Assembly: GCF_002163715.1 (NCBI RefSeq)
Contig: NZ_CP015698.1
Span: 434,001 to 498,000, forward strand
DNA from: Curvibacter sp. AEP1-3
GTDB taxonomy: Bacteria; Pseudomonadota; Gammaproteobacteria; Burkholderiales; Burkholderiaceae_C
Length of the DNA stretch: 64,000 nucleotides
Direction of reading: 5' to 3'
The notes under the pieces were generated by a model. The model made no database searches. It saw only the letters and a list, made by a program, of their open reading frames with translations, and was not told the origin of the DNA. A program made the translations under genes and the position numbers. Positions 1 through 64,000 of this stretch are shown here, in pieces. How positions within the stretch are numbered: position 1 is the stretch's first letter; every line of letters starts with the position of its first letter.

Positions 1-269
1 ACATTTCCGTTGGTTTGCCAACGTGTCTCCTAGCGAGGGAGTTTGCGTGGTTTGCAAGAATGTTATTCGTGAACCATCCACCCAAAGCGGAAAAATACCC
101 ATACAGATCAACCGCTTAGCGGACTGACACTGCATGCACCGCCTTGCTGACTGCCATGTTATTCAGCGGTCTTGCGGGGTTTCACGGTTTGTTAATGGAT
201 TGCATATCAAGTCATATACTGCCGAAAATCAAGCAAAAACAATCACTTAGCAGCTGCAAGGGATGCGCG

Positions 270-326
270 CACAATGAGAATCAGGCTATGTTATTCCGCA
301 CTTTTGCGGTCTAAATCAAGTTATGC
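270..326 (+). other. attI-like integron recombination boundary
   Basis: A GTTATGC core (320-326) directly precedes the first cassette gene. It is preceded by a GTTATTC box (290-296) and a short GC-rich spacer, an arrangement like the DR1 plus simple site of class 1 attI. No matching upstream R'' box (RYYYAAC) was found within 100 bp, so this is more likely attI than another attC. Two further GTTATTC boxes lie at 62-68 and 158-164. No integrase gene is visible in bases 1-269; intI would be expected further left. The only open frame there is a minus-strand stretch of about 34 codons from 102 running off the edge, with no IntI resemblance. Recognition is by eye only. Confidence 0.4.
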
Positions 327-712
327 ATAAACCAATGGACGCTGAATCGTTCATCGCGTCAATTCACCCGCTGCTGAAGGCTTCCGGCTTCAAGAAATCC
401 AACGCGACGTGGCGCAAGGATCAAGGTGAAAGCGTTGCTGTTTTCAATGTCCAGAAGTCGCCTTGGGGCGGCGGCGCTTATTGCTTGAACATGGGGGTCT
501 ACTTCCACGCGCTTGGCTCGGAGGCATCGCCCACCGAAAGCAAGTGTCATGTGCAAAGAAGGCTGGACGTTGACTCTCCTGCGTCTGTAGTCGAGGCGGC
601 AACTGAATGGTTCCATGCTCGGGCATCTCTTCAAGGTGCCGCATTGCTGGCAGAGGCTGATTCAAAGAAGGGCTTGGTTTTTCATGCTGTTCGCACCGCG
701 GCATCTGCATAA
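323..712 (+). CDS. DUF4304-like protein, integron cassette 1
   Basis: A 129-aa cytoplasmic protein. Its pattern (N-terminal helix ending GFKK, then W-R-K, a VFNVQKS strand, and a CLNMGVYF strand) matches my memory of the DUF4304 family, whose function is unknown. The ATG at 323 lies inside the recombination core, so the in-frame ATG at 335 (MDAESF) may be the real start. Neither has a clear Shine-Dalgarno sequence, which is common in cassettes. The stop codon overlaps the attC R'' box, the usual cassette design. Expression would depend on an upstream cassette promoter outside this window. Confidence 0.7.
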   Translation: MHKPMDAESFIASIHPLLKASGFKKSNATWRKDQGESVAVFNVQKSPWGGGAYCLNMGVYFHALGSEASPTESKCHVQRRLDVDSPASVVEAATEWFHARASLQGAALLAEADSKKGLVFHAVRTAASA

Positions 713-775
713 CCGATTGGTCAAGCGGACCTGCGCCAGCTCCGCTGGCTGGTCCGCTTACCGCGCACGTTATGC
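707..775 (+). repeat. attC site 1 (59-base element)
   Basis: R'' GCATAAC (707-713) and R' GTTATGC (769-775) are perfectly complementary. Inside them AAGCGGACC (723-731) pairs with GGTCCGCTT (751-759), and GCCAGC (735-740) with GCTGGC (744-749). The 69-bp imperfect palindrome with outer and inner arms is the expected folded substrate of an integron integrase. Confidence 0.85.
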
Positions 776-784
776 ACCACAGCT

Positions 785-1411
785 ATGACAGCGACTGATT
801 GGTTTCGAAATCAAGAGTGGAATGCGGAGATCGAGAAGGATTTCCTCGCTAAGCTCGCGCGTTCTCGCACGCAAAGTGACCAATATCTCGTGATTCAAGC
901 TTTGACAATTTGTAAGACGTATCCCAACGTTGGACTACAACTTGTTGAGCGCTACTTTGAAACGAAGCAGGGTGACTTCGAAGATGCCCGCGCTTTGAGC
1001 GCACGCGCCTATGCCTACATCGCGCTTGAAGACCTAGCTAGCTGTGTAATGACGATGAAGAGTATTCTGGCGATTGAACGGGAAAGACCGCTACACAAGA
1101 CAACGATGTACGTTGATTACCCATATCTAGTCGCTGCCAAAGGGTTGGAGTCTGAGTATCAATCAGCCTTGGCAACTCTTCAGGAACGGCACGCCGATCT
1201 GATATTTCCTCTGGACATTTTCAAATGGCACGCGGCTTTTAGCTTCATAAGCGCCGCACTCAAAGACAAGCTGAATGCAAAAAAGCATGCTGGTCTAGCA
1301 CTCGACGCTGCGCAAATCAAGAAATCGGGGTTCAGGTTTCATCAGACTCTCGGGCTTGTTGGCAGCGAACATCAAGCTACGGTTTCCAAGCTTCGGGGCA
1401 TTTATGCATAA
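785..1411 (+). CDS. hypothetical protein, integron cassette 2
   Basis: A 208-aa soluble protein, mostly helical and probably repeat-like (several 30-35 residue helix pairs, TPR-like). It starts with MTATDWFRNQEWN and has no signal peptide or membrane segment. I recall similar DWFRN-type proteins as unknown cassette proteins but cannot name a family. It begins 10 bp after the attC1 core and its stop overlaps the R'' box of attC2, so it is a complete cassette. The base composition is visibly more AT-rich than the chromosomal genes that follow, as expected for a captured gene. Confidence 0.75.
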   Translation: MTATDWFRNQEWNAEIEKDFLAKLARSRTQSDQYLVIQALTICKTYPNVGLQLVERYFETKQGDFEDARALSARAYAYIALEDLASCVMTMKSILAIERERPLHKTTMYVDYPYLVAAKGLESEYQSALATLQERHADLIFPLDIFKWHAAFSFISAALKDKLNAKKHAGLALDAAQIKKSGFRFHQTLGLVGSEHQATVSKLRGIYA

Positions 1412-1492
1412 CAGGTTGCTCGTCGCAGACACGCAGCAGCAGGTTGCCGCTTCGCGGCGCTTGCTGCGTGCCGGAAAGCGTCAACGTTAACG
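1406..1492 (+). repeat. attC site 2, end of the cassette array
   Basis: R'' GCATAAC (1406-1412) is followed by CACGCAGCA (1430-1438) pairing with TGCTGCGTG (1462-1470). The right core is GTTAACG (1486-1492), which keeps only the GTTA of a perfect complement. Because recombination cuts after the G, the last attC of an array takes its final bases from the original chromosomal site, so the mismatch fits an array end. Bases 1493-1593 hold no gene that I can see. Confidence 0.75.
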
Positions 1493-1593
1493 GCTGCTTA
1501 CAGCCTGTTGCAGCCATTCAAAAAGATAAACAAAACCGCATCAATATCGGTGTCATGCTGACCCTCAAACTAACAGCGCATCGCCCCAAAAGC

Positions 1594-1624
1594 AAAAGGC
1601 CCTCAAGAGAGGGCCTTTTTGTTT
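1594..1624. terminator. bidirectional intrinsic terminator
   Basis: Stem GGCCCTC (1598-1604) / GAGGGCC (1609-1615) is flanked by AAAA on the left and TTTTT on the right. It can stop the small minus-strand gene at 1663-1824 and any transcript leaving the cassette array. Confidence 0.8.
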
Positions 1625-1662
1625 TGCATGCGGCGACGCGGGGTCGCCAGCGGATGCAGGGC

Positions 1663-1824
1663 TTAGCGGTGACGCTTGCCGGGGTTCTTCTTGCTGCGAG
1701 TTGCAACACCACGTTCCAAGCTGATGCGCTGACCGCGACCTGCGGTAGGCAGGGTGTAGCCAGGCAGGGGCTTGGGTGCGGGAGTGGCTTTGCGGTCGGC
1801 TTCGGTAAAGATTTTGTTGCCCAT
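1663..1824 (-). CDS. small basic conserved protein
   Basis: A 53-aa protein starting MGNKIFTEADRKAT. It has a Pro-rich centre and a strongly basic C-terminus (SKKNPGKRHR), so it probably binds nucleic acid or the ribosome. I recall similar small proteins in Comamonadaceae, all of unknown function. The ATG at 1824 is preceded by AGGA at a good distance; the in-frame ATG 45 bp further upstream lacks one. A terminator lies just downstream at 1594-1624. Confidence 0.6.
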   Translation of the reverse strand: MGNKIFTEADRKATPAPKPLPGYTLPTAGRGQRISLERGVATRSKKNPGKRHR

Positions 1825-1961
1825 GTGGCGATCCTGTTGAGGTTGGTGTGAAAACGCGTATTTTCTCATTTTTTCGGGCGCTATTTACAAGCCCCTGATG
1901 GATGGCCCCAACTCATAGCCCTCAAGGCCCGTGGATGGTCGTGGTTTGCCACAATCCCCGC

Positions 1962-2915
1962 ATGCAGGCCTTTTACTCCGACCAGTTCGTTTTGCCCTTG
2001 CCCGAGGGCCACCGCTTCCCCATGGCCAAGTACCGCATGCTGCGGGACCGCATCGCCGCAGAGCTGCCGTCCATCCAGCTAACAGAAGCACCCGCTGCCA
2101 CCGAGGGCGAGTTGGCGCTGGTGCATACGCCGGCCTACATAGATTCCATTCTTCAGGGCACCGCCGAGCCCGCCGTGCTGCGCGAAATCGGCTTCCCCTG
2201 GAGCCCCGCCATGGCCGAACGCGCCCTGCGCTCGGTGGGTGCTACCGTGGCTGCGGCACGTGTGGCAATGATTGAGGGCTTGGCGGCCAACCTTGCCGGC
2301 GGCACGCACCACGCCTATGCCCACAAGGGCGGTGGCTTTTGTGTGTTCAATGATCTGGCAGTGGCCGCCCGCGTGCTGCAAGCCGAATGGGGCCGCAGGC
2401 GCCACCCCGATGGCAGCCGCCGGCAACCCTTGCAAGTGGCGGTGATTGACCTTGACGTACACCAAGGCAACGGCACGGCCAGCATCTTCCGGGACGACGA
2501 ATCGGTGTTCACACTTTCACTGCACGGTGACAAAAACTTCCCCTTCCGAAAGGAGGACAGCGACCTCGACATTCCGTTGCCCGATGGCTGCGCGGACGCG
2601 GAGTACCTGAGCACGCTGGAGCATGCCTTGCAGGAGCTCGAAGGCCGCTTCACCCCCGGCATGGTGTTTTTTCTGGCGGGTGCGGACCCGCACGAGGGCG
2701 ACCGGCTCGGCCGCTTGAAGCTCACGGCCGATGGTCTGGAGGCCCGCGACCGCCGTGTGCTGGACTGGTGCTGGCAGCGCCGGATTCCGGCGGTCATCAC
2801 CATGGGAGGCGGCTACGGCGTGAATCTGGAAGACACCGTGGGTGTGCAGCTCAGCACTTACCGGGTGGCTGCAAGCTACCGCTATCGCTGGGCCGGCCTG
2901 CTAGAGGCCGCGTAG
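1962..2915 (+). CDS. histone deacetylase-like amidohydrolase
   Basis: A zinc-dependent deacetylase of the arginase/deacetylase fold (acetoin-utilization/HDAC superfamily), about 317 aa and cytoplasmic. Visible family marks are GGTHHAYAHKGGGFCVFND (the HH pair and the substrate loop), the metal-binding DLDVHQGNGT, a second metal Asp in LAGADPHEGD, and the C-terminal MGGGYG with the region carrying the transition-state residue of the family. The true substrate cannot be told from sequence; acetylpolyamine or protein acetyl-lysine are options. Start: M in MQAFYSDQFVLPLP fits the family N-terminus. In-frame ATGs at 1902 and 1935 would add 20 or 9 residues, and none has a strong Shine-Dalgarno. 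It converges with the GGDEF-EAL gene, leaving a 1-bp gap. Confidence 0.85.
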   Translation: MQAFYSDQFVLPLPEGHRFPMAKYRMLRDRIAAELPSIQLTEAPAATEGELALVHTPAYIDSILQGTAEPAVLREIGFPWSPAMAERALRSVGATVAAARVAMIEGLAANLAGGTHHAYAHKGGGFCVFNDLAVAARVLQAEWGRRRHPDGSRRQPLQVAVIDLDVHQGNGTASIFRDDESVFTLSLHGDKNFPFRKEDSDLDIPLPDGCADAEYLSTLEHALQELEGRFTPGMVFFLAGADPHEGDRLGRLKLTADGLEARDRRVLDWCWQRRIPAVITMGGGYGVNLEDTVGVQLSTYRVAASYRYRWAGLLEAA

Positions 2916-2916
2916 A

Positions 2917-5268
2917 TCAAGCAGCCTGCGACGCCTGGTGTTTGGCGCGCCAGGCAATGAAATCAGGCAGCGGGATCGGCTTGCTCATGAAGTAGCCCTG
3001 AGCCTCGTCGCATTGCAATTCCACGAGTTTGTCCAGAATGGCCTGGTTTTCTACTCCTTCAGCCACCACGCTCAGGCCCAGGTTGTGCGCCAGATCGATG
3101 GTGGAGCGCACGATCTTGGCGTCGCTCTCGTCGTTCTCCATGCCCATCACAAACGATTTGTCGATCTTGAGTTCATTGACCGGCAACCGCTTGAGGTAGG
3201 CCAAGGACGAATAGCCGGTGCCGAAGTCGTCAATCGAGAGTTTGAATCCACGTTCCGAGAGACGATTCAAGGTGGCCTCCGCACGCTGCGGGTCGTCCAT
3301 GATGGCGCTCTCGGTGATTTCCAGGCAGAAGGCGTTGGTCGGTGCGTTGTGCTTGAGCATCATGGCATCCAGCTTGGCCGGGAAGTCCTGGTCCAGCAGG
3401 TCACGGGTAGACAGGTTGATGGCTACCCGCAGGGGGCGGCCGTCAGCCCGCAAGCGCGGCAACTCCTTGGCAACTTCTTCAAACATCCACAGTGTGAGCT
3501 GCCGGACAAAGCCGGTCTGCTCCGCAAACGGAATGAACTGCATGGGCGGCACCAAGCCACGCACAGGGTGCTGCCAGCGTACCAGTGCTTCGGCAGCAAT
3601 CACCGTGTTATCAGACAGGTTGAGCTTGGGCTGCAAATAGAGACGCAACTGACCGTCTTCCACTGCATGGCGCAGCTCGGTCAGCAAGGACAGGGTCTGG
3701 GTACTGGATGAATCCAGTGCAGGGTCGTAAATCTGGATGCCGGTCGTCTTGCGTTTGGCCACGTACATGGCAATCTCGGCACGGCTGAGCAACATGTCCA
3801 CGTCCTGCGCATGCTGAGGCCAGGATGCGAGGCCGATGCCGGCACTCAGATCGACGGTCTGGTCTTCCAGCTTGAGCGGGGCCTCAAAGGCAGTGGCAAT
3901 GCGGTGGGCAATCGGGGTGGCCTGGGTGGCATCCTGATCTTCCACCATGACCGCGAATTCGTCCCCTCCCAAACGCGCCACGGTGCCCACATCCGGCGTA
4001 ATGTGGGTGGACAAGCGGTCTGCCACGGCCTTGAGCAGCTGGTCGCCGAAGGCATAGCCCAGTACATCATTGACGTGTTTGAAGCGGTCCAGGTTCAGCA
4101 TGATCACGGTGACTGGATGAGCCGGGCCGCCCCCTGCGCTGCTGGCCTGAATGGATTGCTTGATGAGGTCGCGAAACTGGGTGCGGTTGGGCAGACCGGT
4201 CAGTCGATCCCAATAAGCCAGCTGCATGATTTCATGTTGCTGGCCCTGGATGCTGGTGCGCATCTGGTCAAACGCGCGGGACAAGTCCCCGACCTCGTCC
4301 CGGTGGCGCATGGCCGGCAAAGAATGCGAATAGTCTCCGCGGCTGAGTTGCTCTGCCGCTCCGGCCAAGGAGCGCAACGGAACAGTTACACGCTGCGCAA
4401 GCAGGGCGCTACCTATTGCAAAAAGTGCCAGACCAACCGCGGTGATCAGCAACAAAGCCAACTGCACTTTCCGGTAGGGAGCCACGACGTCATCGAGCGA
4501 GCGAAGCACGTAGGTCTGAATGCCTTTCGCCTGTGCACGCACCGCACTGTTTTCTACCACCAGCGTGTCATGCCCCAACACCAGGTCCGCGGAAGAGCCC
4601 AGCTCAGTGAGTTGGGGGTGCAGAGACGCCGGAAGACTGCTCAGCAACAGCTTGCGACTTTCACTGAGCAATGCAATGTGTACCCCGGAGAGCTGAAACA
4701 TGCGATCCGCTTCAGCCTGCTCCAGTCCAAAGCCCATCAGCACCCAGCCTATGGTGAGTGGCGCTTTGACCGGCACCATCACAAACTGAAAGAGCTTGGA
4801 ATCAATCAGCTCGATCTTGTAAGTCAGTTCACCCTGCCCCAGTTCCATCGCCACGCGATGCAGAACCGGGGACAGCTTGTCCTGGGCGGCCATCTCAAAA
4901 CCGGTGGCCTGCAGCGCAAACTGCGGGTCAAGAAATGCCGTGACCGTTGCATTCACCCGTCCACCATGGTTTTCCAGCGTGGATCTCAGGGTCTCAGTGT
5001 CTCCGGAGCCCAGTGCCGAGCGGAAACCGAAATCCTTGGCAACCACCTCTGCACCGAAGCGCAGTCGTTGGGCGTTCTGGTCGAGCAGCTGCCACCAAAC
5101 TTTGTCGCCGATCACCAACTCCTGCTTCACCTGCCCACGCACGTTGCGTTCGACGTTGACTTGCACCACGCCGTACACCGCAGCCTGGATCAGCAACAAA
5201 AGTACCAGTGAGAACGCGACGAATTTGGTTCCCACTCCCCACCGGTCGTAAATCCTACCCAGAATCAA
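2917..5268 (-). CDS. membrane GGDEF-EAL cyclic-di-GMP protein
   Basis: A protein of about 783 aa. An N-terminal membrane helix is followed by a periplasmic sensor region of about 260 residues, a second helix (LLLITAVGLALFAIGSALLA), HAMP, GGDEF and EAL. The synthase signature is intact (ARLGGDEF). The phosphodiesterase residues are present as well: EALVRW, INLS, ITES, DDFGTG, LKIDKSF, EGVE and QGYF. It can therefore potentially make and degrade c-di-GMP. Start: the open frame runs back to 5466 inside the upstream gene, but that part has a nonsense-like composition. I prefer TTG at 5268, which overlaps the upstream TGA (TTGA) and has GGGGAG about 10 bp before it. This implies translational coupling to the cupredoxin-like gene. 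Confidence 0.85.
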   Translation of the reverse strand: MILGRIYDRWGVGTKFVAFSLVLLLLIQAAVYGVVQVNVERNVRGQVKQELVIGDKVWWQLLDQNAQRLRFGAEVVAKDFGFRSALGSGDTETLRSTLENHGGRVNATVTAFLDPQFALQATGFEMAAQDKLSPVLHRVAMELGQGELTYKIELIDSKLFQFVMVPVKAPLTIGWVLMGFGLEQAEADRMFQLSGVHIALLSESRKLLLSSLPASLHPQLTELGSSADLVLGHDTLVVENSAVRAQAKGIQTYVLRSLDDVVAPYRKVQLALLLITAVGLALFAIGSALLAQRVTVPLRSLAGAAEQLSRGDYSHSLPAMRHRDEVGDLSRAFDQMRTSIQGQQHEIMQLAYWDRLTGLPNRTQFRDLIKQSIQASSAGGGPAHPVTVIMLNLDRFKHVNDVLGYAFGDQLLKAVADRLSTHITPDVGTVARLGGDEFAVMVEDQDATQATPIAHRIATAFEAPLKLEDQTVDLSAGIGLASWPQHAQDVDMLLSRAEIAMYVAKRKTTGIQIYDPALDSSSTQTLSLLTELRHAVEDGQLRLYLQPKLNLSDNTVIAAEALVRWQHPVRGLVPPMQFIPFAEQTGFVRQLTLWMFEEVAKELPRLRADGRPLRVAINLSTRDLLDQDFPAKLDAMMLKHNAPTNAFCLEITESAIMDDPQRAEATLNRLSERGFKLSIDDFGTGYSSLAYLKRLPVNELKIDKSFVMGMENDESDAKIVRSTIDLAHNLGLSVVAEGVENQAILDKLVELQCDEAQGYFMSKPIPLPDFIAWRAKHQASQAA

Positions 5269-5879
5269 GCCGCACTCCCCGCGAGTTTGATGACGACCGG
5301 CGCATTGCCACCGCCGACGGTGTGGGCCTGCTCTGCGGCGGCTGCGCCGGTTGGCAAGCTGGCGTGCCAAGTGCGCAGCTTGTAGCTGCCGGCGGGTGCA
5401 TCGATGGTGAGATGGCCCTGGGCATCGGTTTTTCCGAAATAGGGCGTGTCCACCACCACCACCCAAGCAACCATGTTGTCGTGGATGTTGCAGCCCAGCA
5501 CCGCGATGCCGCTCTTGTCGAACACCACGGGATTGGCCGGTACACCGGCGTACAGCTTCAAATCAAAGGTCTTGGCGGGGGAAAACGAATACACGTGGTG
5601 CCGCACCGTGTCGTTGTTAGGAAAAAGAATCGAGGTGCCCGTGGTTACCACCGTTACCGCAGGGGAAAACTGCTTGGCAGCCTGTACCACCTCAACGCCC
5701 TTGAGTGGTTTGGAGGCCGACTTGGCGTCTGCCGACTCCAGAAACACGACCGCATTGGGCAGGGGTTTGCCGTTCTTGTCCTGCACCTGAACTTGCAGGC
5801 CCGCAGCAGAAGCACTGAGCCCCACGGAGGCCAGGCCTGCGAGTAGAAGAAACCGGCGGGTAAGGGCTTTCCAGCGCAT
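5265..5879 (-). CDS. periplasmic cupredoxin-like (methylamine-utilization type) protein
   Basis: A 204-aa exported protein: signal peptide (MRWKALTRRFLLLAGLASVG...SASA), then a carboxypeptidase-regulatory-like beta domain and a plastocyanin-type fold. The likely type-1 copper ligands are His in VRHHVYSF and the cluster GCNIHDNM (Cys-x2-His-x3-Met). The ATG at 5879 has TGGAG 5-6 bp upstream; a TTG four codons earlier overlaps this Shine-Dalgarno and is less likely. The gene overlaps the GGDEF-EAL start by 4 bp, so a periplasmic redox or copper protein and a c-di-GMP sensor are made from one message. Confidence 0.8.
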   Translation of the reverse strand: MRWKALTRRFLLLAGLASVGLSASAAGLQVQVQDKNGKPLPNAVVFLESADAKSASKPLKGVEVVQAAKQFSPAVTVVTTGTSILFPNNDTVRHHVYSFSPAKTFDLKLYAGVPANPVVFDKSGIAVLGCNIHDNMVAWVVVVDTPYFGKTDAQGHLTIDAPAGSYKLRTWHASLPTGAAAAEQAHTVGGGNAPVVIKLAGSAA

Positions 5880-5953
5880 CGATGGCTCCAAGTTGGCTGC
5901 ATCAAAAATGATGCCTCTGCGTTGGAGATTACTCTACCTCAAGCTGCCGCGCT

Positions 5954-6862
5954 TCAGGCTGGAGTTCGCAGGGCTTTTCGCAGTTCCATGCCCAATTCGG
6001 GCTTATGGGCAAAAGGGTCGGTAGGGTTGCGGGCCAGCATCACATCTTCCATGCGGGTCTGGACGGAGCCTATGGCTTTGGGGTGGCTGTAGATGTAGAA
6101 ACGGCCTTCGGCCACGGCATCGAACACCATTTGCGCCACCTGTGCGGCAGTCACCTTGCCACTCGTCACTGCCTTGTCGGTCATGGCCTGGCCGATCATC
6201 TGGCTACGGGTGAGTTGGGCTGGAGCCGCATCCGAGGGACGGTTGCGCTCGCTCTGGCTGATGCCGGTCGGCACAAAGAAGGGGCACAGCACGCTGGCAG
6301 ACACTTGGTCGGTGACCAACGCCAAGTCCTGGTACAGGGTCTCGCTCAGCGACACCACGGCGTGTTTGCTCACGTTGTAAACCCCCATGTTGGGGGCGTT
6401 CAACAGGCCCGCCATGCTGGCAGTGTTGACGATGTGGCCCTGCCAAGCAGGGTCTTGTTGGGCGGCTTCCAGCATCATCGGGGTAAACACCCGCACGCCG
6501 TGGGCCACGCCCATGAGGTTGACGCCCAGCACCCATTCCCAGTCGCGGGCGGTGTTCTCCCAGATCAGGCCCCCTGCCCCCACGCCGGCATTGTTGAATA
6601 CCAGGTGCGGCGCGCCAAAGCGCTGCAGCGTGGCGGCACCCAGCGCCTCCACCTGTGCAGCCTGCGACACGTCGACCCGCATGCCTAGCACCTGAGCGCC
6701 TGCGGCCTCCATTTCAGCAACCGCCTTGTCGAGCGCGTCTTGCTGCACGTCAGCGAGCACCAGGTTCATGCCCAGCCGGGCGCCTATGCGCGCACATTCC
6801 AGCCCGAAGCCGGAGCCGGCACCTGTCAGTACAGCGGTTTTGCCTTGAAAGTTTGGAATCAC
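5954..6862 (-). CDS. SDR family oxidoreductase
   Basis: A classical short-chain dehydrogenase/reductase of 302 aa. It has the Rossmann glycine motif TGAGSGFG near residue 15, the NAG motif (FNNAGVG), a catalytic Ser in NTASMAGL, and Tyr-x3-Lys in YNVSKHAV. It has an unusual C-terminal extension of about 40 residues (IYSHPKAIGSVQTRMEDV...). The start is GTG at 6862 with GAGGAG about 10 bp upstream. The substrate is unknown. It is the last gene of the minus-strand acyl-CoA cluster, so an acyl or alcohol substrate is plausible. Confidence 0.85.
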   Translation of the reverse strand: MIPNFQGKTAVLTGAGSGFGLECARIGARLGMNLVLADVQQDALDKAVAEMEAAGAQVLGMRVDVSQAAQVEALGAATLQRFGAPHLVFNNAGVGAGGLIWENTARDWEWVLGVNLMGVAHGVRVFTPMMLEAAQQDPAWQGHIVNTASMAGLLNAPNMGVYNVSKHAVVSLSETLYQDLALVTDQVSASVLCPFFVPTGISQSERNRPSDAAPAQLTRSQMIGQAMTDKAVTSGKVTAAQVAQMVFDAVAEGRFYIYSHPKAIGSVQTRMEDVMLARNPTDPFAHKPELGMELRKALRTPA

Positions 6863-6901
6863 AGGGTTCTCCTCGTTATTGGGTTGGGTCAGCGCTGCTT
6901 T

Positions 6902-7465
6902 TCAGGCGCCGCGCAGCATTTCCAGGTGCGGAATGCCGTCTTCGATGTAGGGCTTGCCCACGTCCACAAAGCCATGACGCTCGTAAAAGGACTTGAGGTG
7001 GGCTTGCGCGCCGATGCGAATCGGTTGAGGGCCCCACTCGCCTTCCAGCGCTTTGACGGCCTCAGCCATCAACAAGTGGCCGAGACCACCACCGCGGGCG
7101 TCGGGCTTGGTCACCACGCGGCCTATGCTGGCTTCGTCAAAGGTGACTCCGGCGGGGAAGCAGCGCACGTAGGCGATGAGTTCTGTCTTGGTTTGCCCAA
7201 CAGACCCGCCGGGGAGTGAGGGTGGCAGCGGGCTCTGCTCCGTGTCCCCCGCCCGCTGTGCGGGCTCCTCCTTGACCTGCGCAGAACCCGCAACCACCCT
7301 CACTCCCAGAAGGTGCATGGCTTTGTCGTCCAGTCCATCCATATCCTGGAACACACAGTTCTGCTCGACTACAAACACCTCGCTGCGCAGGCGCAGCAAT
7401 TCATACAACTGCCCGCGGCTCAGTGCATTAAATGTGAGCCACTGCCATTGGATATCCAAGCTCAT
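6902..7465 (-). CDS. ElaA-like GNAT N-acetyltransferase with inserted linker
   Basis: A 187-aa GNAT acetyltransferase resembling E. coli ElaA (about 150 aa). The N-terminal part (LYELLRLRSEVFVVEQNC) and acetyl-CoA loop region (RGGGLGHLLMAEAV) are clear, as is the YERHGF C-terminal strand. The extra length comes from a Pro/Gly/Glu-rich stretch after LLGVRVVAGS. That stretch is encoded by a 96-bp palindromic element (7212-7307) that keeps the frame. The start ATG overlaps the stop of the GST-like gene (ATGA), so translation is coupled. The substrate is unknown. Confidence 0.85.
   Translation of the reverse strand: MSLDIQWQWLTFNALSRGQLYELLRLRSEVFVVEQNCVFQDMDGLDDKAMHLLGVRVVAGSAQVKEEPAQRAGDTEQSPLPPSLPGGSVGQTKTELIAYVRCFPAGVTFDEASIGRVVTKPDARGGGLGHLLMAEAVKALEGEWGPQPIRIGAQAHLKSFYERHGFVDVGKPYIEDGIPHLEMLRGA
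7212..7307. repeat. nested palindromic element inside the GNAT gene
   Basis: Two 27-bp arms (7212-7238 and 7281-7307) are inverted repeats with 3 mismatches; the outer 14 bp (GGGAGTGAGGGTGG / CCACCCTCACTCCC) are perfect. The 42-bp centre holds another hairpin, GCCCG (7251-7255) / CGGGC (7261-7265). The whole 96 bp equals 32 codons with no stop in the gene frame, and it falls exactly where ElaA homologues have no sequence. It looks like a small palindromic mobile element that inserted without breaking the gene. No second copy was found in this window. Confidence 0.7.
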
Positions 7466-8400
7466 GCCTGCGCCGCCTTGAGCACATAGCCGATGCGCGG
7501 AAAGTGCACATGTACGGTGCCGGCACGCTCGTCCACACGCTTCAGCGTAAAGCGGGTGCGGGTGGCGGCAATCAAGGTGCCGGCGGTAGCTTCCTGGCCG
7601 AAGGTTTCGGCGGCGATGGTCACTTCACTACCCAGAGGAATGCCGTGCTCGTCCTGGAAATAGGTGTCCAAAGGGGCCGTAGTGCCCGCGGATTGCGCGC
7701 AAGCTGCTATGGCTTCTGTAGCAGACAGTTTCTCTAAGCTGCCGTGGCCGATGGCCGCCATGCGTGCCATCCATGCCTGTACCGAAGGGGTTGCGTTCAG
7801 GATGTCGGCCATCACCGGTACCCGTTTGGCGGTGAACCACAGGGGGTGGTAAGCGGCAAAGTCCGCCACGCAGGGGACTTGCCCCAACAAAAAGTCCTGG
7901 CCTTCGAGCATGCTGGCGATGCGGCGCAAGTAGCTCTTGTAGGCCGCAGCAGCGTCACCCGGGCGCAGGCGCGTCATGCCGCTGGACATGGCGGCGCGGT
8001 CGGCGCCGAAGGCCTTGGCAGCTTCGGGGGGCGCGCCCTCAAACATGCTGGCCGCCCCTTTGGGCTGCAGGTTGTAGGCCATGGCGGCCCAGAACAAAGT
8101 GCTGTCCGCCCACTGCGCAACGATGCGGCTCAAGCCCTTGTCGTTTTCGGGGTAGAGGGTCGGCGTGGGGCGCAGCTGCTCCAGCACTTCGCAGATCAGG
8201 GCGCTGTCGCAATACACGTCGGAGCCGATCTGCAGGAACGGCGTTTTGCGGTAGCCGCCGGTCAGGGCCACCACATCGGGTTTGGGCATGATGGCCGGGA
8301 TGATGACGGACTTCCAAGCCAGCTGTTTGTAGCCCAGCACCAGACGCACCTTTTCAGAAAAAGGCGAGGTGGGGTAGTGATGAAGAATGAGGTCTGTCAT
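7462..8400 (-). CDS. glutathione S-transferase family protein
   Basis: A 312-aa protein. The N-terminal thioredoxin-like GST domain starts with LILHHYPTSPFSEKVRLVLG, where PFSEKVR is the active-site region, and has the cis-Pro and SALICEVLE elements. It continues with a helical C-terminal GST domain and a beta-rich tail of about 75 residues (GIPLGSEVTIAAETFG...) that is absent from ordinary GSTs. Start: ATG at 8400 with GGAG 8 bp upstream; a longer in-frame start at 8421 lacks support. Residues about 227-243 (ATEAIAACAQSAGTTAP) are encoded by a copy of the dispersed 49-bp repeat. It overlaps the next gene by 4 bp. Confidence 0.85.
   Translation of the reverse strand: MTDLILHHYPTSPFSEKVRLVLGYKQLAWKSVIIPAIMPKPDVVALTGGYRKTPFLQIGSDVYCDSALICEVLEQLRPTPTLYPENDKGLSRIVAQWADSTLFWAAMAYNLQPKGAASMFEGAPPEAAKAFGADRAAMSSGMTRLRPGDAAAAYKSYLRRIASMLEGQDFLLGQVPCVADFAAYHPLWFTAKRVPVMADILNATPSVQAWMARMAAIGHGSLEKLSATEAIAACAQSAGTTAPLDTYFQDEHGIPLGSEVTIAAETFGQEATAGTLIAATRTRFTLKRVDERAGTVHVHFPRIGYVLKAAQA
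7674..7722 (-). repeat. 49-bp dispersed repeat, copy 2 (inside the GST gene, in frame)
   Basis: Read on the minus strand it begins GCTAC at 7722. It shares the ATAGC-GCT-GCGC core and the CGGGC...GGCC end with copies at 10116-10164, 59318-59366 and 62041-62089. It is the most diverged copy. The first base falls on the first codon position, and no stop occurs in this phase. Confidence 0.6.
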
Positions 8401-8417
8401 GGGTTTCTCCAGAAAAA

Positions 8418-10100
8418 TCAATAGGGCATGGCGCGCTGCAGGATGGCGTCACAATCCACCGCAGCACCCAGGGTTCCGAAGCTGTAGCCCCAGTTGCCAC
8501 CCAGCCGGGAATCACAAAACGCCTCGAACACCGCAGAGGGAGCCGTTTGGTACAAGAGCGCAGCTTGCACGGCAAGTGCCACGTCTTGTGCGAGGCGGCG
8601 AGCTTCCATCTCGGTAGCCATGAGCTCCACACGGGTGGGCAAGGACGCTGCCAGCCGGTCGAGTGCAGGGTGGGCGCCACGGGCGGGCGCGAGTTCACGG
8701 GCCAGGGCTGCAGCGTTATCGCCCTTGCGCAGGGCGCGCAGCAGGTCCAGCGCCATGATGTTGCCGGCGCCTTCCCAGATAGAGTTGAGCGGCATCTCGC
8801 GGTAGATGCGGGCCATGGTGCCTTCCCCACCCTCTTCCACATAGCCGTTACCGCCCAGGCACTCCATGGCCTCTTGGGCAAAAGCTGCGCCGCGCTTGCA
8901 GATCCAGTACTTGGCCACCGGCGTCAGCAGGCGGCCCATCAATAGTTCGTGCGGATCAGATGCATGGTCAAAAGCGCTGGCAAGCCGCATGGAGAGTGCG
9001 CAAGCTGCTTCGCATTCGATAGCAAGGTCTACCAGCACGTTGCGCATCAGCGGTTGCTCGATCAGGGCCTTGCCGAAGGCTTGGCGCTGCGCGGTGTGGT
9101 GCAGCGCGATGCTGAGTGCCTGGCGCATCAGGCCGGTGGTGCCCAAGGCACAGTCCAGCCGGGTCATGGTGCCCATCTCCAGAATCTGCGGCACACCGCG
9201 CCCCGCCACGCCCACCAGCCACGCCGTGGCGTGCTGGAACTCGACTTCCGAGCTGGCATTGGCGTGGTTGCCCAGCTTGTCTTTCAGGCGCTGGATGCGG
9301 ATGGCATTCACCGTGCCGGGTGACTGCGGATCCGCGAAGTCGGGCAGGATACGCGGCACAAAAAAGCAGGACAAGCCCGCCGGGCTTTGCGCCAGCACCA
9401 GAAAGGCGTCGCACATGGGGGCCGAGAAAAACCACTTGTGCCCCAGCAACTTGAAGCGCGGGCCCCATGCATCCTCACCGTCGGGGATGGCTTGCGTCGT
9501 GTTGGCCCGCACGTCCGAGCCGCCCTGCTTCTCGGTCATGCCCATGCCCATGGTCAGGCCGCGTTTGTGGCGGTAGAGCTTGAACCCGGGGTCATAGGCC
9601 CGCGCCATCAGGCCCGGTGCCCAGGCGTCAAACACGGCCGGGTTGCCCCGCAGCGCCGGTAGCACTGCGTAAGTCATGGAAATGGGGCACAGGATGGACG
9701 GCTCAGCCTCGGTGAACAGCATGAATGCAGCCGCCCGCCGCAGGTGGGCGCCCTCACCCGCCGTCGGGTCCCAGGGGCTGCCATGCAGGCCGGCTTGGGC
9801 GGCTGCATCCATCAGCGCGTGGTAGCTGGGGTGGAACTCCACCTGGTCCACCCGGCACCCTAGCCGGTCGTGACTGTGGAGTACCGGAGGGTGGGTGTTT
9901 GCCAAGCGCGCATGGGTCTGCATGGCGCGGCTGCCCATTAGCACGCCCAGCGATTGCAGCGCAGACGTATCCATGCCCGGAGCATGAAACGCCAGTGCGC
10001 TCTGCAAGGCGCGGTTGCCCGCCAGCAGATCGGTATCTGCCAAGGGCTCGGCCTGGTTGAACACCGTGTGGGTCGCCGGGAAATCGGTTTCGCTGTGCAT
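8418..10100 (-). CDS. AidB-like acyl-CoA dehydrogenase
   Basis: A 560-aa flavoprotein of the acyl-CoA dehydrogenase superfamily, of AidB type by length (E. coli AidB is about 540 aa) and by the motif GMGMTEKQGGSDVRANTT. Family features visible are the FAD-binding HKWFFSAP strand and the C-terminal RQAFGK...PLMRN and CLGGNGYVEE segments. AidB binds FAD and DNA in the alkylation response, but many AidB-like proteins act on unknown acyl-CoAs; the cluster context favours acyl-CoA metabolism here. It is followed 17 bp later by the GST-like gene, probably in the same transcript. Confidence 0.85.
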   Translation of the reverse strand: MHSETDFPATHTVFNQAEPLADTDLLAGNRALQSALAFHAPGMDTSALQSLGVLMGSRAMQTHARLANTHPPVLHSHDRLGCRVDQVEFHPSYHALMDAAAQAGLHGSPWDPTAGEGAHLRRAAAFMLFTEAEPSILCPISMTYAVLPALRGNPAVFDAWAPGLMARAYDPGFKLYRHKRGLTMGMGMTEKQGGSDVRANTTQAIPDGEDAWGPRFKLLGHKWFFSAPMCDAFLVLAQSPAGLSCFFVPRILPDFADPQSPGTVNAIRIQRLKDKLGNHANASSEVEFQHATAWLVGVAGRGVPQILEMGTMTRLDCALGTTGLMRQALSIALHHTAQRQAFGKALIEQPLMRNVLVDLAIECEAACALSMRLASAFDHASDPHELLMGRLLTPVAKYWICKRGAAFAQEAMECLGGNGYVEEGGEGTMARIYREMPLNSIWEGAGNIMALDLLRALRKGDNAAALARELAPARGAHPALDRLAASLPTRVELMATEMEARRLAQDVALAVQAALLYQTAPSAVFEAFCDSRLGGNWGYSFGTLGAAVDCDAILQRAMPY

Positions 10101-10115
10101 GCTGTCTCCTCAAAC

Positions 10116-10164
10116 GCTATTCTTTTGATAGCTGCTCGCGCATATTCAACGGGCGCCAGAGGCC
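10116..10164 (+). repeat. 49-bp dispersed repeat, copy 1 (intergenic)
   Basis: This begins GCTAT and contains TTTTGATAGCTGCTCGCGCA, then ACGGGCGCCAGAGGCC. It lies between the thioesterase and AidB-like genes and covers most of their 82-bp gap. About three quarters of its positions match copy 4 (62041-62089). Confidence 0.75.
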
Positions 10165-10182
10165 AATTCGGCCCATAAAGCG

Positions 10183-10647
10183 CTAGTCGGTGGCAATGCC
10201 GGTGCCCGGTGCGTTCAGTGCGTTCACGCTGCGTGCGCCGGTGGCCAGGCGTTTCATGTACTTGAAGGTGCCGGTTGCGTGGGCACAGGCTTTTCCGTTT
10301 GCGTCATAGACCGTGGCCTGGGTAAAGGCCATGGTGGCGGTGCGGTGCATGAGTTCGCCCTTGGCGGTCAGGGCGCCGACAGCGGGTTGCATGAAGCTGG
10401 TTTTCATCTCAATAGTGACTACGCCGAGCTCTGGAGTTTCACTGCGCGCAGCGCTCGCCATGGTCACATCCAGCAGGGTCATCTGCGCGCCACCGTGTGT
10501 GACGTTGAAGGAGTTCAGGTGTTCAGGCCGTGGTGTGTAGCGGATCTCAGAGCGCCCGCCCTCAAACACCGTGAGCTCAAAGCCGAGGTGGGTGACGAAG
10601 GGAATCTCAACGCCGAAGCCCACCGCTTTTTCCCAGAGGCTGGTCAT
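10183..10647 (-). CDS. PaaI-like hotdog thioesterase
   Basis: A 154-aa acyl-CoA thioesterase of the hotdog fold. It shows the helix-preceding motif (LNSFNVTHGGAQMTLLDVTMA, the family HGG-x-D/E helix), the central TIEMKTSFMQPAV strand and the C-terminal ATGTFKY. The acyl substrate is unknown. The ATG at 10647 overlaps the stop of the upstream SDR gene (ATGA); the open frame extends to 10734, but that part is a shadow of the SDR gene. Confidence 0.85.
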   Translation of the reverse strand: MTSLWEKAVGFGVEIPFVTHLGFELTVFEGGRSEIRYTPRPEHLNSFNVTHGGAQMTLLDVTMASAARSETPELGVVTIEMKTSFMQPAVGALTAKGELMHRTATMAFTQATVYDANGKACAHATGTFKYMKRLATGARSVNALNAPGTGIATD

Positions 10648-11435
10648 CCGCCCGTCACCACGCTCACGCCCCCGTCCACCGCCAGCCATTGGCCGGTGAT
10701 GTGTTTGCCGGCGTCGGACGCGTAGAGCACACACAGGCCCTTGAGGTCTTCGTCGTCGCCCAGGCGCTTGAGTGGAGCGGCAGCCGCCAGGTTCTCTTCA
10801 CCCATGGCTTGCAACAAACCGGCTGTCATCTTGCTGGGGAAAAAGCCCGGGCACACCGCGTTGACGGTGATGTTGTACTTGCCCCACTCGGCCGCCAAAG
10901 CGCGAGTGAAGTTGATGACCGCGCCCTTGGAGGTGTTGTAGGCAATGGTTTGCATGGCCGGCGGATTGCCATTGAGCCCGGCAATCGAGGCCAGGTTGAT
11001 GATGCGACCGGTTTTGCGCGGGATCATGCTCTTTTTGGCGATGATCTGGCTCAGCAGAAAGTAGCCACGCACGTTGAGGTTCATCACCTTGTCCCAGGCC
11101 TCCAGCGGATGGTCCTCAGCGGGTGCGCCCCAGGAGGCGCCGGCGTTGTTCACCAGAATGTCCACATGGCCCAGGCGCTGCAGGGTTTCATCCGCCAAGC
11201 GCTGAATCTCGGACTCTTTGGCGCAGTCGGCAGCGACCCAACGCGCGTCGATACCCGCGGCTTGCAACTCGGCACACGCCTCTTCCAGATCCGCCGCTTT
11301 GCGCGAGCTGATCAGCACCTTGGCGCCGGCTTCTCCCAAAGCATGGGCCAGCTGCAGGCCCAAGCCGCGGGAGCCTCCGGTGATGAGCGCGGTTTTGCCG
11401 GTGAGGTCAAAGAGTTGTTGGATGGTGCGTGTCAT
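10644..11435 (-). CDS. SDR family oxidoreductase (FabG-like)
   Basis: A 263-aa short-chain dehydrogenase. It has TGGSRGLGLQLA near residue 20, DILVNNAGASW, catalytic Ser in NLASIAGL, YNTSKGAVINF and the C-terminal TGQWLAVDGG. The DGG ending and overall length are typical of 3-oxoacyl reductase-like or gluconate 5-dehydrogenase-like enzymes. In this acyl-CoA cluster a 3-hydroxyacyl substrate is the best guess. It is coupled to the thioesterase gene by a 4-bp overlap. Confidence 0.85.
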   Translation of the reverse strand: MTRTIQQLFDLTGKTALITGGSRGLGLQLAHALGEAGAKVLISSRKAADLEEACAELQAAGIDARWVAADCAKESEIQRLADETLQRLGHVDILVNNAGASWGAPAEDHPLEAWDKVMNLNVRGYFLLSQIIAKKSMIPRKTGRIINLASIAGLNGNPPAMQTIAYNTSKGAVINFTRALAAEWGKYNITVNAVCPGFFPSKMTAGLLQAMGEENLAAAAPLKRLGDDEDLKGLCVLYASDAGKHITGQWLAVDGGVSVVTGG

Positions 11436-11530
11436 GGTGTCTGCCCTTGGTTGTCAAAAACGTGGACGGCATTGTGCGCAGTGCCGTGCACGCCGCCTGT
11501 CCCGGCGGCGATATGCCGTCACCCCGGGGA

Positions 11531-11755
11531 CTATTCCTCGCGCAGGCGTGAGCGGATGAACACCATCACCACGCCACCGGCCACCGCCAGGCCGCCCAGG
11601 TTGTAGAACAGCGCTGCGTCCTGCGCCTCCTGCTGGTCGATGAAATAGCCCAGCACCATGGCCAACAGGCCACCGTAAATCAGCGTCCAGATCAGGCGCT
11701 CCATGCGCACCAAGCGGGCGTTGGTGGTGCCGTTGTATTTCTTGAAAAATGCCAT
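11531..11755 (-). CDS. two-helix inner-membrane protein
   Basis: A 74-aa protein with two predicted membrane helices (LIWTLIYGGLLAMVLGYFI and ALFYNLGGLAVAGGVVMVFI) separated by a short polar loop, and a basic N-terminus. Function unknown. Its ATG shares one base with the TGA of the acyl-CoA dehydrogenase (TGATG), which suggests coupled translation. Bases 11436-11530 downstream contain several GC-rich inverted repeats but no convincing terminator. Confidence 0.7.
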   Translation of the reverse strand: MAFFKKYNGTTNARLVRMERLIWTLIYGGLLAMVLGYFIDQQEAQDAALFYNLGGLAVAGGVVMVFIRSRLREE

Positions 11756-13587
11756 CAGAAAGCTCCTTCGGGGAATGTTGCACAAGTCAGATCCCTCGAT
11801 TGCACCACACCCAGCCAGGCATTGATCTTTGGCAACTCATAGTGGAAGAAGAATTTTGCGCACCCCACATGCCCCTGAGTCTCCAAGGACTCCTGCTGCG
11901 GGTCGTTGTCCAGCGCGCAACCGGCCACGTCCAGCCAGATCCAGGCCAATACCGTATGGCCGAAAGCCTGCATGTAGGGCACTGCATTGGCCAAGGCCTC
12001 GCCCGGTACGCCGGTAGACCAGGCCTTCTGGGTGGCGACACCCACATCCTGCAATGCGCGGGCCAACGCCTTGGCGTGTGGCGCCAACGCGGGAATGCCA
12101 TTGCAGCGGTTGACAGTGGCCATGATGCGGTGGCTTAGCAGCGTGAGGCCTTTGCCCTCCTCCATCAGCACTTTGCGGCCCAGCAGGTCCATGGCTTGGA
12201 TGCCGTGGGTGCCTTCGTGGATCATGTTCAGGCGGTTGTCGCGCCAGTACTGCTCCACCGGAAAGTCGCGGGTATAGCCATAGCCACCGTGCACCTGGAT
12301 CGCCAGCGAGTTGGCCTCCAGGCACCACTCGCTGGGCCAGCTTTTGGCAATCGGGGTCAACACCTCAAGCAGCAAGCGGGCTTCTTCAGCGTCTTGCGCG
12401 GTACCGGTGTGTTGTTCGTCGATCAGGCGGGCGCAGTACAACTCGAGGGCCAATGCACCTTCGCAATAGGCTTTTTGCGTGAGCAACATGCGCTTCACAT
12501 CGGCATGCTCAATGATGCGGGTTTGCGGAGCGGCGGCGTCTTTGCCGGCACCGGTAATGGGGCGCCCTTGCGGGCGATTTTTGGCGTAGTCCAGCGAGGC
12601 GTAGTAGCCTGCCATGCCCAGCATGGTGGCGGCAATGCCCACGCCGATGCGGGCCTCGTTCATCATGTGGAACATACACGCCAGACCCTTGCCCGGCTGC
12701 CCCACGAGGTAGCCCACGGCTCCCGCTTGGCCATCCACGGGGAACTTACCTTCGCCAAAGTTCAGCAAGGTATTGGTCGTACCGCGCCAACCCAGCTTGT
12801 GGTTCAGCCCGGCAAGCGCCACGTCGTTGCGCACGCCCGTCAACTCACCCTGCGCATTCACCATTTTCTTGGGAACGATAAAAAGCGAAATGCCGCGGGT
12901 GCCCGGAACCAGCTTGCCGTCCGCATCCGGAATCTTGGCGAGCACCAGGTGCACGATGTTTTCCGTGAGCTCGTGCTCGCCACTGGAGATCCACATTTTG
13001 TTGCCACGCAGGCGGTAACGCGCGCCCAGCGGGTCGGACTCAAAGCCCTCCCCATCCGGCACTGCGCGGGTGGCCACATCACTCAGAGACGAGCCTGCCT
13101 GCGGCTCGCTAAGGCACATGGTGCCGGCCCAGCGACCCGAAAACTCGTTATGGGCGAACACCTGCTTTTGCAATTCGGTGCCGTGCGCCATCAACAAATT
13201 GGCATTGCCCACGGACAGCAAGCTGGAGCCGATACTGACCGAGGCGCAGGCAAAAAATGCATTGGCTGCTGCCTCCACGCTGTAGGGCAGCTGCATGCCG
13301 CCGATGTCGTAGTCCTGCGCGGCACTCAACATGCCGGACTCGGCATAGGCTTTGAACGCATCGTGGGTGGCCTGAGGCAGCGTGACCTTCTCGCCATCAA
13401 AGTGAGGCTCCTGCGTGTCCACCAGCCGGTTGAATGGCGCGTATTTCTCCCGTGCAATGCGCTCGCAGGTGTCCAGCACCGCATCAAAGGTTTCACGGTT
13501 GTGGTCCGCAAAACGCTCACGGCTGGTGAGGCCGGTGGTGTCCAGCCAGTCTTGGAGCAGGAAATCGAGGGTGGTGCGTAGGGTCAT
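11755..13587 (-). CDS. acyl-CoA dehydrogenase (long form with C-terminal domain)
   Basis: A 610-aa FAD enzyme, longer than the 380-aa single-domain dehydrogenases because of the C-terminal domain typical of the FadE-like/dimethylsulfoniopropionate-type group. It shows TMCLSEPQAGSSLSDV (acyl-CoA dehydrogenase signature 1), the NKMWISSGEHEL strand, GGYGYTRDFPVEQYWRDNR (signature 2 region) and HEGTHGIQAMDL. It catalyses the first beta-oxidation step on a medium or long acyl-CoA; chain length cannot be read from sequence. It is first gene of the minus-strand cluster, with a possible operator about 85 bp upstream. Confidence 0.88.
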   Translation of the reverse strand: MTLRTTLDFLLQDWLDTTGLTSRERFADHNRETFDAVLDTCERIAREKYAPFNRLVDTQEPHFDGEKVTLPQATHDAFKAYAESGMLSAAQDYDIGGMQLPYSVEAAANAFFACASVSIGSSLLSVGNANLLMAHGTELQKQVFAHNEFSGRWAGTMCLSEPQAGSSLSDVATRAVPDGEGFESDPLGARYRLRGNKMWISSGEHELTENIVHLVLAKIPDADGKLVPGTRGISLFIVPKKMVNAQGELTGVRNDVALAGLNHKLGWRGTTNTLLNFGEGKFPVDGQAGAVGYLVGQPGKGLACMFHMMNEARIGVGIAATMLGMAGYYASLDYAKNRPQGRPITGAGKDAAAPQTRIIEHADVKRMLLTQKAYCEGALALELYCARLIDEQHTGTAQDAEEARLLLEVLTPIAKSWPSEWCLEANSLAIQVHGGYGYTRDFPVEQYWRDNRLNMIHEGTHGIQAMDLLGRKVLMEEGKGLTLLSHRIMATVNRCNGIPALAPHAKALARALQDVGVATQKAWSTGVPGEALANAVPYMQAFGHTVLAWIWLDVAGCALDNDPQQESLETQGHVGCAKFFFHYELPKINAWLGVVQSRDLTCATFPEGAF

Positions 13588-13670
13588 TTGCGCATTGTTG
13601 CTTAGTCATCGTCAACTGGTCTTTTTCGAGTGTCCGGTGGGTTACAGGACACCACCTTTGCCTGTCTTCA

Positions 13671-13684
13671 ACAAACAGGTTTGT
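13671..13684. promoter_or_regulatory. palindromic operator resembling a PsrA box
   Basis: ACAAAC-AG-GTTTGT lies in the divergent region between the acyl-CoA dehydrogenase (start 13587, minus) and the small membrane protein (start 13777, plus). It matches the published PsrA pattern C/G-AAAC-N2-4-GTTT-C/G, a TetR-family repressor released by fatty acids. Position and neighbouring beta-oxidation genes agree, but the regulator itself is not in the window. Confidence 0.5.
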
Positions 13685-13776
13685 AGAGTCTGCTCGACTA
13701 AACTTAATTGCACGGCTTCCAAGAGAGCTCCTCAGGTTTCCTCTTTCAAGGCTAATTGATCAAGTACCTGTTTCAG

Positions 13777-13917
13777 ATGCAGCACACAACATACCCAGCC
13801 AAATGGTCTCGAACTCAATGGTATGCAGCGTCATTCGTTTGTGCTTTGCTAGCGGTACGGCCGATTTGGGAAGCTTGGAATGTCTTTTTCACCGGCTCTA
13901 TGGCAGGAGTTCAAGGG
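13777..13917 (+). pseudogene. 5' half of a small host membrane-protein gene cut by the prophage
   Basis: Starts MQHTTYPAKWSRTQWYAASF, followed by a helix-like segment and FFTGSMAGVQG. The frame runs into prophage sequence and stops at 13936. Dropping one copy of AAGGG joins codon 47 in frame to the second half at 51044, giving a protein of about 107 aa with two membrane helices. Start alternatives: TTG at 13756, which has AAGG upstream, or ATG at 13777, which has none. No family recognised. Confidence 0.45.
13913..13917. repeat. left copy of the candidate target-site duplication AAGGG
   Basis: The same 5 bp occur at 51039-51043. Both copies lie in the same codon phase of the interrupted host gene. 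The base after this copy is not the expected TG of a Mu-type end, so the exact boundary may be a few bases off. Confidence 0.4.
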
Positions 13918-13921
13918 GGGA

Positions 13922-14089
13922 GATGTTTGAATTGATCCACACATAAACGGCCGAGAAAATCAAAAAAAGGCCGTTAGATCAATGAGTTAGCGCTTTTTCG
14001 AGGTTTTGGCAGGAAACGTTTATTTTGATCCAGTAGCTGCCCATAAATCGGGGCACTTTTGCCCATTAAATGTCAGGAAATTGATCTGG
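13922..14089 (+). promoter_or_regulatory. left-end transposase binding sites L1-L3
   Basis: Three direct copies of a motif close to ACGTTTGATTTGATCC: 13922-13938 (GATGTTTGAATTGATCC), 14016-14031 (ACGTTTATTTTGATCC) and 14075-14089 (AGGAAATTGATCTGG, weaker). The same motif appears inverted at the right end (50947-51022), which is the arrangement of MuA-type end sites. Confidence 0.65.
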
Positions 14090-14148
14090 CTGTGGCGGTA
14101 AAAACACCAAACAATTGCAAAAAACAGGGCGGGCTCCTACACTCTGGG

Positions 14149-14257
14149 CAAGTCAGTGGACTGGAAACGCACCAGCCAGACGCCCTGCCCAAGTGGCATC
14201 GTTATTACGGAGACGTAGCGCCCTTCCTGACCCAAGCCCACCTCGGTGGGCTTTTTT
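14149..14257 (+). ncRNA. candidate structured small RNA at the left end
   Basis: A possible promoter, TTGCAA (14115-14120), 17 bp, TACACT (14138-14143), is followed by a foldable stretch. GGGCA (14146-14150) pairs with TGCCC (14186-14190) around CTGG (14161-14164) / CCAG (14172-14175), and the transcript would end at the strong terminator at 14236-14257. No convincing coding frame fits. No known family recognised. This would fill the otherwise empty 14090-14255 gap. Confidence 0.3.
14236..14257 (+). terminator. intrinsic terminator, plus strand
   Basis: GCCCACC (14236-14242), loop TC, GGTGGGC (14245-14251), then TTTTTT. The U-run lies on the plus strand, so it stops rightward transcripts (candidate RNA or host read-through) before they run antisense into the late operon. 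Confidence 0.75.
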
Positions 14258-15485
14258 ATTTCTTCAATGAACCCAGAATGATTTCGTACTGAGAGGCCTT
14301 TGCAAGGTCTCCTAGTGGCGCCGTGCCCAATGAAACGACCGCTGCAGTCGTGCCATTCTTGGACGCATAGTTCAAGCGGATCACGATCTTGGGCGTCCGC
14401 GCGTTGAATGACCCCTCAGGGATAACAACCAAGTTCCCGCTTTTTGTATCCAATAGGACCGCGCGGTAGTTCCTGAAATGCTCGGGAAGGCTGTCTATCC
14501 ATTCATCAGGCCAAACCTGCAGAGACTTTGCCTTGTGGGTGCCAGCAAGGTGCAGCGTCTTGTTGTCTGCGGCTGTGACCAGGGTGGATTCAAGCTTCAG
14601 GTCGGGCAGCTTGTCTTCTATGGCATTGATCATGCCGCTATCCATAAATCCAACGGTCTGGGTGGCGCCAGTCGGCTTTTCAATGGCAGTTTTAAACGCC
14701 TTGAAATCGTCGTTGAGCACCTTTTGATAGGCCGGTGAAATCGCTTTATCGGTCATAGGTCCGCGCAACTCCATGGGCAGGCGGGCCAATTTGTTACCTA
14801 AGGCGACCTCAGGTGATAGCCAGCTCTGGCCCACGTTGTGATCCCAGCCTGGATCAATGCCAAGAGGTACTTGATCTGTCACTTCACCATCGCGGGTGAC
14901 CACGTTGCGTGTCTTGACCTGGTAAGGCTTGGAGACCTGCAACTGGTTGTCATCCAGATCGGCTTGGCTATAGGCGCGGACGGTGCAGCGGCATCCCCAG
15001 CCGTTTGGCGGGTAATGTGTCTGCCAAAAAGCGTCGTCAATCGGAAAGATCAGACCATTCCACATGCGGTGCTGAGGGCGCACGCGGGCGTCACCAGCTG
15101 TTCGGTATTGAAGGAATGGCCGCTTTGCCTTGCCCGCCTGCAGCTGTTGCCAGCGACCTGCCATGTGGGCGGTGCGCATATTGGTGTCGAAGATGACGCT
15201 TGTGCGCCAGCCGCGTTTTCCACGGTAGGACCATCCATGCTTTTGGACGGCCGCGTCGAAGTCTTTACGAAACTGGGTGATGGTGGTGCCGTTTTTGAGC
15301 GCATCCACCAGAGATTGCTGGATATCGGCGACCAGATCGGTGCTGGCTGCGCCTGCCACAGCGAATACCTTGCCATGCACTGGCCCGGCCAGATCGTCCC
15401 ACTTGAGGGTGCTCTCGGGCAGCTTTCCCTTCAGGTAGTCGATGGCTTGGCCGAACTGGACGCCGAAAGGCTGCACATCAGGCAT
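14256..15485 (-). CDS. phage head morphogenesis protein, Mu F-like
   Basis: A 409-aa minor head protein of the SPP1 gp7/Mu gpF family, which sits near the portal during head assembly. The family region (TQFRKDFD...GWRTSVIFDTNMRTAHMAGRW...PNGWGCRC) is clear in the N-terminal half. The C-terminal 120 residues (WPDEWIDSLPEHFRNYRAVLL ... VVSLGTAPLGDLAKASQYEII) are separate. They resemble the small barnase/EndoU/RelE-like nuclease domains often fused to phage head proteins, which is an impression only. Start ATG at 15485 has GGAG 8 bp upstream and overlaps DUF4406 by 8 bp; the longer frame to 15710 is a shadow. Confidence 0.8.
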   Translation of the reverse strand: MPDVQPFGVQFGQAIDYLKGKLPESTLKWDDLAGPVHGKVFAVAGAASTDLVADIQQSLVDALKNGTTITQFRKDFDAAVQKHGWSYRGKRGWRTSVIFDTNMRTAHMAGRWQQLQAGKAKRPFLQYRTAGDARVRPQHRMWNGLIFPIDDAFWQTHYPPNGWGCRCTVRAYSQADLDDNQLQVSKPYQVKTRNVVTRDGEVTDQVPLGIDPGWDHNVGQSWLSPEVALGNKLARLPMELRGPMTDKAISPAYQKVLNDDFKAFKTAIEKPTGATQTVGFMDSGMINAIEDKLPDLKLESTLVTAADNKTLHLAGTHKAKSLQVWPDEWIDSLPEHFRNYRAVLLDTKSGNLVVIPEGSFNARTPKIVIRLNYASKNGTTAAVVSLGTAPLGDLAKASQYEIILGSLKK

Positions 15486-15801
15486 CAGTGAACTCCGGAC
15501 CATGTTGGATCGCAGACTCGGGAACCACAACCAAGCCGAGCTGTATAGCGAGCTGTTGCTCAATGCGTGCACCGCGTGAGTCCTGCCAACCAGGAAGGAG
15601 AGCAACACCGTCACATAGTGCGAGCTGGCGCAAGGCCATCCGCATGTAACCCAGCCAGGAGCCGCAGTGTGGCTCCGGGTTCTCGGCGGGATTCTCCACT
15701 TCGAATCCAAGCGCGCGCAGGCGCTCGGCTGCGGCGTTGAAGGTTGGATAGTTGAAGTGGGGTAGACCTGTCATAGGCCCAGCGATATAGATGCGTTTCA
15801 T
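15478..15801 (-). CDS. DUF4406 protein (nucleoside deoxyribosyltransferase-like)
   Basis: A 107-aa protein with MKRIYIAGPMTGLPHFNYPTF at the start and a conserved CDGVALLPGWQDSRGARIEQQLA segment. This is the DUF4406/nucleoside 2-deoxyribosyltransferase-like fold common in phages. It may salvage or modify nucleotides, but its role is unproven. Its ATG overlaps the stop of the 50-aa gene upstream (ATGA) and its end overlaps the F-like gene. Confidence 0.8.
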   Translation of the reverse strand: MKRIYIAGPMTGLPHFNYPTFNAAAERLRALGFEVENPAENPEPHCGSWLGYMRMALRQLALCDGVALLPGWQDSRGARIEQQLAIQLGLVVVPESAIQHGPEFTDA

Positions 15802-15950
15802 CGGGTGCTCCTATCGGGTGCCTTGCCGCCTGGCATGGCAGTCCAGAAAGTGACGCATGGCAGCACGTTGATGCACCAGCGCCGATTGAAGGGGGAATAG
15901 TGGGCACCGATCCACAGTGCGCCTTTGTTGAAAATCCACCCTCTTTCCAT
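15798..15950 (-). CDS. small phage protein of 50 aa
   Basis: Starts MERGWIFNKGALWIGAHYSP and is rich in Trp and aromatic residues, with the remembered phage pattern WIGAHYSPFNRRWCIN followed by VTFW. It sits exactly between its neighbours: 6 bp after the 93-aa gene and overlapping DUF4406 by 4 bp (ATGA). Codon use and packing support a real gene. Function unknown; similar short proteins occur in head operons of other phages, by memory. Confidence 0.7.
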   Translation of the reverse strand: MERGWIFNKGALWIGAHYSPFNRRWCINVLPCVTFWTAMPGGKAPDRSTR

Positions 15951-15956
15951 CGTGGT

Positions 15957-16238
15957 TCAAGCCTTTGCAGGCAGCTCGGTTTCCGCCAGGCCTTGTTCAC
16001 TAGGACCTTTCGGTGCGTGGATGGTGATGTCACGATTTGTGCCGCCATTCACCTTGACCGGAAGGTTTACGTCATGGCCTTGGCGGCGCACCACTTCAAG
16101 AGTGAGGCCCACAAATGCACCGGTCAGGATGGAAAGCACATCGGAGACAGGCGCCGCATCAAGTGCCTGTTCAATGGCAACGCCGAGCTTGTCAAGAGCA
16201 GAGAGTTCCACTGGAGTGTCCGGTTCTTCAGTTTGCAT
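15957..16238 (-). CDS. hypothetical phage protein, 93 aa
   Basis: An acidic N-terminus (MQTEEPDTPVELSALDKLG), one possible amphipathic or membrane-associated helix (VLSILTGAFVGLTLEVV), and a polar C-terminus. No family recognised. It follows the portal gene by 12 bp in the leftward late operon and has GAGG 8 bp before its ATG, so it is probably translated as part of the head operon. Confidence 0.6.
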   Translation of the reverse strand: MQTEEPDTPVELSALDKLGVAIEQALDAAPVSDVLSILTGAFVGLTLEVVRRQGHDVNLPVKVNGGTNRDITIHAPKGPSEQGLAETELPAKA

Positions 16239-16250
16239 GATCCGGACCTC

Positions 16251-17810
16251 TTAGTTGGCCTGCGTGGCAGCGCCGCGCAGCATGGAATAGGTGATGGCAC
16301 GGTCCAGTACTTCACGCAGGGCGTCGTCGTCCATATCGCCTACCAGCTTGGCAAAGTCGGTTTGGAACTCGGCCAGCGTTTTGCCCTCGGCCTCGTACTC
16401 AGCCAGCATTTGGGCAACCGGCGCGATCATGTGATCTTCGATCGCCTGGTCGGCCGCTTCGGCGGCAAGCTGCATGGCTTCATCCTCAGTCATGCCAGCC
16501 GCTTTGGCGAAAGTGAAACCGGCCACAGCGGAGAAGTCCACGGCTGGCAGTGTTTCACCTGTGCCGGATGCCTTGGGTGCTACCGCGCCTTTGGACATAG
16601 GCAGCAACGCATCGGCATCGTCTTCTGCCTCAGGAATGTCCAGCTCTTCCAGCATGGCCTTGCGAGATGGGCGAGCACCCATATTGGCTGCGATCTGGTA
16701 GGTGGATGCGCGGTCTTTGCCAGCGGCTTCCTGTTTGAAGAAAGCCAGTGTGGGTGGGGCTACACCTTCACCGAAGTTGAACAGCGTGATCCATTTAAAG
16801 ATTTGCGCCATGCTGGCTGCTGCGATATCGCGGTCCGAGTCATGAACCTCGCTTTGTCGTGCCTTCGCTGTATCAGCTGCTGCACGCGCACCTACATCAA
16901 GCTGCTCGCCCACCATCGCTTGGCTGGTCAGTGCCTTGGACATCTCACGGTTGCAAAGGCTGATGAGGTTCTGCTGGGGCAAGTTGCCAGAGCCGCTGCT
17001 GTTGGGTACAAGCAGCTCGACTCCATTGCCCTCTTGCATCACGACATAGCCAGCCTCCATCATTCCGGCCAAGGCTGCGGCAAAGTCGTCTTGCTCGCTT
17101 TCGCTGGTGCCAGCGGGATAACGCCCGATAGGCCACGGCAGACCATGGCGCTCGCAGTACTTCACGAAGTAGCGCCAACCTCCAGTCTTGAATGTCCAGG
17201 GCCAGAAGCAGCTGGACAGCAATGGCAATCCGTAAGGGTTGTCGTGTGTCGGCATATGCCGGGAAATCACGAACTGATATGGTTCCACCGGAGCGCCTTG
17301 CCACGCGGCATTAGAGATCAGCAAGGGAGCACCGTTCACGTCAAACCGAAAGCGGCGGCCAGGGCGGTCGATCACGCTCGTCGGAAGGTACTTACCGTCC
17401 ACGAACTCCCACACCAGCTCGTGTGCGCGGTATCCAGTGAAGATGCACGCGCACATTTGCCACATCACCTCCAGCCAGTCGGAAATGTCGTTCGGGCTGT
17501 TTGTCTCCATCCAGGAAGCACACAACTCCATGGCTGCAGCGGACTTGCTGTCGCCGTCCCTTCCTACCTCCAATCGGTATTCGTGGGATCGGAAAGAGCC
17601 ACGAATAGAGCGAATCTCGCCAATCACGTGCGCGTCCATCATGATGGAGTGATAGGCCTGGTCTGCCCGTCCCATCTCGCGCAAGATGGGGTCAGGATTT
17701 GGCAGCACTTGAAGGCTTCCAAAGAAGCGCTGTGGGTCGGTCTCAGGTGTCGCGACAGGCTTGCCGAGCCAATTCGTGAGGTTGCGGATCATGCCTTTGA
17801 TGGGGGTCAT
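16251..17810 (-). CDS. DUF935 portal protein (Mu gp29-like)
   Basis: A 519-aa portal protein forming the head-tail vertex through which DNA is packaged. It has the DUF935 pattern: an N-terminal RADQAYHSIMMDAHVIGEIRS region, the W-x-PW-x-TGGWRYFVKYCERHG centre, and the motif GEQLDVGARAAADTAKARQ. Length fits Mu gp29. It overlaps the terminase gene by 4 bp and is followed by small head genes. Start: ATG (MTPIKGMIRN) within the overlap. Confidence 0.88.
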   Translation of the reverse strand: MTPIKGMIRNLTNWLGKPVATPETDPQRFFGSLQVLPNPDPILREMGRADQAYHSIMMDAHVIGEIRSIRGSFRSHEYRLEVGRDGDSKSAAAMELCASWMETNSPNDISDWLEVMWQMCACIFTGYRAHELVWEFVDGKYLPTSVIDRPGRRFRFDVNGAPLLISNAAWQGAPVEPYQFVISRHMPTHDNPYGLPLLSSCFWPWTFKTGGWRYFVKYCERHGLPWPIGRYPAGTSESEQDDFAAALAGMMEAGYVVMQEGNGVELLVPNSSGSGNLPQQNLISLCNREMSKALTSQAMVGEQLDVGARAAADTAKARQSEVHDSDRDIAAASMAQIFKWITLFNFGEGVAPPTLAFFKQEAAGKDRASTYQIAANMGARPSRKAMLEELDIPEAEDDADALLPMSKGAVAPKASGTGETLPAVDFSAVAGFTFAKAAGMTEDEAMQLAAEAADQAIEDHMIAPVAQMLAEYEAEGKTLAEFQTDFAKLVGDMDDDALREVLDRAITYSMLRGAATQAN

Positions 17811-19399
17811 CGTGTTTTACCTGTGCGGATTTTGGGAATGCCACCGGCCCGTGACTGCGCAAGCATCCAGAGCATGTGGAGTGCGTCAGGGCCGTCGTCG
17901 TGGTCGGCCTCAGGCCAATGGCGGACTTGGGTGCTGAGGACGGTGTGTGCCTGGTTGAACAGGATCAGTCCGTTGTTGACGTGAGGGCTCAAGGACTCAA
18001 TGCGCAGGTCTTTGTCGCTGTGGGGCGTGAGCGCCACAGCGGGCACCGGCACACCGGCTGCCGCAGAGCGTTTGATCAGCTCCTGGCGGAAGAACTCCTG
18101 AAACTGGATGGACTCCACGCCCCAAACCAGGCAGCGATAGACCTTCTGGAATTCGATGATCTGGCTGATCTGTCGGTCGGGGATCATGCGGGCCACTACA
18201 GCCTCCACCACACACAACTTGCCGCTTGCACGGTCGAACCCGCCTACCAAGCAGGCGCTAGGGTCCCGGCTCTTGTTGTTCTTGCCTAGGCTGGGGTCAT
18301 GCGAGCCGTAGAACACCCATTCACGGATCGGCTGCACCCAGAACTGCATGTTCTGGAAGAAGCCGTTTTCGTCGTTAGTGGGGTCGTTCTGGTACTCGCA
18401 GTCAAAGGCATGGTGGTCACTGGCGCGAATCTTCATCAAACGCAGCAGCGGACGCACTGTGGGCCAGCTCACCTCGGCACCTAGGTCCATCGCGGCTTTG
18501 TTGGCTGCGTAGTAGGCGTCGGCAACCTCTTCGCCTTCATTGATGAACATCTCTTCCCAGGACTGCCACAGGTCCATGCGGTCAGGCCAGCGAGCGATGG
18601 CCTTAAATTTGACACGCTTCCACAGCGGATTTCGGTGGAAGCGGTTGGCGACCGAGTCGTAATGCAGGATGGTGTTGAGGTAAAGGATGTGCATGGAGCC
18701 GTCTGGTGGTCCCAGTGGCATCACAACCTTCTTCACCCATGCCTCGGTCTTGTCGCGCTGCTCTTTGGAGCGAACGTTCTCATCGTTCTCAATATCGTCC
18801 AAGGTGACAAAGCCGGGACGGTGCGGGCCATGGCGCAGGCCACGCATCTTTTTGCCAGAGCCGAAGGCCTGCACCTTGCGGCCGTTGGCAGTCACGATCA
18901 CACCGGCATTCCACACACGGCCCCGGCCGCAGGCGTTGGGGAAATCCATCGCCAGGCGTGGGTTGCTCTCCAGCTCCGCCTTGATGGCTTCCAGCATGGT
19001 GGCTGCCTGGTCAAAGCTGTCCATAACTATGGGAAGAAACCACTGGCGCTCGGTCACCACTAGCCAGAGGTTGATCAACTGGGTGCCAAGGGTGGACTTG
19101 GCCTCGCCACGGGGTGCGGATACCTCGATGAGCTGGCCCACCTTCAAGTCCAGCATGGGCGGAACGTTGTCGTAGAACCAACGGTGAAAGGCGGACGGAT
19201 CGCCTTTGATGTAGTGCGGGAAGTAGGTCTTGCCGAAAAACTCAAAGTCGTTTTGTGCGCGACTGGCCCGCTGGTCGCGGGCTGCGTGGTCCGTAGAGAA
19301 ACCATCGCACTCGGCCTCAATGAGGCGGCGCTGCTCATCCGCGAACGCGCGCAGTTCGTCCAGAAACTCTTTATCTTTGAGGCGCTTCTGCTTTGCCAT
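17807..19399 (-). CDS. terminase large subunit (Mu gp28-like)
   Basis: A 530-aa packaging motor and nuclease. The ATPase part shows a Walker A-like SAPRGEAKST near residue 94 and Walker B FVTLDDIEND. The C-terminal RNase H-like nuclease starts at FYGSHDPSLGK and contains the acidic DHDDGPDALHMLW motif. Mu-type phages package by headful cutting into flanking host DNA. It overlaps the small-terminase-like gene by one base and the portal gene by four. Confidence 0.88.
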   Translation of the reverse strand: MAKQKRLKDKEFLDELRAFADEQRRLIEAECDGFSTDHAARDQRASRAQNDFEFFGKTYFPHYIKGDPSAFHRWFYDNVPPMLDLKVGQLIEVSAPRGEAKSTLGTQLINLWLVVTERQWFLPIVMDSFDQAATMLEAIKAELESNPRLAMDFPNACGRGRVWNAGVIVTANGRKVQAFGSGKKMRGLRHGPHRPGFVTLDDIENDENVRSKEQRDKTEAWVKKVVMPLGPPDGSMHILYLNTILHYDSVANRFHRNPLWKRVKFKAIARWPDRMDLWQSWEEMFINEGEEVADAYYAANKAAMDLGAEVSWPTVRPLLRLMKIRASDHHAFDCEYQNDPTNDENGFFQNMQFWVQPIREWVFYGSHDPSLGKNNKSRDPSACLVGGFDRASGKLCVVEAVVARMIPDRQISQIIEFQKVYRCLVWGVESIQFQEFFRQELIKRSAAAGVPVPAVALTPHSDKDLRIESLSPHVNNGLILFNQAHTVLSTQVRHWPEADHDDGPDALHMLWMLAQSRAGGIPKIRTGKTR

Positions 19400-19908
19400 C
19401 AGGCACCGCTCCCACTGAACTCGCGCACCAGGTCATCGCCAGCGGCTTCGGTCACTTCCAAGAACTGCTCGCGCATCTTGGGAAAGCGACCTGCGATGAA
19501 GATGTTCAAGAACTTGAGCACATCCATTGCCACGGCCAGGCGGTTGGCATTGGGCATGGCACGGCTGGCGGCACCGATGGCTTTGTTGTAGCCGTCCATC
19601 AAGCGGACCATGATGTCTGCGCGCTGGGCGGCGGCCATCTTGGGGTCTTTCTTGACGGCTTCCAGGGTGGCGAGGAATTGCTCGGCCAGTTCGCCCAGCA
19701 CTTCGTTTGCCATCTCTTCAACGCCGCTCTTGGTCATGCGGCGGGCATTGCGCTGGATATCCCAGTCGTTGCCTTCTTCCGCGTCCTGGCGCTTCCAGTT
19801 GCGGGCTGTGTTGTACGGAACCTTGCACGCCTCGGCCGCCGTGGCCAGCGGCAAGCCCTGCACATACTTGGCGCGCAATTTGTTGCGAGTGGAGCGGTCG
19901 TATGCCAT
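19399..19908 (-). CDS. DUF1804 small terminase-like DNA-binding protein
   Basis: A 169-aa protein. The N-terminal helix-turn-helix (TRNKLRAKYVQGLPLATAAEACKVPYNTARNWKR) would recognise DNA, and the helical C-terminal part may oligomerise. It sits immediately before the large terminase gene, the position of Mu gp27, so a small-terminase role is likely. Confidence 0.75.
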   Translation of the reverse strand: MAYDRSTRNKLRAKYVQGLPLATAAEACKVPYNTARNWKRQDAEEGNDWDIQRNARRMTKSGVEEMANEVLGELAEQFLATLEAVKKDPKMAAAQRADIMVRLMDGYNKAIGAASRAMPNANRLAVAMDVLKFLNIFIAGRFPKMREQFLEVTEAAGDDLVREFSGSGA

Positions 19909-19911
19909 GTG

Positions 19912-20217
19912 TTAGTGCCCCAAGGCCCTCATGGCTTGAAGGCCCGCAGCCACGATGGCGCCTGCCAATGCGCCGGTACCGGCTGCACGGATCGCGGTGC
20001 CACGCTCGTTTTGCTCCAGCGTTGCCAGGCGCTTTTCGATGCCATCAAAGCGGACGCCAACGGCCTTTGAAAGGTCTTCAATGCGGGTTTGCGTAGCCTG
20101 GTGGTTTTGCTGCATAAGGTTTGTCATTGCAGCCAGCTGGCCTTCCAGCTTGCCCATGGCGATTAGCACGGCGTCGCTATTGCGCCCAGTTTCTTTGGTG
20201 GTATCGGATGCGCTCAT
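19912..20217 (-). CDS. coiled-coil membrane-anchored phage protein
   Basis: A 101-aa protein with a central coiled coil (LEGQLAAMTNLMQQNHQATQTRIEDL...FDGIEKRLATLEQNE) and a C-terminal Ala/Gly-rich helix (AAGTGALAGAIVAAGLQAM) that could insert in the membrane. No family assigned with certainty; similar small proteins lie between lysis and terminase genes in Mu-like phages. Overlaps the zinc-finger gene by 4 bp. Confidence 0.65.
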   Translation of the reverse strand: MSASDTTKETGRNSDAVLIAMGKLEGQLAAMTNLMQQNHQATQTRIEDLSKAVGVRFDGIEKRLATLEQNERGTAIRAAGTGALAGAIVAAGLQAMRALGH

Positions 20218-20426
20218 TTTTTATAGGTCCTCTCATAAACTTGTTGGCAGGTAATGCACCGGATGGCGTTGGGACTCGCTTTGCGGCGGGCTGCAGGAAT
20301 CGTTTCCCCACAGTCGTCGCATTCAGGCTGGCCCACACGGCTCAAGGTCCGGCGCACTGCAGCCAAGGCATCAGAGCGGCGATCCAGTTCCAGTTGGCTG
20401 GCTTGTTCGTGAAACTTTTCGTCCAT
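20214..20426 (-). CDS. TraR/DksA-type C4 zinc-finger protein
   Basis: A 70-aa protein. The four Cys CDDCGET...IRCITCQ form the DksA/TraR zinc finger, and the N-terminal helix (RRSDALAAVRRTL) would enter the RNA polymerase secondary channel if it works like TraR. Phage versions are thought to adjust host transcription. It lies in the lysis-packaging operon, just after the spanin genes. Confidence 0.8.
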   Translation of the reverse strand: MDEKFHEQASQLELDRRSDALAAVRRTLSRVGQPECDDCGETIPAARRKASPNAIRCITCQQVYERTYKK

Positions 20427-20428
20427 GG

Positions 20429-20947
20429 TTACCAGTCGATCAGGGCGTTGAGCCGTGCGCGGCAGATGTCGTACTGCGTGCGGGCGTTGGCTGCCCAGTC
20501 AGCGACGTCGGTATCGGAGGCAGCGGCCCCATCCGCTGTAGCAGCGCCTGAGGTGGACGCGGGCAGATTGGCGCTTCCGTCCGTGGAGCCGGAGTTGTTG
20601 AGCAGGCTGACAACGCTGCCAGACAGGCAAGCACGGCCAGTGGTTTGAGTGCGGATTGCATCGTGCAGCTCCTTCTGTTTCTTGGTTAAGGTGGACTCGG
20701 TGACTTGGAGCTGCAGCGTCAAGGCGTCGCCATGGCGCTTTGCCAGCTTCAGGGTTTCGATGTCGTCCGCGCGTGCGACGGAGACCTTGCGCTCCTGGTC
20801 TAGCTTGATAGCGGAGAGGTTGGCGTCATAGCGGGCAGTGAGGCCCCATGTTGTGACGCCAACTCCGGTGCCTAGTCCAATACAGAACACCGCAATGGCG
20901 AACCAGGAAGACGGCATCAGTGATTTAGTGATGGAGCCAAGAGTCAT
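20429..20947 (-). CDS. Rz-like inner-membrane spanin
   Basis: A 172-aa protein with an N-terminal membrane anchor (SSWFAIAVFCIGLGTGVGVTT) and a long periplasmic coiled coil (IETLKLAKRHGDALTLQLQVTESTLTKKQKEL), the layout of i-spanins that fuse inner and outer membranes at lysis. The start ATG (20947) overlaps the transglycosylase stop (ATGA); upstream codons to 21079 are a shadow. A full Rz1-like gene is embedded in another frame. Confidence 0.75.
   Translation of the reverse strand: MTLGSITKSLMPSSWFAIAVFCIGLGTGVGVTTWGLTARYDANLSAIKLDQERKVSVARADDIETLKLAKRHGDALTLQLQVTESTLTKKQKELHDAIRTQTTGRACLSGSVVSLLNNSGSTDGSANLPASTSGAATADGAAASDTDVADWAANARTQYDICRARLNALIDW
20440..20661 (-). CDS. Rz1-like outer-membrane spanin lipoprotein, embedded
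   Basis: A 73-aa protein lying entirely inside the Rz-like gene in a different frame. It has a lipoprotein signal ending LAALSAC (lipobox, Cys at about 20) and a Pro-rich mature part, the standard features of Rz1. The o-spanin binds the i-spanin through the periplasm. The embedded arrangement is the same as in phage lambda, reached here with unrelated sequence. Confidence 0.75.
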   Translation of the reverse strand: MQSALKPLAVLACLAALSACSTTPAPRTEAPICPRPPQALLQRMGPLPPIPTSLTGQPTPARSTTSAAHGSTP

Positions 20948-21666
20948 GAGCAGGCTCCATTGCCCCAGGATGCGTACATGGGCTCGTAGCGACGCAGGAT
21001 CAGCTCTGGGTAGTGCTGGTTTTCTTGCTGGTACGCAGCGGTGATGCCGGGGTTGATCTGGCATGTGGCGCCCAGGCACAGGCCGGGTTGATCGCTTAGC
21101 TTTTGGCGCTTGTAAACCCAGCCAAGGCCGCCGTTGTAGGCGCTAAGTGCAAAGGCCATGTCCTGGCATTCATCGTCGGCGCGGATTCGGTCTGCCAACC
21201 ACTTGTCATAGGTGACCAGGGCGCGCAGCGCCCAGGTGGGGTTGGTGGGAGCGCGGTCTGCCAGGCTGGGGTACAACCCGCCGATCCAGTTGGAAGTGGC
21301 GGGCATGAATTGCGCAAGGCCTTCTGCACCTACAGGTGAGCGAGCGTTCAGGCGCCAGCGGCTCTCCTGATGAACCTGTGCAGCAAAGGTGGCAACCGGC
21401 GCCTGCAGTCCCCAAGCGAGCTGGGCTTCGCGCTTCAGTGTGAGCTGGTAGCGCTGGGCTTCGCGTGGGATGGGCTGTGCATGGGCGGTGGTGCCGTAAG
21501 TGCAGGATGCAACGATGAGTGCGACGAACGCGGCATGTAGCCACAAGATGGCTTGAGCGGCGCGCTGCAGAGGGCGGTGGGTGGCCGACTGGAAGCGATC
21601 CATGCGCCGCTCGTTACGGCGGCGGAAGTACCCCTGCGCCCATCGGCTCATGTTGCTGATCCGCAT
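20944..21666 (-). CDS. phage lytic transglycosylase (endolysin)
   Basis: A 240-aa SLT-type muramidase. An N-terminal signal-anchor helix (AILWLHAAFVALIVASC) suggests release through the Sec system. The catalytic Glu is in VHQESRWRLNARS, followed by GAEGLAQFMPAT and ALSAYNGGLGWV, all typical of the Slt family. The gene follows the holin by 1 bp and overlaps the Rz-like gene by 4 bp, giving a holin-endolysin-spanin cassette. Confidence 0.85.
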   Translation of the reverse strand: MRISNMSRWAQGYFRRRNERRMDRFQSATHRPLQRAAQAILWLHAAFVALIVASCTYGTTAHAQPIPREAQRYQLTLKREAQLAWGLQAPVATFAAQVHQESRWRLNARSPVGAEGLAQFMPATSNWIGGLYPSLADRAPTNPTWALRALVTYDKWLADRIRADDECQDMAFALSAYNGGLGWVYKRQKLSDQPGLCLGATCQINPGITAAYQQENQHYPELILRRYEPMYASWGNGACS

Positions 21667-21667
21667 G

Positions 21668-22012
21668 TCAGGCTCCCAAGCCCACGCAGATCAGGCAAGC
21701 TGCCACGATGATCGCGCGGCGCAGCATCGATTGCCCGAAAGACGAAGACGCTACCAACTCTGCGGTTGCGACATCCTCGGCAACCTGTTCTGGCGAGTCA
21801 TCACACTCCAGATACTGATGTGGCCGGTCGTAGGGGAAGAGAGCCCGGTCAAGCCAATAGCCACCCCAGCCTCCCAAAGCCATCAGGTGGGCCTTGTACA
21901 GGGTCACGGCTAGCAGCGTGCCGGGGTATGCCCCATGGAAAAACAGGGCGACGATGATGAGCACTACGGTGAGTAGTGCCCAGCTAAGCATGCGGGGAAA
22001 TTGGCTCTTCAT
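21668..22012 (-). CDS. putative holin
   Basis: A 114-aa membrane protein. The N-terminal part has a helix pair (LLTVVLIIVALFFHGAYPGTLLAVTL) and LGGWGGYWLDRALFPYDRP. The C-terminal helix (RAIIVAACLICVGLGA) ends the protein. Its size, the Trp/Tyr-rich WGGYWLDRALFPYDRPH loop and its place before the transglycosylase match holins of BcepMu-type phages, by memory. It is first gene of the leftward late operon, with an AGGAG Shine-Dalgarno 7 bp upstream and the late promoter 74 bp upstream. Confidence 0.7.
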   Translation of the reverse strand: MKSQFPRMLSWALLTVVLIIVALFFHGAYPGTLLAVTLYKAHLMALGGWGGYWLDRALFPYDRPHQYLECDDSPEQVAEDVATAELVASSSFGQSMLRRAIIVAACLICVGLGA

Positions 22013-22055
22013 GGCTGACTCCTAGAGGTTGATAGGCTTACGAGAAGTAAGCCCA

Positions 22056-22101
22056 CAGTCTCTAGAGTCAGCGGGGTTTGGTCATGGTGAAGTGTTTCAC
22101 C
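22056..22101 (-). promoter_or_regulatory. late promoter A, leftward (lysis-packaging operon)
   Basis: Palindrome GGTGAA-N4-TTCACC (22086-22101), then on the minus strand ATGACC and, 23 bases later, GAGACTG (22062-22056), preceded by CTA. The arrangement equals that of the three rightward copies. The leader to the holin ATG is about 40 nt and carries a Shine-Dalgarno, unlike the others. Confidence 0.65.
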
Positions 22102-22110
22102 AACCCCGGA

Positions 22111-22533
22111 TCAATGCTTGTTTTTTCGCCACAACCAAGGTGGCTCTGGTTCTGGATCAACCCAGAGGCCAAGGCGGTTTGCTTTGGCATCGTCTTGCAA
22201 TGGGTAGAGTGCCTCATAGCCTTTGGCGTAGTGGTCATACACCCAAGCCATGCCCAGCATTACTTGCTCTGTGGCTGCGTCTCTGCCTCTGCAGTTCACA
22301 TCTGCCACAGTCCGGTGATACCGATCTGTGGCTTTGGGCGTGATGGCTGCGTCCTGCATGTAGCAAAGGTCGCTCAGCGATTGCTTGGCACGCTGGCCGA
22401 ACGGCATGCCCTTTTCAGGAGCATCAATGGCGCTGAGCCGTATGGTGGTCTGCGGCTGGCCGTCGCAGTGAACCTTCAATGTGTCGCCATCGGTGATGGC
22501 GACGACCAGGCAGACATACGCAGCCAGAAGCAT
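22111..22533 (-). CDS. secreted thermonuclease-like protein (SNase fold)
   Basis: A 140-aa staphylococcal-nuclease homologue. A short hydrophobic N-terminus (MLLAAYVCLVVAI) overlaps the first strand TDGDTLKV. The catalytic Arg-Glu-Arg set is visible in IRLSAIDAPEKG and DRYHRTVA. It would cut DNA or RNA outside the cytoplasm. It starts directly after the stop of the 22534-23145 gene (TGAATG), so it is probably expressed with the repressor in the lysogen. A lysogen-benefit (moron) role is inference. Confidence 0.8.
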   Translation of the reverse strand: MLLAAYVCLVVAITDGDTLKVHCDGQPQTTIRLSAIDAPEKGMPFGQRAKQSLSDLCYMQDAAITPKATDRYHRTVADVNCRGRDAATEQVMLGMAWVYDHYAKGYEALYPLQDDAKANRLGLWVDPEPEPPWLWRKNKH

Positions 22534-23145
22534 TCAGGTTTTTTCCTTTGCCTTGAGCCTTTCAATGCGTTTGATTCGTCCCTCGTAGCCGCTCTTGGTG
22601 TTGTCGTGAAGCTTTTGCGCAATTGCCAACTCACAAACCTCGATGGCTCTGTCAAACTGTTTTTGCTCGGCAAGAAGCGTGGCATATTTTTCAAAAACGG
22701 GTACGTGTGGCAGAGGGAGTCTTGGACCATCTTTACGAAATGCCCTCAGTAGCTTGGGCATCTCCAAGAGGTAGGTTTCAGCAGTGTCAGCACATAGCTG
22801 GGCGTAATAATCCTCACCCCGCCTTTTGTAGGCACCCGACACGATACCGTTCAGTAAATGATGTCTATCAATCGGGTGGGTTGGCATGTCCATGACGGCA
22901 ATCATCTTGTCCAGATCATCAGAAACCCACGCTTCAAATACTGCATCAACTTCAATACTTTTGCCGCCCCGCACTGTGTAACGCTTGCTTTCATCCAATG
23001 AGGCGCCCGACGCCTTTCTAGGAGCTTTTGCAGAAGTGCGCGCGGAAGCATCAGAATGAAAACTACCCCCTTGCAACTTGTTGAGTCGTAGGTAGCTGCG
23101 TACCCCAAATAAACAGACCGCACAAATAAAAACAAACCACCACAT
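22534..23145 (-). CDS. membrane-anchored TPR-like protein of the lysogeny operon
   Basis: About 203 aa. An N-terminal membrane helix (MWWFVFICAVCLFGV) is followed by a Ser/Ala/Lys linker and a helical domain whose end (YATLLAEQKQFDRAIEVCELAIAQ) looks like a tetratricopeptide hairpin. Function unknown. Start choice: ATG at 23145 has GGTGA a few bases upstream. ATGs at 23160 and 23172 lie inside the repressor gene. It sits between the repressor and nuclease genes on one strand. Confidence 0.65.
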   Translation of the reverse strand: MWWFVFICAVCLFGVRSYLRLNKLQGGSFHSDASARTSAKAPRKASGASLDESKRYTVRGGKSIEVDAVFEAWVSDDLDKMIAVMDMPTHPIDRHHLLNGIVSGAYKRRGEDYYAQLCADTAETYLLEMPKLLRAFRKDGPRLPLPHVPVFEKYATLLAEQKQFDRAIEVCELAIAQKLHDNTKSGYEGRIKRIERLKAKEKT

Positions 23146-23149
23146 ATAT

Positions 23150-23779
23150 TCACCATTCATGAGTTGATGCACGTACGCGTCCGACGATGGATACGCCTGT
23201 TGTCTTTGCCAGGTCTATGTCATAGGCGGGGTAATCTGGGTTGGCACTGCTAACGCGCAGCAGGCCATCCGGCAGAAGCTGGCAATACTTGACCAGGAGT
23301 TCTTCGCCCTGTAACAGCACATAAGCCCGACCGCTTTTGGGGAGGGTGTCTCCGATATCCACCAGTACCTTGTCACCGTCATTCAAGACGGGACGCATGG
23401 AGTCTCCGGCCACACGGATAACCTTCAAGTTGTTTGGCTGCAAGCCACGTTTTTGCAGCCATTGGCGGCTGAAGCTCAAGCCGCCATTGCACTCTTCATC
23501 GCCATTGATGGCACCAGGTCCCGCGCTAGCTGATACGTCGATTTGTGGCACCACCACATAGCTGGAGTCCACACCAATTCTCTGGCCCGTTACAACGTAA
23601 TTGGTATCCATGCCTGAAGCGTGAGCCAGCTTTAGATAGTCGGCGTCAGGAGCCCGATCTCCGCCTTCATACGCAAATTGGCTAGTACGACTTACATGGC
23701 AGATGGCCGCCCATTCATTGGGCGATTTGCCTAGCCTTTGTCGCTCGGCCTTTAGCCGTAGTCCCGTTTCTGCGTCCAT
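23150..23779 (-). CDS. phage repressor, HTH plus S24 peptidase domain
   Basis: A 209-aa LexA/CI-type repressor. The N-terminal helix-turn-helix (SPNEWAAICHVSRTSQFAYE) binds operators. The C-terminal S24 domain has catalytic Ser in VAGDSMRPV and Lys in LLVKYCQLL, so RecA-stimulated self-cleavage and SOS induction are likely. It starts just left of the operator region and transcribes leftward, opposite to the early genes. Confidence 0.88.
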   Translation of the reverse strand: MDAETGLRLKAERQRLGKSPNEWAAICHVSRTSQFAYEGGDRAPDADYLKLAHASGMDTNYVVTGQRIGVDSSYVVVPQIDVSASAGPGAINGDEECNGGLSFSRQWLQKRGLQPNNLKVIRVAGDSMRPVLNDGDKVLVDIGDTLPKSGRAYVLLQGEELLVKYCQLLPDGLLRVSSANPDYPAYDIDLAKTTGVSIVGRVRASTHEW

Positions 23780-23804
23780 TTATCTGTGCTCCCGTACTGC
23801 GTTT

Positions 23805-23830
23805 GGTTAACGGTGTATTCACTGTTAACC
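23805..23830. promoter_or_regulatory. 26-bp operator palindrome
   Basis: Perfect outer arms GGTTAAC (23805-23811) / GTTAACC (23824-23830) with further symmetry inside (GTG/CAC). It overlaps the -10 of the predicted repressor promoter, so it probably serves autoregulation by the repressor or binding of the Ner-like protein. Confidence 0.65.
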
Positions 23831-23850
23831 GCAGTGGGAGTATCCGTCAA
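23822..23850 (-). promoter_or_regulatory. predicted repressor promoter
   Basis: On the minus strand TTGACG (23850-23845), 17 bp, TAACAG (23827-23822), about 43 bp before the repressor ATG. The -10 lies inside the operator palindrome. Confidence 0.5.
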
Positions 23851-23929
23851 ACAAAACGGTACGCATAGCTCTAATTAAGTCCAAAAAGCAGGACTCTTTG
23901 TTTTCATAAGTTGAATCAGTTCTGAATTT

Positions 23930-23970
23930 GAAACTTTTCGCTTGCAAGTTTCAAAAACAGGACTTATGAT
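23930..23970 (+). promoter_or_regulatory. predicted early promoter with operator
   Basis: TTGCAA (23942-23947), 17 bp, TATGAT (23965-23970), pointing to the early genes. The inverted repeat GAAACTT (23930-23936) / AAGTTTC (23946-23952) covers the -35, and an AGTCC...GGACT repeat lies upstream at about 23878-23895. This is a good candidate for repressor control of lytic entry. Confidence 0.55.
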
Positions 23971-24018
23971 TCATGACAGTTAAATAAACGGCATTTAACA
24001 GTCATGAGGAATGAACGC

Positions 24019-24222
24019 ATGAGCAAAGTGAATTCTGCTAACGGAACTAAAAAATCTGCGATCGAGGCCAAAGAAGCGCTTCGTGCAGAGGGTGTGACCC
24101 TCACAGAGTGGTCCAAAAAGAAGGGCTTCAAGTACCGCACCGTCAGCGAGGTGGTGCGCGGGGTGAACAAGGGTTTGTATGGCGAGGGTCACCGCGTGGC
24201 TGTCGCTTTGGGCATGAAGTAA
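24019..24222 (+). CDS. Ner-like early DNA-binding protein
   Basis: A 67-aa protein. The segment VTLTEWSKKKGFKYRTVSEVVRGVNKGLYGEGHRVAVALGM is a lambda-repressor-like helix-turn-helix, as in Ner proteins that shut down early and repressor transcription. The ATG at 24019 has AGGA 8 bp before it; the upstream ATG at 24004 does not. First gene of the rightward early operon. Confidence 0.75.
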   Translation: MSKVNSANGTKKSAIEAKEALRAEGVTLTEWSKKKGFKYRTVSEVVRGVNKGLYGEGHRVAVALGMK

Positions 24223-24245
24223 ATAAACCAGAGAAGAAGATCAGC

Positions 24246-25274
24246 ATGGCAAAAAAGCAATCAACCGAAGTGGCGACCGCAAATGTGCGTACGTCCGCAC
24301 ATTTGGATTTCACGGACTCAGATGCCCACGCGGCCCAAAGCCTGGGGATCGTGATTGGCGGAAGTGCAGCGGATCGAATTACCCGCGCAGTCGTGGCATA
24401 CAACCAAGCTGCTCGCATGGCAGTAGAGGCCGGATACCTGCTGCTCAGCGTCAAGGCTGAGGTGGAGCACGGTCAATTTGAAGGCGGTGTTGAGGAACTG
24501 GGTCTCACCCGGTATCGCGCGGCTGAATTAATGCGCCAAGCTAAGTTCATCACATCTTTGCCAGAAGACAAGCGGGTGGAAATGCTCTCACTGCCCAAGT
24601 CCAAGGTGCTCGCCTTGGCGGGTGCTGACCCTAAAGTGATTGAGCAGATGCTGGAAGACGGCGACGTATCCGACCTGGACGACATGAGCGTGCGCGGTTT
24701 GCGTCAGCGTATCCGCGAGTTGGAAGCTACTGCCACTGACTTGGCAGTGCAGCGAGACAAGGCGGATGCAGACCTGAAGGCCATGGAGAAGAAGCAGCGC
24801 CGCGCTGAGCGTGATGCAGAAGATCAGGTGGTTCCATTGGTAGTTGCCGACGCACGCGCTGAGCTGGCTGCACTGATCAAGAAAGCCGAGCTGGCTATCA
24901 CGTCGCTCCATCCGGTGGGCGTTGAAATCGTCGGCTTGATTGCCCACAACGAAGCGGCCGAATGGGTGAAGCCATCCCTTCGACTCGGCCTCTCCGGCCT
25001 GCTAGCGGTGCGCGAGTTGGTAGACGGCTCTATCAAGAGCTTTGTCGAAGCGATGGGCGAGGACGTTGATCGGGTCTCAGGGCAGCCAGATGTACTGGCC
25101 TTCCTGGATGCATCGGAGATTAAGGGCGTGGCCGAAGACTGGGCGCGCCTGACAGCCGTGCACCAGCACGAAGCCGCCCTGCGTGAGCATGAGCGCGCAC
25201 AGGCCCGCCCGAAGGGCAAGGGCCGTCCGACCAAGGCACCAGAAGCCCCAGCAACCACTGGGAGCAAGAAATGA
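24246..25274 (+). CDS. DUF3102-like phage protein
   Basis: A 342-aa protein. The N-terminal part (EAGYLLLSVKAEVEHGQFEGGVEELGLTRYRAAELMRQAKFI) fits DUF3102, a domain found in plasmid and phage proteins near ParB-like HTH proteins. The middle is a charged coiled coil (residues about 150-200) and the C-terminus a Lys/Pro-rich tail. A role in early replication or host takeover is inferred from position only. Overlaps the next gene by 4 bp. Confidence 0.65.
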   Translation: MAKKQSTEVATANVRTSAHLDFTDSDAHAAQSLGIVIGGSAADRITRAVVAYNQAARMAVEAGYLLLSVKAEVEHGQFEGGVEELGLTRYRAAELMRQAKFITSLPEDKRVEMLSLPKSKVLALAGADPKVIEQMLEDGDVSDLDDMSVRGLRQRIRELEATATDLAVQRDKADADLKAMEKKQRRAERDAEDQVVPLVVADARAELAALIKKAELAITSLHPVGVEIVGLIAHNEAAEWVKPSLRLGLSGLLAVRELVDGSIKSFVEAMGEDVDRVSGQPDVLAFLDASEIKGVAEDWARLTAVHQHEAALREHERAQARPKGKGRPTKAPEAPATTGSKK

Positions 25275-25471
25275 GCACAGCAACCGAAACCAAGACGGTC
25301 TACGTTGACCGGGGTCGTGAGGTGCTCACATCTAAAGCACTTGCCGAGTACGCAAGGCAAGGCGTGTCGGTCGTCATCGTGAGTCCATGGTGCCCCCAAG
25401 ACAAAGGGCGCGCTGAGCGGGCAATGCAAGCCGCATCACTCGCAGCCAACGCCCGCAAGGGCAAGGCCTAA
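25271..25471 (+). CDS. small early phage protein, 66 aa
   Basis: Starts MSTATETKTVYVDRGREVLT, with a predicted beta-alpha-beta pattern and a basic Ala-rich C-terminus. No family recognised. It overlaps the DUF3102-like gene by 4 bp and precedes the transposase by 36 bp, so it is part of the early operon. Confidence 0.55.
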   Translation: MSTATETKTVYVDRGREVLTSKALAEYARQGVSVVIVSPWCPQDKGRAERAMQAASLAANARKGKA

Positions 25472-25507
25472 GCACACATCGGACACCCCACCCCCTTTAG
25501 GTGACCT

Positions 25508-27163
25508 ATGGGCGCACTCCTTAAATTAACCAAAGACATCCGCCAGATGAGTGATCTTCCTGCGGCGCTGAACCCGGACCCTTGGGCCAGCGCCAGTGAC
25601 GAAGCGCGCCGGGTGGCGGGCCTGCGTGAGTCGCTGCTGCAGCCGCTTGCCGACCTGGTGAATGGCGGCGCAAGCATCAACCATGCAGCAGCACTGTTGA
25701 AATCGCAGCTCGCAGCGGGCACGGCAGACCTGCGGACTAAGCACCTGGTCGCCATGTTGGCCGGTGACGCGGTAGTGGACGTGATTAGCGAGCCCACCAT
25801 CAAGCGCTGGCTGAGCGGCTACATGAAGGACGGCAAGAACGCCTTGCTGCCCAAGCACACCGGCCGCGTCCGACAGGCCTACGGCTGGGAAGAGCGCGCC
25901 GTGGCCCTCTACAACTTGCCCGGCAAGCCAGGTTTTGCCGATGTGACATCAAAGCTCATTCAAGAGGGTTTTGAAGAGGTCACTGAAAGCCGGGTGAAAC
26001 GCTACCTGAAGGCGCTGCCTGCGACCCTGGGCAAGTTCAGCCCTGCACGGATCGGCCAGCACCTACACAGGCTAACGCGCCAGAAGTTCCAGCGCCGCAG
26101 CCTGGACGAAGTGTTGGTAGGCGAAATCTACGCAGGCGACGGCCACACGGCCGACTGCTACGTGGCGCACCCCAACACTGGCAAGCCGTACCGCCCCGAG
26201 CTGACGGTGTTCATCGACATCAAGAGCAGCTACATCGTGGGCTGGTGGTTGTCGGAAAGCGAAAGCACGGTCTCCACCATGTTTGCGCTGAGCCATGCCA
26301 TGCGGACCTTCGACCACGTGCCCGCCTGGGTGTATGTGGACCGAGGCCCCGGCTACCGTGCCCGCCTGCTGTCCGATGAAAGCACCGGCTTCTATGCCCG
26401 CATGGACATTGGTGTTATCGGCGCGTTGCCGGGTAACCCGCATGGCAAGGGCTGGATTGAACGGTTCTTCCGCACGGTGCGCGACAAGCACGACAAGTTC
26501 TTTGCCAGCGGCCAGGTGTACTGCGGTGACGACATGGCGCCAGAGACAAACCGCCGCCTGAGCGCTGACTTGAGCATGGGTCGACGCACGCTACCCAGCC
26601 TGCAGAGCTACGTGGATAGCTTCACTGCATGGCTAGACCACTACCACAGCCAGCCGCAAGACAAGCTACATGGCCGCACACCTGCCCAGGTGTGGAACGA
26701 CCTGCAGCCGGTGCCAGTCGAGCTGAGCATGGATGCCATTGCCCGCCCCTGCGAAACCTGCACGGTGCTGCGCCAGACCGTGCGCCTGCACAACCGCTTT
26801 TACTTTGCCGAGGCCTTGGCATTGTTCGACGCGCAGAAGGTGGACGTGGAGTACGACCTCCACAACGACCGCTGCGTATGGATTTACGACACCAAGGGTC
26901 GCTTGGTAGTGGAGGCCAAGCTGGTCAACAAGATCGGCGTGCTGCCCACCAGCCGCCTGGAAGAAGGCCGGGACCGCCGACTGCAGGGCCAGCTCAAACG
27001 CCTGGAACGAAAGGTGGCAGAGGCCAAGGGCCGACGCGACGACCCCATCGAAGCCAGCGGCCAGTTTGCCGCCATCGAATCCCTGCGCCCTTCGCTGCCC
27101 GCGCCTGACAAGGCACCCGAAGTTATTGACATCGATTTACTCAACTGGAGGAATGACAAGTGA
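25508..27163 (+). CDS. DDE transposase, MuA/TniA-like
   Basis: A 551-aa integrase-core transposase that inserts and replicates the phage by transposition. A DNA-binding N-terminal part with an HTH (SEPTIKRWLSGYM) is followed by the RNase H-like core with catalytic Asp about 211 (GDGHTAD), Asp about 278 (YVDRGPGY) and Glu about 318 (GWIERFF). A C-terminal Mu-transposase-like barrel and basic tail follow. Shorter than MuA (663 aa), closer to TniA/BcepMu types. Start ATG at 25508 follows AGGTGA. Its binding sites are the end motifs at 13.92-14.09 and 50.95-51.02 kb. Confidence 0.88.
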   Translation: MGALLKLTKDIRQMSDLPAALNPDPWASASDEARRVAGLRESLLQPLADLVNGGASINHAAALLKSQLAAGTADLRTKHLVAMLAGDAVVDVISEPTIKRWLSGYMKDGKNALLPKHTGRVRQAYGWEERAVALYNLPGKPGFADVTSKLIQEGFEEVTESRVKRYLKALPATLGKFSPARIGQHLHRLTRQKFQRRSLDEVLVGEIYAGDGHTADCYVAHPNTGKPYRPELTVFIDIKSSYIVGWWLSESESTVSTMFALSHAMRTFDHVPAWVYVDRGPGYRARLLSDESTGFYARMDIGVIGALPGNPHGKGWIERFFRTVRDKHDKFFASGQVYCGDDMAPETNRRLSADLSMGRRTLPSLQSYVDSFTAWLDHYHSQPQDKLHGRTPAQVWNDLQPVPVELSMDAIARPCETCTVLRQTVRLHNRFYFAEALALFDAQKVDVEYDLHNDRCVWIYDTKGRLVVEAKLVNKIGVLPTSRLEEGRDRRLQGQLKRLERKVAEAKGRRDDPIEASGQFAAIESLRPSLPAPDKAPEVIDIDLLNWRNDK

Positions 27164-28155
27164 GCACCCCCGCAATCAATCAAACCGCGCTGCCAGGCAT
27201 GCCTGCTGCAGGTGCCTACTCCGAGCAAGATCGGACCAAGGTGGAAGAAGTCCTGAAGTGGCTCAAGGACGCGGGTAAGAGCCGCTCCTGGTTGAGCAAG
27301 AAGGCCGATATCCCTGGCGGCACGCTGAGCCAAATTCTGAGCGGCAAGTATGTGAGCAGCCCCACCCGCCAGCTCAACCAGATGCTGGCCGTGCTGGAGG
27401 TGGAAGGCGACCGCATGCGTGATGGCACGCCTGGCTACATCAAGGGCAGCGTGCACGACCTGATGTGCCTGGTGATGGACCGGACTCGCAAGCACCAGAA
27501 CTTTGGTGTGGTCACAGGCTACGTGGGTGTTGGCAAAAGCCGCTGCTGCCGTGAGTACCGCGAGACGCACCCCATGACGTTGCTGGTGGAGGTAAGCCCC
27601 AACATGACACCTGGTGTGTTGATGACCACGCTGCTGGAACAACTGAACAACGCGGTGCCTGCCGGACTGGATCGCAAGTTCCGCGAGCTGGTGCGCGTGC
27701 TCAAGGGAACCAACTACCTGGTGATCGCCGATGAGGCGGAGAAGATGAGCGGTTCCGCCCTGGAGCACCTGCGCCGCCTGCGTGATATGGCTCAGATCGG
27801 CGTGACTCTTGTAGGCACCGAGAAGCTCACCAACCTGATCAAGCCGCAGCACGGTCAGTTTGACCAGATTCGCAGCCGCGTGGGCATGTGGCCCAAGACG
27901 ATTGAACGCATTAGCCGGGACGATGCCGACGACATGGCACGCATGGCCTTGGTGGACGCCGGTGACCTCTCCAATGAGGTACTGGAGACCTTGTGGGCCT
28001 ATGCCGATGGAAGCGCCCGCGTGCTCAATGAAAACCTGATTCCCGCCATCAAGGACTACGGCATGGGCAAGCTGCCGCTTAGCCGCCCACTGATTGAGGC
28101 CATTGCTGCCAAGGTGCTGTTCATGAGCAAGCCCCGTTACGAGGGGGACAAGTAA
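27160..28155 (+). CDS. AAA ATPase, MuB/TniB-like target selector
   Basis: A 331-aa protein. The N-terminal HTH (KSRSWLSKKADIPGGTLSQILSG) is followed by an AAA domain with Walker A GYVGVGKSRCC and Walker B LVIADEAEKM, and a sensor region (LRDMAQIGVTLVGTEKL). MuB-type ATPases coat target DNA and give target immunity. The start is GTG within the transposase stop (GTGA overlap), so the two proteins are made together. Confidence 0.88.
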   Translation: MSTPAINQTALPGMPAAGAYSEQDRTKVEEVLKWLKDAGKSRSWLSKKADIPGGTLSQILSGKYVSSPTRQLNQMLAVLEVEGDRMRDGTPGYIKGSVHDLMCLVMDRTRKHQNFGVVTGYVGVGKSRCCREYRETHPMTLLVEVSPNMTPGVLMTTLLEQLNNAVPAGLDRKFRELVRVLKGTNYLVIADEAEKMSGSALEHLRRLRDMAQIGVTLVGTEKLTNLIKPQHGQFDQIRSRVGMWPKTIERISRDDADDMARMALVDAGDLSNEVLETLWAYADGSARVLNENLIPAIKDYGMGKLPLSRPLIEAIAAKVLFMSKPRYEGDK

Positions 28156-28376
28156 TGCTGGCCGCCGTTGAAACCAGCCAGGCTCCGATGATCACCCGGC
28201 CTCTGCTAGTGTCCTGCCGCGTTGTGATCAAGATGGCTGACGGCTCCAAGGGTGAGCACGAAGGCATGTACCCCAGCCTGGAAGATGCACTGGACCGTGC
28301 AATTGAGCTCTTTCCCGAGGGTGAAGTGGTGGCCTTTGCCCGTGCATTTGGCCGCAGGAAGGCGGTGGCGAAATGA
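28155..28376 (+). CDS. hypothetical early phage protein, 73 aa
   Basis: A protein with a beta-strand-rich N-terminus (PLLVSCRVVIKMADGSKGEH), then a helix (SLEDALDRAIELFPEGE) and a basic end. No family recognised. It shares one base with the ATPase stop and overlaps the next gene by 4 bp. Confidence 0.6.
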   Translation: MLAAVETSQAPMITRPLLVSCRVVIKMADGSKGEHEGMYPSLEDALDRAIELFPEGEVVAFARAFGRRKAVAK

Positions 28377-28588
28377 ATAAGACGCCAGTGCCACGTCCAT
28401 GCTTGGAGCTTGGCGTGTGTCAAAGCCGCCGTCCCGCATGTGAAGGCTGTAAACCTCATCTGGCCCCTCTTGCGCCAGGCGTGATAGACGGTCCCTACCG
28501 CAGACCCCTTGCAGCCAAAGGACTGGTGCTAAAGGCAAAGGATGCACTTGGTGAGATGGTGGCCTACCTGATGAGGCCTTATCCATGA
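28373..28588 (+). CDS. Cys-rich early phage protein, 71 aa
   Basis: Four Cys (CLELGVCQSRRPACEGCK) in the first third could bind zinc or iron. The rest is helical and basic. No family recognised. Tightly packed between overlapping neighbours (ATGA at both ends), which supports it as a real gene. Confidence 0.55.
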   Translation: MNKTPVPRPCLELGVCQSRRPACEGCKPHLAPLAPGVIDGPYRRPLAAKGLVLKAKDALGEMVAYLMRPYP

Positions 28589-29253
28589 GCGCATCCATCC
28601 TGACCAATACCTGCCAGGTGTGCGGGGCAGAGGAAAGCCTGGACAGTCTGATCGCGCGCATGGTTGAAGACGACCAGGTGCGACGCCTTATCGGCTCACT
28701 GTTGATTGAGTCATTCAGCCTGGGTGGCCTGGTGGTGCGCTACCTGCGCCTGCACAAGCCGCCTAAACAGAAGCTGCGCATGGACAAGCTCAGCAAGTTG
28801 CTGGGTGAACTGGTTCCGGACATCCAGCGCACCGCGATTGAAAGAAACGGGCGCACCTGGGTGGTGGGACCAGATGCATGGCGCGCCGCGCTGCAGGCCG
28901 TGTTTGACGCCCAAGAGAAAGGCACGCTGAACCTGCCCCTGGAGGGCAATGGCTACCTCTACGCCACGCTGATGCGCATTGCAGACCGCCATGAAGCCGT
29001 CCAGGAACGCGACAACGAGGCCGCGCGCAAGCACGGCACCACGGCCGCCATGGTGACTGTGAAGGGGCGGCCCATGGCCATCGGCGATGCGCTGGACAAG
29101 GTGTTCCCTACCAAAGACCCGGAACTGACCAAGCTCGACCAGGACAACAAGCGGGCGGCACCTATTCCAGCCCACATCAGAGAACAGCTCGCCGCATTGC
29201 GCGGTGGCAAGCCGACCCATTCAACAACCGAGAAAGGAACTCAAAGTGAGTGA
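28585..29253 (+). CDS. hypothetical early phage protein, 222 aa
   Basis: A mostly helical protein with CQVCG near the N-terminus and charged central segments (KLSKLLGELVPDIQRTAIERNGRTW). No family recognised. It overlaps the next gene (DUF3164) by 8 bp. The position between transposition genes and DUF3164 suggests a replication or host-takeover role, but the sequence does not show which. Confidence 0.6.
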   Translation: MSASILTNTCQVCGAEESLDSLIARMVEDDQVRRLIGSLLIESFSLGGLVVRYLRLHKPPKQKLRMDKLSKLLGELVPDIQRTAIERNGRTWVVGPDAWRAALQAVFDAQEKGTLNLPLEGNGYLYATLMRIADRHEAVQERDNEAARKHGTTAAMVTVKGRPMAIGDALDKVFPTKDPELTKLDQDNKRAAPIPAHIREQLAALRGGKPTHSTTEKGTQSE

Positions 29254-29866
29254 ACAACAAACCATTCCACCAGGCTATTGGCAATCGGCCAATGGCTCCC
29301 TGGTGCCCGTGAGCAAGATCAACGATATCGACAAGGACCGTCACCGTTGCGTGACTGACCTGGTCAAGGCGGCAAAGAAGGCCAGCGCTGATCTGGTTGC
29401 CTTCAAGCTGATGTCCATGCAGGCCGTGCAGGAGTTTGTGGATCGCAGTTTGGCTGAATACGACGTGAAGCACGGCGGCAAGAAGGGGAACATTACCCTA
29501 GTGAGCTTTGACGGCAAATTCAAGGTCGTGAGGGCAATGCAAGAGTCCATCGTCTTTGATGAGCGTCTGCAGGCTGCAAAGCTGCTGATTGATGAGTGCG
29601 TGAAGGTCTGGAGTAAGGGTAGCAACGACAACATCAAGGTGTTGATCAATGACGCCTTCCAGGTGGACAAGAAAGGCAGCGTCAACACCGGCCGCATCTT
29701 GAACCTGCGCACGCTCAAGATTGACGACGAAAAGTGGCTGCGCGCGATGCAGGCCATCGGCGACAGCATGAAGGTTGCCAGTACCAAGCCCTACATCCGC
29801 TTCTATGAGCTGGATGAGCGGGCCGGTGACTATGTTCCCGTTCCATTGGACTTGGCGGCGCTATGA
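29246..29866 (+). CDS. DUF3164 phage protein
   Basis: A 206-aa protein matching DUF3164 by its opening (IPPGYWQSANGSLVPVSKI) and by GNITLVSFDGKFKVVRAMQ and GRILNLRTLKI. The family is common in the early region of Mu-like phages; its function is unknown. The start is GTG at 29246 with AAAGGAA upstream; the stop of the previous gene lies inside it. Confidence 0.8.
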   Translation: MSEQQTIPPGYWQSANGSLVPVSKINDIDKDRHRCVTDLVKAAKKASADLVAFKLMSMQAVQEFVDRSLAEYDVKHGGKKGNITLVSFDGKFKVVRAMQESIVFDERLQAAKLLIDECVKVWSKGSNDNIKVLINDAFQVDKKGSVNTGRILNLRTLKIDDEKWLRAMQAIGDSMKVASTKPYIRFYELDERAGDYVPVPLDLAAL

Positions 29867-30069
29867 GCTTGCTTCTAGAAACCAAAGCAGCGATGGGCTA
29901 CACCCCCGCGCCGAACCGGTGTAGCAAGTGCCGCTATTTCACTGAGCAAGACCACCCGGTTCTTGAACGCATGTGGCTCAAGCTCTGTACGTATTCCGTG
30001 TTGTGCAAGTTTGAGGTCGAAGAGAACGGACATTGCAACAAGTTCGAGGAAAAGGAGCCGCAGCCATGA
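29863..30069 (+). CDS. Cys-rich small phage protein, 68 aa
   Basis: CSKCRYF...KLCTYSVLCKF...HCNKF gives five Cys and one His in a pattern that could hold one zinc ion. No family named. Overlaps DUF3164 and the following gene by 4 bp each. Confidence 0.6.
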   Translation: MSLLLETKAAMGYTPAPNRCSKCRYFTEQDHPVLERMWLKLCTYSVLCKFEVEENGHCNKFEEKEPQP

Positions 30070-30245
30070 AGTCCTTTGACCAACTCGCACAAGCCGCCTA
30101 CGAGGCCGCGATCAAGAAAGCAGGGGAATTGAACCTGCGTAGCGATGAGAACTTTACCGATTGGCAGCGCCTTGACCCCAAAGAAAAGGAAGTCTGGCTT
30201 GCAGTCGCCAAGCAACTGTGGGCCGAATTCGCGGCCATGCACTGA
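30066..30245 (+). CDS. small helical phage protein, 59 aa
   Basis: MKSFDQLAQAAYEAAIKKAG, then NFTDWQRLDPKEKEVWLAVAKQL: an amphipathic two- or three-helix protein with conserved-looking Trp residues. No family recognised. Last gene before a double terminator, so it ends the first early segment. Confidence 0.6.
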   Translation: MKSFDQLAQAAYEAAIKKAGELNLRSDENFTDWQRLDPKEKEVWLAVAKQLWAEFAAMH

Positions 30246-30261
30246 AACCAATGTCTCCCTG

Positions 30262-30324
30262 ATCAATTGAGCAGCGCTGGCTGCCATTGATTTTTAACCC
30301 TCGGCCCCGGCCGGGGGCTTTTTT
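30262..30324 (+). terminator. two tandem intrinsic terminators inside the early region
   Basis: First: ATCAAT (30262-30267) with GCAGC, paired with GCTGC and ATTGAT (30286-30291), then TTTT. Second: GCCCCGG (30304-30310) / CCGGGGGC (30311-30318), then TTTTTT. They divide the early genes from the DUF2786-GemA-Mor segment. Confidence 0.7.
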
Positions 30325-30352
30325 CAAACCTCTGTTGATAGGGGTTTGAAAA
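30318..30352. promoter_or_regulatory. long inverted repeat overlapping the second terminator
   Basis: TTTTTCAAACC (about 30320-30330) pairs with GGTTTGAAAAA (about 30343-30353). The left arm uses the U-run of the second terminator, so forming this hairpin would remove that terminator's tail. This would allow regulated read-through; mechanism inferred. Confidence 0.4.
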
Positions 30353-30365
30353 AGGATGTAAGACG

Positions 30366-31067
30366 ATGAACCGCGACAAAGCCCTATCCAAGATCAAGAA
30401 GTGCCTGGCGCTGGCAGCTTCCAGCAACCGGCATGAAGCCGCCGCTGCCATGCGCCAAGCTCAAAAGCTGATGGCCGAGTACGGCCTGACTGAATCGGAC
30501 GTGAGCTTGGCCGATGTGGCCGAACGCGAGGCCCCCGCACGCATGGCGGCCATCACACGCTGGGAGAGCACGCTGGCGAGAATCATCGCGGTGGCCTTCG
30601 GTTGCGAGCACTTCTCGCGGACCAACTACACGCTGCCTGCATGGGGCGCTCGTGTGAAGCAACGCGGATATGTATTTGTGGGCGTCGGCGCGGCGCCTGA
30701 GATTGCAAGCTACGCCTACACAGTGCTGGCACGACAGTGTGCAAAGGACCGACTTACCCACATCCGCAAGCAGCCCAAGAACTGCAAGCCCATCACCAAG
30801 ACGGCGCGCGGTGACCAGTTTGCCATGGGCTGGGTATATGGCGTGGCCGACCTGGTTGAAACCTTCGCTGGGGCAGAACGCAACCACGCGCTGATTGAGC
30901 AGTACATGGAACGGCACCATCCTGATCTGGCAGAAGCCAAGGTCAAGGACAGCACCAAGGGTCGCAACATCAGTCACAACGACCTGGCGCAGGGCCATCA
31001 AGCAGGCCGTAGCGCCCGTCTGTCCAAAGGGCTGGACAGCGTGGCGCAGAGGGAGCTGTTGGCATGA
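30366..31067 (+). CDS. DUF2786 phage protein
   Basis: A 233-aa protein. The N-terminal segment (NRDKALSKIKKCLALAASSNRHEAAAAMRQAQKLMAEYGL) is the DUF2786 signature. The rest resembles the DUF7168-type extension with a conserved FGCEHF region and GWVYGVADLVE. Function unknown, frequent in Mu-like phages. It has an AAAGGATG Shine-Dalgarno and is first gene after the tandem terminators. Confidence 0.8.
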   Translation: MNRDKALSKIKKCLALAASSNRHEAAAAMRQAQKLMAEYGLTESDVSLADVAEREAPARMAAITRWESTLARIIAVAFGCEHFSRTNYTLPAWGARVKQRGYVFVGVGAAPEIASYAYTVLARQCAKDRLTHIRKQPKNCKPITKTARGDQFAMGWVYGVADLVETFAGAERNHALIEQYMERHHPDLAEAKVKDSTKGRNISHNDLAQGHQAGRSARLSKGLDSVAQRELLA

Positions 31068-31516
31068 AACACATTGCCGCTATCCACGTCCTCAAGGGCC
31101 TGCTCAAGCTGCAGGACGATGACTACCGCGCGCTCCTCAACAACCTGGTCGGCAAGACCAGCTCCAAGGCCATGACCACGGCCGAGCTGTCCAAGGTGCG
31201 CACGCATATGGACGGCCTGGCAAAGCGCATGGGAGTACAAACACCGGCGCCCAAGGGCGCCGTAGCCGCCAAAGAACGCCCCCAGGTGCGCAAGCTCAAG
31301 GCTATGTGGTGGGCGCTGGCTGACGTTGGTGCCGTGGAGCGCCCTGCGGACGCTGCCGCCTGCACGCAGGCCGTGGAGGCATGGGCCAAGCGCCAGTCGA
31401 CGGGTAGCAAGGTGGGCCGGATTGACGCGCTGCGCTTTGCCGATTCCCTCCAACTGAACAAGCTCATTGAAGAAATGAAGGCTTGTGGAGACCGGGTAGG
31501 AGCGCCCACGCTATGA
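31064..31516 (+). CDS. gemA: GemA-like regulatory protein (Mu gp16 family)
   Basis: A 150-aa protein of the gp16/DUF1018 family: IHVLKGLLKLQDDDYRALLNNLVGKTSSKAMTTAELSKVRTHM at the N-terminus and MWWALADVGAVE in the middle. In Mu, GemA affects host gene expression and DNA topology. Coupled by ATGA overlaps to DUF2786 and to the Mor-like gene. Confidence 0.8.
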   Translation: MKHIAAIHVLKGLLKLQDDDYRALLNNLVGKTSSKAMTTAELSKVRTHMDGLAKRMGVQTPAPKGAVAAKERPQVRKLKAMWWALADVGAVERPADAAACTQAVEAWAKRQSTGSKVGRIDALRFADSLQLNKLIEEMKACGDRVGAPTL

Positions 31517-31995
31517 GCCGCACCGCCCCTGTTCTGACCATCAAGCCTGAGGCTCTGCCCGAGAGCCTGCGTGAGCTGGTGCGTGTGATTGGTGAGGCTG
31601 ACACCCTGCGCCTGATCGGCATGCATGGGGGCGCACGGGTTACGGTGCCCAAGACACCCAAGGCGGAACACCCACTGCGCATGGCACTCAGTGAAGAGGC
31701 CTTTAACCTCCTGGTGCAGGAATACGGTGGCGAAGCTTTTGACCTGCCCAAGGGCGACTCATACCTGCGCGAGCTGCGCCACGACCAGGTGCGCCAATGC
31801 AGGGAGCAAGGTCTGACAGTTGATGAGACGGCAGAGGCCACAGGCTACAGCCGCCGCCACGTGCTCAACATCTTGGGTGGGCATGGCGACAACACCGATC
31901 ACTTCACTATGGACCTCTTCGCCAAAGAGGCTCCGGCCCCCCGCAGCACACCGGGCGCGGCCAATGATCCATTTGGCCTGGGCGGACGTCTGTGA
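31513..31995 (+). CDS. Mor-like transcription activator
   Basis: A 160-aa protein of the Mor/C family. LVRVIGEADTLRLIGMHGGARVTVPKT is the family dimerisation part. VRQCREQGLTVDETAEATGYSRRHVLNILG is the C-terminal helix-turn-helix. Mor/C proteins switch on middle or late phage promoters with weak -10 and no good -35. Its likely targets are the promoter in 31996-32047 or the four GGTGAA-N4-TTCACC promoters. Only one Mor/C-family protein is visible, whereas Mu has two (Mor and C). Confidence 0.8.
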   Translation: MSRTAPVLTIKPEALPESLRELVRVIGEADTLRLIGMHGGARVTVPKTPKAEHPLRMALSEEAFNLLVQEYGGEAFDLPKGDSYLRELRHDQVRQCREQGLTVDETAEATGYSRRHVLNILGGHGDNTDHFTMDLFAKEAPAPRSTPGAANDPFGLGGRL

Positions 31996-32047
31996 GACTT
32001 GCCTTAAACTTTGTTCGGCTGTATTGGTATTGAGCGAAAGACCTTTT

Positions 32048-32353
32048 ATGAACAGTGCAGAGCTTGGCGCTATCGCCAGAAGGAATGCCGGGTTGTTGGA
32101 GCAGATTCAGAAAGCCCAACAAGAGATAGAAGAAAGACAGCGATTGATTCGGCGCCTACAGGCGGAAATGAAAGAGTCGGTAAAGGCATCGGGTGCTAAA
32201 GTAACGCCAGGTGTGTGTGCGTGCGTCAAGGATAGTGTCCAGCGCGGCAACTCATATGCGGAGGTCGGACAAGCGTTCGGGATAAGTAAAGCAACCGTTT
32301 CCTTGATCGTGAATAACAAGTACCGGACCAAGTCACTCCTCAAAGGCACCTAG
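32048..32353 (+). CDS. HTH protein, candidate late regulator
   Basis: A 101-aa protein. The N-terminal coiled coil (NAGLLEQIQKAQQEIEERQRLIRRLQAEM) would dimerise it, and the C-terminal HTH (NSYAEVGQAFGISKATVSLIVNN) would bind DNA. It is alone between the Mor-like gene and the terminator before the late promoter, the place of C in Mu. Not a C homologue by sequence. A role in late control is inference. Confidence 0.6.
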   Translation: MNSAELGAIARRNAGLLEQIQKAQQEIEERQRLIRRLQAEMKESVKASGAKVTPGVCACVKDSVQRGNSYAEVGQAFGISKATVSLIVNNKYRTKSLLKGT

Positions 32354-32423
32354 GGGCGTTTAATACCCCTTCAATAATCGTTTACAGAGTTTGCGGCACC
32401 ATCCGGGCGCAAACACCCCTATC

Positions 32424-32456
32424 AGGCCCCGTAGTTCCCGCTTCGGGGCCTTTGCT
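32424..32456 (+). terminator. intrinsic terminator before the late promoter
   Basis: GGCCCCG (32425-32431) / CGGGGCC (32444-32450) followed by TTTG. It shields the structural operon from early transcription and ends just 2 bp before the late palindrome. Confidence 0.65.
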
Positions 32457-32458
32457 TT

Positions 32459-32504
32459 GGTGAAGCGTTTCACCATGACGTAATTGACCCTGCTCGGCAC
32501 AGTG
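32459..32504 (+). promoter_or_regulatory. late promoter B (head operon)
   Basis: GGTGAAGCGTTTCACC (32459-32474), then ATGACG, then GCACAGT at 32498-32504. The protease ATG is at 32511, 36 bp after the palindrome. A palindrome centre near -41 would put the start site almost at the ATG. Confidence 0.65.
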
Positions 32505-32510
32505 CAGGGC

Positions 32511-33686
32511 ATGACACAAGCAAACCAATCTGCCCACGAGTTCAAAGGCCTGTCCGACTGGATTGAGGTGTTCCGCGCTGGAACACATACCGACAGCAAA
32601 GGCCGCAGCTGCACCTTCACTGAAGCTGACCTGGATCAGATGGTCAGCAACCTGGCACTTGGCGCCGCGCCTGCTGTGCTGGGGCACCCCAAGCACAACG
32701 ACCCTGCCTTTGCCTGGGTAAAGCCCGATGGTGCCAAGCGCGAGGGCAGTTCCCTGTTCGTGAAGTTTGAAGACATCAATCCGGCCTTTGAAGCTGGCGT
32801 GAACAGTGGTGCCTACCGCAACCGCTCTGTCTCAGTGTTCCAGGACAAAGACGCTGGCTGGCGTATGCGTCATGTGGGCTGGCTGGGTGCTGCTGCTCCG
32901 GCCATTGATGGCTTGACCCCGCTGGACTACAGCGCCGAGGTGGATGCCTACGAGTTTGACGCCGAAGACTGGGATATCGGCTACGCCCTGGGCGACACAG
33001 CGGAGCTGCTGCGTGGCCTGCGTGAGCAGCTCATTGCGGACAAGGGCATTGAAGCTGCTGACGCGGCCTTGCCCAACTGGCGCATCCAGTCTGTAGCGGA
33101 TGCCGCAGAGCGAGTGAAGGCTGCGGCTCGCACTGAAGTGGCACTAGGCACAGCAGGTTCTTTTTCTCAACTCAACAACACCGGAGGTGATATGACGATT
33201 TCTCAAGAGCAGCTGAATGCTGCTGTTGCTAAGGCCCGCAAAGAAGCGGAAGACGCTGCTGCTGCAACTTTTGCAGCCAGCCAGGCTGAGCTGGTCCGTC
33301 TGCAGGGCGAACGCCAGGCGGAACGCATTGGTGCGCTGATTACCGGCTGGACAGCTGGCGGAAAGATCACGCCCGCACAAACCGAAGGTCTGGCCGAGTT
33401 CATGACCTCGATTGAAGGCGGCGCAGGTGAGTTCACCTTCAGTGCCGCCGATAAGTCGGAAGTCAAAAAGGCACCCGCTCAGTTCTTTGCTGAGTTCATG
33501 GACAAGCTCAAACCGGTGATCAAGCTGGGCAACCAGTCTGATCTCGGCGGCGATCAAAACGCGATCGACCGTACTGATGCGAACCAAATCGCCGACCGTG
33601 CACGCGAGTACATGAAAGAACAAGAGGGTAAGGGCTTGTCGGTGTCTTTACCTGAAGCAGTGGCCTACGTGTCCCGCGCTGCCTAA
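32511..33686 (+). CDS. phage protease/scaffold (Mu gpI-like)
   Basis: A 391-aa fusion. The N-terminal protease part contains WIEVFRAGTHTDSKGR, VLGHPKHNDPAFAWV (the family GHPxxxxPAxGWV motif) and YRNRSVSVF. The C-terminal third is a scaffold-like helical region. It should cleave the scaffold and possibly capsid proteins during head maturation. A separate in-frame start at 33192 likely makes the scaffold alone, as Mu makes gpZ from within gene I. Confidence 0.85.
   Translation: MTQANQSAHEFKGLSDWIEVFRAGTHTDSKGRSCTFTEADLDQMVSNLALGAAPAVLGHPKHNDPAFAWVKPDGAKREGSSLFVKFEDINPAFEAGVNSGAYRNRSVSVFQDKDAGWRMRHVGWLGAAAPAIDGLTPLDYSAEVDAYEFDAEDWDIGYALGDTAELLRGLREQLIADKGIEAADAALPNWRIQSVADAAERVKAAARTEVALGTAGSFSQLNNTGGDMTISQEQLNAAVAKARKEAEDAAAATFAASQAELVRLQGERQAERIGALITGWTAGGKITPAQTEGLAEFMTSIEGGAGEFTFSAADKSEVKKAPAQFFAEFMDKLKPVIKLGNQSDLGGDQNAIDRTDANQIADRAREYMKEQEGKGLSVSLPEAVAYVSRAA
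33192..33686 (+). CDS. scaffold protein from internal start (Mu gpZ-like)
   Basis: ATG at 33192 lies in frame 227 codons into the protease gene and is preceded by GGAGGTGA, the best Shine-Dalgarno in the whole late region. The product (164 aa, MTISQEQLNAAVAKARKEAE...) is a charged helical protein of scaffold type. Confidence 0.7.
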   Translation: MTISQEQLNAAVAKARKEAEDAAAATFAASQAELVRLQGERQAERIGALITGWTAGGKITPAQTEGLAEFMTSIEGGAGEFTFSAADKSEVKKAPAQFFAEFMDKLKPVIKLGNQSDLGGDQNAIDRTDANQIADRAREYMKEQEGKGLSVSLPEAVAYVSRAA

Positions 33687-33722
33687 GCCCACCCACTTAT
33701 TGATTAACTCTCGGAGAAACGC

Positions 33723-34106
33723 ATGGCTAATCCTTTGCTGGCAGTGAACTACGTTGCAGACGCTGCCATTCCTAACAACCGCCTGGTCCGCTTCGGAACG
33801 GGTGATCGCAACGTGACTTTGGCTACAGCAGCCACTGACTCCATTATTGGCGTGGTGAACGAAATGCCTCCAGGTATCGCTACAGGCGAGCGTGTGGACG
33901 TTGTTCGTGTGGGCATTGCCTGGGTGGAAGCCGGGGCAGCCATCACTCGTGGGGCTTTGATTACATCCGACGCATCTGGACGTGCAGTTACAGCTGCCCC
34001 TGCAGCCGGTGTGAACAACCGAATCATCGGCATTGCGGATGAATCTGCAACTGCTGCCGGTGACGTCATTCGATTCACCATCGAACCGGGCTCTGTCCAG
34101 GGCTAA
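33723..34106 (+). CDS. head decoration protein (DUF2190-like)
   Basis: A 127-aa beta-rich protein with the capsid-cement pattern: FGTGDRNVTLATAATDSIIGVVNE, VDVVRVGIAWVEAGAAITRGALITSDASGRAV and VNNRIIGIADES. It would sit on the capsid surface and stabilise it. Directly before the major capsid gene. A weak hairpin (CCAGTCC...GGGACTGG) follows at 34111-34132. Confidence 0.8.
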   Translation: MANPLLAVNYVADAAIPNNRLVRFGTGDRNVTLATAATDSIIGVVNEMPPGIATGERVDVVRVGIAWVEAGAAITRGALITSDASGRAVTAAPAAGVNNRIIGIADESATAAGDVIRFTIEPGSVQG

Positions 34107-34166
34107 TAGCTAGCGCCAGTCCTTTGGGACTGGCTTGAGACCACTCATTCACTTTCAGGAGAAAAC

Positions 34167-35123
34167 ATGGCTACTACTGCCTTTCCTATCAATCCGACGC
34201 TGACCGCGATCGCGATGGTGTATTCCAACCCAGCTACTGCACTGATTGCTGATGAGGTGATGCCACGCATCTCGACAGCGAAGAAGTTCGCCTGGTCCAA
34301 CTATGACGTCGCTCAAGGCTTTACCGTGCCGCAAACCTTGGTGGGTCGCAAGAGCGTGCCAACCGAAGTGGATTTCACTGGAACGCTGGTCAATGATGAA
34401 GTGCTGGATTACGGCCTGGACGATATCGTGCCCAACGACGAAATTGAAGCCTTCAATTCCCAGGTGAAACCTACACGTGGTGGCCCGGTGAATCCTTTGG
34501 ATGTGAGCACTATGCTGACCACCAAGCTGATTCAACTGGACCGCGAGGTCCGCGTGGCGAACCGCGTTTTCAACACGGCAAGCTATTCAGGAAGCAACCA
34601 GGTAACCCTCTCGGGCACTGGCCAGTGGTCTGACTTTGTTAACAGCAACCCGTTGGATGCCATTTTGTCTGCCCTGGACATTCCGGTGTACCGGCCAAAC
34701 GTGGCGGTTTTTGGCCAAGCAGCTTTCACCAAGGTGCGCCAGCATCCGCGCGTTGTGCAAGCCGTGTTCGGCACCGCTCAGAACGGTGGCGTGGTTACTC
34801 GTGAACAACTGGCTCAAGTGTTGGAAATCCAAAAAGTTGTGGTGGGTGCAGGCTTTGTCAACACTGCCCGTAAGGGACAAGCCGTTAACAACCAGCGCGT
34901 CTGGGGCAAGCATGCCGCATTCCTTTATGTCGACAAGGAAGCAGCAATGGCGCAGCAGCCTTGCTGGGGCTTCACTGCCCAGTGGGGAGATCGGGTGGCT
35001 GGAGAAATGCCTGAGCCCAAGATGGGCATTCGTGGCTCGCAACGTGTACGCGTTGCGGAGTCTGTGAAAGAAGTAGTGAGTGCTCCGGCACTGGGGTACT
35101 ACTTTCAGAACGCTGTGGCCTAA
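34167..35123 (+). CDS. major capsid protein
   Basis: A 318-aa HK97-fold-type capsid protein by position and pattern: an N-terminal arm (NPTLTAIAMVYSNPATALIADEVMPRI), GLDDIVPNDEI, RPNVAVFGQAAFTKVRQHPRV and the C-terminal VRVAESVKEVVSAPALGYYF. It has a good Shine-Dalgarno (CAGGAG) and is followed by a strong hairpin, as expected for the most abundant late product. Confidence 0.82.
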   Translation: MATTAFPINPTLTAIAMVYSNPATALIADEVMPRISTAKKFAWSNYDVAQGFTVPQTLVGRKSVPTEVDFTGTLVNDEVLDYGLDDIVPNDEIEAFNSQVKPTRGGPVNPLDVSTMLTTKLIQLDREVRVANRVFNTASYSGSNQVTLSGTGQWSDFVNSNPLDAILSALDIPVYRPNVAVFGQAAFTKVRQHPRVVQAVFGTAQNGGVVTREQLAQVLEIQKVVVGAGFVNTARKGQAVNNQRVWGKHAAFLYVDKEAAMAQQPCWGFTAQWGDRVAGEMPEPKMGIRGSQRVRVAESVKEVVSAPALGYYFQNAVA

Positions 35124-35133
35124 AAGCCCAAGG

Positions 35134-35170
35134 GAGCAGGGGCTTAGTCCCCTGCTTCAAGTTTTCAACT
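35134..35170 (+). terminator. partial terminator or processing hairpin after the capsid gene
   Basis: GAGCAGGGG (35134-35142) pairs with CCCCTGCTT (35149-35157), followed by CAAGTTTTC. The short U-run suggests incomplete termination, which would raise capsid mRNA over downstream genes. Confidence 0.5.
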
Positions 35171-35183
35171 ACCGGAGTTAACT

Positions 35184-35633
35184 ATGAACAAAACACGCAA
35201 TTCCTTGGCGGTGATGGTCGCGCTGACAGCCCTGGTCGTCGTAGAACACGACGGCATTAAATATGGCCCTGGCCAACCTGCCGGGACTGACTTTGAGGCA
35301 TCAGAGACCGAGGCAGCAGCATTGCTGGAGGTCAAAGCCGTCAAGATTTATGAGGCCAGTGCCACTTCCGAGGAAAGCCGCAATACCGAGCAGGAAGCCG
35401 CTATTGCGGAGAACGTTGCAGCTGTGCTTGCGCAGACCCGCCTTGATTTGCAGGCAGCTGCAGATGCACAAGCCAAGGCAGACGCTGATGCCAAGGCAGC
35501 ATCCGAGGCACAGGCCAAGGCTGATGCAGATGCAAAAACCGTAGCCGATGAACGCGCCAAACTGGACGCTGAAATCAAAGCTTTCGAAGAAGCCAAGGCC
35601 GCTGCTGCCAAGGCTGCTGCGAAGAAGGCCTAA
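35184..35633 (+). CDS. Ala-rich coiled-coil phage protein
   Basis: A 149-aa protein. The N-terminal 50 residues (VVEHDGIKYGPGQPAGTDFEASETEAAALLEVKAVKIYE) look like the small DUF7210-type head domain. The rest is a long coiled coil with repeats of the type AQAKADADAKA and an Ala/Lys tail. It may connect head proteins or act in assembly. The low-complexity DNA makes this gene prone to length change. Confidence 0.65.
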   Translation: MNKTRNSLAVMVALTALVVVEHDGIKYGPGQPAGTDFEASETEAAALLEVKAVKIYEASATSEESRNTEQEAAIAENVAAVLAQTRLDLQAAADAQAKADADAKAASEAQAKADADAKTVADERAKLDAEIKAFEEAKAAAAKAAAKKA

Positions 35634-35639
35634 ACGCCA

Positions 35640-36155
35640 ATGGCCTACGCGACCCCCCAGCGCTTCATCCAGGAATATGGCCTGGATGAGACCACCCAGC
35701 TCTTGGCCGATGAGCAGCAACTGCTCACCAGTCAGTTGCTGAGTGATGCGCTGGCCGGGTCATGGACTGGTACGCCCAGTGCTGCCGAGCAGGCTGCGGC
35801 CAATGCCGCCAAAGACCGCATCACCCGCAAGCTGGCGACCGTGAGTAACTTCATGGACGGTTACCTTCGTGGCGCTGTCACATTGCCGCTTTCAACGTCT
35901 GACGCTAATGCGGGCACCCTTGAGGAGTGCTGCATCGCCTTGGCTCGTGAGGGCGTGTCTGATGACTCTGACAACGCCACGGAGCGGATGGTGCAGATCG
36001 CTGATCGGTGGCGCGCCTGGTTGAAGGATGTTCAGTCTGGCAGGGTGTCTTTGATCACGGTTGCCGGGGAGGAAGTGGCTAGCCGTGGGCGTGTGCGCAC
36101 TGGGCAGGCTGCATCCAATTTCAACTGGGGCAGCTTTACGCCCAGGAGCTATTGA
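35640..36155 (+). CDS. DUF1320 protein (Mu gp36-like)
   Basis: A 171-aa head-tail joining protein: MAYATPQRFIQEYGLDETTQLL at the start, then a helical DUF1320 body ending DRWRAWLKDVQSGRVSL. In Mu the homologue is gp36. Its TGA overlaps the next ATG (TGATG). Confidence 0.8.
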   Translation: MAYATPQRFIQEYGLDETTQLLADEQQLLTSQLLSDALAGSWTGTPSAAEQAAANAAKDRITRKLATVSNFMDGYLRGAVTLPLSTSDANAGTLEECCIALAREGVSDDSDNATERMVQIADRWRAWLKDVQSGRVSLITVAGEEVASRGRVRTGQAASNFNWGSFTPRSY

Positions 36156-36601
36156 TGGCAGGCACATCCATTCGCTATGGCTTTGATGCAAGCCCTATCA
36201 GCTTGCATCTCGCGCGCCTGGCAGTGCTGGGTGCAAACCAGTTTGCAGAGGTCCGCCGGGATATCGGTGAGTACTTCAAAGGCGACATCCAGGACAACCT
36301 GGACGGGCAAAAGCTGTTTGATGGCAAGCCCATGGAGCAAAGCGAGGCTGCTATCGGCCGCGCCGGTAAGACGCTGATCCACAAGGGCCACCTGCGGGAC
36401 AGCTACGACTACCAGCTGGAAGGCGCTGGCCTAGCTATCGGTAGCATCTCGGTCTATGCCGCCATTCACCACTTTGGAGGTGAAACAGGTCGCAAGGGGC
36501 ACCGCTTCACCCTTCCCGCTCGCCCAGTGATGGGCTTCGGAGAGCGCCAAGAGCGCCGTATTGGTGACCTGTTGATTGCTGAGCTGAGGGCGCTGCAATG
36601 A
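36155..36601 (+). CDS. phage virion morphogenesis protein (Mu gpG-like)
   Basis: A 148-aa protein. It shows FAEVRRDIGEYFKGDIQDN, TLIHKGHLRDSYDYQ, VYAAIHHFGGETGRKGHRFTLPARPVMGF, the hallmark of the virion morphogenesis/tail-completion family. Start ATG at 36155 with AGGAG upstream. It completes the connector or tail terminus. Confidence 0.85.
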   Translation: MAGTSIRYGFDASPISLHLARLAVLGANQFAEVRRDIGEYFKGDIQDNLDGQKLFDGKPMEQSEAAIGRAGKTLIHKGHLRDSYDYQLEGAGLAIGSISVYAAIHHFGGETGRKGHRFTLPARPVMGFGERQERRIGDLLIAELRALQ

Positions 36602-37200
36602 GCACAGCCCTGCTTGACCAGGTGGAAGCCTATGTCCGCGCAACGTTTCCCAAGACTGAAGTAGCGACGGTGCAGACCTATGGTGGCGAATTCAATACAG
36701 GCGAGATGGACAAGGTGAGCTACTCCTGCCCGGCCATCTTCTTAACTGTACTGGGCTGGCAACCACTGCACGCCGGCCATCGCTTGAGCGGGAAGTATGC
36801 CCGCCAAGTGCGTGTGGCCGCCTTCGTGGTGGCGAAGAACGCGAAGCGTGAAGTGCGTATGCGTCAGGGTATGGCCTTGGCTGAAAAGCTGTGCCTGGTG
36901 ATGCGCCAGTGGATGCCGGACAACTCTGCCTCCACATTAATTAATGTGGGACCGCTGGAGGATGACGCCTCCGCAGAAAACCTTTACAGCCGTGCGGTGG
37001 ACAAGTTGGGCCAGTCCGTTTGGCTGGTGGACTGGCACCAGGCGGTGAAGCCGATTGCTGGTGCTGACGGCAAGCCTGCACTTTATGACTGGCTGAGCGT
37101 TGCCATTGAAGACACCGCACGCATTACTGAGCCTGCAGCATCGTCGCCCACTGGCGCACCGCTGACAGTGACCGAAAAGATTATTTTCCCTACCAACTGA
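36598..37200 (+). CDS. DUF1834 protein (Mu gp37-like)
   Basis: A 200-aa protein with a phage tail-terminator-like layout (LLDQVEAYVRATFPKTEVATVQTYGGEF...GKYARQVRVAAFVVAKNAKREVRMRQGMALAEKL). Mu gp37 is the positional homologue. Overlaps the upstream gene by 4 bp. Confidence 0.75.
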   Translation: MSTALLDQVEAYVRATFPKTEVATVQTYGGEFNTGEMDKVSYSCPAIFLTVLGWQPLHAGHRLSGKYARQVRVAAFVVAKNAKREVRMRQGMALAEKLCLVMRQWMPDNSASTLINVGPLEDDASAENLYSRAVDKLGQSVWLVDWHQAVKPIAGADGKPALYDWLSVAIEDTARITEPAASSPTGAPLTVTEKIIFPTN

Positions 37201-37210
37201 CGGAGCCACT

Positions 37211-37435
37211 ATGCCCAAAGCAGAAACCAAGACCGCGCCTGAAGACACACAAGGCGTGGCAACCGCCCAAGAGACCCCTCGCCTGGGTGAACTGATTCAC
37301 GTCCAGGTGGCCGATGGCCTGGAGCTGATCAACAACGAAACCGGCAAGGACTTTGAGCCTGGTGTGCCCACGTTGCAGACCGTGACGGTGACCACTCTGC
37401 GCCGCTTGCAAGACGGGGACCTGGTGCGCGTTTAA
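37211..37435 (+). CDS. DUF2635 protein (Mu gp38-like)
   Basis: A 74-aa protein whose second half (VPTLQTVTVTTLRRLQDGDLVRV) matches DUF2635, a small protein found just before the sheath gene in Mu-like phages. Function unknown. Confidence 0.75.
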   Translation: MPKAETKTAPEDTQGVATAQETPRLGELIHVQVADGLELINNETGKDFEPGVPTLQTVTVTTLRRLQDGDLVRV

Positions 37436-37493
37436 ACGCCACCAAACCTGCATTCAAACGCTTTTTAAAACCAACTGAACGGAGGGCACCTAA

Positions 37494-38969
37494 ATGTCTA
37501 TTTCCAACTTGATGAGCTTGAACTTTCTGGTGCCCTACGTTGCCAGCAAGATTGATTTCAGCCGCGCGATTCGCGGCATGCGCGGTATGCCACGTCGCCT
37601 GCTCCTGGTGGGCCACAAGCTGGTGGGCGGTACGCTGGCCGTCAACACGCTGTCCACCATCACTACGGAGGCGGATGCCATCACCAAGCTGGGCGAAGGC
37701 TCCATGCTGCTGGCAATGTGGCGAGATGCCAAGGACAATGCTGACTTGGGCCTGCCCATTGATGTGATTGCCATTAATGAAGGCGGATCGGCAGTCAAGG
37801 CGACCAGTGCCCTTGTGGTTGGCGGCGCGCCTACCGTAGGTGGCGAGGTGATGCTGTACATCGGAGGTGAGCGGGTAAGCGTCGGTGTCACGACTGCCGA
37901 CACCTCGGCCACGATTGCAACCAAGTTGAACGCCGCCATCAATGCGATGGCTAAGCTTCCTGTCACTGCGTCCGTGGCTGCCAGTACGGTAACCATTACA
38001 GCCCGATGGGGTGGTCCTTCAGGCAATGACATCAATGTACGGACCACTTACTACCCAGACGATGCGCTGGCGACCGGTGTGACGCTGACAACGCCAGCTA
38101 TGGCAGGTGGTGCAGTGTTGCCAGATGTGACTCCTGTGATCACGGCGATGAACCTCTACCGTGCGACGGAAATCGTCAACCCATTCACAGATAGCCCCAA
38201 CATGGTGTTGTTTGAAAACGAGCTGGCTGCACGCTGGTTGCAAAACAACATGCAGGATGCGATGGTAGTGACCTGCGTGCGTGGCACTGAGGCCGCCATC
38301 ACCACCTGGCTGAATACCCGCAACAGCCCGCATGTGCACACCATTGCTGTGACCAATGACTGCACTTCCCCTTGGGAGACTGCAGCCATGGCAGGTGCGG
38401 CGATTGAAAGCAGCGCTGCCATTGACCCGGCTGTGGGGCCGACTGCCAAGTTGTTGGGCTACAGAGGGCCTGTGCAGGGTGCAGGTTTTGTAGTTGACAG
38501 CATGAATAACCTGCTGGCAAAAGGCGGCTCACCACTGAACATTGCTGTGGATTACACCGGCAGCCTGCTGCGCATGGTGACTAACTACAAGCTGAGCCCT
38601 GGTGGCGCGCCTGACCGCAGCATGGCCGAAATGTGCTGGCTCAAGACAATGAGCTTCTACCGTTGGTACCGGGTGACCGAGTTCCAGAACAAGTACAACA
38701 ACGCCGGTTACAAGCTGGGGCAGTACGTGGATCAGCCTATTCCTGGTCAGAAGATCATGACGGTTGATTTGGCCGAAGAAATCATGATTGGGCTGTACAA
38801 GATCTTCTGCGATGCAGGCCTGTGCCAGAACATGCCGTATTACATCTCGACCTTGAAGGTGGAGATTGATGCCCCGAACGGCAAATTGAAGATCATGGAT
38901 GAGCCTGTGATCCTGACCCAACACTACCAGACCGAGGTGACCAGCAACGTGGTTGCGGGTCAGGTGTAA
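37494..38969 (+). CDS. tail sheath protein (Mu gpL-like)
   Basis: A 491-aa contractile sheath protein. It has an N-terminal polymerisation arm, a middle surface domain with GGPSGNDINVRTTYYPDD, and a C-terminal core ending YYISTLKVEIDAPNGKLKIMDEPVILTQHYQTEVTSNVVAG. Position before the tube gene and length fit gpL. GGAGGG lies upstream of the ATG. Confidence 0.88.
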   Translation: MSISNLMSLNFLVPYVASKIDFSRAIRGMRGMPRRLLLVGHKLVGGTLAVNTLSTITTEADAITKLGEGSMLLAMWRDAKDNADLGLPIDVIAINEGGSAVKATSALVVGGAPTVGGEVMLYIGGERVSVGVTTADTSATIATKLNAAINAMAKLPVTASVAASTVTITARWGGPSGNDINVRTTYYPDDALATGVTLTTPAMAGGAVLPDVTPVITAMNLYRATEIVNPFTDSPNMVLFENELAARWLQNNMQDAMVVTCVRGTEAAITTWLNTRNSPHVHTIAVTNDCTSPWETAAMAGAAIESSAAIDPAVGPTAKLLGYRGPVQGAGFVVDSMNNLLAKGGSPLNIAVDYTGSLLRMVTNYKLSPGGAPDRSMAEMCWLKTMSFYRWYRVTEFQNKYNNAGYKLGQYVDQPIPGQKIMTVDLAEEIMIGLYKIFCDAGLCQNMPYYISTLKVEIDAPNGKLKIMDEPVILTQHYQTEVTSNVVAGQV

Positions 38970-39003
38970 GTCGGGCCTTATTTGAAACTACCAGGAGAAA
39001 CAC

Positions 39004-39375
39004 ATGGCAGGTGAAAACCAACTCTTTCACGTAGACGTGATCATTGTGGATGGGGCACCCATCGCGTTTGAAGACAGCTCCGCATCTATCTCAGGAGCAG
39101 CCGGATTCACCAATTCGCCCAAGCTGTCTGCAAGCGGCGATGACTTTGTCTTGCGTGCCCGTGTGGCTCGCTTGCTCAAGGCCAAGCTGCAGTGGGCGTC
39201 CACGTCTGATCCGAAGACGTATGCAGGTATGAGCAATGTGCAGATTTCGATGCGCGACAGCTTTACCGGCCGCAAGGTCATGGCACCCAAAGCAACGTTT
39301 GGTGACATTGGTGACATCGGCGGGGGCACGGTGGATATCACCTTCATCCTGAATTCAGAGCTGCAATGGCTGTGA
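39004..39375 (+). CDS. tail tube protein (Mu gpM-like)
   Basis: A 123-aa protein. It shows AGFTNSPKLSASGDDFVLRARVARLLKAKLQWAS, SMRDSFTGRKVMAPKATFGDIGDIGGGTVDITF, a compact beta-rich tube subunit. AGGAG precedes the ATG. A terminator follows at 39420. Confidence 0.85.
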   Translation: MAGENQLFHVDVIIVDGAPIAFEDSSASISGAAGFTNSPKLSASGDDFVLRARVARLLKAKLQWASTSDPKTYAGMSNVQISMRDSFTGRKVMAPKATFGDIGDIGGGTVDITFILNSELQWL

Positions 39376-39419
39376 AATAAACAACTGTAGAGAGCGAAGG
39401 CTGGCCCATGTAGGGCACT

Positions 39420-39450
39420 GGGCGGGGCATCGAAAGGTGCTCCGCCCTTT
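39420..39450 (+). terminator. intrinsic terminator after the tail tube gene
   Basis: GGGCGGGGCA (39420-39429) / TGCTCCGCCC (39438-39447) followed by TTTC. It ends the head-sheath-tube transcript 11 bp before late promoter C. Confidence 0.7.
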
Positions 39451-39460
39451 CACTTGGTGC

Positions 39461-39506
39461 GGTGAAGTGTTTCACCATGACCAAAGTGGCGTGCAGTTGG
39501 ACACTG
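39461..39506 (+). promoter_or_regulatory. late promoter C (tail assembly operon)
   Basis: GGTGAAGTGTTTCACC (39461-39476), ATGACC, then GACACTG (39500-39506). The tail chaperone ATG (39513) comes 36 bp after the palindrome and has no Shine-Dalgarno. Confidence 0.65.
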
Positions 39507-39512
39507 CATGCC

Positions 39513-40100
39513 ATGAACACACAAAGCACCCCCGCTGCAGTGTCGTCCAGCATTGACGACATATTCCAACTGACTTTAGCTGACGGCTTGCCCGCCGAGG
39601 TGGGTGGGAAAACCATCAAATACCGCACGGTCCGTCTTCGGGAGACCTCTGTGGCCGATGAGCGGATTGCTGCCCGGATGGCCGAGCGGGTCATGACAGT
39701 GGGCGGTGTGCCGAAGTTGCTGGTAAGCGAGTCTGACTTCCGCTACGCCATGACCATGCGCCATTGCGAGTACTTTGAGTGCGATGGGACCAAGCTCCCC
39801 CTGGCCGTGCTCGACCTGGACACGTTTGGCAAGCTGAGTCCCTATGACCTGCAACTGCTGGAGGAGCGAGTGGTACTGGTGACGCTGGCCGCCCAGTTGC
39901 GTTACGGCGTCATCACCCAAGCCGATTTTGATCAGTTCGCAGCAGGCCGCATCCCGGCCGGAAGCAACGCATCCCCACAGCCCGTGGGCCAGGCTGCAGA
40001 TGTGGGATCGCATGCTGGTCTCCCTGAGTCTGGCCCTGCACTGCTCGCCGATTTCACTGGAAGTGGTGCCCACGCCACAGCTGCAGGCGATGGCGCTTGA
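39513..40100 (+). CDS. tail assembly chaperone (Mu gp41-like)
   Basis: A 195-aa protein: DIFQLTLADGLPAEVGGKTIKYRTVRLRETSVADERIAARMAERV is the gp41-type start, and LDTFGKLSPYDLQLLEERVVLVTLAAQLRYGVIT the core. It coats the tape measure during tail assembly. The late end is Ala/Gly-rich, and a second open frame begins to look like protein there. Start ATG at 39513 fits the constant promoter spacing. Confidence 0.8.
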   Translation: MNTQSTPAAVSSSIDDIFQLTLADGLPAEVGGKTIKYRTVRLRETSVADERIAARMAERVMTVGGVPKLLVSESDFRYAMTMRHCEYFECDGTKLPLAVLDLDTFGKLSPYDLQLLEERVVLVTLAAQLRYGVITQADFDQFAAGRIPAGSNASPQPVGQAADVGSHAGLPESGPALLADFTGSGAHATAAGDGA

Positions 40101-40131
40101 CATAACCCGGCGTGCAAACAAGTCCAAATAA
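39928..40131 (+). CDS. probable frameshifted extension of the tail chaperone
   Basis: The frame two bases back (equal to +1) from the chaperone frame is open from 39883 to 40131. It encodes WARLQMWDRMLVSLSLALH, then a short proline-containing stretch and TPQLQAMALDITRRANKS, which looks like a real protein end and passes the chaperone stop at 40100. Mu is known to make its gp41-gp42 product by a -2 shift, the same net direction. No start codon is claimed here and the slip site is not identified. Confidence 0.45.
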   Translation: MISSQQAASRPEATHPHSPWARLQMWDRMLVSLSLALHCSPISLEVVPTPQLQAMALDITRRANKSK

Positions 40132-40140
40132 GTCTTTGCC

Positions 40141-42198
40141 ATGCGTGAATTCAAACTGAAGTACTTCATTGACCTGGTGTCGAACATTCGCGAGAAGGCG
40201 GGTGACGATGCCAAGGCGTTGACTCAGGCGCAGGACAAGATTCAAAAGGCCTTGGGCGAGACGGAAAAGAGGCTGGGCACCTATGAGCGCTTTCTGTTGC
40301 GCATTGGCGGTGTGCACAACTCCAGCCTGGATAAACAGGCGAAGTACTTTTCACAAATCGCCTTGAGTGCTGCCCGTGCCCAGCAGTCGGTTGAGAAGTA
40401 TGAGCGCGCCTTGAGCGCTGCCAACAAGGGGTTGCAGGCGGTTACGGGCTTTGGCGCTGGGGCGGCCGGTGCATTCATGATCGGCAAGGCTGGTTTTGAC
40501 AAGCCTATGGACTACGACATGCGCTTGCGATCTGCAACCGCGACGGCCTACGCCGGGGCCAAGGACATCAATGAGCTGCGCGCCGGGTATGCCCAGGTCA
40601 ATGCCCTCATCAATGGCACCGTGCGAAACGTGCGCGGTGCTCGGCGTGACGATGCGCTGGGGGCCTATGAGAAGCTGGTAGGCACCGGGTCATTCTCCAA
40701 AGAAGAGAGTGAGAAGCTGTTGCCTTCCATCATGCGGACCTCTGTAGCCAGCCGGGCCAGCTCAGATGACCTTGTCCAGGCTGCGGAAAAAATGAAGGTG
40801 AACTTTGGTCTGGCGCCAGAGCAAATTGATCTTGCCCTTGCCAAAGTGATGCGTGCTGGACAGGAGGGTGGATTTGAGATCAAAGACTCGGCGAAGTGGA
40901 TCGGCCCATTAGCACCCATGTTTAAGGGCTACAAAGGCATGGCTGGTGTGGAAGCAATGGTCACCATGTTGCAGCAGGTGCGCTCTACGGCGGGAACCAA
41001 TGATGAAGCCGCCAACAACCTGCGGAACTTCATGCAGAAGATACCTGCCGACTCCACCCGCAAGGACTTTGCCAAGCAAGGCATCGACCTGACAGCTGAG
41101 ATGGCAAAAGGAGCTGCTGCAGGGAAGACGCCCGTGGACACGTACATGGCGATGCTTGACCGCGTGATGGCGAAGCAAGACCCGCAGGGCAAGGCGCGAG
41201 CTGCGATGGCAGCTGCCGACAAAAGCCTTACGCCTGAAGAGCGAGCTCAACGCTACTCGGACGTTGCAGACATTTACAAGAGTGCTGGTATCTCCACCAT
41301 CATCAATGACCTGCAAGAGTTTGGCGGCTATTCCGGTCTGGCGAAAACACGCGACTACGGCGCAAAGGTGATGGGAGCCGTCCAGGGTGAGACTGGAGGG
41401 TCGGTGGCCTTGGGGTATCAGTTCCTGAGTGAGGGAAGTGGTTCACGTGCAGTTGATCTGGCAAACCGCAAGGACATTGCTGCGAGCGATGCCCTGGAGG
41501 GCATTGCAGGACCGCTCAACACCTTGATGGATAAGACGGTGGCCCTAAGCGATGAATTCCCCAAGACAACAGCAGCGGCGTACGCAGCCACAGTTGCCTT
41601 GGGGGCCTTGGCCGCAGCATCTACTGCTGCGGCCCTCCTGGGGGGCGGTGGCGTTGCAGGCAAGGTTGGCGGATGGATTGGTGGCGCAGCAACCCGTGTG
41701 GGTACGGTGCTGGGCGCTGCGAGAGTTGCTGGCGGCGCGGGTGTTGGTATGGCGGCAGGGGGTGCAGCCATACCGATAGCCGCTGCCGCTGGCGCCCTAG
41801 GCGTTGGCTACGCAGGCGGGACGATTTTGAACAAGACCCTCTTGGAGGGGACCTCGTTTAGCAATGGGCTGGGGCGGGGTATGCACCGTGTGGCTTCGTT
41901 TTTTGGCAGTGAGGATTCAACTAGGGCGCTAGCTGCAGAGGATGCGCTGGACAAGATGCTGAATAGCCGCCCACTGGCACGTGTGAATCCGATCAATATC
42001 TCCGCGCCTGGTGGAGCTGCAGGTGGCTTAGACGTTAGTGGTGGCTTGGGAAGCGGCAGGCTGGATGTAGGCCAAGGGACACTTGGCATTGATGTGCGTG
42101 TGACAGATGAGCGAGTTTCCGCCGTGCCACGTGTGCTGCAGCAGCCATCGCTGATCCGCCTCAATCCGGGCGCAACGAATCCCGGAGGGCTGCGCTGA
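40141..42198 (+). CDS. tail tape measure protein (Mu gp42-like)
   Basis: A 685-aa protein that sets tail length. An N-terminal coiled coil is followed by a family region (AGAAGAFMIGKAGFDKPMDYDMRLRSATATAYAG...FGLAPEQIDLALAKVMRAGQEGGFEIKDSAKWIGPLAP). Gly/Ala-rich hydrophobic helices lie at residues about 475-565, and the C-terminal tail has no clear domain. No lysozyme domain is visible. Confidence 0.87.
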   Translation: MREFKLKYFIDLVSNIREKAGDDAKALTQAQDKIQKALGETEKRLGTYERFLLRIGGVHNSSLDKQAKYFSQIALSAARAQQSVEKYERALSAANKGLQAVTGFGAGAAGAFMIGKAGFDKPMDYDMRLRSATATAYAGAKDINELRAGYAQVNALINGTVRNVRGARRDDALGAYEKLVGTGSFSKEESEKLLPSIMRTSVASRASSDDLVQAAEKMKVNFGLAPEQIDLALAKVMRAGQEGGFEIKDSAKWIGPLAPMFKGYKGMAGVEAMVTMLQQVRSTAGTNDEAANNLRNFMQKIPADSTRKDFAKQGIDLTAEMAKGAAAGKTPVDTYMAMLDRVMAKQDPQGKARAAMAAADKSLTPEERAQRYSDVADIYKSAGISTIINDLQEFGGYSGLAKTRDYGAKVMGAVQGETGGSVALGYQFLSEGSGSRAVDLANRKDIAASDALEGIAGPLNTLMDKTVALSDEFPKTTAAAYAATVALGALAAASTAAALLGGGGVAGKVGGWIGGAATRVGTVLGAARVAGGAGVGMAAGGAAIPIAAAAGALGVGYAGGTILNKTLLEGTSFSNGLGRGMHRVASFFGSEDSTRALAAEDALDKMLNSRPLARVNPINISAPGGAAGGLDVSGGLGSGRLDVGQGTLGIDVRVTDERVSAVPRVLQQPSLIRLNPGATNPGGLR

Positions 42199-43514
42199 TG
42201 CCCGCATGGCTTGACCAATTGCTGCCTGCCAAGTTCAGGGACGTCTCATTCCATGTGGACTCTATTGAACACAGCGCGGGTTACAACGTTGTGGTTCGGG
42301 AATACCCCTTCCAAGACCTGCCAACCGTCTTCCGCATGGGTCAAGCTGCGGAGGAGATCAAGTTCTCGGCCTATGTGATCGGCGACGATTACCTTGAGCA
42401 GCGTGACCTCTTGAGGGAGGCGCTGGACGCAGCGGGCGTTGGAGACTTGATTCACCCCACTGCTGGCACGATGAAAGTGTTCGTGTCTGGAAAGTACTCC
42501 ATCAAAGAGAACCCCACCTCAGAGGGTGGGATGGCTCGCTTTGACCTGTCGTTCATCCGAGGTGAAGTGCGTCGATACCCGGTAGGGGTGACAAATACAA
42601 AAGCGCGAGCCAAAGAAAAGTCGCTCGCTGCACAGATTGCCTCAATGGACGCGTTTTTCGCGGCATACGACCTATCCAACAAACCCGGCTGGGCCGCGGA
42701 TCGCGCTGTTGCGCGAGTAACTGACTCGGTGAGTGCCATTTGGGCCAATATGTCCACAGTCACCAGCGGGCTAGGTGACTTCACCAATACAGCCATCGGG
42801 AACTATCAGGCTGTGCGCGATGGCATGAGCACGCTGGTGCGCCAGCCGCGTCAACTTGCCCAAGGTATTGCGAGCCTGTTCTCTCTGCCTACAGACCTCA
42901 GCTCGGCAGGTGCACGGGACTTTGCAGCTAGCTTTCAAGGCCTTTTTGATATGGGTTCAAAGGTCGCGCGAAGGGACTTTGAAACCTCGGTAATGCCTCC
43001 GGTAGGTGGTGGGTTGGTGATGTATGGCACAGGCAGCTCAACCGGCTTGGGGCTCGACACTCCAGCTCGCAGACAGCTTGCGGCGTTGAATGACGCTAGC
43101 GACCAGTTGGTGGAGAGCATGGCGCTGGCGGGCTGGGTGCAAGCTATTGCAACGAGCGACATGACCAGCTATGACGATGCCTTGGCCTTGCGGGCGACGG
43201 TGAATGCACAGGCCACCAGGCTGATGCTGCGATCCAGCACTCAGGCGGCCAGTGATGGCTTGCCAGCATCTTCCTGGCATGACGCGATGATGGCGATGCT
43301 GAGTGCGTGTCTAGCAGATATCCGCGACCGCAGCCGTGATCTGGCACGCCTGACCACCTATACGCCGGACGGATGGGAGCCGGTCTGGCTGGTGAGCTAC
43401 AAGCTGTTTGGCACCGTGGCTTATGCGGATGAGATTCTGGATATGAATCCGCACATTACCCACCCGCTTCTGGTGCCGCCAGGCAAGGCGCTGCGCTTGA
43501 TGAGGCATGACTGA
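42198..43514 (+). CDS. DNA circularisation/tail protein (Mu gpN-like)
   Basis: A 438-aa protein. The N-terminal domain FRDVSFHVDSIEHSAGYNVVVREYPFQDLPTVFRMGQ...FSAYVIGDDYLEQRDLLREALD matches the DNA circularisation protein N family. The C-terminus ends with a LysM-like segment (DEILDMNPHITHPLLVPPGKALRL). It is a baseplate/tail-tip component in Mu. It shares a base with the tape measure stop (TGATG). Confidence 0.85.
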   Translation: MPAWLDQLLPAKFRDVSFHVDSIEHSAGYNVVVREYPFQDLPTVFRMGQAAEEIKFSAYVIGDDYLEQRDLLREALDAAGVGDLIHPTAGTMKVFVSGKYSIKENPTSEGGMARFDLSFIRGEVRRYPVGVTNTKARAKEKSLAAQIASMDAFFAAYDLSNKPGWAADRAVARVTDSVSAIWANMSTVTSGLGDFTNTAIGNYQAVRDGMSTLVRQPRQLAQGIASLFSLPTDLSSAGARDFAASFQGLFDMGSKVARRDFETSVMPPVGGGLVMYGTGSSTGLGLDTPARRQLAALNDASDQLVESMALAGWVQAIATSDMTSYDDALALRATVNAQATRLMLRSSTQAASDGLPASSWHDAMMAMLSACLADIRDRSRDLARLTTYTPDGWEPVWLVSYKLFGTVAYADEILDMNPHITHPLLVPPGKALRLMRHD

Positions 43515-44629
43515 TGGTCGCGCAATACACACGCGACCAGGCCAAGATCACGGTGATCGTGAACGGCAAGACCTATGACGGCTGGCTGCAGAGCGAGGTG
43601 GACAGAAATCTGGAGGCGTTGGCGGGGACGTTCTCCATTCCGGTGACCTTGATTCCCGGAAACCCTCCGGAAATCAAGCGTCAGGACAAGGTGGAAGTGC
43701 GTATTGGCGACCGTACGGTGATCACCGGGTTTGTCCTGGCAGCCGAGCCGTTTTATCGGCGTGGTGAGTGCGGTATGCGCATCATGGGCCGCGACAGGAC
43801 TGGCGACCTGGTGAGCTGCTCCGCGATCTACAAAGGCGGCCAGTGGCGCAATGTGAAGGTGGACCGGATCATCAAGGACATCATCACGCCTTTTGGCCTG
43901 GACCTGGTGGTGGAGGCCGAGCTGGGCGACGTGGTGAAGGACTTCAAGCTAGGGCACGGAGAGACGGCGCTGGACGCGGTATCTCGGGCAGCCAGGTTGC
44001 GTGGCATTTTGATTACCCGCGACGACGCCGGGCGTGTGCTGCTCACCAAGGCTGGCAAGAAGTTGTTCAAAGGCGCCATCGTACGTGGGCAGAACGTGAT
44101 TTCCATGGAATCGGTGGGCAGTGATGAGCAGCGGCACAGCCAGTACTTCGTTTATGGCCAATCAAGCACAGTGGCAGACTTTGACCAAGCTCGGGGTTTG
44201 AAGGCGACTGCCAAGGATGCAGAGATTGAGCGCTATCTACCCTTGGTGATCAACGCCGATGGCAACACTACGCAGGCTGAGCTGCAAACGCTGGCTGAAC
44301 ATACTGCGCGGGTGCGCCGTGGACACTCCATGGGGTTCCGCTACACGGTCGAGGGTTGGACGTTTCAGGGCGAGCCGTGGCCCCTAAATCAGCGTGTGCC
44401 CATCTACGACGACGTGGCTGGCTTGGACGGCACGGAGTGGCTGATTTGCGGTGTGAAGCAGACCTGTGACCTCAAGGAAGGCGATGTGACCGAGTTGCTG
44501 GTGCGGCCGGTGGAGGCCTATGACACTGCCCCGCTCAAAAGTAAGGTGAAGCGCCGCAATTGGGGCAACAAGGGCAATACGACCAACCACCCGCGCAGCA
44601 AGGTGGACGGCGCAGAGGGAGCGTACTGA
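43514..44629 (+). CDS. baseplate hub protein (Mu gpP/gp44-like)
   Basis: A 371-aa phage late-control D-like hub protein: VNGKTYDGWLQSEVDRNLEALAGTFSIPVTLIPGN, RMGRDRTGDLVSCSAIY-type segment, and TALDAVSRAARLRGILITRDDAGRVLLTKAG. It forms the ring above the spike. Confidence 0.87.
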   Translation: MVAQYTRDQAKITVIVNGKTYDGWLQSEVDRNLEALAGTFSIPVTLIPGNPPEIKRQDKVEVRIGDRTVITGFVLAAEPFYRRGECGMRIMGRDRTGDLVSCSAIYKGGQWRNVKVDRIIKDIITPFGLDLVVEAELGDVVKDFKLGHGETALDAVSRAARLRGILITRDDAGRVLLTKAGKKLFKGAIVRGQNVISMESVGSDEQRHSQYFVYGQSSTVADFDQARGLKATAKDAEIERYLPLVINADGNTTQAELQTLAEHTARVRRGHSMGFRYTVEGWTFQGEPWPLNQRVPIYDDVAGLDGTEWLICGVKQTCDLKEGDVTELLVRPVEAYDTAPLKSKVKRRNWGNKGNTTNHPRSKVDGAEGAY

Positions 44630-45117
44630 TGTTTGCAAACCTGATGCGCTGGGTGCGTGTGCGTGGACTTACCGAGGGCAAGTTTCAGAGTGGGCGGGAA
44701 GAAGGGTTGCCCAACGAGGGTCGAGACGGCGCCCAACGGCCGCAGGACTATGGCTTCGCTGCCAACCCGGTGAGCGGAGAGGGCTTGAAGCTGGAAATCG
44801 GTGGACATACCGTCATCATCCGGCTGGATCGGATTGCGGAGCGTCCCCAGCTGCCCGCCTACGAGGTGGCGGTGTGGCACAAGGAGGGCCACATGGTCCG
44901 TTTACGGGCTGGGCGAATCGTGCAGGTGGACTGCGATCAGTTCGTTGTGAATGCAAGCGCTGGCGTCTCGCTCAACACGCCGATGGTGACGGCCAGTCAG
45001 GGCATTACCTCGCAAACTGCCGCCGCCGCTACAAGCCTGAAGGTTGCTGGCAAGGAAGTGCTGGGCCACAGCCACGGCAGCGTTCAAACAGGCTCTGGAA
45101 GCACTGCCGCCTTCTGA
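44629..45117 (+). CDS. baseplate assembly/spike protein (Mu gp45-like)
   Basis: A 162-aa protein with an N-terminal OB-like part, YGFAANPVSGEGLKLEIGGHTVIIRLDRIAERP, and a beta-helical spike (VQVDCDQFVVNASAGVSLNTPMVTASQGI). The tip contains GHSHGSVQTGSG, the H-x-H type metal site of membrane-piercing spikes. Start ATG overlaps the hub stop (TGATG). Confidence 0.85.
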   Translation: MFANLMRWVRVRGLTEGKFQSGREEGLPNEGRDGAQRPQDYGFAANPVSGEGLKLEIGGHTVIIRLDRIAERPQLPAYEVAVWHKEGHMVRLRAGRIVQVDCDQFVVNASAGVSLNTPMVTASQGITSQTAAAATSLKVAGKEVLGHSHGSVQTGSGSTAAF

Positions 45118-45123
45118 TGCTTT

Positions 45124-45169
45124 GGTGAAGTGTTTCACCATGACCAATTGACGCCGGTTTAAGACACTG
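45124..45169 (+). promoter_or_regulatory. late promoter D (baseplate-fibre operon)
   Basis: GGTGAAGTGTTTCACC (45124-45139), ATGACC, then GACACTG (45163-45169) preceded by TTTAA, the best -10-like version. The gp46-like ATG (45175) follows the palindrome by 35 bp and has no Shine-Dalgarno. Confidence 0.65.
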
Positions 45170-45174
45170 GCCGC

Positions 45175-45765
45175 ATGTTTGATGTGGCCACACGACCCCA
45201 GCCCAATACCGTAGACGCCGCGAGCGTCTTTGGAATGCCGTTTGACTGGCGTTTGGTGACGCCTGGCCCTGCGGTGAACTACCCTTGGAAAGACTTCGTG
45301 CAGCCCAATGGGGTGCCGGTGGTCTACGCCGATGTTCTGGCGACCTACTCGTTGGAGCTGGAGGACACGCTGCAGACGGCAGTGATCCTTTCCCTGTTTA
45401 CAGATCGGCGCGCTGGCATCGATGACAAACTACCCCAAGGTGAAACGGATCGCCGTGGCTGGGTGGGCGATGAGTTCACGACAGACGACTTTGATTCTCG
45501 CCCCGACCCTTGGGGCTCCCTGCTCTGGACTTGCTACGGAGGCAAGAGCAGCCAGGAGCTTCTGGAGCGTGCCCGCTTTGCTGCGGCAGAGGCTCTGGAC
45601 TGGATGGTGCGTGATGGCATTGCAAGCCGGGTGAGTGTGATCGCGCAGTGGGTAGGCGAGCGCCAAGACCGCTTAGCTGTGCGCCCCTCCATCTACAAGC
45701 CTGGTCAAGTAACCCCGGTCTATGACGTGCTTTGGGGCACCAGCGTCAAAAGGTTCATCCAATGA
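45175..45765 (+). CDS. baseplate protein (Mu gp46-like)
   Basis: A 196-aa gp25-lysozyme-like baseplate wedge protein of the GP46 family: ILSLFTDRRAGIDDKLPQGETDRRGWVGDEF, GSLLWTCYGGKSSQELLERARFAAAEALDWMVRDGIA. Overlaps the J-like gene by 4 bp. Confidence 0.83.
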   Translation: MFDVATRPQPNTVDAASVFGMPFDWRLVTPGPAVNYPWKDFVQPNGVPVVYADVLATYSLELEDTLQTAVILSLFTDRRAGIDDKLPQGETDRRGWVGDEFTTDDFDSRPDPWGSLLWTCYGGKSSQELLERARFAAAEALDWMVRDGIASRVSVIAQWVGERQDRLAVRPSIYKPGQVTPVYDVLWGTSVKRFIQ

Positions 45766-46898
45766 GCACCACGCCACTGGGTACGCCCATTCCTTCCATT
45801 GATGAGCTGCGGGCCAATTCTGAGCGGCTCATTCAGCAATCGCTTGCACAGGCGCAGCAAACCGGAGCGCCGAAGAACGACATGAGCCCGGCTGATCTGG
45901 ACTTGGCACGGTCCAATTCCAAGGCTCTGTCAGTTGTTCTGGGTATGGCGCTTCACGCGGCTTACCGTTACCTGCGGGACTTCATTGCACGTCAAGCCAT
46001 CCCAATCAAGTCAACTGGCGAATTCCTGGCTGGATGGCTGGCGACTTACGGAATGGCCTTCAAGCCCGCCGCTGCGGCAAGCGGCAATGTCACCGGCACA
46101 GGTGTGGCGGCAACTTTGTTGCAGGCAGGAACGCTCTTGCAGACGACCGATGGCCGCCAGTACTCGGTGGCTGCTGATGTTGCTGTGGGTGCGGGTGGCA
46201 CAGTAACTGCAACCGTGACAGCCTTGGTGGCGGGTGCTGCAGGCAACTTGAGCGGTGGCTCTGCGTTGACCTTGGTATCCACGGTAGTGGGAATTGACGC
46301 TGGCTTTACCGCTGCAATGCCGAATGGCATCACTGGCGGTGCGGACGCGGAGACGGAAGCGCAGGCGATCTACCGGCTGCAGCAGCGTCTATCCAACGAG
46401 CCTATGGGTGGGAGCCCTGCCGACTATGCTCGCTGGGCTTTACAGGTGGCGGGTATTACACGCGCTTGGGGTGTTCGCAACCCCTCCGGTGCCACTACAG
46501 CGGGTGTGATCATCATGGCGGACGGCAATGCCTCCCCTGGCTTGCCTACTGTGGGGCAACAACAGTTGGTCATTGATTACATCCGCGATCCCAAGCGCGG
46601 CCCACCGGATGAGCTGTTTGTGATCATCCCCACCCCAGTGACCATCAATGTGACGGTGAATGTGTCACCGGACACCGCAGCGATCCGCGCGGCCGTTGTG
46701 CTGGCGCTCAAAGACCTTTTCTTTAGGGAAGCTGTGCCAGGTGGCTCAATTCCTCACAGTCATCTAAAGGAAGTGATCAGCGGCGTGACGGGTGAGTACA
46801 ACCACACCATCTCGGCTCCTGCTTTGACAGAGGGCGGAGTGTTTACGGTTGGCACCTACAACAGCCTTTTAGTGCTGGGCACGGTGACCTTTGTCTGA
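45762..46898 (+). CDS. baseplate J-like protein (Mu gp47-like)
   Basis: A 378-aa wedge protein. It has AGNLSGGSALTLVSTVVGIDAGFTA, PMGGSPADYARWALQVAGITRAWGVRN and the C-terminal GSIPHSHLKEVISGVTGEYNHTI, typical for baseplate J family. Start ATG at 45762 in an ATGA overlap. Confidence 0.87.
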   Translation: MSTTPLGTPIPSIDELRANSERLIQQSLAQAQQTGAPKNDMSPADLDLARSNSKALSVVLGMALHAAYRYLRDFIARQAIPIKSTGEFLAGWLATYGMAFKPAAAASGNVTGTGVAATLLQAGTLLQTTDGRQYSVAADVAVGAGGTVTATVTALVAGAAGNLSGGSALTLVSTVVGIDAGFTAAMPNGITGGADAETEAQAIYRLQQRLSNEPMGGSPADYARWALQVAGITRAWGVRNPSGATTAGVIIMADGNASPGLPTVGQQQLVIDYIRDPKRGPPDELFVIIPTPVTINVTVNVSPDTAAIRAAVVLALKDLFFREAVPGGSIPHSHLKEVISGVTGEYNHTISAPALTEGGVFTVGTYNSLLVLGTVTFV

Positions 46899-46903
46899 CG
46901 GCC

Positions 46904-47497
46904 ATGGATAAGTTTTGGCAAGCCCTTGTAGCCCTTTTGCCCACTGGCTTCGCGTGGCCGCGCAACCCTGCATCTACCTTGATGCGTGTGATGCGCGGTA
47001 TTGCTGCCAGTTTCTACGAGCACCACGAGTTCGCCCGACTGACAGCCAACCAGTGGCAGCCACATCAGGCGGTTACGCGTTTGGCCGAGTGGGAGGAAGC
47101 CACTGGTTTGCCGGATGCGTGCTTTGGGTTGAACCAGCAAGACGCAACCCGACGCAAGCTTTTGCTTGGCCGTCTGAGGGGTCCGGCGCTGGAGTACTCG
47201 GATTCCAGCCCAGCAAGTCCTGGTGCGCTGATCGCAATTTGTGCCTGGTTGGGATATCCGCTAGTGACTGTTGTCTACAACACGCCCTTTCGGACAGGTA
47301 TGCGTTGCGGGCAGCGCCTGGGTCAACTGGACGGAAAGTTGTGGGTGACTGTGACGATCCAGTCTATGCCCTTCAGGGTGGGCGCTTCCCGAGTGAATGA
47401 CCGATTGTTGACCGGCACGCTGAATGGCAGTGAGCTGGCCTGTTATCTGAATCGTGTTGTACCTGCAAGGTACAGCGTCAATGTGATTTTTGTTTGA
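46904..47497 (+). CDS. DUF2313 tail protein (Mu gp48-like)
   Basis: A 197-aa protein: LLPTGFAWPRNPASTLMRVMRGIAASFYEHHEFA at the start and TGLPDACFGLNQQDATRRKLLLGRL in the middle. It follows the J-like gene as gp48 does in Mu and links the baseplate to fibres. Confidence 0.83.
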   Translation: MDKFWQALVALLPTGFAWPRNPASTLMRVMRGIAASFYEHHEFARLTANQWQPHQAVTRLAEWEEATGLPDACFGLNQQDATRRKLLLGRLRGPALEYSDSSPASPGALIAICAWLGYPLVTVVYNTPFRTGMRCGQRLGQLDGKLWVTVTIQSMPFRVGASRVNDRLLTGTLNGSELACYLNRVVPARYSVNVIFV

Positions 47498-47505
47498 GGT
47501 GAAAG

Positions 47506-48318
47506 ATGGACTACACCAGCAGTAATGCGTTCGCAACAGACGTCGGTACCGGCCAGCGACTGCACCAGCAGTCGGCAGCCGTTACCACCGCCGTCACCGA
47601 TCAGGACATGAACGGCCTGATCTGGGAGATTCTGGCAGTAATCAAGGCTGCAGGCTTGGCTCCGCAAGCTTTCGACAAGACGGTTGTGGCGAGCTATACC
47701 CAACTGCTTCAAGCGATCCGGTCGTTTCAAGGCAGTTTTTCAGACCTGGTATCCATCACAGGGTCTGTCACATTGACCGCATCCGCCACCGGGAAAACAC
47801 ACCTATTGGGTGGTTCTGGTTCATACACAGTCACTCTGCCACTCGCTGCGAGTGTGCCTGTGGGGTCCGTACTCTCGTTTGCTGCAAGCACAGGCAGCGT
47901 TTCCGTAACGCGCCAAGGCTCGAATCAGATCTTCCCGAATTCCAGTGGTACCAACACCGTTGTATTGAATAACGGTGACAACTTGACTTTGGTATCTAGT
48001 GGTTCGGCATGGATCGCGACGGGTGGCACGGCTGTTCTTGGTAATGCATTGCAGAGTTTCGGAAACTCGCTGGGAGCAAATGGTTACCAAAGGCTCCCTA
48101 CAGGTTTGATTGTTCAGTGGGGTGGAGGAGTCACGGCCGGCTCAAGTGTGACAGTCACCTTCCCTGTCGCTTTCCCCAGCCAGATGCTGGCGGCGTATGC
48201 CACGTACAACGGTGCGTCGTCTGCCTTTTTCGGTACGAATTCAATCAATTCCGCGCAAATGACCGTAACAGGAAATAGCGTCAATCAAACGTTTTCTTGG
48301 TTCGCAATTGGTAAGTAA
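47506..48318 (+). CDS. tail fibre protein
   Basis: A 270-aa protein, much shorter than Mu gpS. The N-terminal attachment part (ATDVGTGQRLHQQSAAVTTAVTDQDMNGLIWEI) is followed by a beta-rich shaft. The C-terminal domain LPTGLIVQWGGGVTAGSSVTVTFPVAFPSQMLAAYATYNGAS...FSWFAIGK matches putative fibre gp53-like C-terminal domains that bind the receptor. Host range is likely set here. No invertible second fibre gene or gin-like recombinase is visible. Confidence 0.8.
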   Translation: MDYTSSNAFATDVGTGQRLHQQSAAVTTAVTDQDMNGLIWEILAVIKAAGLAPQAFDKTVVASYTQLLQAIRSFQGSFSDLVSITGSVTLTASATGKTHLLGGSGSYTVTLPLAASVPVGSVLSFAASTGSVSVTRQGSNQIFPNSSGTNTVVLNNGDNLTLVSSGSAWIATGGTAVLGNALQSFGNSLGANGYQRLPTGLIVQWGGGVTAGSSVTVTFPVAFPSQMLAAYATYNGASSAFFGTNSINSAQMTVTGNSVNQTFSWFAIGK

Positions 48319-48327
48319 GGGAGGTTT

Positions 48328-48798
48328 ATGTTTTTTGCAAAATCAACTGGCGGTTTCTATAGCCGCGAAGTGAGTGGCAACGAAATGCCTGCAGATGTCG
48401 TTGAAATCACTGACGAGGTTCATGCTGCGTTGCTGGACGGCCAGTCTGTAGGCAAGCGTATTGTCGTTGACGCTAATGGATTCCCATCATTGGCGGAGCC
48501 CGAGCCTATCCCGCTGCCGGTCATCATTGAAGCTACAAAAGCTCGCGTGCGTGCGGCGCGGGTCACCGTGTTTGGCACCCTGGCAGGCATCCAAAGCCAA
48601 GCCCTAGCGGATGGAGACACTGCCACTGCCAAAGCCATCAGCACCATTCAGACCGAACTCGCCGCGATTACTAGCATCGACTTGAGTGGCTGCAAGAATG
48701 GCGATGATGTCGAACGAGCCTTTGCTATGGCATGGGTCACCATCGCGGCTGGAGCCCCCGTAAAGGTTGCCAAGGCATTTAACGAGGTGCTTTCGTGA
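48328..48798 (+). CDS. tail fibre assembly-like protein
   Basis: A 156-aa protein. It starts MFFAKSTGGFYSREVSGNEM and has VHAALLDGQSVGKRIV, typical of fibre-associated chaperones or short fibre-assembly proteins. The C-terminal helical part (AISTIQTELAAITS) is less conserved. Overlaps the next gene by 4 bp. Confidence 0.7.
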   Translation: MFFAKSTGGFYSREVSGNEMPADVVEITDEVHAALLDGQSVGKRIVVDANGFPSLAEPEPIPLPVIIEATKARVRAARVTVFGTLAGIQSQALADGDTATAKAISTIQTELAAITSIDLSGCKNGDDVERAFAMAWVTIAAGAPVKVAKAFNEVLS

Positions 48799-49175
48799 TC
48801 GGGGCGTATCTCTACAGCAGCGCGCAGGTATTGGGCTTAGTTGCCGGTTACCTCTATGTGTTCTGGCTGCTGTACGTCCTGATCATGGGCTTCTACAGGG
48901 CCTATTTGAGCAAGCGTCTAACCAAACCGGCCTTGGTGCTGGCATCACCGGCGCTATTCGTTGGAGTACTCGTAGACCTGATTGCAAACTGGACTCTGGC
49001 CACTGTGTGGTTTTTGGAATTCCCGCAGCGGCCCTTGGAGCTTGTGACTGACCGCTTGTCCAGGTACATCGGCTTGCAGGATGACTGCTGGCACAAGACA
49101 CATGCGGTCTGGGTTTGCCAGAACCTGCTGGACTACTTCGACCCCCACGACAAGCACTGCGTGAGCGAGTCTTAA
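48795..49175 (+). CDS. membrane protein near the fibre genes
   Basis: A 126-aa protein, GTG start in a GTGA overlap. Three hydrophobic segments (VLGLVAGYLYVFWLLYVLIMGFY and ALVLASPALFVGVLVDLIANW) and a Cys/His-rich C-terminus (QDDCWHKTHAVWVCQNLLDYFDPHDKHC) are visible. Function unknown; superinfection exclusion or a virion-independent membrane role are only guesses. Confidence 0.6.
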   Translation: MIGAYLYSSAQVLGLVAGYLYVFWLLYVLIMGFYRAYLSKRLTKPALVLASPALFVGVLVDLIANWTLATVWFLEFPQRPLELVTDRLSRYIGLQDDCWHKTHAVWVCQNLLDYFDPHDKHCVSES

Positions 49176-49200
49176 ACCTTTTTCAACCCTGGAGAAAACT

Positions 49201-49722
49201 ATGTCTGATGCCCAAATTGAGCAAGAAATCCAAGCCAAAGGCCTGACGGCCGCCCGTGTCACGCCTTCGGCCATCGAAGCGAATATCGCCAGCGAGTTCT
49301 ATTTCACAGCGACTGAGGGTGTTTTGGGCGCTTCTGAGATGGGTACTGCGCCTGCAGGCCGTGCCAAGTCGCTGGACCTTTTGACCTTCTGTGTTTTGGT
49401 ACTGCAAAACGGCTTCATCGTGACTGGCGAATCTGCCTGCGCCAGTCCTGAAAACTTCGACGCAGAGATCGGTCGCAAGATTGCTCGCCAGAACGCAGTT
49501 CAGAAGATTTGGGCCTTGATGGGCTACGAGCTGCGCTCTAAGCTGGCCCGCCTGGCAGAACCACTTGTGACCGACGACATGGTGAACCGGTTCCTGCAGT
49601 GGCCTGTGCCTGCAAGCGTCCATCCAGACGGAACGCCAGGGCAGCCTGGTCGCATTGGCACCAACCTGTTGGATGCCCCCACAGCCCGTCAGATGTTGGA
49701 GCAAGTTCTCTCCGGCACATAA
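49201..49722 (+). CDS. Gp49-like phage protein (N4 gp49/Sf6 gene 66 family)
   Basis: A 173-aa protein. The conserved centre LLTFCVLVLQNGFIVTGESACASPENFDAEIGRKIARQNAVQKIWALMGYELRS is characteristic of this family, whose role is unknown. C-terminal 50 residues are Pro/Gly-rich. It ends the late transcript before the structured com leader. Confidence 0.8.
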   Translation: MSDAQIEQEIQAKGLTAARVTPSAIEANIASEFYFTATEGVLGASEMGTAPAGRAKSLDLLTFCVLVLQNGFIVTGESACASPENFDAEIGRKIARQNAVQKIWALMGYELRSKLARLAEPLVTDDMVNRFLQWPVPASVHPDGTPGQPGRIGTNLLDAPTARQMLEQVLSGT

Positions 49723-49733
49723 AAACAGGGCGA

Positions 49734-49819
49734 GGGCTTGCAGTGCGTCAACACTACAAGCCCCCGCCTCCGCCGTGAATAAGCACGGCATCGACCGAAG
49801 ACCCTGCCACCTAGCTAGG
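49734..49819 (+). promoter_or_regulatory. structured leader upstream of com
   Basis: Three hairpins fill the gap 49723-49846: GGGCTTG-C-AGTG (49734-49745) with CACT-A-CAAGCCC (49752-49763); GCCGTG / CACGGC (49772-49789); and the perfect palindrome CCTAGCTAGG (49810-49819). None carries a U-run. A regulatory leader for com-methylase expression is inferred. Confidence 0.45.
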
Positions 49820-49846
49820 CCGGGTCATTATCCAAGATGCCATCCC

Positions 49847-50038
49847 ATGGAAATTGTTCGTTGTGGCCGGTGCCAAAGAAAGTTGGCCGAAGCCCAGTAC
49901 CTGAGACTTGAAATCAAATGTCCCCGCTGCGGGACTATGAACATCCTGAGGGCCGAGCGCCCCACACCTGAGCGCCCTGGAGCGTCAAACGTTGAAAGCA
50001 ACTATGACCAAGACCAAAAGCGCCAGGACGCCCCTTAA
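49847..50038 (+). CDS. com: Com-like zinc-finger translational regulator
   Basis: A 63-aa protein: VRCGRCQRKLAEAQYLRLEIKCPRCGTMNILRA holds the C-x2-C...C-x2-C finger of Mu Com, which binds the mom mRNA leader and opens its translation start. The C-terminal tail is charged. The gene overlaps the methylase start by 35 bp, the same com-mom layout, though mom itself is replaced by a methylase gene. Confidence 0.82.
   Translation: MEIVRCGRCQRKLAEAQYLRLEIKCPRCGTMNILRAERPTPERPGASNVESNYDQDQKRQDAP
49991..50002 (+). promoter_or_regulatory. hairpin masking the methylase start
   Basis: GTTG-AAAG-CAAC lies immediately before the ATG at 50004, inside the com coding region. It covers the place of a Shine-Dalgarno and is a candidate Com target, by analogy with Mu. 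Confidence 0.4.
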
Positions 50039-50825
50039 CATATCGACGGCAACGCAGGCAGCACCATTGGTGCCCTGGGTGGGCGGCAAGCGCCGCTTGG
50101 CCCAGCACATCCTGCCCCTGTTTCCCCAGCATGACTGCTACGTGGAGGCATTCTGCGGTGCTGCTGCTCTGTTCTTCCTAAAGGAACCTGCCAAGGTGGA
50201 GGTGCTGAACGATGTCCATGGCGACCTGGTGAGGCTCTATCGGGTTGTGCAGAACCACCTCGAGGAGTTCGTCCGCCAATTCAAATGGTCGCTGGCAAGC
50301 CGGGAGATGTACGGCTGGCTCCAGGACACCCCACCCGAGACTTTGACCGACATACAACGGGCGGCCCGGTTCTTCTACCTGCAGAAGTTGGGCTTTGGTG
50401 GCAAGGTAGACGGACAGACCTTTGGCGTGGCCACTACGGCAAAGTCCCGGCTCAACCTCTTGCGCCTTGAGGAGGATTTGAGCCTGGCGCACCTTCGGCT
50501 CCACCAGGTGACCATAGAGCACATGGACTGGGCGGCCTGTGTCGAGCGCTATGACCGCCCCCACACGCTGTTCTACCTAGACCCGCCTTACTACGGCACT
50601 GAAGGCTATGGCGTGGGCTTTGAGCTGGAACAGTACGACCGCATGGCGGAGCTGCTGCGCACTATGAAAGGAAAGGCGCTGGTCAGCGTGAACGATATCC
50701 CGCAAATGCGCTTGGCCTTCAACGGCCTCGCCATGCAGCGGTTGTCCATCAACTACACCGTGGGTGCGTCTGGGCGCGGCCGGGAGCCCAAGGGAGAGCT
50801 GCTGATCGCCAACTTCGATATCTGA
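50004..50825 (+). CDS. DNA adenine methylase (D12 class)
   Basis: A 273-aa Dam-like N6-adenine methyltransferase. The SAM motif PWVGGKRRLAQHI near the start, YVEAFCGAAALFF and catalytic LFYLDPPYYG are present, with DVHGDLVRLYRVVQNH typical of the D12 class. It probably methylates phage DNA late in infection to avoid restriction. It takes the place of mom after com. Start: ATG at 50004 (a TTG 12 bp earlier is in the hairpin). A terminator follows. Confidence 0.87.
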   Translation: MTKTKSARTPLNISTATQAAPLVPWVGGKRRLAQHILPLFPQHDCYVEAFCGAAALFFLKEPAKVEVLNDVHGDLVRLYRVVQNHLEEFVRQFKWSLASREMYGWLQDTPPETLTDIQRAARFFYLQKLGFGGKVDGQTFGVATTAKSRLNLLRLEEDLSLAHLRLHQVTIEHMDWAACVERYDRPHTLFYLDPPYYGTEGYGVGFELEQYDRMAELLRTMKGKALVSVNDIPQMRLAFNGLAMQRLSINYTVGASGRGREPKGELLIANFDI

Positions 50826-50882
50826 CCCTATGATGGAGCCTTGGCAACTGCGTCATAAATAGATGGGTAGACGCCCCAAACG

Positions 50883-50911
50883 AAGAAACCGCCCTCGGGC
50901 GGTTTTCTTTT
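50883..50911 (+). terminator. intrinsic terminator after the methylase gene
   Basis: GAAACCGCCC, loop TC, GGGCGGTTTTC, then TTTTT. End of the rightward late genes. Confidence 0.8.
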
Positions 50912-50946
50912 TAACTTCAAAGGTGCTTTGATGCCAATTTAATGCT

Positions 50947-51022
50947 GGTTCAAAGATGCGTCTGAAGAGGTTGAACATGCTGGATCAAATCAAACGTCTG
51001 CCCGGATCAAACCAAACGTCGC
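50947..51022 (-). promoter_or_regulatory. right-end transposase binding sites R1-R3
   Basis: GGATCAAACCAAACGTCGC (51004-51022) and GGATCAAATCAAACGTCTG (50982-51000) are the inverted form of the left-end motif, spaced 22 bp apart. GGTTCAAAGATGCGTCTG (50947-50964) is a weaker third copy. Confidence 0.65.
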
Positions 51023-51038
51023 GCTACTGTTCATTGCA

Positions 51039-51043
51039 AAGGG
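51039..51043. repeat. right copy of the candidate target-site duplication AAGGG
   Basis: It follows ...CATTGCA, so the prophage would end in CA as for Mu. It matches 13913-13917 in sequence and in codon phase of the interrupted gene. Confidence 0.4.
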
Positions 51044-51226
51044 CGCTATGCAGGCAGCCTTTGCGAGATTGGTATTGCAATGGGAAAACTAGCCTTTGGC
51101 ACTGCAAAAGCTCATCTTGGATATGGTTTAGTGATCGGAAGCCTTGGCACCTTTATGCTTGCGGCAGCATGGTTGGCAATTACACAAGCAAAGTATTTAT
51201 TGGTTGACTCGGAACACAAAGGATAA
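51044..51226 (+). pseudogene. 3' half of the small host membrane-protein gene
   Basis: The open frame reads RYAGSLCEIGIAMGKLAFGT, a membrane helix (LVIGSLGTFMLAAAWLAI), and ends TQAKYLLVDSEHKG. An internal ATG at 51080 would give a 48-aa protein, but the conserved-looking part starts before it and continues the frame of the fragment at 13777-13917. Function unknown. Confidence 0.45.
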
Positions 51227-51312
51227 ATTTGGGTGTAAGCCCAGTGTTCAAAAAAGTGCAGAGGTTCACTTGCCGCCAATTTGGCGTTGCTTCGCTCAAG
51301 GATGGCCACTGT

Positions 51313-51348
51313 AAAAAAGAGCGCAAGGTTCTTCCGACGCTCTTTTTT
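51313..51348. terminator. bidirectional intrinsic terminator
   Basis: AAAAAAGAGCG (51313-51323) / CGCTCTTTTTT (51338-51348). It serves both the thiolase gene (minus) and the interrupted membrane-protein gene (plus), which converge here. Confidence 0.85.
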
Positions 51349-51368
51349 ATAAGCAAGGTGAGACCTGT

Positions 51369-52544
51369 CTACAACACTTCAAACACACCTGCAGCGCCCA
51401 TGCCGCCGCCGATGCACATGGTCACGCAGACCTTTTTGGCACTACGGCGTTTGCCTTCGATTAGAGCGTGGCCGGTCAGGCGTTGGCCGCTCATGCCGAA
51501 GGGGTGCCCCACGGCAATGGCGCCGCCGTTCACGTTGAGTTTGTCGGCCGGGATGCCCAGCTTGTCGCGGCAGTAGAGCACTTGCACGGCGAACGCTTCG
51601 TTCAGTTCCCACAAGTCGATGTCGTTCATGGTCAAGCCCAGGCGCTTCAAGACCTTGGGGATGGCAAACACAGGGCCGATGCCCATTTCGTCCGGCTCGC
51701 AACCGGCCACAGCAAAGCCCAGGAAGCGGCCCAGAGGCTTGAGGCCTTTCTGCTCGGCCAACTTTTCGTGCATGACCACGGTGGCGCCTGCGCCGTCGGA
51801 GAGCTGGCTGGCGTTACCGGCTGACACCAGGCCACCCGGCAATGCGGAGCGCAAGTCCTTGATGCCTTCGTAGGTGGTGCCGGCGCGTATGCCTTCGTCA
51901 TCGCTTACGGTGACTTGCTTGGTCATCAGGCCCATGACCTTGTCGGCCACGCCCATGGTGACAGTGATGGGCGCGATTTCATCCTTGAACAGGCCCTTTT
52001 CCAGCGCAGCGCTGGCTTTCTGCTGGCTGGAAGCGCCGTATTCGTCCATGGCTTCGCGGCCGATGTTGTATCGCTTGGCGACCTGCTCGGCAGTTTGCAG
52101 CATGGCCCAGTAGACCTCCGGCTTGTTCTTGGCCAACCAAGGGTCTTGCAACATGTGCATGTTCATTTCCTGCCCGGTGCAGGAGATCGCCTCCACGCCA
52201 CCGGCCACATACACATCGCCCTCGCCGGCGATCACGCGCTGGGCAGCGGTGGCAATGGTTTGCAGGCCGGAGGAGCAAAAGCGGTTGATGGTCATGCCTG
52301 ACACAGTGACCGGACAGCCGGCACGCAGGGCGATCTGGCGGGCAATGTTGGCGCCGGTCGCGCCCTCAGGCGTGCCACAGCCCATGATGACGTCGTCCAC
52401 CTCGCCGGCCTCAATGCCTGCGCGCTGGATGGCGTGCTCGACCACGTGGCCGCCCATGGTTGCGCCATGGGTCATGTTGAAAGCGCCCTTCCAGGCCTTG
52501 GTCAATGGCGTGCGTGCGGTCGAAACGATAACTGCTGATGTCAT
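51369..52544 (-). CDS. acetyl-CoA C-acyltransferase (thiolase)
   Basis: A 391-aa thiolase that cleaves 3-ketoacyl-CoA in the last beta-oxidation step. Nucleophilic Cys near residue 90 (NRFCSSGLQ), the NEAF motif ([11 protein letters not shown]), catalytic His in [14 protein letters not shown] and Cys in [11 protein letters not shown] are all present. Degradative FadA type is likely from the neighbours. It follows the M20 peptidase gene by 20 bp. Confidence 0.9.
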
Positions 52545-52564
52545 GGTGGGTCTCCTGAATGGGT

Positions 52565-54058
52565 TTAGTTGCGGGGCGCCTTGGCACCCTGCGTCAAAAA
52601 GCGGTGGTAAAAGCGGATCAGCTCGGCATAGTTGCTGACCGCAATGCGTTCGTTGGTGCCGTGAAAGCGCCCCAGATCTTCCGGGGATGCCCGCACCGGC
52701 GAAAACTTGAAAATGTGATCGCTGATGTCGCCGAAATGGATGGAATCGGTGCCACCCACCATGAGACCGGGCGTTACCAGTGTTCCCGGAAACACTTCGC
52801 GGATAGTGCGATTGATCAGGGCGTACTGCGCGGAATCGGTGGGCGCCACCTTGGATGCATCCACTGCACCGGGCAAAGCAAACAGCTCGAACTTGTCGGT
52901 TTTGGTGGCGTCGGCCACCAGCGCTCGGGTGCGCTCGATGATCTGTTCTTTGGTGTCGCCCGGCAGCAAGCGGAAGTTGACGGTAGCCTCGGCGTTACCG
53001 GGCAGCACGTTTTCCTTGTTGCCGGCATTCACGATGGTCAGCGCTGTGGTGGTGCGCAATACGGCGTTGGTGCTGGCGCTGGCCTCCAGTTGCTTTTGCA
53101 CTACCGGACCGAACAGCCACAGATTGCTCAGTGCCACACGGGAAAAACCGCTCATCTCGGGTGCGATGGTGGCAAACATTTCACCTGCGACCCCACGGAT
53201 CCCGCCGGGCAGCTGTTCATCATCGAGTCGTTTGAGGGCTGCGCTCATCATGGCGATGGCACTCGTGCCCTTGGGTGGCGGCATGGACGAGTGGCCGGGC
53301 TTGGCCCCCATCTTGAGCACTACGGACAAATAGCCCTTCTCCGCTACCCCTACCACTGCGACCGGGGTCTGGATGCCGGGCATGATGCCTTGGGTGATTA
53401 ACAAGCCTTCGTCAATCACCATCTCCAGCCGGACTTTGCGCTCTTTGAGCAGTGCGGCAATTTTGGAAGCACCTCGCAGGCCGCCCACTTCTTCGTCTGC
53501 CCCGAAGGCGAAGTAGATGGTGCGCTCGGGCTGGAATCCATTGGTGACCAGCATCTCCAGCGCCTCCATCTGCGCCATGAGGTTGCCCTTGTCGTCCCAG
53601 GCGCCCCGGCCCCAGATAAAGCCGTCTTTCACCGCTCCGCTGAACGGCTCGGTAGCCCAGTCTTTCTCGGTCCCCGGAGCGATGGGCACCACGTCCTGGT
53701 GCGCCATCACCAGCATGGGTTTGGCGTCCGGATTGGTACCCTGCCAGGTGTAGAGCAGGCTGTAGTCCGCCACCACTTCGCGCTTGAGGACGGCGTGCGC
53801 CTTGGGGAAGCGGTTTTGCAGCAGGGTGTGCAGTTGCTTGAACTGGTCGGCGCTCATGTTAGCGTCGTCCCGCGAGGTGATAGTGCGCAGGCGCACCGCC
53901 TCGCCCAGGCGTTGGGCTGCGCCGGCTTCGTCCACCGGCAGCACAGGGATGGCTTCGACCGTCAGCTGCCGGGAGCCCTGGCGCCAAGTGTTGATGCACA
54001 ACACCAGCGCCAGCACCACCAGCACACCGACCAGGCCCAGGGCAATTTTCTTGGCCAT
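52565..54058 (-). CDS. M20 family peptidase, membrane-anchored
   Basis: A 497-aa zinc peptidase of the M20/PM20D1-like group. The N-terminal helix ([18 protein letters not shown]) anchors it to the inner membrane or is a signal peptide. Metal and catalytic residues are [24 protein letters not shown] and [10 protein letters not shown]20D1 proteins make or split N-acyl amino acids, which could explain its place between fadB-like and thiolase genes. That link is inference. Confidence 0.85.
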
Positions 54059-54072
54059 GGTGCAGCCGCCGT

Positions 54073-56172
54073 TCAGTTGAAGGTTTTGCCTTCAGCGGCC
54101 AGCTTGGCCAACAAAGGAGCGGGTTGCCAGAATTTGGCATCGTCCAGCGGGTTCTGGGCAAAGCGGTTCATGGCTTGCACCACATTGAACAGGCCGACTT
54201 CGTCGGCGTAGTTCATGGGGCCACCGCGGTGGGCAGGGAAGCCGTAGCCGAAGATGTAAACGATGTCGATATCGCTGGCCTTGGCGGCAATGCCCTCTTC
54301 CAGAATGTGGGCGGCCTCGTTGACCAGGCTGAACACCAGGCGCTGCACGATTTCTTCGTCCGAGATCTTGCGGGGTGTAATGCCTAGCGCCTTGCGGTGC
54401 TCTTCAATCATGGCCACCACTTCCGCGTTCGGGATGGCGTCGCGCTTGCCGGGCACATAGTCGTACCAGCCTGCGCCGGTTTTCTGGCCGAAACGGCCTT
54501 TTTCGCACAGCAAGTCCGCAGTCTTGCTGTATTTCATGTGCGGCTTCTCAAGATAGCGGCGCTTGCGGATGGCCCAGCCGATGTCGTTACCGGCCAGATC
54601 GCCCATGCGGAAGGGGCCCATGGCCATGCCGAATTTCTCCATGGCCTTGTCCACCTGCTCCGGGGTGCAGCCTTCATCCAGCAGGAAACCGCCCTGGCGG
54701 CCGTACTGCTCGATCATGCGGTTGCCGATGAAGCCGTCGCACACACCGGAAACCACCGCGGTCTTTTTGATCTTCTTGGCTACCGACATCACGGTAGCCA
54801 TGACGTCTTTGGCGGTCTTTTCGCCACGCACCACTTCCAGCAGCTTCATCACGTTGGCAGGGCTGAAAAAATGCAGGCCCACTACGTCCTCAGGGCGTTG
54901 GGTGAAGTTGGCGATTTTGTTGACGTCCAAGGTCGAGGTGTTGGAGGCGAGGATGGCACCGGGCTTCATCACGCGGTCCAGTTCCTTGAACACGGCTTCC
55001 TTGACGCCCAGCTCTTCAAATACCGCCTCGATGACCATGTCGGTGCCGGTGAGGTCGTCGTAGCTCAAGGTGGTGCTCAGCAGGCTCATGCGCTGCTCGT
55101 ACTTGTCTTGCTTGAGCTTTTTCTTGGCCACTTGAGCTTCGTAGTTCTTGCGGATGGTGGCAATGCCGCGGTCCAAAGCTTCTTGCTTCATTTCCAGCAT
55201 CTTGACGGGGATGCCGGCGTTCAGGAAGTTCATGGCAATGCCGCCACCCATAGTGCCGGCACCGATCACTGCTACCGAGTTGATAGCGCGCTGCGGAGTG
55301 TCCGAGGGCACATCTGCGATTTTAGATGCTGCACGCTCCGCCAGGAACAGGTGGCGCAGGGACTTGCTCTCCGCAGTGAACATCAGGTTGATGAAGGCCT
55401 CGCGCTCGACCTGCATACCTTCGTCAAATTTCTTCTTGGTAGCGGCTTCCACCACGTCCACGCACTTGGCAGGGGCCGGGAAGTTTTTGCTCATGCCTAT
55501 GACCATGTTGCGGGCAAACTGGAAGTACGCATCGCCTTGCGGGTGCTTGCACTTCAGGTCGCGCACCAGTGGCAAGGGGCGCACATCCGCCACCGAACGG
55601 GCGAATGACAGGGCTTCTTCAGCGAGGCTTTCGGGAGAAGCGGACAGCTTGTCGAAGAGCTTCTGGCCAGGCAGCATGGCGAGCATTTCGCTCTTGACGG
55701 GCTCGCCGCTGACGATCATGTTGAGTGCGGGTTCCACGCCCAGCACACGTGGCAGGCGCTGGGTACCGCCGGCACCGGGTACCAAGCCGAGTTTGACTTC
55801 GGGTAGCGCAATGCTAGTGCCGGGTGCTGCAATGCGGTAGTGGCAACCCAATGCCAATTCCAATCCACCGCCCATGGCCACCGTGTGGATGGCTGCCACC
55901 ACAGGCTTAGACGAGTTCTCCAAGACCTTGATCACGCTGATCAAGTTAGGCTCTTGCAGGGCCTTGGGGCTGCCGAATTCAGTGATGTCTGCACCGCCGG
56001 AAAACGCCTTGCCGGCGCCTGTGATCACAATGGCTTTGACCGCGGTGTCAGCATTGGCCTGGGCCATGCCGTCTGCAATGCCCTGGCGGGTGGATAGCCC
56101 CAAACCGTTGACCGGCGGGTTGTTCAGGGTAATGACGGCGATATCGCCATGGACTTGGTACTGGGCGGTCAT
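54073..56172 (-). CDS. FadB-like enoyl-CoA hydratase / 3-hydroxyacyl-CoA dehydrogenase
   Basis: A bifunctional enzyme of 699 aa. The N-terminal crotonase half has GGGLELALGCHYRIA and the oxyanion-hole region AFSGGADITEFG. The C-terminal dehydrogenase half has VAVIGAGTMGGGIAMNFLNAG (NAD site, near residue 300) and HFFSPANVMKLLEVVRG. It catalyses beta-oxidation steps 2 and 3. Start: ATG at 56172 (MTAQYQVHGDIAVITLNNP); the frame upstream to 56268 is unlikely to be coding. A palindrome lies 33 bp upstream. Confidence 0.9.
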   Translation of the reverse strand: MTAQYQVHGDIAVITLNNPPVNGLGLSTRQGIADGMAQANADTAVKAIVITGAGKAFSGGADITEFGSPKALQEPNLISVIKVLENSSKPVVAAIHTVAMGGGLELALGCHYRIAAPGTSIALPEVKLGLVPGAGGTQRLPRVLGVEPALNMIVSGEPVKSEMLAMLPGQKLFDKLSASPESLAEEALSFARSVADVRPLPLVRDLKCKHPQGDAYFQFARNMVIGMSKNFPAPAKCVDVVEAATKKKFDEGMQVEREAFINLMFTAESKSLRHLFLAERAASKIADVPSDTPQRAINSVAVIGAGTMGGGIAMNFLNAGIPVKMLEMKQEALDRGIATIRKNYEAQVAKKKLKQDKYEQRMSLLSTTLSYDDLTGTDMVIEAVFEELGVKEAVFKELDRVMKPGAILASNTSTLDVNKIANFTQRPEDVVGLHFFSPANVMKLLEVVRGEKTAKDVMATVMSVAKKIKKTAVVSGVCDGFIGNRMIEQYGRQGGFLLDEGCTPEQVDKAMEKFGMAMGPFRMGDLAGNDIGWAIRKRRYLEKPHMKYSKTADLLCEKGRFGQKTGAGWYDYVPGKRDAIPNAEVVAMIEEHRKALGITPRKISDEEIVQRLVFSLVNEAAHILEEGIAAKASDIDIVYIFGYGFPAHRGGPMNYADEVGLFNVVQAMNRFAQNPLDDAKFWQPAPLLAKLAAEGKTFN

Positions 56173-56204
56173 GCAGGCTCCGTGGGTGAGGTTTATCTCA
56201 AAAT

Positions 56205-56218
56205 AGAACGGTCGTTCT
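56205..56218. promoter_or_regulatory. perfect operator palindrome upstream of the fadB-like gene
   Basis: AGAACG-GT-CGTTCT, 33 bp before the start codon. It fits a TetR-family site and differs from the PsrA-like box at 13671. No regulator gene lies nearby. Confidence 0.55.
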
Positions 56219-56325
56219 TTTTTAAAGATTGTAGGGGCTTTGCCCGCTCCGCAAAGCCCCTTTGTCACAGCTGGGACAAGGGTTTTCCCTAGAGAAAATG
56301 CCTACTTTGCCCGCCCGGAAGCGAC

Positions 56326-57954
56326 TCAGGTATTGGGCAACTTGTAGTCGCGCAATAGTTCACGCAACTTGGTCTTCTGCATCTTGCCCGTGCCCCCCAA
56401 AGGAATGGCTTCGACGAAAACCACGTCGTCCGGCACCTGCCATTTGGCGGTCTTGCCGTCGTAAAAAGCAATCAACTCATCACGGGTGACCTCACTGCCC
56501 GGCTTTTTAACCACCGCAATGATGGGACGCTCGTCCCACTTGGGGTGCTTCATGCCAATGCAGGCGGCCATGGCCACTGCAGGGTGAGCCATGGCAATGT
56601 TTTCGACATCAATGGAGCTGATCCACTCACCGCCGGACTTGATCACGTCCTTGCTCCGGTCAGTGATCTGCATGAACCCATCGGGGTCGATCGTGGCAAC
56701 GTCACCGGTGGGGAACCAACCATCCACCAGCGGCGAGCCGCCCTCGCCTTTGAAGTACTCGCTGATGACCCAGGGCCCCTTGACCAGCAAGTCCCCATAG
56801 GCTTTGCCGTCCCAGGGCAACTCGGCGCCCTCGCCGTCCACAATCTTCATGTCCACGCCGTAAATGCCACGGCCTTGCTTGAGGCGGACCTTCATCTTGT
56901 CTGCGGGGTCGAGGGTCAGGTGCTTGTTCTTCAAGGTACATACCGTACCCAGCGGCGACATCTCGGTCATACCCCAGGCATGGAGCACCTCGACACCGTA
57001 GACATCATTGAAGGCGGTGATCATGGCCGGCGGGCAGGCAGAGCCACCAATCACCGTGCGCTTCAGGGTCGAGAAACGCAGGTTGCCCGCCTGCATGTGG
57101 CCCAACATCATCTGCCACACCGTGGGCACACCCGCGGCGAAGCTGACCTTCTCAGACTCAATCAACTCAAAAATGGATTTCCCGTCCATTGCCGGACCGG
57201 GGAACACCAGCTTGGCGCCAGTCATGGCAGCGGAATACGGTAGCCCCCAGGCGTTGACATGAAACATGGGTACCACAGGCAACACGGCGTCGCGTGCGCT
57301 CATGTTGAGTGCATCGGGCAACGCACCTGAGAAAGCGTGCAGGATGGTGGAGCGGTGGCTATACAGCGCAGCTTTGGGGTTGCCGGTAGTGCCGCTGGTG
57401 TAGCACATGCTGGAGGCGGAGTTCTCGTCAAACTCGGGCCAAGTGTAGGTAGAGGGCTGTTGGGCGATCCAAGCCTCGTAGCTTTGCAGACCGGGAATAC
57501 CGGAGTCTGCAGGCAGCTTCTCCGCATCGCAGAGCGCAATGAAATGCTTGATGGTGGTGCAGCGGCTATGCACAGCCTGCACGATGGGCAGGAAGCTCAA
57601 GTCAAAGCACAGCACCTGGTCTTCGGCGTGGTTGGCAATCCAGACGATCTGGTCCGGGTGCAAGCGCGGGTTCAGAGTGTGCAGCACACGACCCGACCCG
57701 CTCACCCCGAAATAGAGCTCCAAGTGGCGGTATCCGTTCCAGGCCAGGGTGGCCACGCGGTCGCTGAAAGCGAGGTTCAGACCATCGAGGGCATTGGCGA
57801 CCTTGCGAGAACGGGCGGCGACCTCGCGGTAATTCGTGCGGTGTATATCGCCTTCGACCCTTCGCGATACCACTTCGCCCTCGCCGTGGTGGCGCTCGGC
57901 AAAGTCAATCAAGGTGGAGATCAGCAACTGCTGGCTTTGCATCAGACCTAACAT
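56326..57954 (-). CDS. medium/long-chain acyl-CoA ligase (AMP-binding)
   Basis: A 542-aa ANL-superfamily enzyme that activates a carboxylic acid to its CoA ester using [23 protein letters not shown] (P-loop), [23 protein letters not shown] and the C-terminal [10 protein letters not shown] catalytic Lys region are visible. The opening [23 protein letters not shown] resembles proteins annotated as fatty-acid or 3-methylthiopropionate-CoA ligases. Start ATG at 57954 has GAGGTGA upstream. It leads the leftward beta-oxidation set. Confidence 0.88.
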
Positions 57955-58073
57955 CAAGTCACCTCTATCTAAGTTTTATGGGGATCACACCAACGCTGGA
58001 AACATGCGCTTGCAACTCCGGCGACACACATAGTACTGCGCGCAAGTCCCCTTGGAGACGCTGAATTAGTCAT

Positions 58074-59576
58074 ATGCGGGACAATTCACTTATGCCCCAT
58101 TTGCCACCCGCGCCAGAGCCGCTAGACCTCCCCCTTTCATGGAATAACCGCTTCGCGGGCCTCGGTGAAACGTTCTGCGCGTCCCTGCAACCCACGCCCC
58201 TGCCTGCCCCTTACTGGGTGGGCACCAGCACATCAGCTGCTCGCTGGGCAGGGCTGGATGTAAGCCTTCTGGACAACCCCGACGTGTTGCAAGCCCTTAC
58301 GGGCAACCGGCTTCTCAAGGGCAGTGAGCCACTGGCCAGCGTGTACAGCGGTCATCAGTTTGGACAATGGGCCGGGCAACTGGGTGATGGCCGTGCCATC
58401 CTGTTGGGGGAACTGAATGGCTTGGAGGTGCAGCTCAAGGGCGCCGGGCTGACACCGTTTTCCCGCATGGGCGATGGCCGGGCGGTATTGCGCAGCAGCA
58501 TCCGCGAGTTTTTGGCCAGCGAAGCCATGCACGGTCTGGGCATTCCTACATCCCGCGCGCTGTGCGTGACCGGGTCGGATGCTCCGGTGCGGCGCGAGAC
58601 GATTGAGACTGCGGCGGTAGTCACGCGCCTGGCCCCCAGCTTCATCCGCTTCGGGCATTTTGAGCACTTCTGTCACCACGGGATGCCAGGCGAGTTGAAA
58701 ATCCTGGCCGACTTTGTGATCGACCACTATTACCCTGACTGCCGCACAGACGCACGCTGGAACGGCAACCCCTACGTCTCGCTTTTGGCCGCCGTGACGG
58801 AGCGCACCGCCCACATGGTGGCGCACTGGCAAGCGGTGGGCTTTTGCCATGGGGTGATGAACACCGACAACATGAGCATTCTGGGCCTGACCATCGATTA
58901 CGGCCCCTTCCAGTTCATGGATGCCTACGACCCCGGTCATATCTGCAACCACTCTGACTCGGGCGGCCGCTACGCCTTCTACAAGCAGCCGAATGTGGCC
59001 TACTGGAATCTGTTTTGCCTGGGCCAGGCCATGATGCCCTTGATTGACGAGCAGGAGCATGCGATTGCCGCACTGGAGACGTTCAAGGACATCTATCCCC
59101 GTGCATTTGCCGGGCGTATGGCCGCCAAACTGGGGTTCAGCGAAGTGCAAGAGGCGCACAAGCCGGTCATCGAGGGCATCCTGAAGCTGCTGGCCGCTGA
59201 CAAAGTGGACTTCACCATCTTCTGGCGCCGCCTGAGCCACTGGGTGCGGGATGAAGCCTCGGCAGGCAATTCAGTGCGCGACCTCTTCCTGGACAGGGCC
59301 GGTTTTGATGCCTGGTTGCTATGATATTCAGAGCTGCTCGCGCATATCTCACGAGCGCCAGCAGCAGATTTGATGCTCAAATCGAACCCGAAGTATGTGC
59401 TGCGCAACCACTTGGGCGAGCAAGCTATTCAAGCGGCGCGGCAAAAAGATTTCAGCATGGTGGCTGATTTGCTGAAAGTTCTGGAGGCGCCCTACGACGA
59501 ACACATGGAGTTCGATGCGTGGGCAGGCTTTCCCCCGGACTGGGCCGCGCAAATCTCCATCAGCTGCAGTTCCTGA
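58074..59576 (+). pseudogene. selO: selO, protein adenylyltransferase, interrupted by an in-frame TGA
   Basis: A pseudokinase-fold AMPylator of about 500 codons. The first 416 codons contain the SelO marks [88 protein letters not shown] at 59322-59324 stops them. The same frame continues for 83 codons to the normal C-terminus ([19 protein letters not shown]...[14 protein letters not shown]). The stop is the fifth to seventh base of a dispersed repeat copy. Cys, not Sec, stands at the position used by Sec in animal SelO, so the TGA is not recoded there. A truncated product is possible. Alternative start ATG at 58092. Confidence 0.75.
59318..59366 (+). repeat. 49-bp dispersed repeat, copy 3 (inside selO, out of phase)
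   Basis: GCTATGATATTCAGAGCTGC, then TCGCGCATAT, CTCACGAGCGCC and AGCAGCA. It is close to copies 1 and 4. Its first base is at the third codon position of selO, unlike the two in-phase copies, and this phase contains TGA. Confidence 0.7.
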
Positions 59577-59618
59577 ACTTTCAGGGCTGCTGTGCAATCA
59601 CCTATTGAAGGAGTTCCC

Positions 59619-60026
59619 ATGACATTCCCCATCCAGAAAACCGACGCCGAATGGAAAGCCTTGTTGGCCGAAAAAGGTGCCGAACCGGTCGCTTACCAAG
59701 TGACGCGCCACGCTGCCACCGAGCGCCCTTTCACCGGCAAGTTTGAGGCCCACTGGGCCGATGGCAGCTACCACTGCATGTGCTGTAGTGCCAAGCTGTT
59801 TGACTCGAACACCAAGTTTGACGCCCATTGCGGCTGGCCCAGCTTTTCGCTGGCCATCCCGGGCGCCATTACCGAGATCACCGACCGCAGCCACGGCATG
59901 GTGCGGGTAGAAACGGTGTGCAGACAATGCGGCGCGCATCTGGGCCATGTGTTTCCCGACGGCCCCACCGAGACCGGTTTGCGCTATTGCATGAACTCGG
60001 CCTCGCTACACTTCACGCCAGAATGA
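59619..60026 (+). CDS. msrB: peptide-methionine (R)-S-oxide reductase MsrB
   Basis: A 135-aa repair enzyme reducing Met-R-sulfoxide. Zinc Cys pairs CMCCSAKL and [15 protein letters not shown], the RVETVC segment and the catalytic [11 protein letters not shown] are all present. ATG at 59619 has AAGGAG at ideal spacing. It overlaps yciB by 4 bp. Confidence 0.92.
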
Positions 60027-60604
60027 AAACCTTACTCGACTTCATACCCATCCTCCTGTTTTTCGCAGCCTACAAGCTGCACGACTGGTTTGGCATCAGC
60101 AAAGACGAAGCCATCTACTTTGCCACCCCGGTACTGATGGCCGCCACGGTGGCCCAGATGGCGATCATTTACTGGATCGACAAAAAGCTCACCACCATGC
60201 ACAAGATCACCTTGGGCATGATTCTGGTGTTCGGCACTATCACTTTGGTATTGCACGACAAGCGCTTCATCATGTGGAAGCCCACGGTGTTGTACGCGGG
60301 CATGGCCATCGCACTGGCCGTGGCCGTGTGGGGCATGAAGCACAACTTCTTGAAGTCCATGTTGGGCAGCCAGCTGGAACTGCCCGACGCCGTGTGGCAC
60401 AAGCTCAACATCGCCTGGATTGCTTACACCGCTTTCATGGCGATCAGCAACGGCTATGTCGCCGCGTATTTCAGCGAAGACGCATGGGCCAATTTCAAGC
60501 TTTGGGGCTATGTGTTCCCGCTGGCCTTTCTGATCGGACAGGGGCTCTACATTTCGCCTTACTTGAAAGGCGATGACTCCAAGCAGGACCCGCCCACCCC
60601 ATGA
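60023..60604 (+). CDS. yciB: inner-membrane septation protein YciB
   Basis: A 193-aa protein with five hydrophobic helices. [18 protein letters not shown] at the start, [23 protein letters not shown] and the C-terminal [20 protein letters not shown] are family features. YciB (IspA) supports cell-envelope integrity and division. ATG within the msrB stop (ATGA). Confidence 0.9.
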
Positions 60605-60897
60605 GCGCCAACGTACCCACCGCCGCCAACCTCGAGCAACGGCTGCGCGAACGTTTGCAACCTGTAACACTTCAGGTGATCGACGAAAGCTACCAGCACG
60701 CAGGCCACGTCGGGGCCAATGACAGCGGGGTTGGAACCCATTTCCGGGTGAAGATTGCTTCACCTTTATTTACCGGTGTGAGCCGCGTAGCAAGGCATCG
60801 CCTTGTGTATGATTCGTTGCAAGATTTCATTGATCAGGGCCTGCACGCCTTGGCCATTGAGGCCGAAGCCTCGCCCTCTGGCAACACTCAGATTTAA
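60601..60897 (+). CDS. BolA family protein
   Basis: A 98-aa protein: [25 protein letters not shown]...[43 protein letters not shown] is the full BolA fold with the conserved His region. BolA proteins work with monothiol glutaredoxins in Fe-S handling or regulate transcription. Overlaps yciB by 4 bp. Confidence 0.9.
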
Positions 60898-60918
60898 AGC
60901 ATTCCTGAAGGAAACGGT

Positions 60919-61701
60919 ATGAAGAAGTACATTTTGTCCGCCATGGCTGCAGCCAGCCTGATGGTGGTCGCCTCCTCCGCCATGGCGCAAAACGTCGCCA
61001 TCGTGAACGGCAAGGCAGTTCCCAAGACACGCATCGATGCCTTGGCCCAGCAAGTGGCCCGTTCCGGCCGCCCTGTGACCCCTGAAATGCAGGGCCAGTT
61101 GCGGGAAGAAGTGATTGCCCGCGAAATCTTTGTTCAGGAAGCCCAGGCCCGCGGCTTGGACGCCAGCGACGAATACAAGAACCAGCTGGAGCTGACCAAG
61201 CAGTCCATCCTGATCCGTGAATTGTTCGGCGACTTCCAGAAGAAGAACCCCGTCACTGACGAAGAGACCAAGGCAGAGTACGACAAATTCGCGTCTGCCA
61301 ACGCCGGCAAGGAATACCGCGCACGCCACATTCTGGTAGAAAAAGAAGACCAGGCCAAAGCCCTGATTGCCCAGCTCAAAAAAGGCGCCAAGTTTGAAGA
61401 TCTGGCCAAAAAGAACTCCAAGGACCCGGGCTCCGGCGCCAATGGTGGTGACCTGGATTGGGCCAATGCCAGCAGCTACGTGAAAGAGTTCTCTGACGCG
61501 CTGACCGGCTTGTCCAAGGGCAAGATGACAGACGCCCCTGTCAAAACCCAGTTCGGTTACCACATCATCCGTTTGGAAGACGTGCGTGAAGCCCAGCTGC
61601 CCAAGTACGAAGACGTGAAGCCCCAGATCGCCCAACAGCTGCAGCAGCAAAAGCTGGCCAAGTTCCAGGAAGACCTGCGCGCCAAAGCCAAGGTCGAATA
61701 A
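60919..61701 (+). CDS. periplasmic peptidyl-prolyl isomerase (PpiC/SurA type)
   Basis: A 260-aa protein. Signal peptide (MKKYILSAMAAASLMVVASSAMA), helical N-domain (QVARSGRPVTPEMQGQLREEVIAREIFVQEA), and parvulin domain at residues about 132-225 (YRARHILVEKEDQAKALIAQLKKGAKFEDLAKKNSKDPGS...FGYHIIRLEDVRE). It assists folding of outer-membrane proteins. AAGGAAA precedes the ATG; a terminator follows. Confidence 0.9.
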   Translation: MKKYILSAMAAASLMVVASSAMAQNVAIVNGKAVPKTRIDALAQQVARSGRPVTPEMQGQLREEVIAREIFVQEAQARGLDASDEYKNQLELTKQSILIRELFGDFQKKNPVTDEETKAEYDKFASANAGKEYRARHILVEKEDQAKALIAQLKKGAKFEDLAKKNSKDPGSGANGGDLDWANASSYVKEFSDALTGLSKGKMTDAPVKTQFGYHIIRLEDVREAQLPKYEDVKPQIAQQLQQQKLAKFQEDLRAKAKVE

Positions 61702-61725
61702 GTCCGGAACTCCGGTTCACCCAAT

Positions 61726-61748
61726 AAAGCGGCTCAGGCCGCTTTTTT
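61726..61748. terminator. intrinsic terminator after the ppiC-like gene
   Basis: AGCGGC (61728-61733), loop TCAG, GCCGCT (61738-61743), TTTTTT. The minus-strand gene at 61754 ends just right of it. Confidence 0.8.
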
Positions 61749-61753
61749 GTTGC

Positions 61754-62500
61754 CTAAAACCCAAAGCCGGCCAGCCACAAGAGGCCCAGCATCACCGGCT
61801 GGTGAAGCAAGTAGTAGCTCAGGCTGTAGCGGCCCAAGCGGGCCAATGCCCTATGGGCTCTGGTGCAGGGCGTTTTGGGGGACAGATTGGGGGATCGGTT
61901 CAGCAGCAACTGCATGCCCGCAAATCCCAGCAACATCACGCCCAGCCAAGGGAACAAGGGCACATAGTCTTCAGTGATGGGCAAGCGAGTAATCAAACCC
62001 AGCCAATTCAGCCCGCGCGCATCAAAATCCAAGCCGAACAAGCTGCTGGCGCCCGTGGATAATGCGCGACCAGCTATCAAATGCGTAGCAATAACCAGCC
62101 CCCCGGCGCCTGCACACCACACACCCAACGGTGCCATCAGGCGCACGAGCAGCAGCATGACGGCCATGCCGTGCAGCACCCCGAAATAGATGTAGCTGCT
62201 GGGAAACATGAACCATGAGCCCAGCGATACCAGTCCGGCCGCACCCGCAATCTGCAGCCATCGCCGACCGAACTGGCGCCAGCTTTGGCCTTGGCGTTGT
62301 GCAATAGCCTGCCCTGCCCCGGCGCATAACAGGAAAAGGCTCAAGATGCAGGTGCGCTGCCAGGTCCAAAGCGGGTCGCGGTAAAAATCCTGCTGGATGA
62401 CTCGGGCGTTGTTCAGGTCGAAGCAGAAATGAAAAAACGTCATCCACACCATGGCGAAACCACGGATCGCGTCCAGATTCTCAAAGCGGCGAACTGTCAT
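61754..62500 (-). CDS. HGSNAT-like membrane acyltransferase (DUF1624)
   Basis: A 248-aa integral membrane protein with about seven helices. RFENLDAIRGFAMVWMTFFHFCFDLN contains the family catalytic His; YIYFGVLHGMAVMLLLV and LFPWLGVMLLGFA follow. It probably transfers acyl groups across the membrane; the substrate is unknown. Residues about 138-154 (ATHLIAGRALSTGASSL) are encoded by repeat copy 4. Confidence 0.85.
   Translation of the reverse strand: MTVRRFENLDAIRGFAMVWMTFFHFCFDLNNARVIQQDFYRDPLWTWQRTCILSLFLLCAGAGQAIAQRQGQSWRQFGRRWLQIAGAAGLVSLGSWFMFPSSYIYFGVLHGMAVMLLLVRLMAPLGVWCAGAGGLVIATHLIAGRALSTGASSLFGLDFDARGLNWLGLITRLPITEDYVPLFPWLGVMLLGFAGMQLLLNRSPNLSPKTPCTRAHRALARLGRYSLSYYLLHQPVMLGLLWLAGFGF
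62041..62089 (-). repeat. 49-bp dispersed repeat, copy 4 (inside the HGSNAT-like gene, in frame)
   Basis: On the minus strand it begins GCTACGCATTTGATAGCTGG at 62089 and ends GGGCGCCAGCAGCT. First base on codon position 1, exactly as in the GST copy. Confidence 0.75.
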
Positions 62501-62521
62501 GCCGACAGTCTAAACGGCAGC

Positions 62522-63697
62522 TCAGTGCACAACCCGGATGTCTTGCTGGCGCCTGCCCCAACGCAAGATGGTGCTTCCGAGCACAGCCAGAACCACTACC
62601 GGAAGAGCGAGTCCCCATGTGGGCTGCTGAGTCAGAACAAACGCAAAAGTGGGCGGGCCCAAGGTCGCCCCCAGATTACCCATCTGGGCGACAGCCCCGT
62701 TGGCACGCGCTTGTTGTGCCGCATCCTTGTTCAAAAACGGAATCAACGCGAAGGCCGTGCCACCCGCCAAGCCGGAGACACCCATCAGCAACAAAGCAGC
62801 TGCCGTGTAACCCCATTGGGCCGACGCTGCCAAAGCGCAAGCAAAACCCGCCAAGGCCAGCAATGGATACACCCAGCGAAGCAGGCGCATGGGGCTTTGG
62901 CGCCGCGTAAGCCAGCCCGCACCAAAGGTGCCTGCCATACCGGTAAACGGCAACGCTGCAGCGGCCCACTGTTGGCCGGGCGGCAAGGCTTGGGGCAGAA
63001 AGGTCAGCAATGCGACGGCCATGCCGGTGTAGCAAAAGAAGCACAGGCCCGGCAAGGCCGTGGACCACTGGGTGTAGATGCGCACATGGCGCGCCAAGAG
63101 ACTGGTGCGCACGGGATCCGGCAACCGCGCTGCGTCTTCAGGAATTAAGCGCCAGACCCCTGCGCATGCAAGCAAGAAGAGGGCTGCATGCAAGGCAAAC
63201 AGGCCTTGAACGCCATACAGCCCCAGAAAAGAGGGGCCGAAGGCGGCGCACAAGGCAAACGCGGTACCTACAAAGGTGCTCCACAAGCCCATCGCCACCG
63301 AGCGGTGTTGAGGCCCGGCTGCAGCCGCCATCAGCGTGGGGGCAGCGACCACTACGGACAGATGGGAGGCGCCCTCGAGCACACGGGTTGCAAAGAAAGC
63401 AAAAAAGGGCAAATCCAGCGCTTGAAGCGCAGCCAGAACGGCCCCCAGCGACAAACCACCCGCCAGCAGCCGCCGGTACCCGACCTTGGTAGCCAGCAAG
63501 CCCATACTGACACCCAGAGTCAGCCCCACCACCCCGACCATCGACAGTACCCACCCCATCTGTGCGGCGCTCACTCCATAGTGGGTTTGGAGGAGCTGGA
63601 AAGCGAGGGAGATTTTGGCGAACTGCAGGGCCGCCAGAATGCCACAGCCCCACAACAGGAATACGCGCGGCCAATGGGTAGTGGGTAATGTGCTCAT
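62522..63697 (-). CDS. MFS transporter
   Basis: A 391-aa secondary transporter with 12 predicted helices. Family marks are GVVGLTLGVSMGLLATKVGYRRLLAGG (loop 2-3 region) and the second-half repeat FTGMAGTFGAGWLTRRQSPMRLL. The substrate is unknown. The start ATG at 63697 (MSTLPTTHWPRVFLLWGCG) gives a normal N-terminus; in-frame ATGs upstream add residues that look non-coding. Divergent from the U32 peptidase gene. Confidence 0.85.
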   Translation of the reverse strand: MSTLPTTHWPRVFLLWGCGILAALQFAKISLAFQLLQTHYGVSAAQMGWVLSMVGVVGLTLGVSMGLLATKVGYRRLLAGGLSLGAVLAALQALDLPFFAFFATRVLEGASHLSVVVAAPTLMAAAAGPQHRSVAMGLWSTFVGTAFALCAAFGPSFLGLYGVQGLFALHAALFLLACAGVWRLIPEDAARLPDPVRTSLLARHVRIYTQWSTALPGLCFFCYTGMAVALLTFLPQALPPGQQWAAAALPFTGMAGTFGAGWLTRRQSPMRLLRWVYPLLALAGFACALAASAQWGYTAAALLLMGVSGLAGGTAFALIPFLNKDAAQQARANGAVAQMGNLGATLGPPTFAFVLTQQPTWGLALPVVVLAVLGSTILRWGRRQQDIRVVH

Positions 63698-63761
63698 GGG
63701 AGCGGGTGAGTGTAGCCAGCTCTCATCCATAAGCCAGGCACCTGCGGGATAATTCTGCCCC

Positions 63762-64000
63762 ATGTCTTTGCAAGATTTCCAACTCGAATTGCTGGCGCCT
63801 GCCCGCACGGCTGACATCGGTATCGAAGCCGTGAACCACGGTGCCGATGCGGTCTACATCGGCGGCCCCGGCTTCGGGGCCCGCTCCAGCGCCGACAACA
63901 GCGTGGCCGACATCGCGCGGCTGGTGCAGCACGCGCACCGCTACAACAGCCGCATCTTCGTCACCATGAACACCATCCTGCGGGACGACGAGCTGGAGCC
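63762..64000 (+). CDS. U32 family peptidase, 5' part
   Basis: The first 79 codons, cut by the window edge. FQLELLAPARTADIGIEAVNHGADAVYIGGPGFGARSSADNSVADIARLVQHAHRYNSRIFVTMNTI is the TIM-barrel start of U32 proteins (YdcP/TrhP type), which act in tRNA or rRNA hydroxylation rather than as true peptidases. Start: ATG at 63762. Confidence 0.85.
   Translation, partial: MSLQDFQLELLAPARTADIGIEAVNHGADAVYIGGPGFGARSSADNSVADIARLVQHAHRYNSRIFVTMNTILRDDELE

Follow-up and report, generated by a model that had tools for sequence, protein, structure and literature searches.

The prophage in the 64,000-nucleotide stretch of DNA analysed here (the window) is Curvibacter phage TJ1, a Mu-like (KS10-like) phage of Curvibacter sp. 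AEP1.3, and its late genes most likely form a Mor-like regulon of four promoters, each marked by the palindrome GGTGAA-N4-TTCACC. We give a probability of about 0.8 to the reading that a dimer of the Mor-like protein activates these promoters and that the genes heading the four late units (the heads) are built so that mainly these late RNAs are translated. The evidence is drawn from sequence, namely the site, its geometry, its conservation, its phyletic match with Mor and a covarying lock in the holin leader, and on this footing the regulon proposed in an earlier note is real as a conserved module.

In the proposed mechanism, the Mor-like protein would be expressed from the tail end of the early/middle operon, and its dimer would bind the four palindromes at about -43.5, upstream of a poor -35 element or in place of it. 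Once bound, it would let the host sigma-70 RNA polymerase start at four weak late promoters (holin/lysis, I, gp41-like and gp46-like). The I, gp41 and gp46 messages would begin at the AUG or one base before it (32510/32511, 39512/39513 and 45175), leaderless and with a weak Shine-Dalgarno sequence or none, and the holin Shine-Dalgarno sequence would be folded away in RNA arriving from the repressor side and freer in RNA from the late promoter. Binding and activation by the Mor-like protein, the transcript starts and the effect on translation are the parts of this scheme that we infer. The leaderless geometry of three heads and the holin lock had gone unnoticed in the earlier note; what is new here is that late promoters of the activator type are combined with start codons that are leaderless or locked.

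The late-promoter module

Positions 31000-46000 of the window (15 kb) are 100% identical to the record of phage TJ1 (MH766655), window positions being record positions + 13891. The gene order is that of Burkholderia phage KS10, with its split layout: a leftward block holds the holin, lysis, terminase and portal genes, the CI-like repressor comes next, and a rightward early block ends in GemA and the Mor-like gene, next to which lie the structural genes, also rightward (Table 1). The Curvibacter strain carrying TJ1 is a Hydra symbiont. Among 14 loci checked, the small HTH gene and an SNase gene (22111-22533) are found in TJ1 only, the SNase region being out of reach in three of them (L013, L014 and L017); both genes are perhaps recent insertions beside late heads.

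Table 1. Positions in the window of the predicted late-regulon elements and the genes around them
Feature	Position	Strand	Remarks
Palindrome, holin/lysis unit	22086..22101	-	GGTGAAACACTTCACC on minus strand; exact; conserved ahead of holin in relatives
Holin promoter (predicted)	22057..22085	-	-35-like ATGACC 22085-22080, 17-bp spacer, -10-like GAGACT 22062-22057; predicted start near 22050
Palindrome, protease I unit	32459..32474	+	exact; conserved
I promoter (predicted)	32475..32503	+	-35-like ATGACG 32475-32480, 17-bp spacer, -10-like CACAGT 32498-32503; predicted start 32510/32511
Palindrome, gp41-like unit	39461..39476	+	exact; conserved
gp41 promoter (predicted)	39477..39505	+	-35-like ATGACC 39477-39482, 17-bp spacer, -10-like GACACT 39500-39505
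Palindrome, gp46-like unit	45124..45139	+	exact; conserved
gp46 promoter (predicted)	45140..45168	+	-35-like ATGACC 45140-45145, 17-bp spacer, -10-like GACACT 45163-45168
Terminator-like hairpin just upstream of gp41 palindrome	39420..39447	+	
Weaker terminator-like hairpin before I palindrome	32436-32448	+	
5' arm of predicted read-through lock	22060..22072	-	GCTGACTCTAGAG; upstream of predicted transcription start
Inner leader hairpin	22034..22054	-	GGGCTTAC-TTCTC-GTAAGCCT
3' arm of predicted lock	22014..22027	-	CTCTAGGAGTCAGC; with holin Shine-Dalgarno AGGAG
Holin, head of leftward late unit	21668..22012	-	PF13272 Holin_2-3
CI-like repressor	23150-23779	-	
GemA	31064-31516		PF06252
Mor/C-like protein, likely activator of all four sites	31513..31995	+	phrog_836 late transcriptional activator, E 1.6e-26
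Small HTH protein, rejected as binder	32048..32353	+	present in TJ1 alone (14 loci)
Protease I (head maturation protease)	32511..33686	+	phrog_976; predicted leaderless ATG 32511
gp41-like tail assembly chaperone	39513..40100	+	phrog_508; predicted leaderless ATG 39513
gp46-like baseplate wedge protein	45175..45765	+	PF07409; predicted leaderless ATG 45175

The palindrome is exact at all four places to which the earlier note had assigned it, and ATGAC (as ATGACC or ATGACG) stands directly behind each copy. The modules are not identical as had been claimed, because only the arms are the same and the inner four bases vary (GTGT, GCGT, GTGT, and ACAC in the minus-strand reading at 22086). A second block close to GACACTG is likewise present at all four sites, exactly 24 bases after the palindrome and not at the 24-30 first described. 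The block, with hexamers GAGACT, CACAGT, GACACT and GACACT, is best read as a -10 element, preceded by the -35-like ATGACC/G and a 17-bp spacer. On that reading the palindrome would be centred near -43.5 (or -44.5) instead of the suggested -41; the first value holds if transcription begins 7 bases behind the -10, and the second if, in I and gp41, +1 is taken to be the A of the ATG. The view of the site as an activator site next to a weak -10 is supported: the hexamers match TATAAT at three of six positions, with A (position 2) and T (position 6) kept in all four, and the dyad centre fits the position of Mor at the Mu promoter Pm. A plain sigma-70 consensus scan picked out none of the four promoters, an outcome to be expected of weak, activator-dependent ones.

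The palindromes are far more frequent in TJ1 than chance would give. The exact palindrome did not occur in 60 simulated windows with the dinucleotide frequencies of the window, and any palindrome with 6-bp arms and an N4 centre occurred at most twice per simulated window (60 windows). With up to two mismatches allowed, the window holds 12 sites against 2.57 expected, a number that 0 of 100 shuffles reached. In the whole genome (4,383,889 bases), the count called for by the earlier note found the bare palindrome at seven places and a reversed control pattern at one. Copies scattered through host genes, which that note held against a phage regulon, come to three palindromes outside the prophage, none with ATGAC on either strand; the full module (GTGAA-N4-TTCACC-ATGAC-N19-ANANT) occurs exactly four times in the 4.38-Mb genome, always in TJ1, and its reversed control not at all.

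A near copy at 37286-37301 (GGTGAACTGATTCACG, one mismatch) was set aside; it lies within a gene and has no -35 or -10 behind it. At the equivalent place in L009, L018 and L019 stands GGTGAAGTGATTCACG, again with no -35 or -10 behind. This near copy may reflect coding conservation or may be a decoy.

Related phages and the likely activator

The earlier note had placed every copy ahead of the head of a late unit (holin, protease I, gp41-like or gp46-like), and the same four heads recur in related phages. Among 12 phages compared (TJ1 counted; records of at least 35 kb, smaller fragments being left out), 11 have a site ahead of each of the four heads, and KS10 has three, with none ahead of its gp41-like gene. 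The 11 are TJ1, contig JARLJH010000048 and nine IMG/VR records, namely, 2884453867, 3300025718_000018, 2894787282, 3300031262_000102, 2721755125, 2841506206, 2926167175, 3300002854 and 3300013842. In this tally 2721755125 and MGPC01000035, identical over the part compared, were counted once, one palindrome mismatch was accepted in 2894787282 (I) and in 3300013842 (gp41), and the holin-side site of 3300031262_000102 was counted without reading the gene behind it. A search by Mor-like relatives led to 12 loci (TJ1 and nine other phages, L009 and L019 being identical and L014 lying inside L013), all of which hold at least one exact palindrome, at matching places within the reach of the fragment; in L016, the I site departs from the palindrome at one position.

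When 2.9 million viral contigs were scanned for GGTGAA-N4-TTCACC-ATGAC, 58 stretches were found with 67 exact 21-mers, and 45 of these 21-mers could be assigned to the four heads (holin 10, I 7, gp41-like 10 and gp46-like 18). The 22 not so assigned include a holin copy (L053), two that precede other genes (L068 and L109), three fifth units (L069, L073 and L091) and 15 that resemble chance matches, seven of whose contigs were examined and all lacked Mor; L083 is perhaps another genuine module. Across all loci there are 12 distinct I modules and 14 distinct holin modules (each count takes in KS10), 14 of gp41 and 16 of gp46, the module of L109, which precedes another gene, and sites found later being excluded. 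Two related phages have a fifth late unit (L069:3990-4310, minus; L073:8872-9195), in which the palindrome-ATGAC module precedes a gene whose product is an Acb2/Tad1 hairpin protein (PF24729, 64 bits); proteins of this family act as counter-defence sponges. In 29 loci with distant Mor relatives from the same order of bacteria (L022-L050, up to 3.4 kb; 24-38% identity where aligned), GTGAA-N4-TTCAC was not found, so that the site code is, as far as seen, that of this lineage; relatives of I, gp41 and gp46 were absent from these loci, and a holin was present in two.

Two proteins, the Mor-like and the HTH protein, had been put forward as candidate binders. The Mor-like protein is present in all 14 loci checked, of which those other than TJ1 records were found via Mor or its search hits, and the HTH protein is present in two, both TJ1; it is absent from the other 12, even from L012, whose Mor is 96% identical, and the sites are kept there. 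The HTH protein is therefore excluded as a requirement, and the Mor-like protein is the likely activator. Among 17 chosen contigs, a single Mor-like protein was found in each of the 10 longer ones with late modules, four of which came from the DNA pattern alone, and in none of the seven with chance 21-mer matches. It is quite improbable that the palindromes are bound instead by the HTH protein or by the CI-like repressor, in the latter case as operators silencing the late genes in the lysogen. Both are TJ1 proteins resembling DNA-binding proteins, the former was named in the earlier note, and palindromes near a -35 can be operators. Against the CI-like protein, however, stand L015 and L016, which hold its region and keep the sites but contain no relative of it, and KS10, where residues 1-67 alone match; weak -10 elements and a site at -43.5 suit activation.

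The Mor-like protein likely belongs to the Mor/C family, judging from its sequence and gene context, but the assignment is not clean. It scores 20.4 bits against the Pfam Mor family (PF08765), whose cut-off of 24.9 is reached by three of five relatives scanned (L010 at 25.2, P0005 at 24.9 and P0040 at 26.4, the last two picked for already bearing a Mor label) and missed by L012 (20.5) and KS10 (22.0); at E-values up to 0.001, 28 of 61 relatives match. Its overall identity to Mu Mor and C is 21-25%. The GG-x-PxG strand motif is present (GGEAFDLPKGD, aligned with GGGQVYIPRGQ and GGRQFYIPCGD), with an HTH-like stretch behind it, and the gene follows directly on GemA and precedes the late genes, in the same order as in KS10 and Mu. 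A Foldseek search with the predicted fold gave no match below E 0.7 and a PDB profile search no Mor entry, and a single-sequence PDB search reached Mu C chains at E 0.28.

The prophage holds one Mor-family match and the next lies about 60 kb outside the window, in a search that gave the TJ1 protein itself 18.4 bits and that a more diverged second copy could therefore escape. Because of this single match, in a search of limited sensitivity, the Mu relay from Mor to C may have collapsed into one step in TJ1. The match outside the window (G000:C1:560388-560600, minus) lies in the host genome, exceeds the cut-off and has one internal TGA; it is perhaps a remnant of another prophage.

Translation starts behind the late promoters

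In all 42 distinct modules of I (12/12), gp41 (14/14) and gp46 (16/16), an ATG lies 5-7 nt after the -10, and the late mRNAs of these three heads should therefore be leaderless, as far as promoter geometry can tell. Alignments to the TJ1 protein begin with its residue 1 at that ATG in all 30 modules of gp41 and gp46, and among 54 genes ranked by Shine-Dalgarno strength the three TJ1 heads stand at 47, 50 and 52, with the holin at 15. For gp46, none of the 16 modules has an alternative start upstream, and 11 have an in-frame stop. The predicted leaderless start has a weaker case for I and gp41, because an in-frame alternative start is present in nine of 12 and 10 of 14 modules, respectively. 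These 19 of 42 modules, -10 hexamers that leave the exact start uncertain by matching TATAAT at only three positions, and the gp46 gene of KS10, which has a looser site (outside the 42) and starts 24 bases after the -10 and so is not leaderless, would suit a real regulon whose transcripts start further upstream, or whose genes are translated from an in-frame codon upstream, with short leaders and poor Shine-Dalgarno sequences. We consider this unlikely, given the gp46 modules and the narrow range of the distance from -10 to ATG. The TJ1 record starts I at TTG 32484 and gp41-like at 39477, and the KS10 record starts I at 18120, all upstream of the predicted transcript starts; these annotated starts are probably wrong.

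The record's choice of 39477 for gp41 is the ATG of ATGAC, and it agrees with a reading in which the palindrome acts as RNA, a GGUGAA-N4-UUCACC hairpin for a translational regulator, with this ATG as the start codon. A 6-bp hairpin would form, and in gp41 the frame of ATGAC is stopped in only three of 14 modules, the 10 modules with an open upstream start being those counted above. That frame, however, is closed by a stop codon in all 13 holin modules, in 11 of 16 gp46 modules and in eight of 12 I modules, so that ATGAC was rejected as a start codon; the distance from palindrome to -10 hexamer is constant, though gene starts lie 5 to 48 nt behind the hexamer, and five I modules have lost ATGAC and retained the palindrome. 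The RNA reading is therefore likewise quite improbable. In the five phages concerned, the I module lacks the -35-like element and keeps palindrome and -10, which fits an activator that would substitute for the -35.

The holin leader is predicted to be a lock of the type known from T4 gene e, with covarying arms. In 13 holin leaders, in which 43-48 bases separate -10 and start, the 5' arm lies upstream of the predicted late start, the Shine-Dalgarno sequence lies in the 3' arm and the pairing is conserved: read-through RNA would form a long helix that encloses an inner hairpin and pairs the Shine-Dalgarno region with the spacer/-10 strand of the promoter. The z-scores of the read-through fold average -5.4 and are below -3.4 in 14 of 14 leaders (KS10 included). 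When arms were swapped among the 13 leaders, own pairs gave -19.0 and swapped pairs -15.1 kcal/mol (0/5000 permutations), and four control windows showed no signal (1008 to 4304 of 5000). Counted on each sequence's own fold, which leans towards pairing, one column shows the pair types TA, CG and AT, and a second shows CG, AT, TA and TG. Opening the start region would cost 17.7 kcal/mol in read-through RNA against 7.7 in late RNA, and the mean unpaired Shine-Dalgarno value is 0.08 against 0.37, the sequence being freer in the late RNA in 12 of 13 leaders because the pairing arm sits in the promoter. RNAalifold found no structure on a MAFFT alignment of the holin leaders, in which the 3' arms are probably misaligned, and the swap test was used instead. 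In KS10, which was excluded from the swap and accessibility tests, 62 bases separate -10 and start, a hairpin lies over the -10, and this lock was not seen. A lock at this place makes sense because the repressor gene points at the holin. A run of at least five T follows the inner hairpin in 11 of the 13 leaders, though not in TJ1 and its near relative L090, and makes with it a terminator-like element that starts near the predicted +1; this element may terminate RNAs arriving from upstream, or it may attenuate lysis.

At the other heads the swap-type test did not establish a lock. A conserved hairpin at the I head gave 26/5000, but a control window gave 28/5000, and no claim is made. The test was negative at gp46 (4576/5000), where a conserved hairpin lies over the AUG, two columns having two-sided changes in a stretch much of which is coding. 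At gp41 it gave 1/5000, and this result stays a lead only, because one control (palindrome against start) gave 15/5000. That the terminator-like hairpins of Table 1 insulate the gp41 and I units in TJ1 is suggestive only, because the hairpin scan found nine in total, below the shuffle mean of 12.4. In record 3300002854 the I palindrome itself supplies the stem of a hairpin that, with eight T behind it, resembles a terminator.

Known systems and implications

The likeness to the four C-dependent promoters of Mu proposed in the earlier note, with another site sequence, draws support from the conserved heads, the confinement to the prophage and the co-occurrence with Mor. The C site of Mu is TTAT-N6-ATAA, which is seen ahead of com in the Mu sequence; the TJ1 site, GGTGAA-N4-TTCACC, is a different one. 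Mu also has four late promoters (Plys, PI, PP and Pmom) served by the host polymerase, with lysis and I units among them, non-consensus -10 and -35 elements and an activator site at or upstream of the -35 (PMC4461284). The other late heads are P and mom in Mu but gp41- and gp46-like in TJ1, and Mu has separate Mor and C proteins, whereas one Mor-family match was found in the TJ1 prophage. From sequence reading, Shine-Dalgarno-like sequences stand ahead of lys, I and com in Mu; those of I, gp41 and gp46 in TJ1 are weak or absent. At Mu Pm, the Mor dimer is reported to occupy a 16-bp element centred at -43.5 and to replace the -35 (PMC4390567). The TJ1 palindrome is likewise a 16-bp dyad centred near -43.5; Pm, however, is one middle-operon promoter with 5-bp arms and a 6-bp spacer, and TJ1 has four late promoters with 6-bp arms and a 4-bp spacer.

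KS10 resembles TJ1 in its split layout, in having relatives of Mor, holin, I, gp41 and gp46, and in TGAA-N4-TTCA sites ahead of three heads; it differs in the looser site and in a gp46 head that is not leaderless. The accessible part of the KS10 paper describes no late promoters (PMC2628397). In T4, the start regions of gene e (lysozyme) and its kin soc, 49 and I-TevI are folded away in longer upstream RNAs, and a late promoter by the 5' strand of the gene e helix yields late RNAs without that strand (PMC3014915). T4 relies on a late sigma factor of its own, unlike TJ1 with its activator-type, sigma-70-like promoter ahead of the holin, and the holin leader of the TJ1 group has an inner hairpin, terminator-like in most relatives. 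The TJ1 promoters are undescribed in the titles and abstract openings of open-licence literature on TJ1, KS10 and Mu-like late regulation, and equally in those on leaderless late mRNAs and the T4 lock.

A broader reading, which we hold tentatively and at somewhat less than even odds, is that the four heads follow one design, in which the position of the -10 keeps out of the late RNA any part that would block ribosomes or fail to recruit them, three heads being leaderless and one freed from a hairpin whose other arm is the promoter. Timing would then have two controls, the Mor-like activator and the architecture of the RNA, and transcripts running on from the repressor or the early operon in a lysogen could make neither holin nor structural proteins.

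A complete late regulon, with a code that is simple, can thus be predicted for TJ1, and site recognition by the Mor/C family outside Mu becomes open to direct test. Should the leaderless heads and the holin lock prove right, three annotated starts (I and gp41 in TJ1, and I in KS10) need moving, and the late units of this phage would be a clear case of promoter position and translational control acting as one element.
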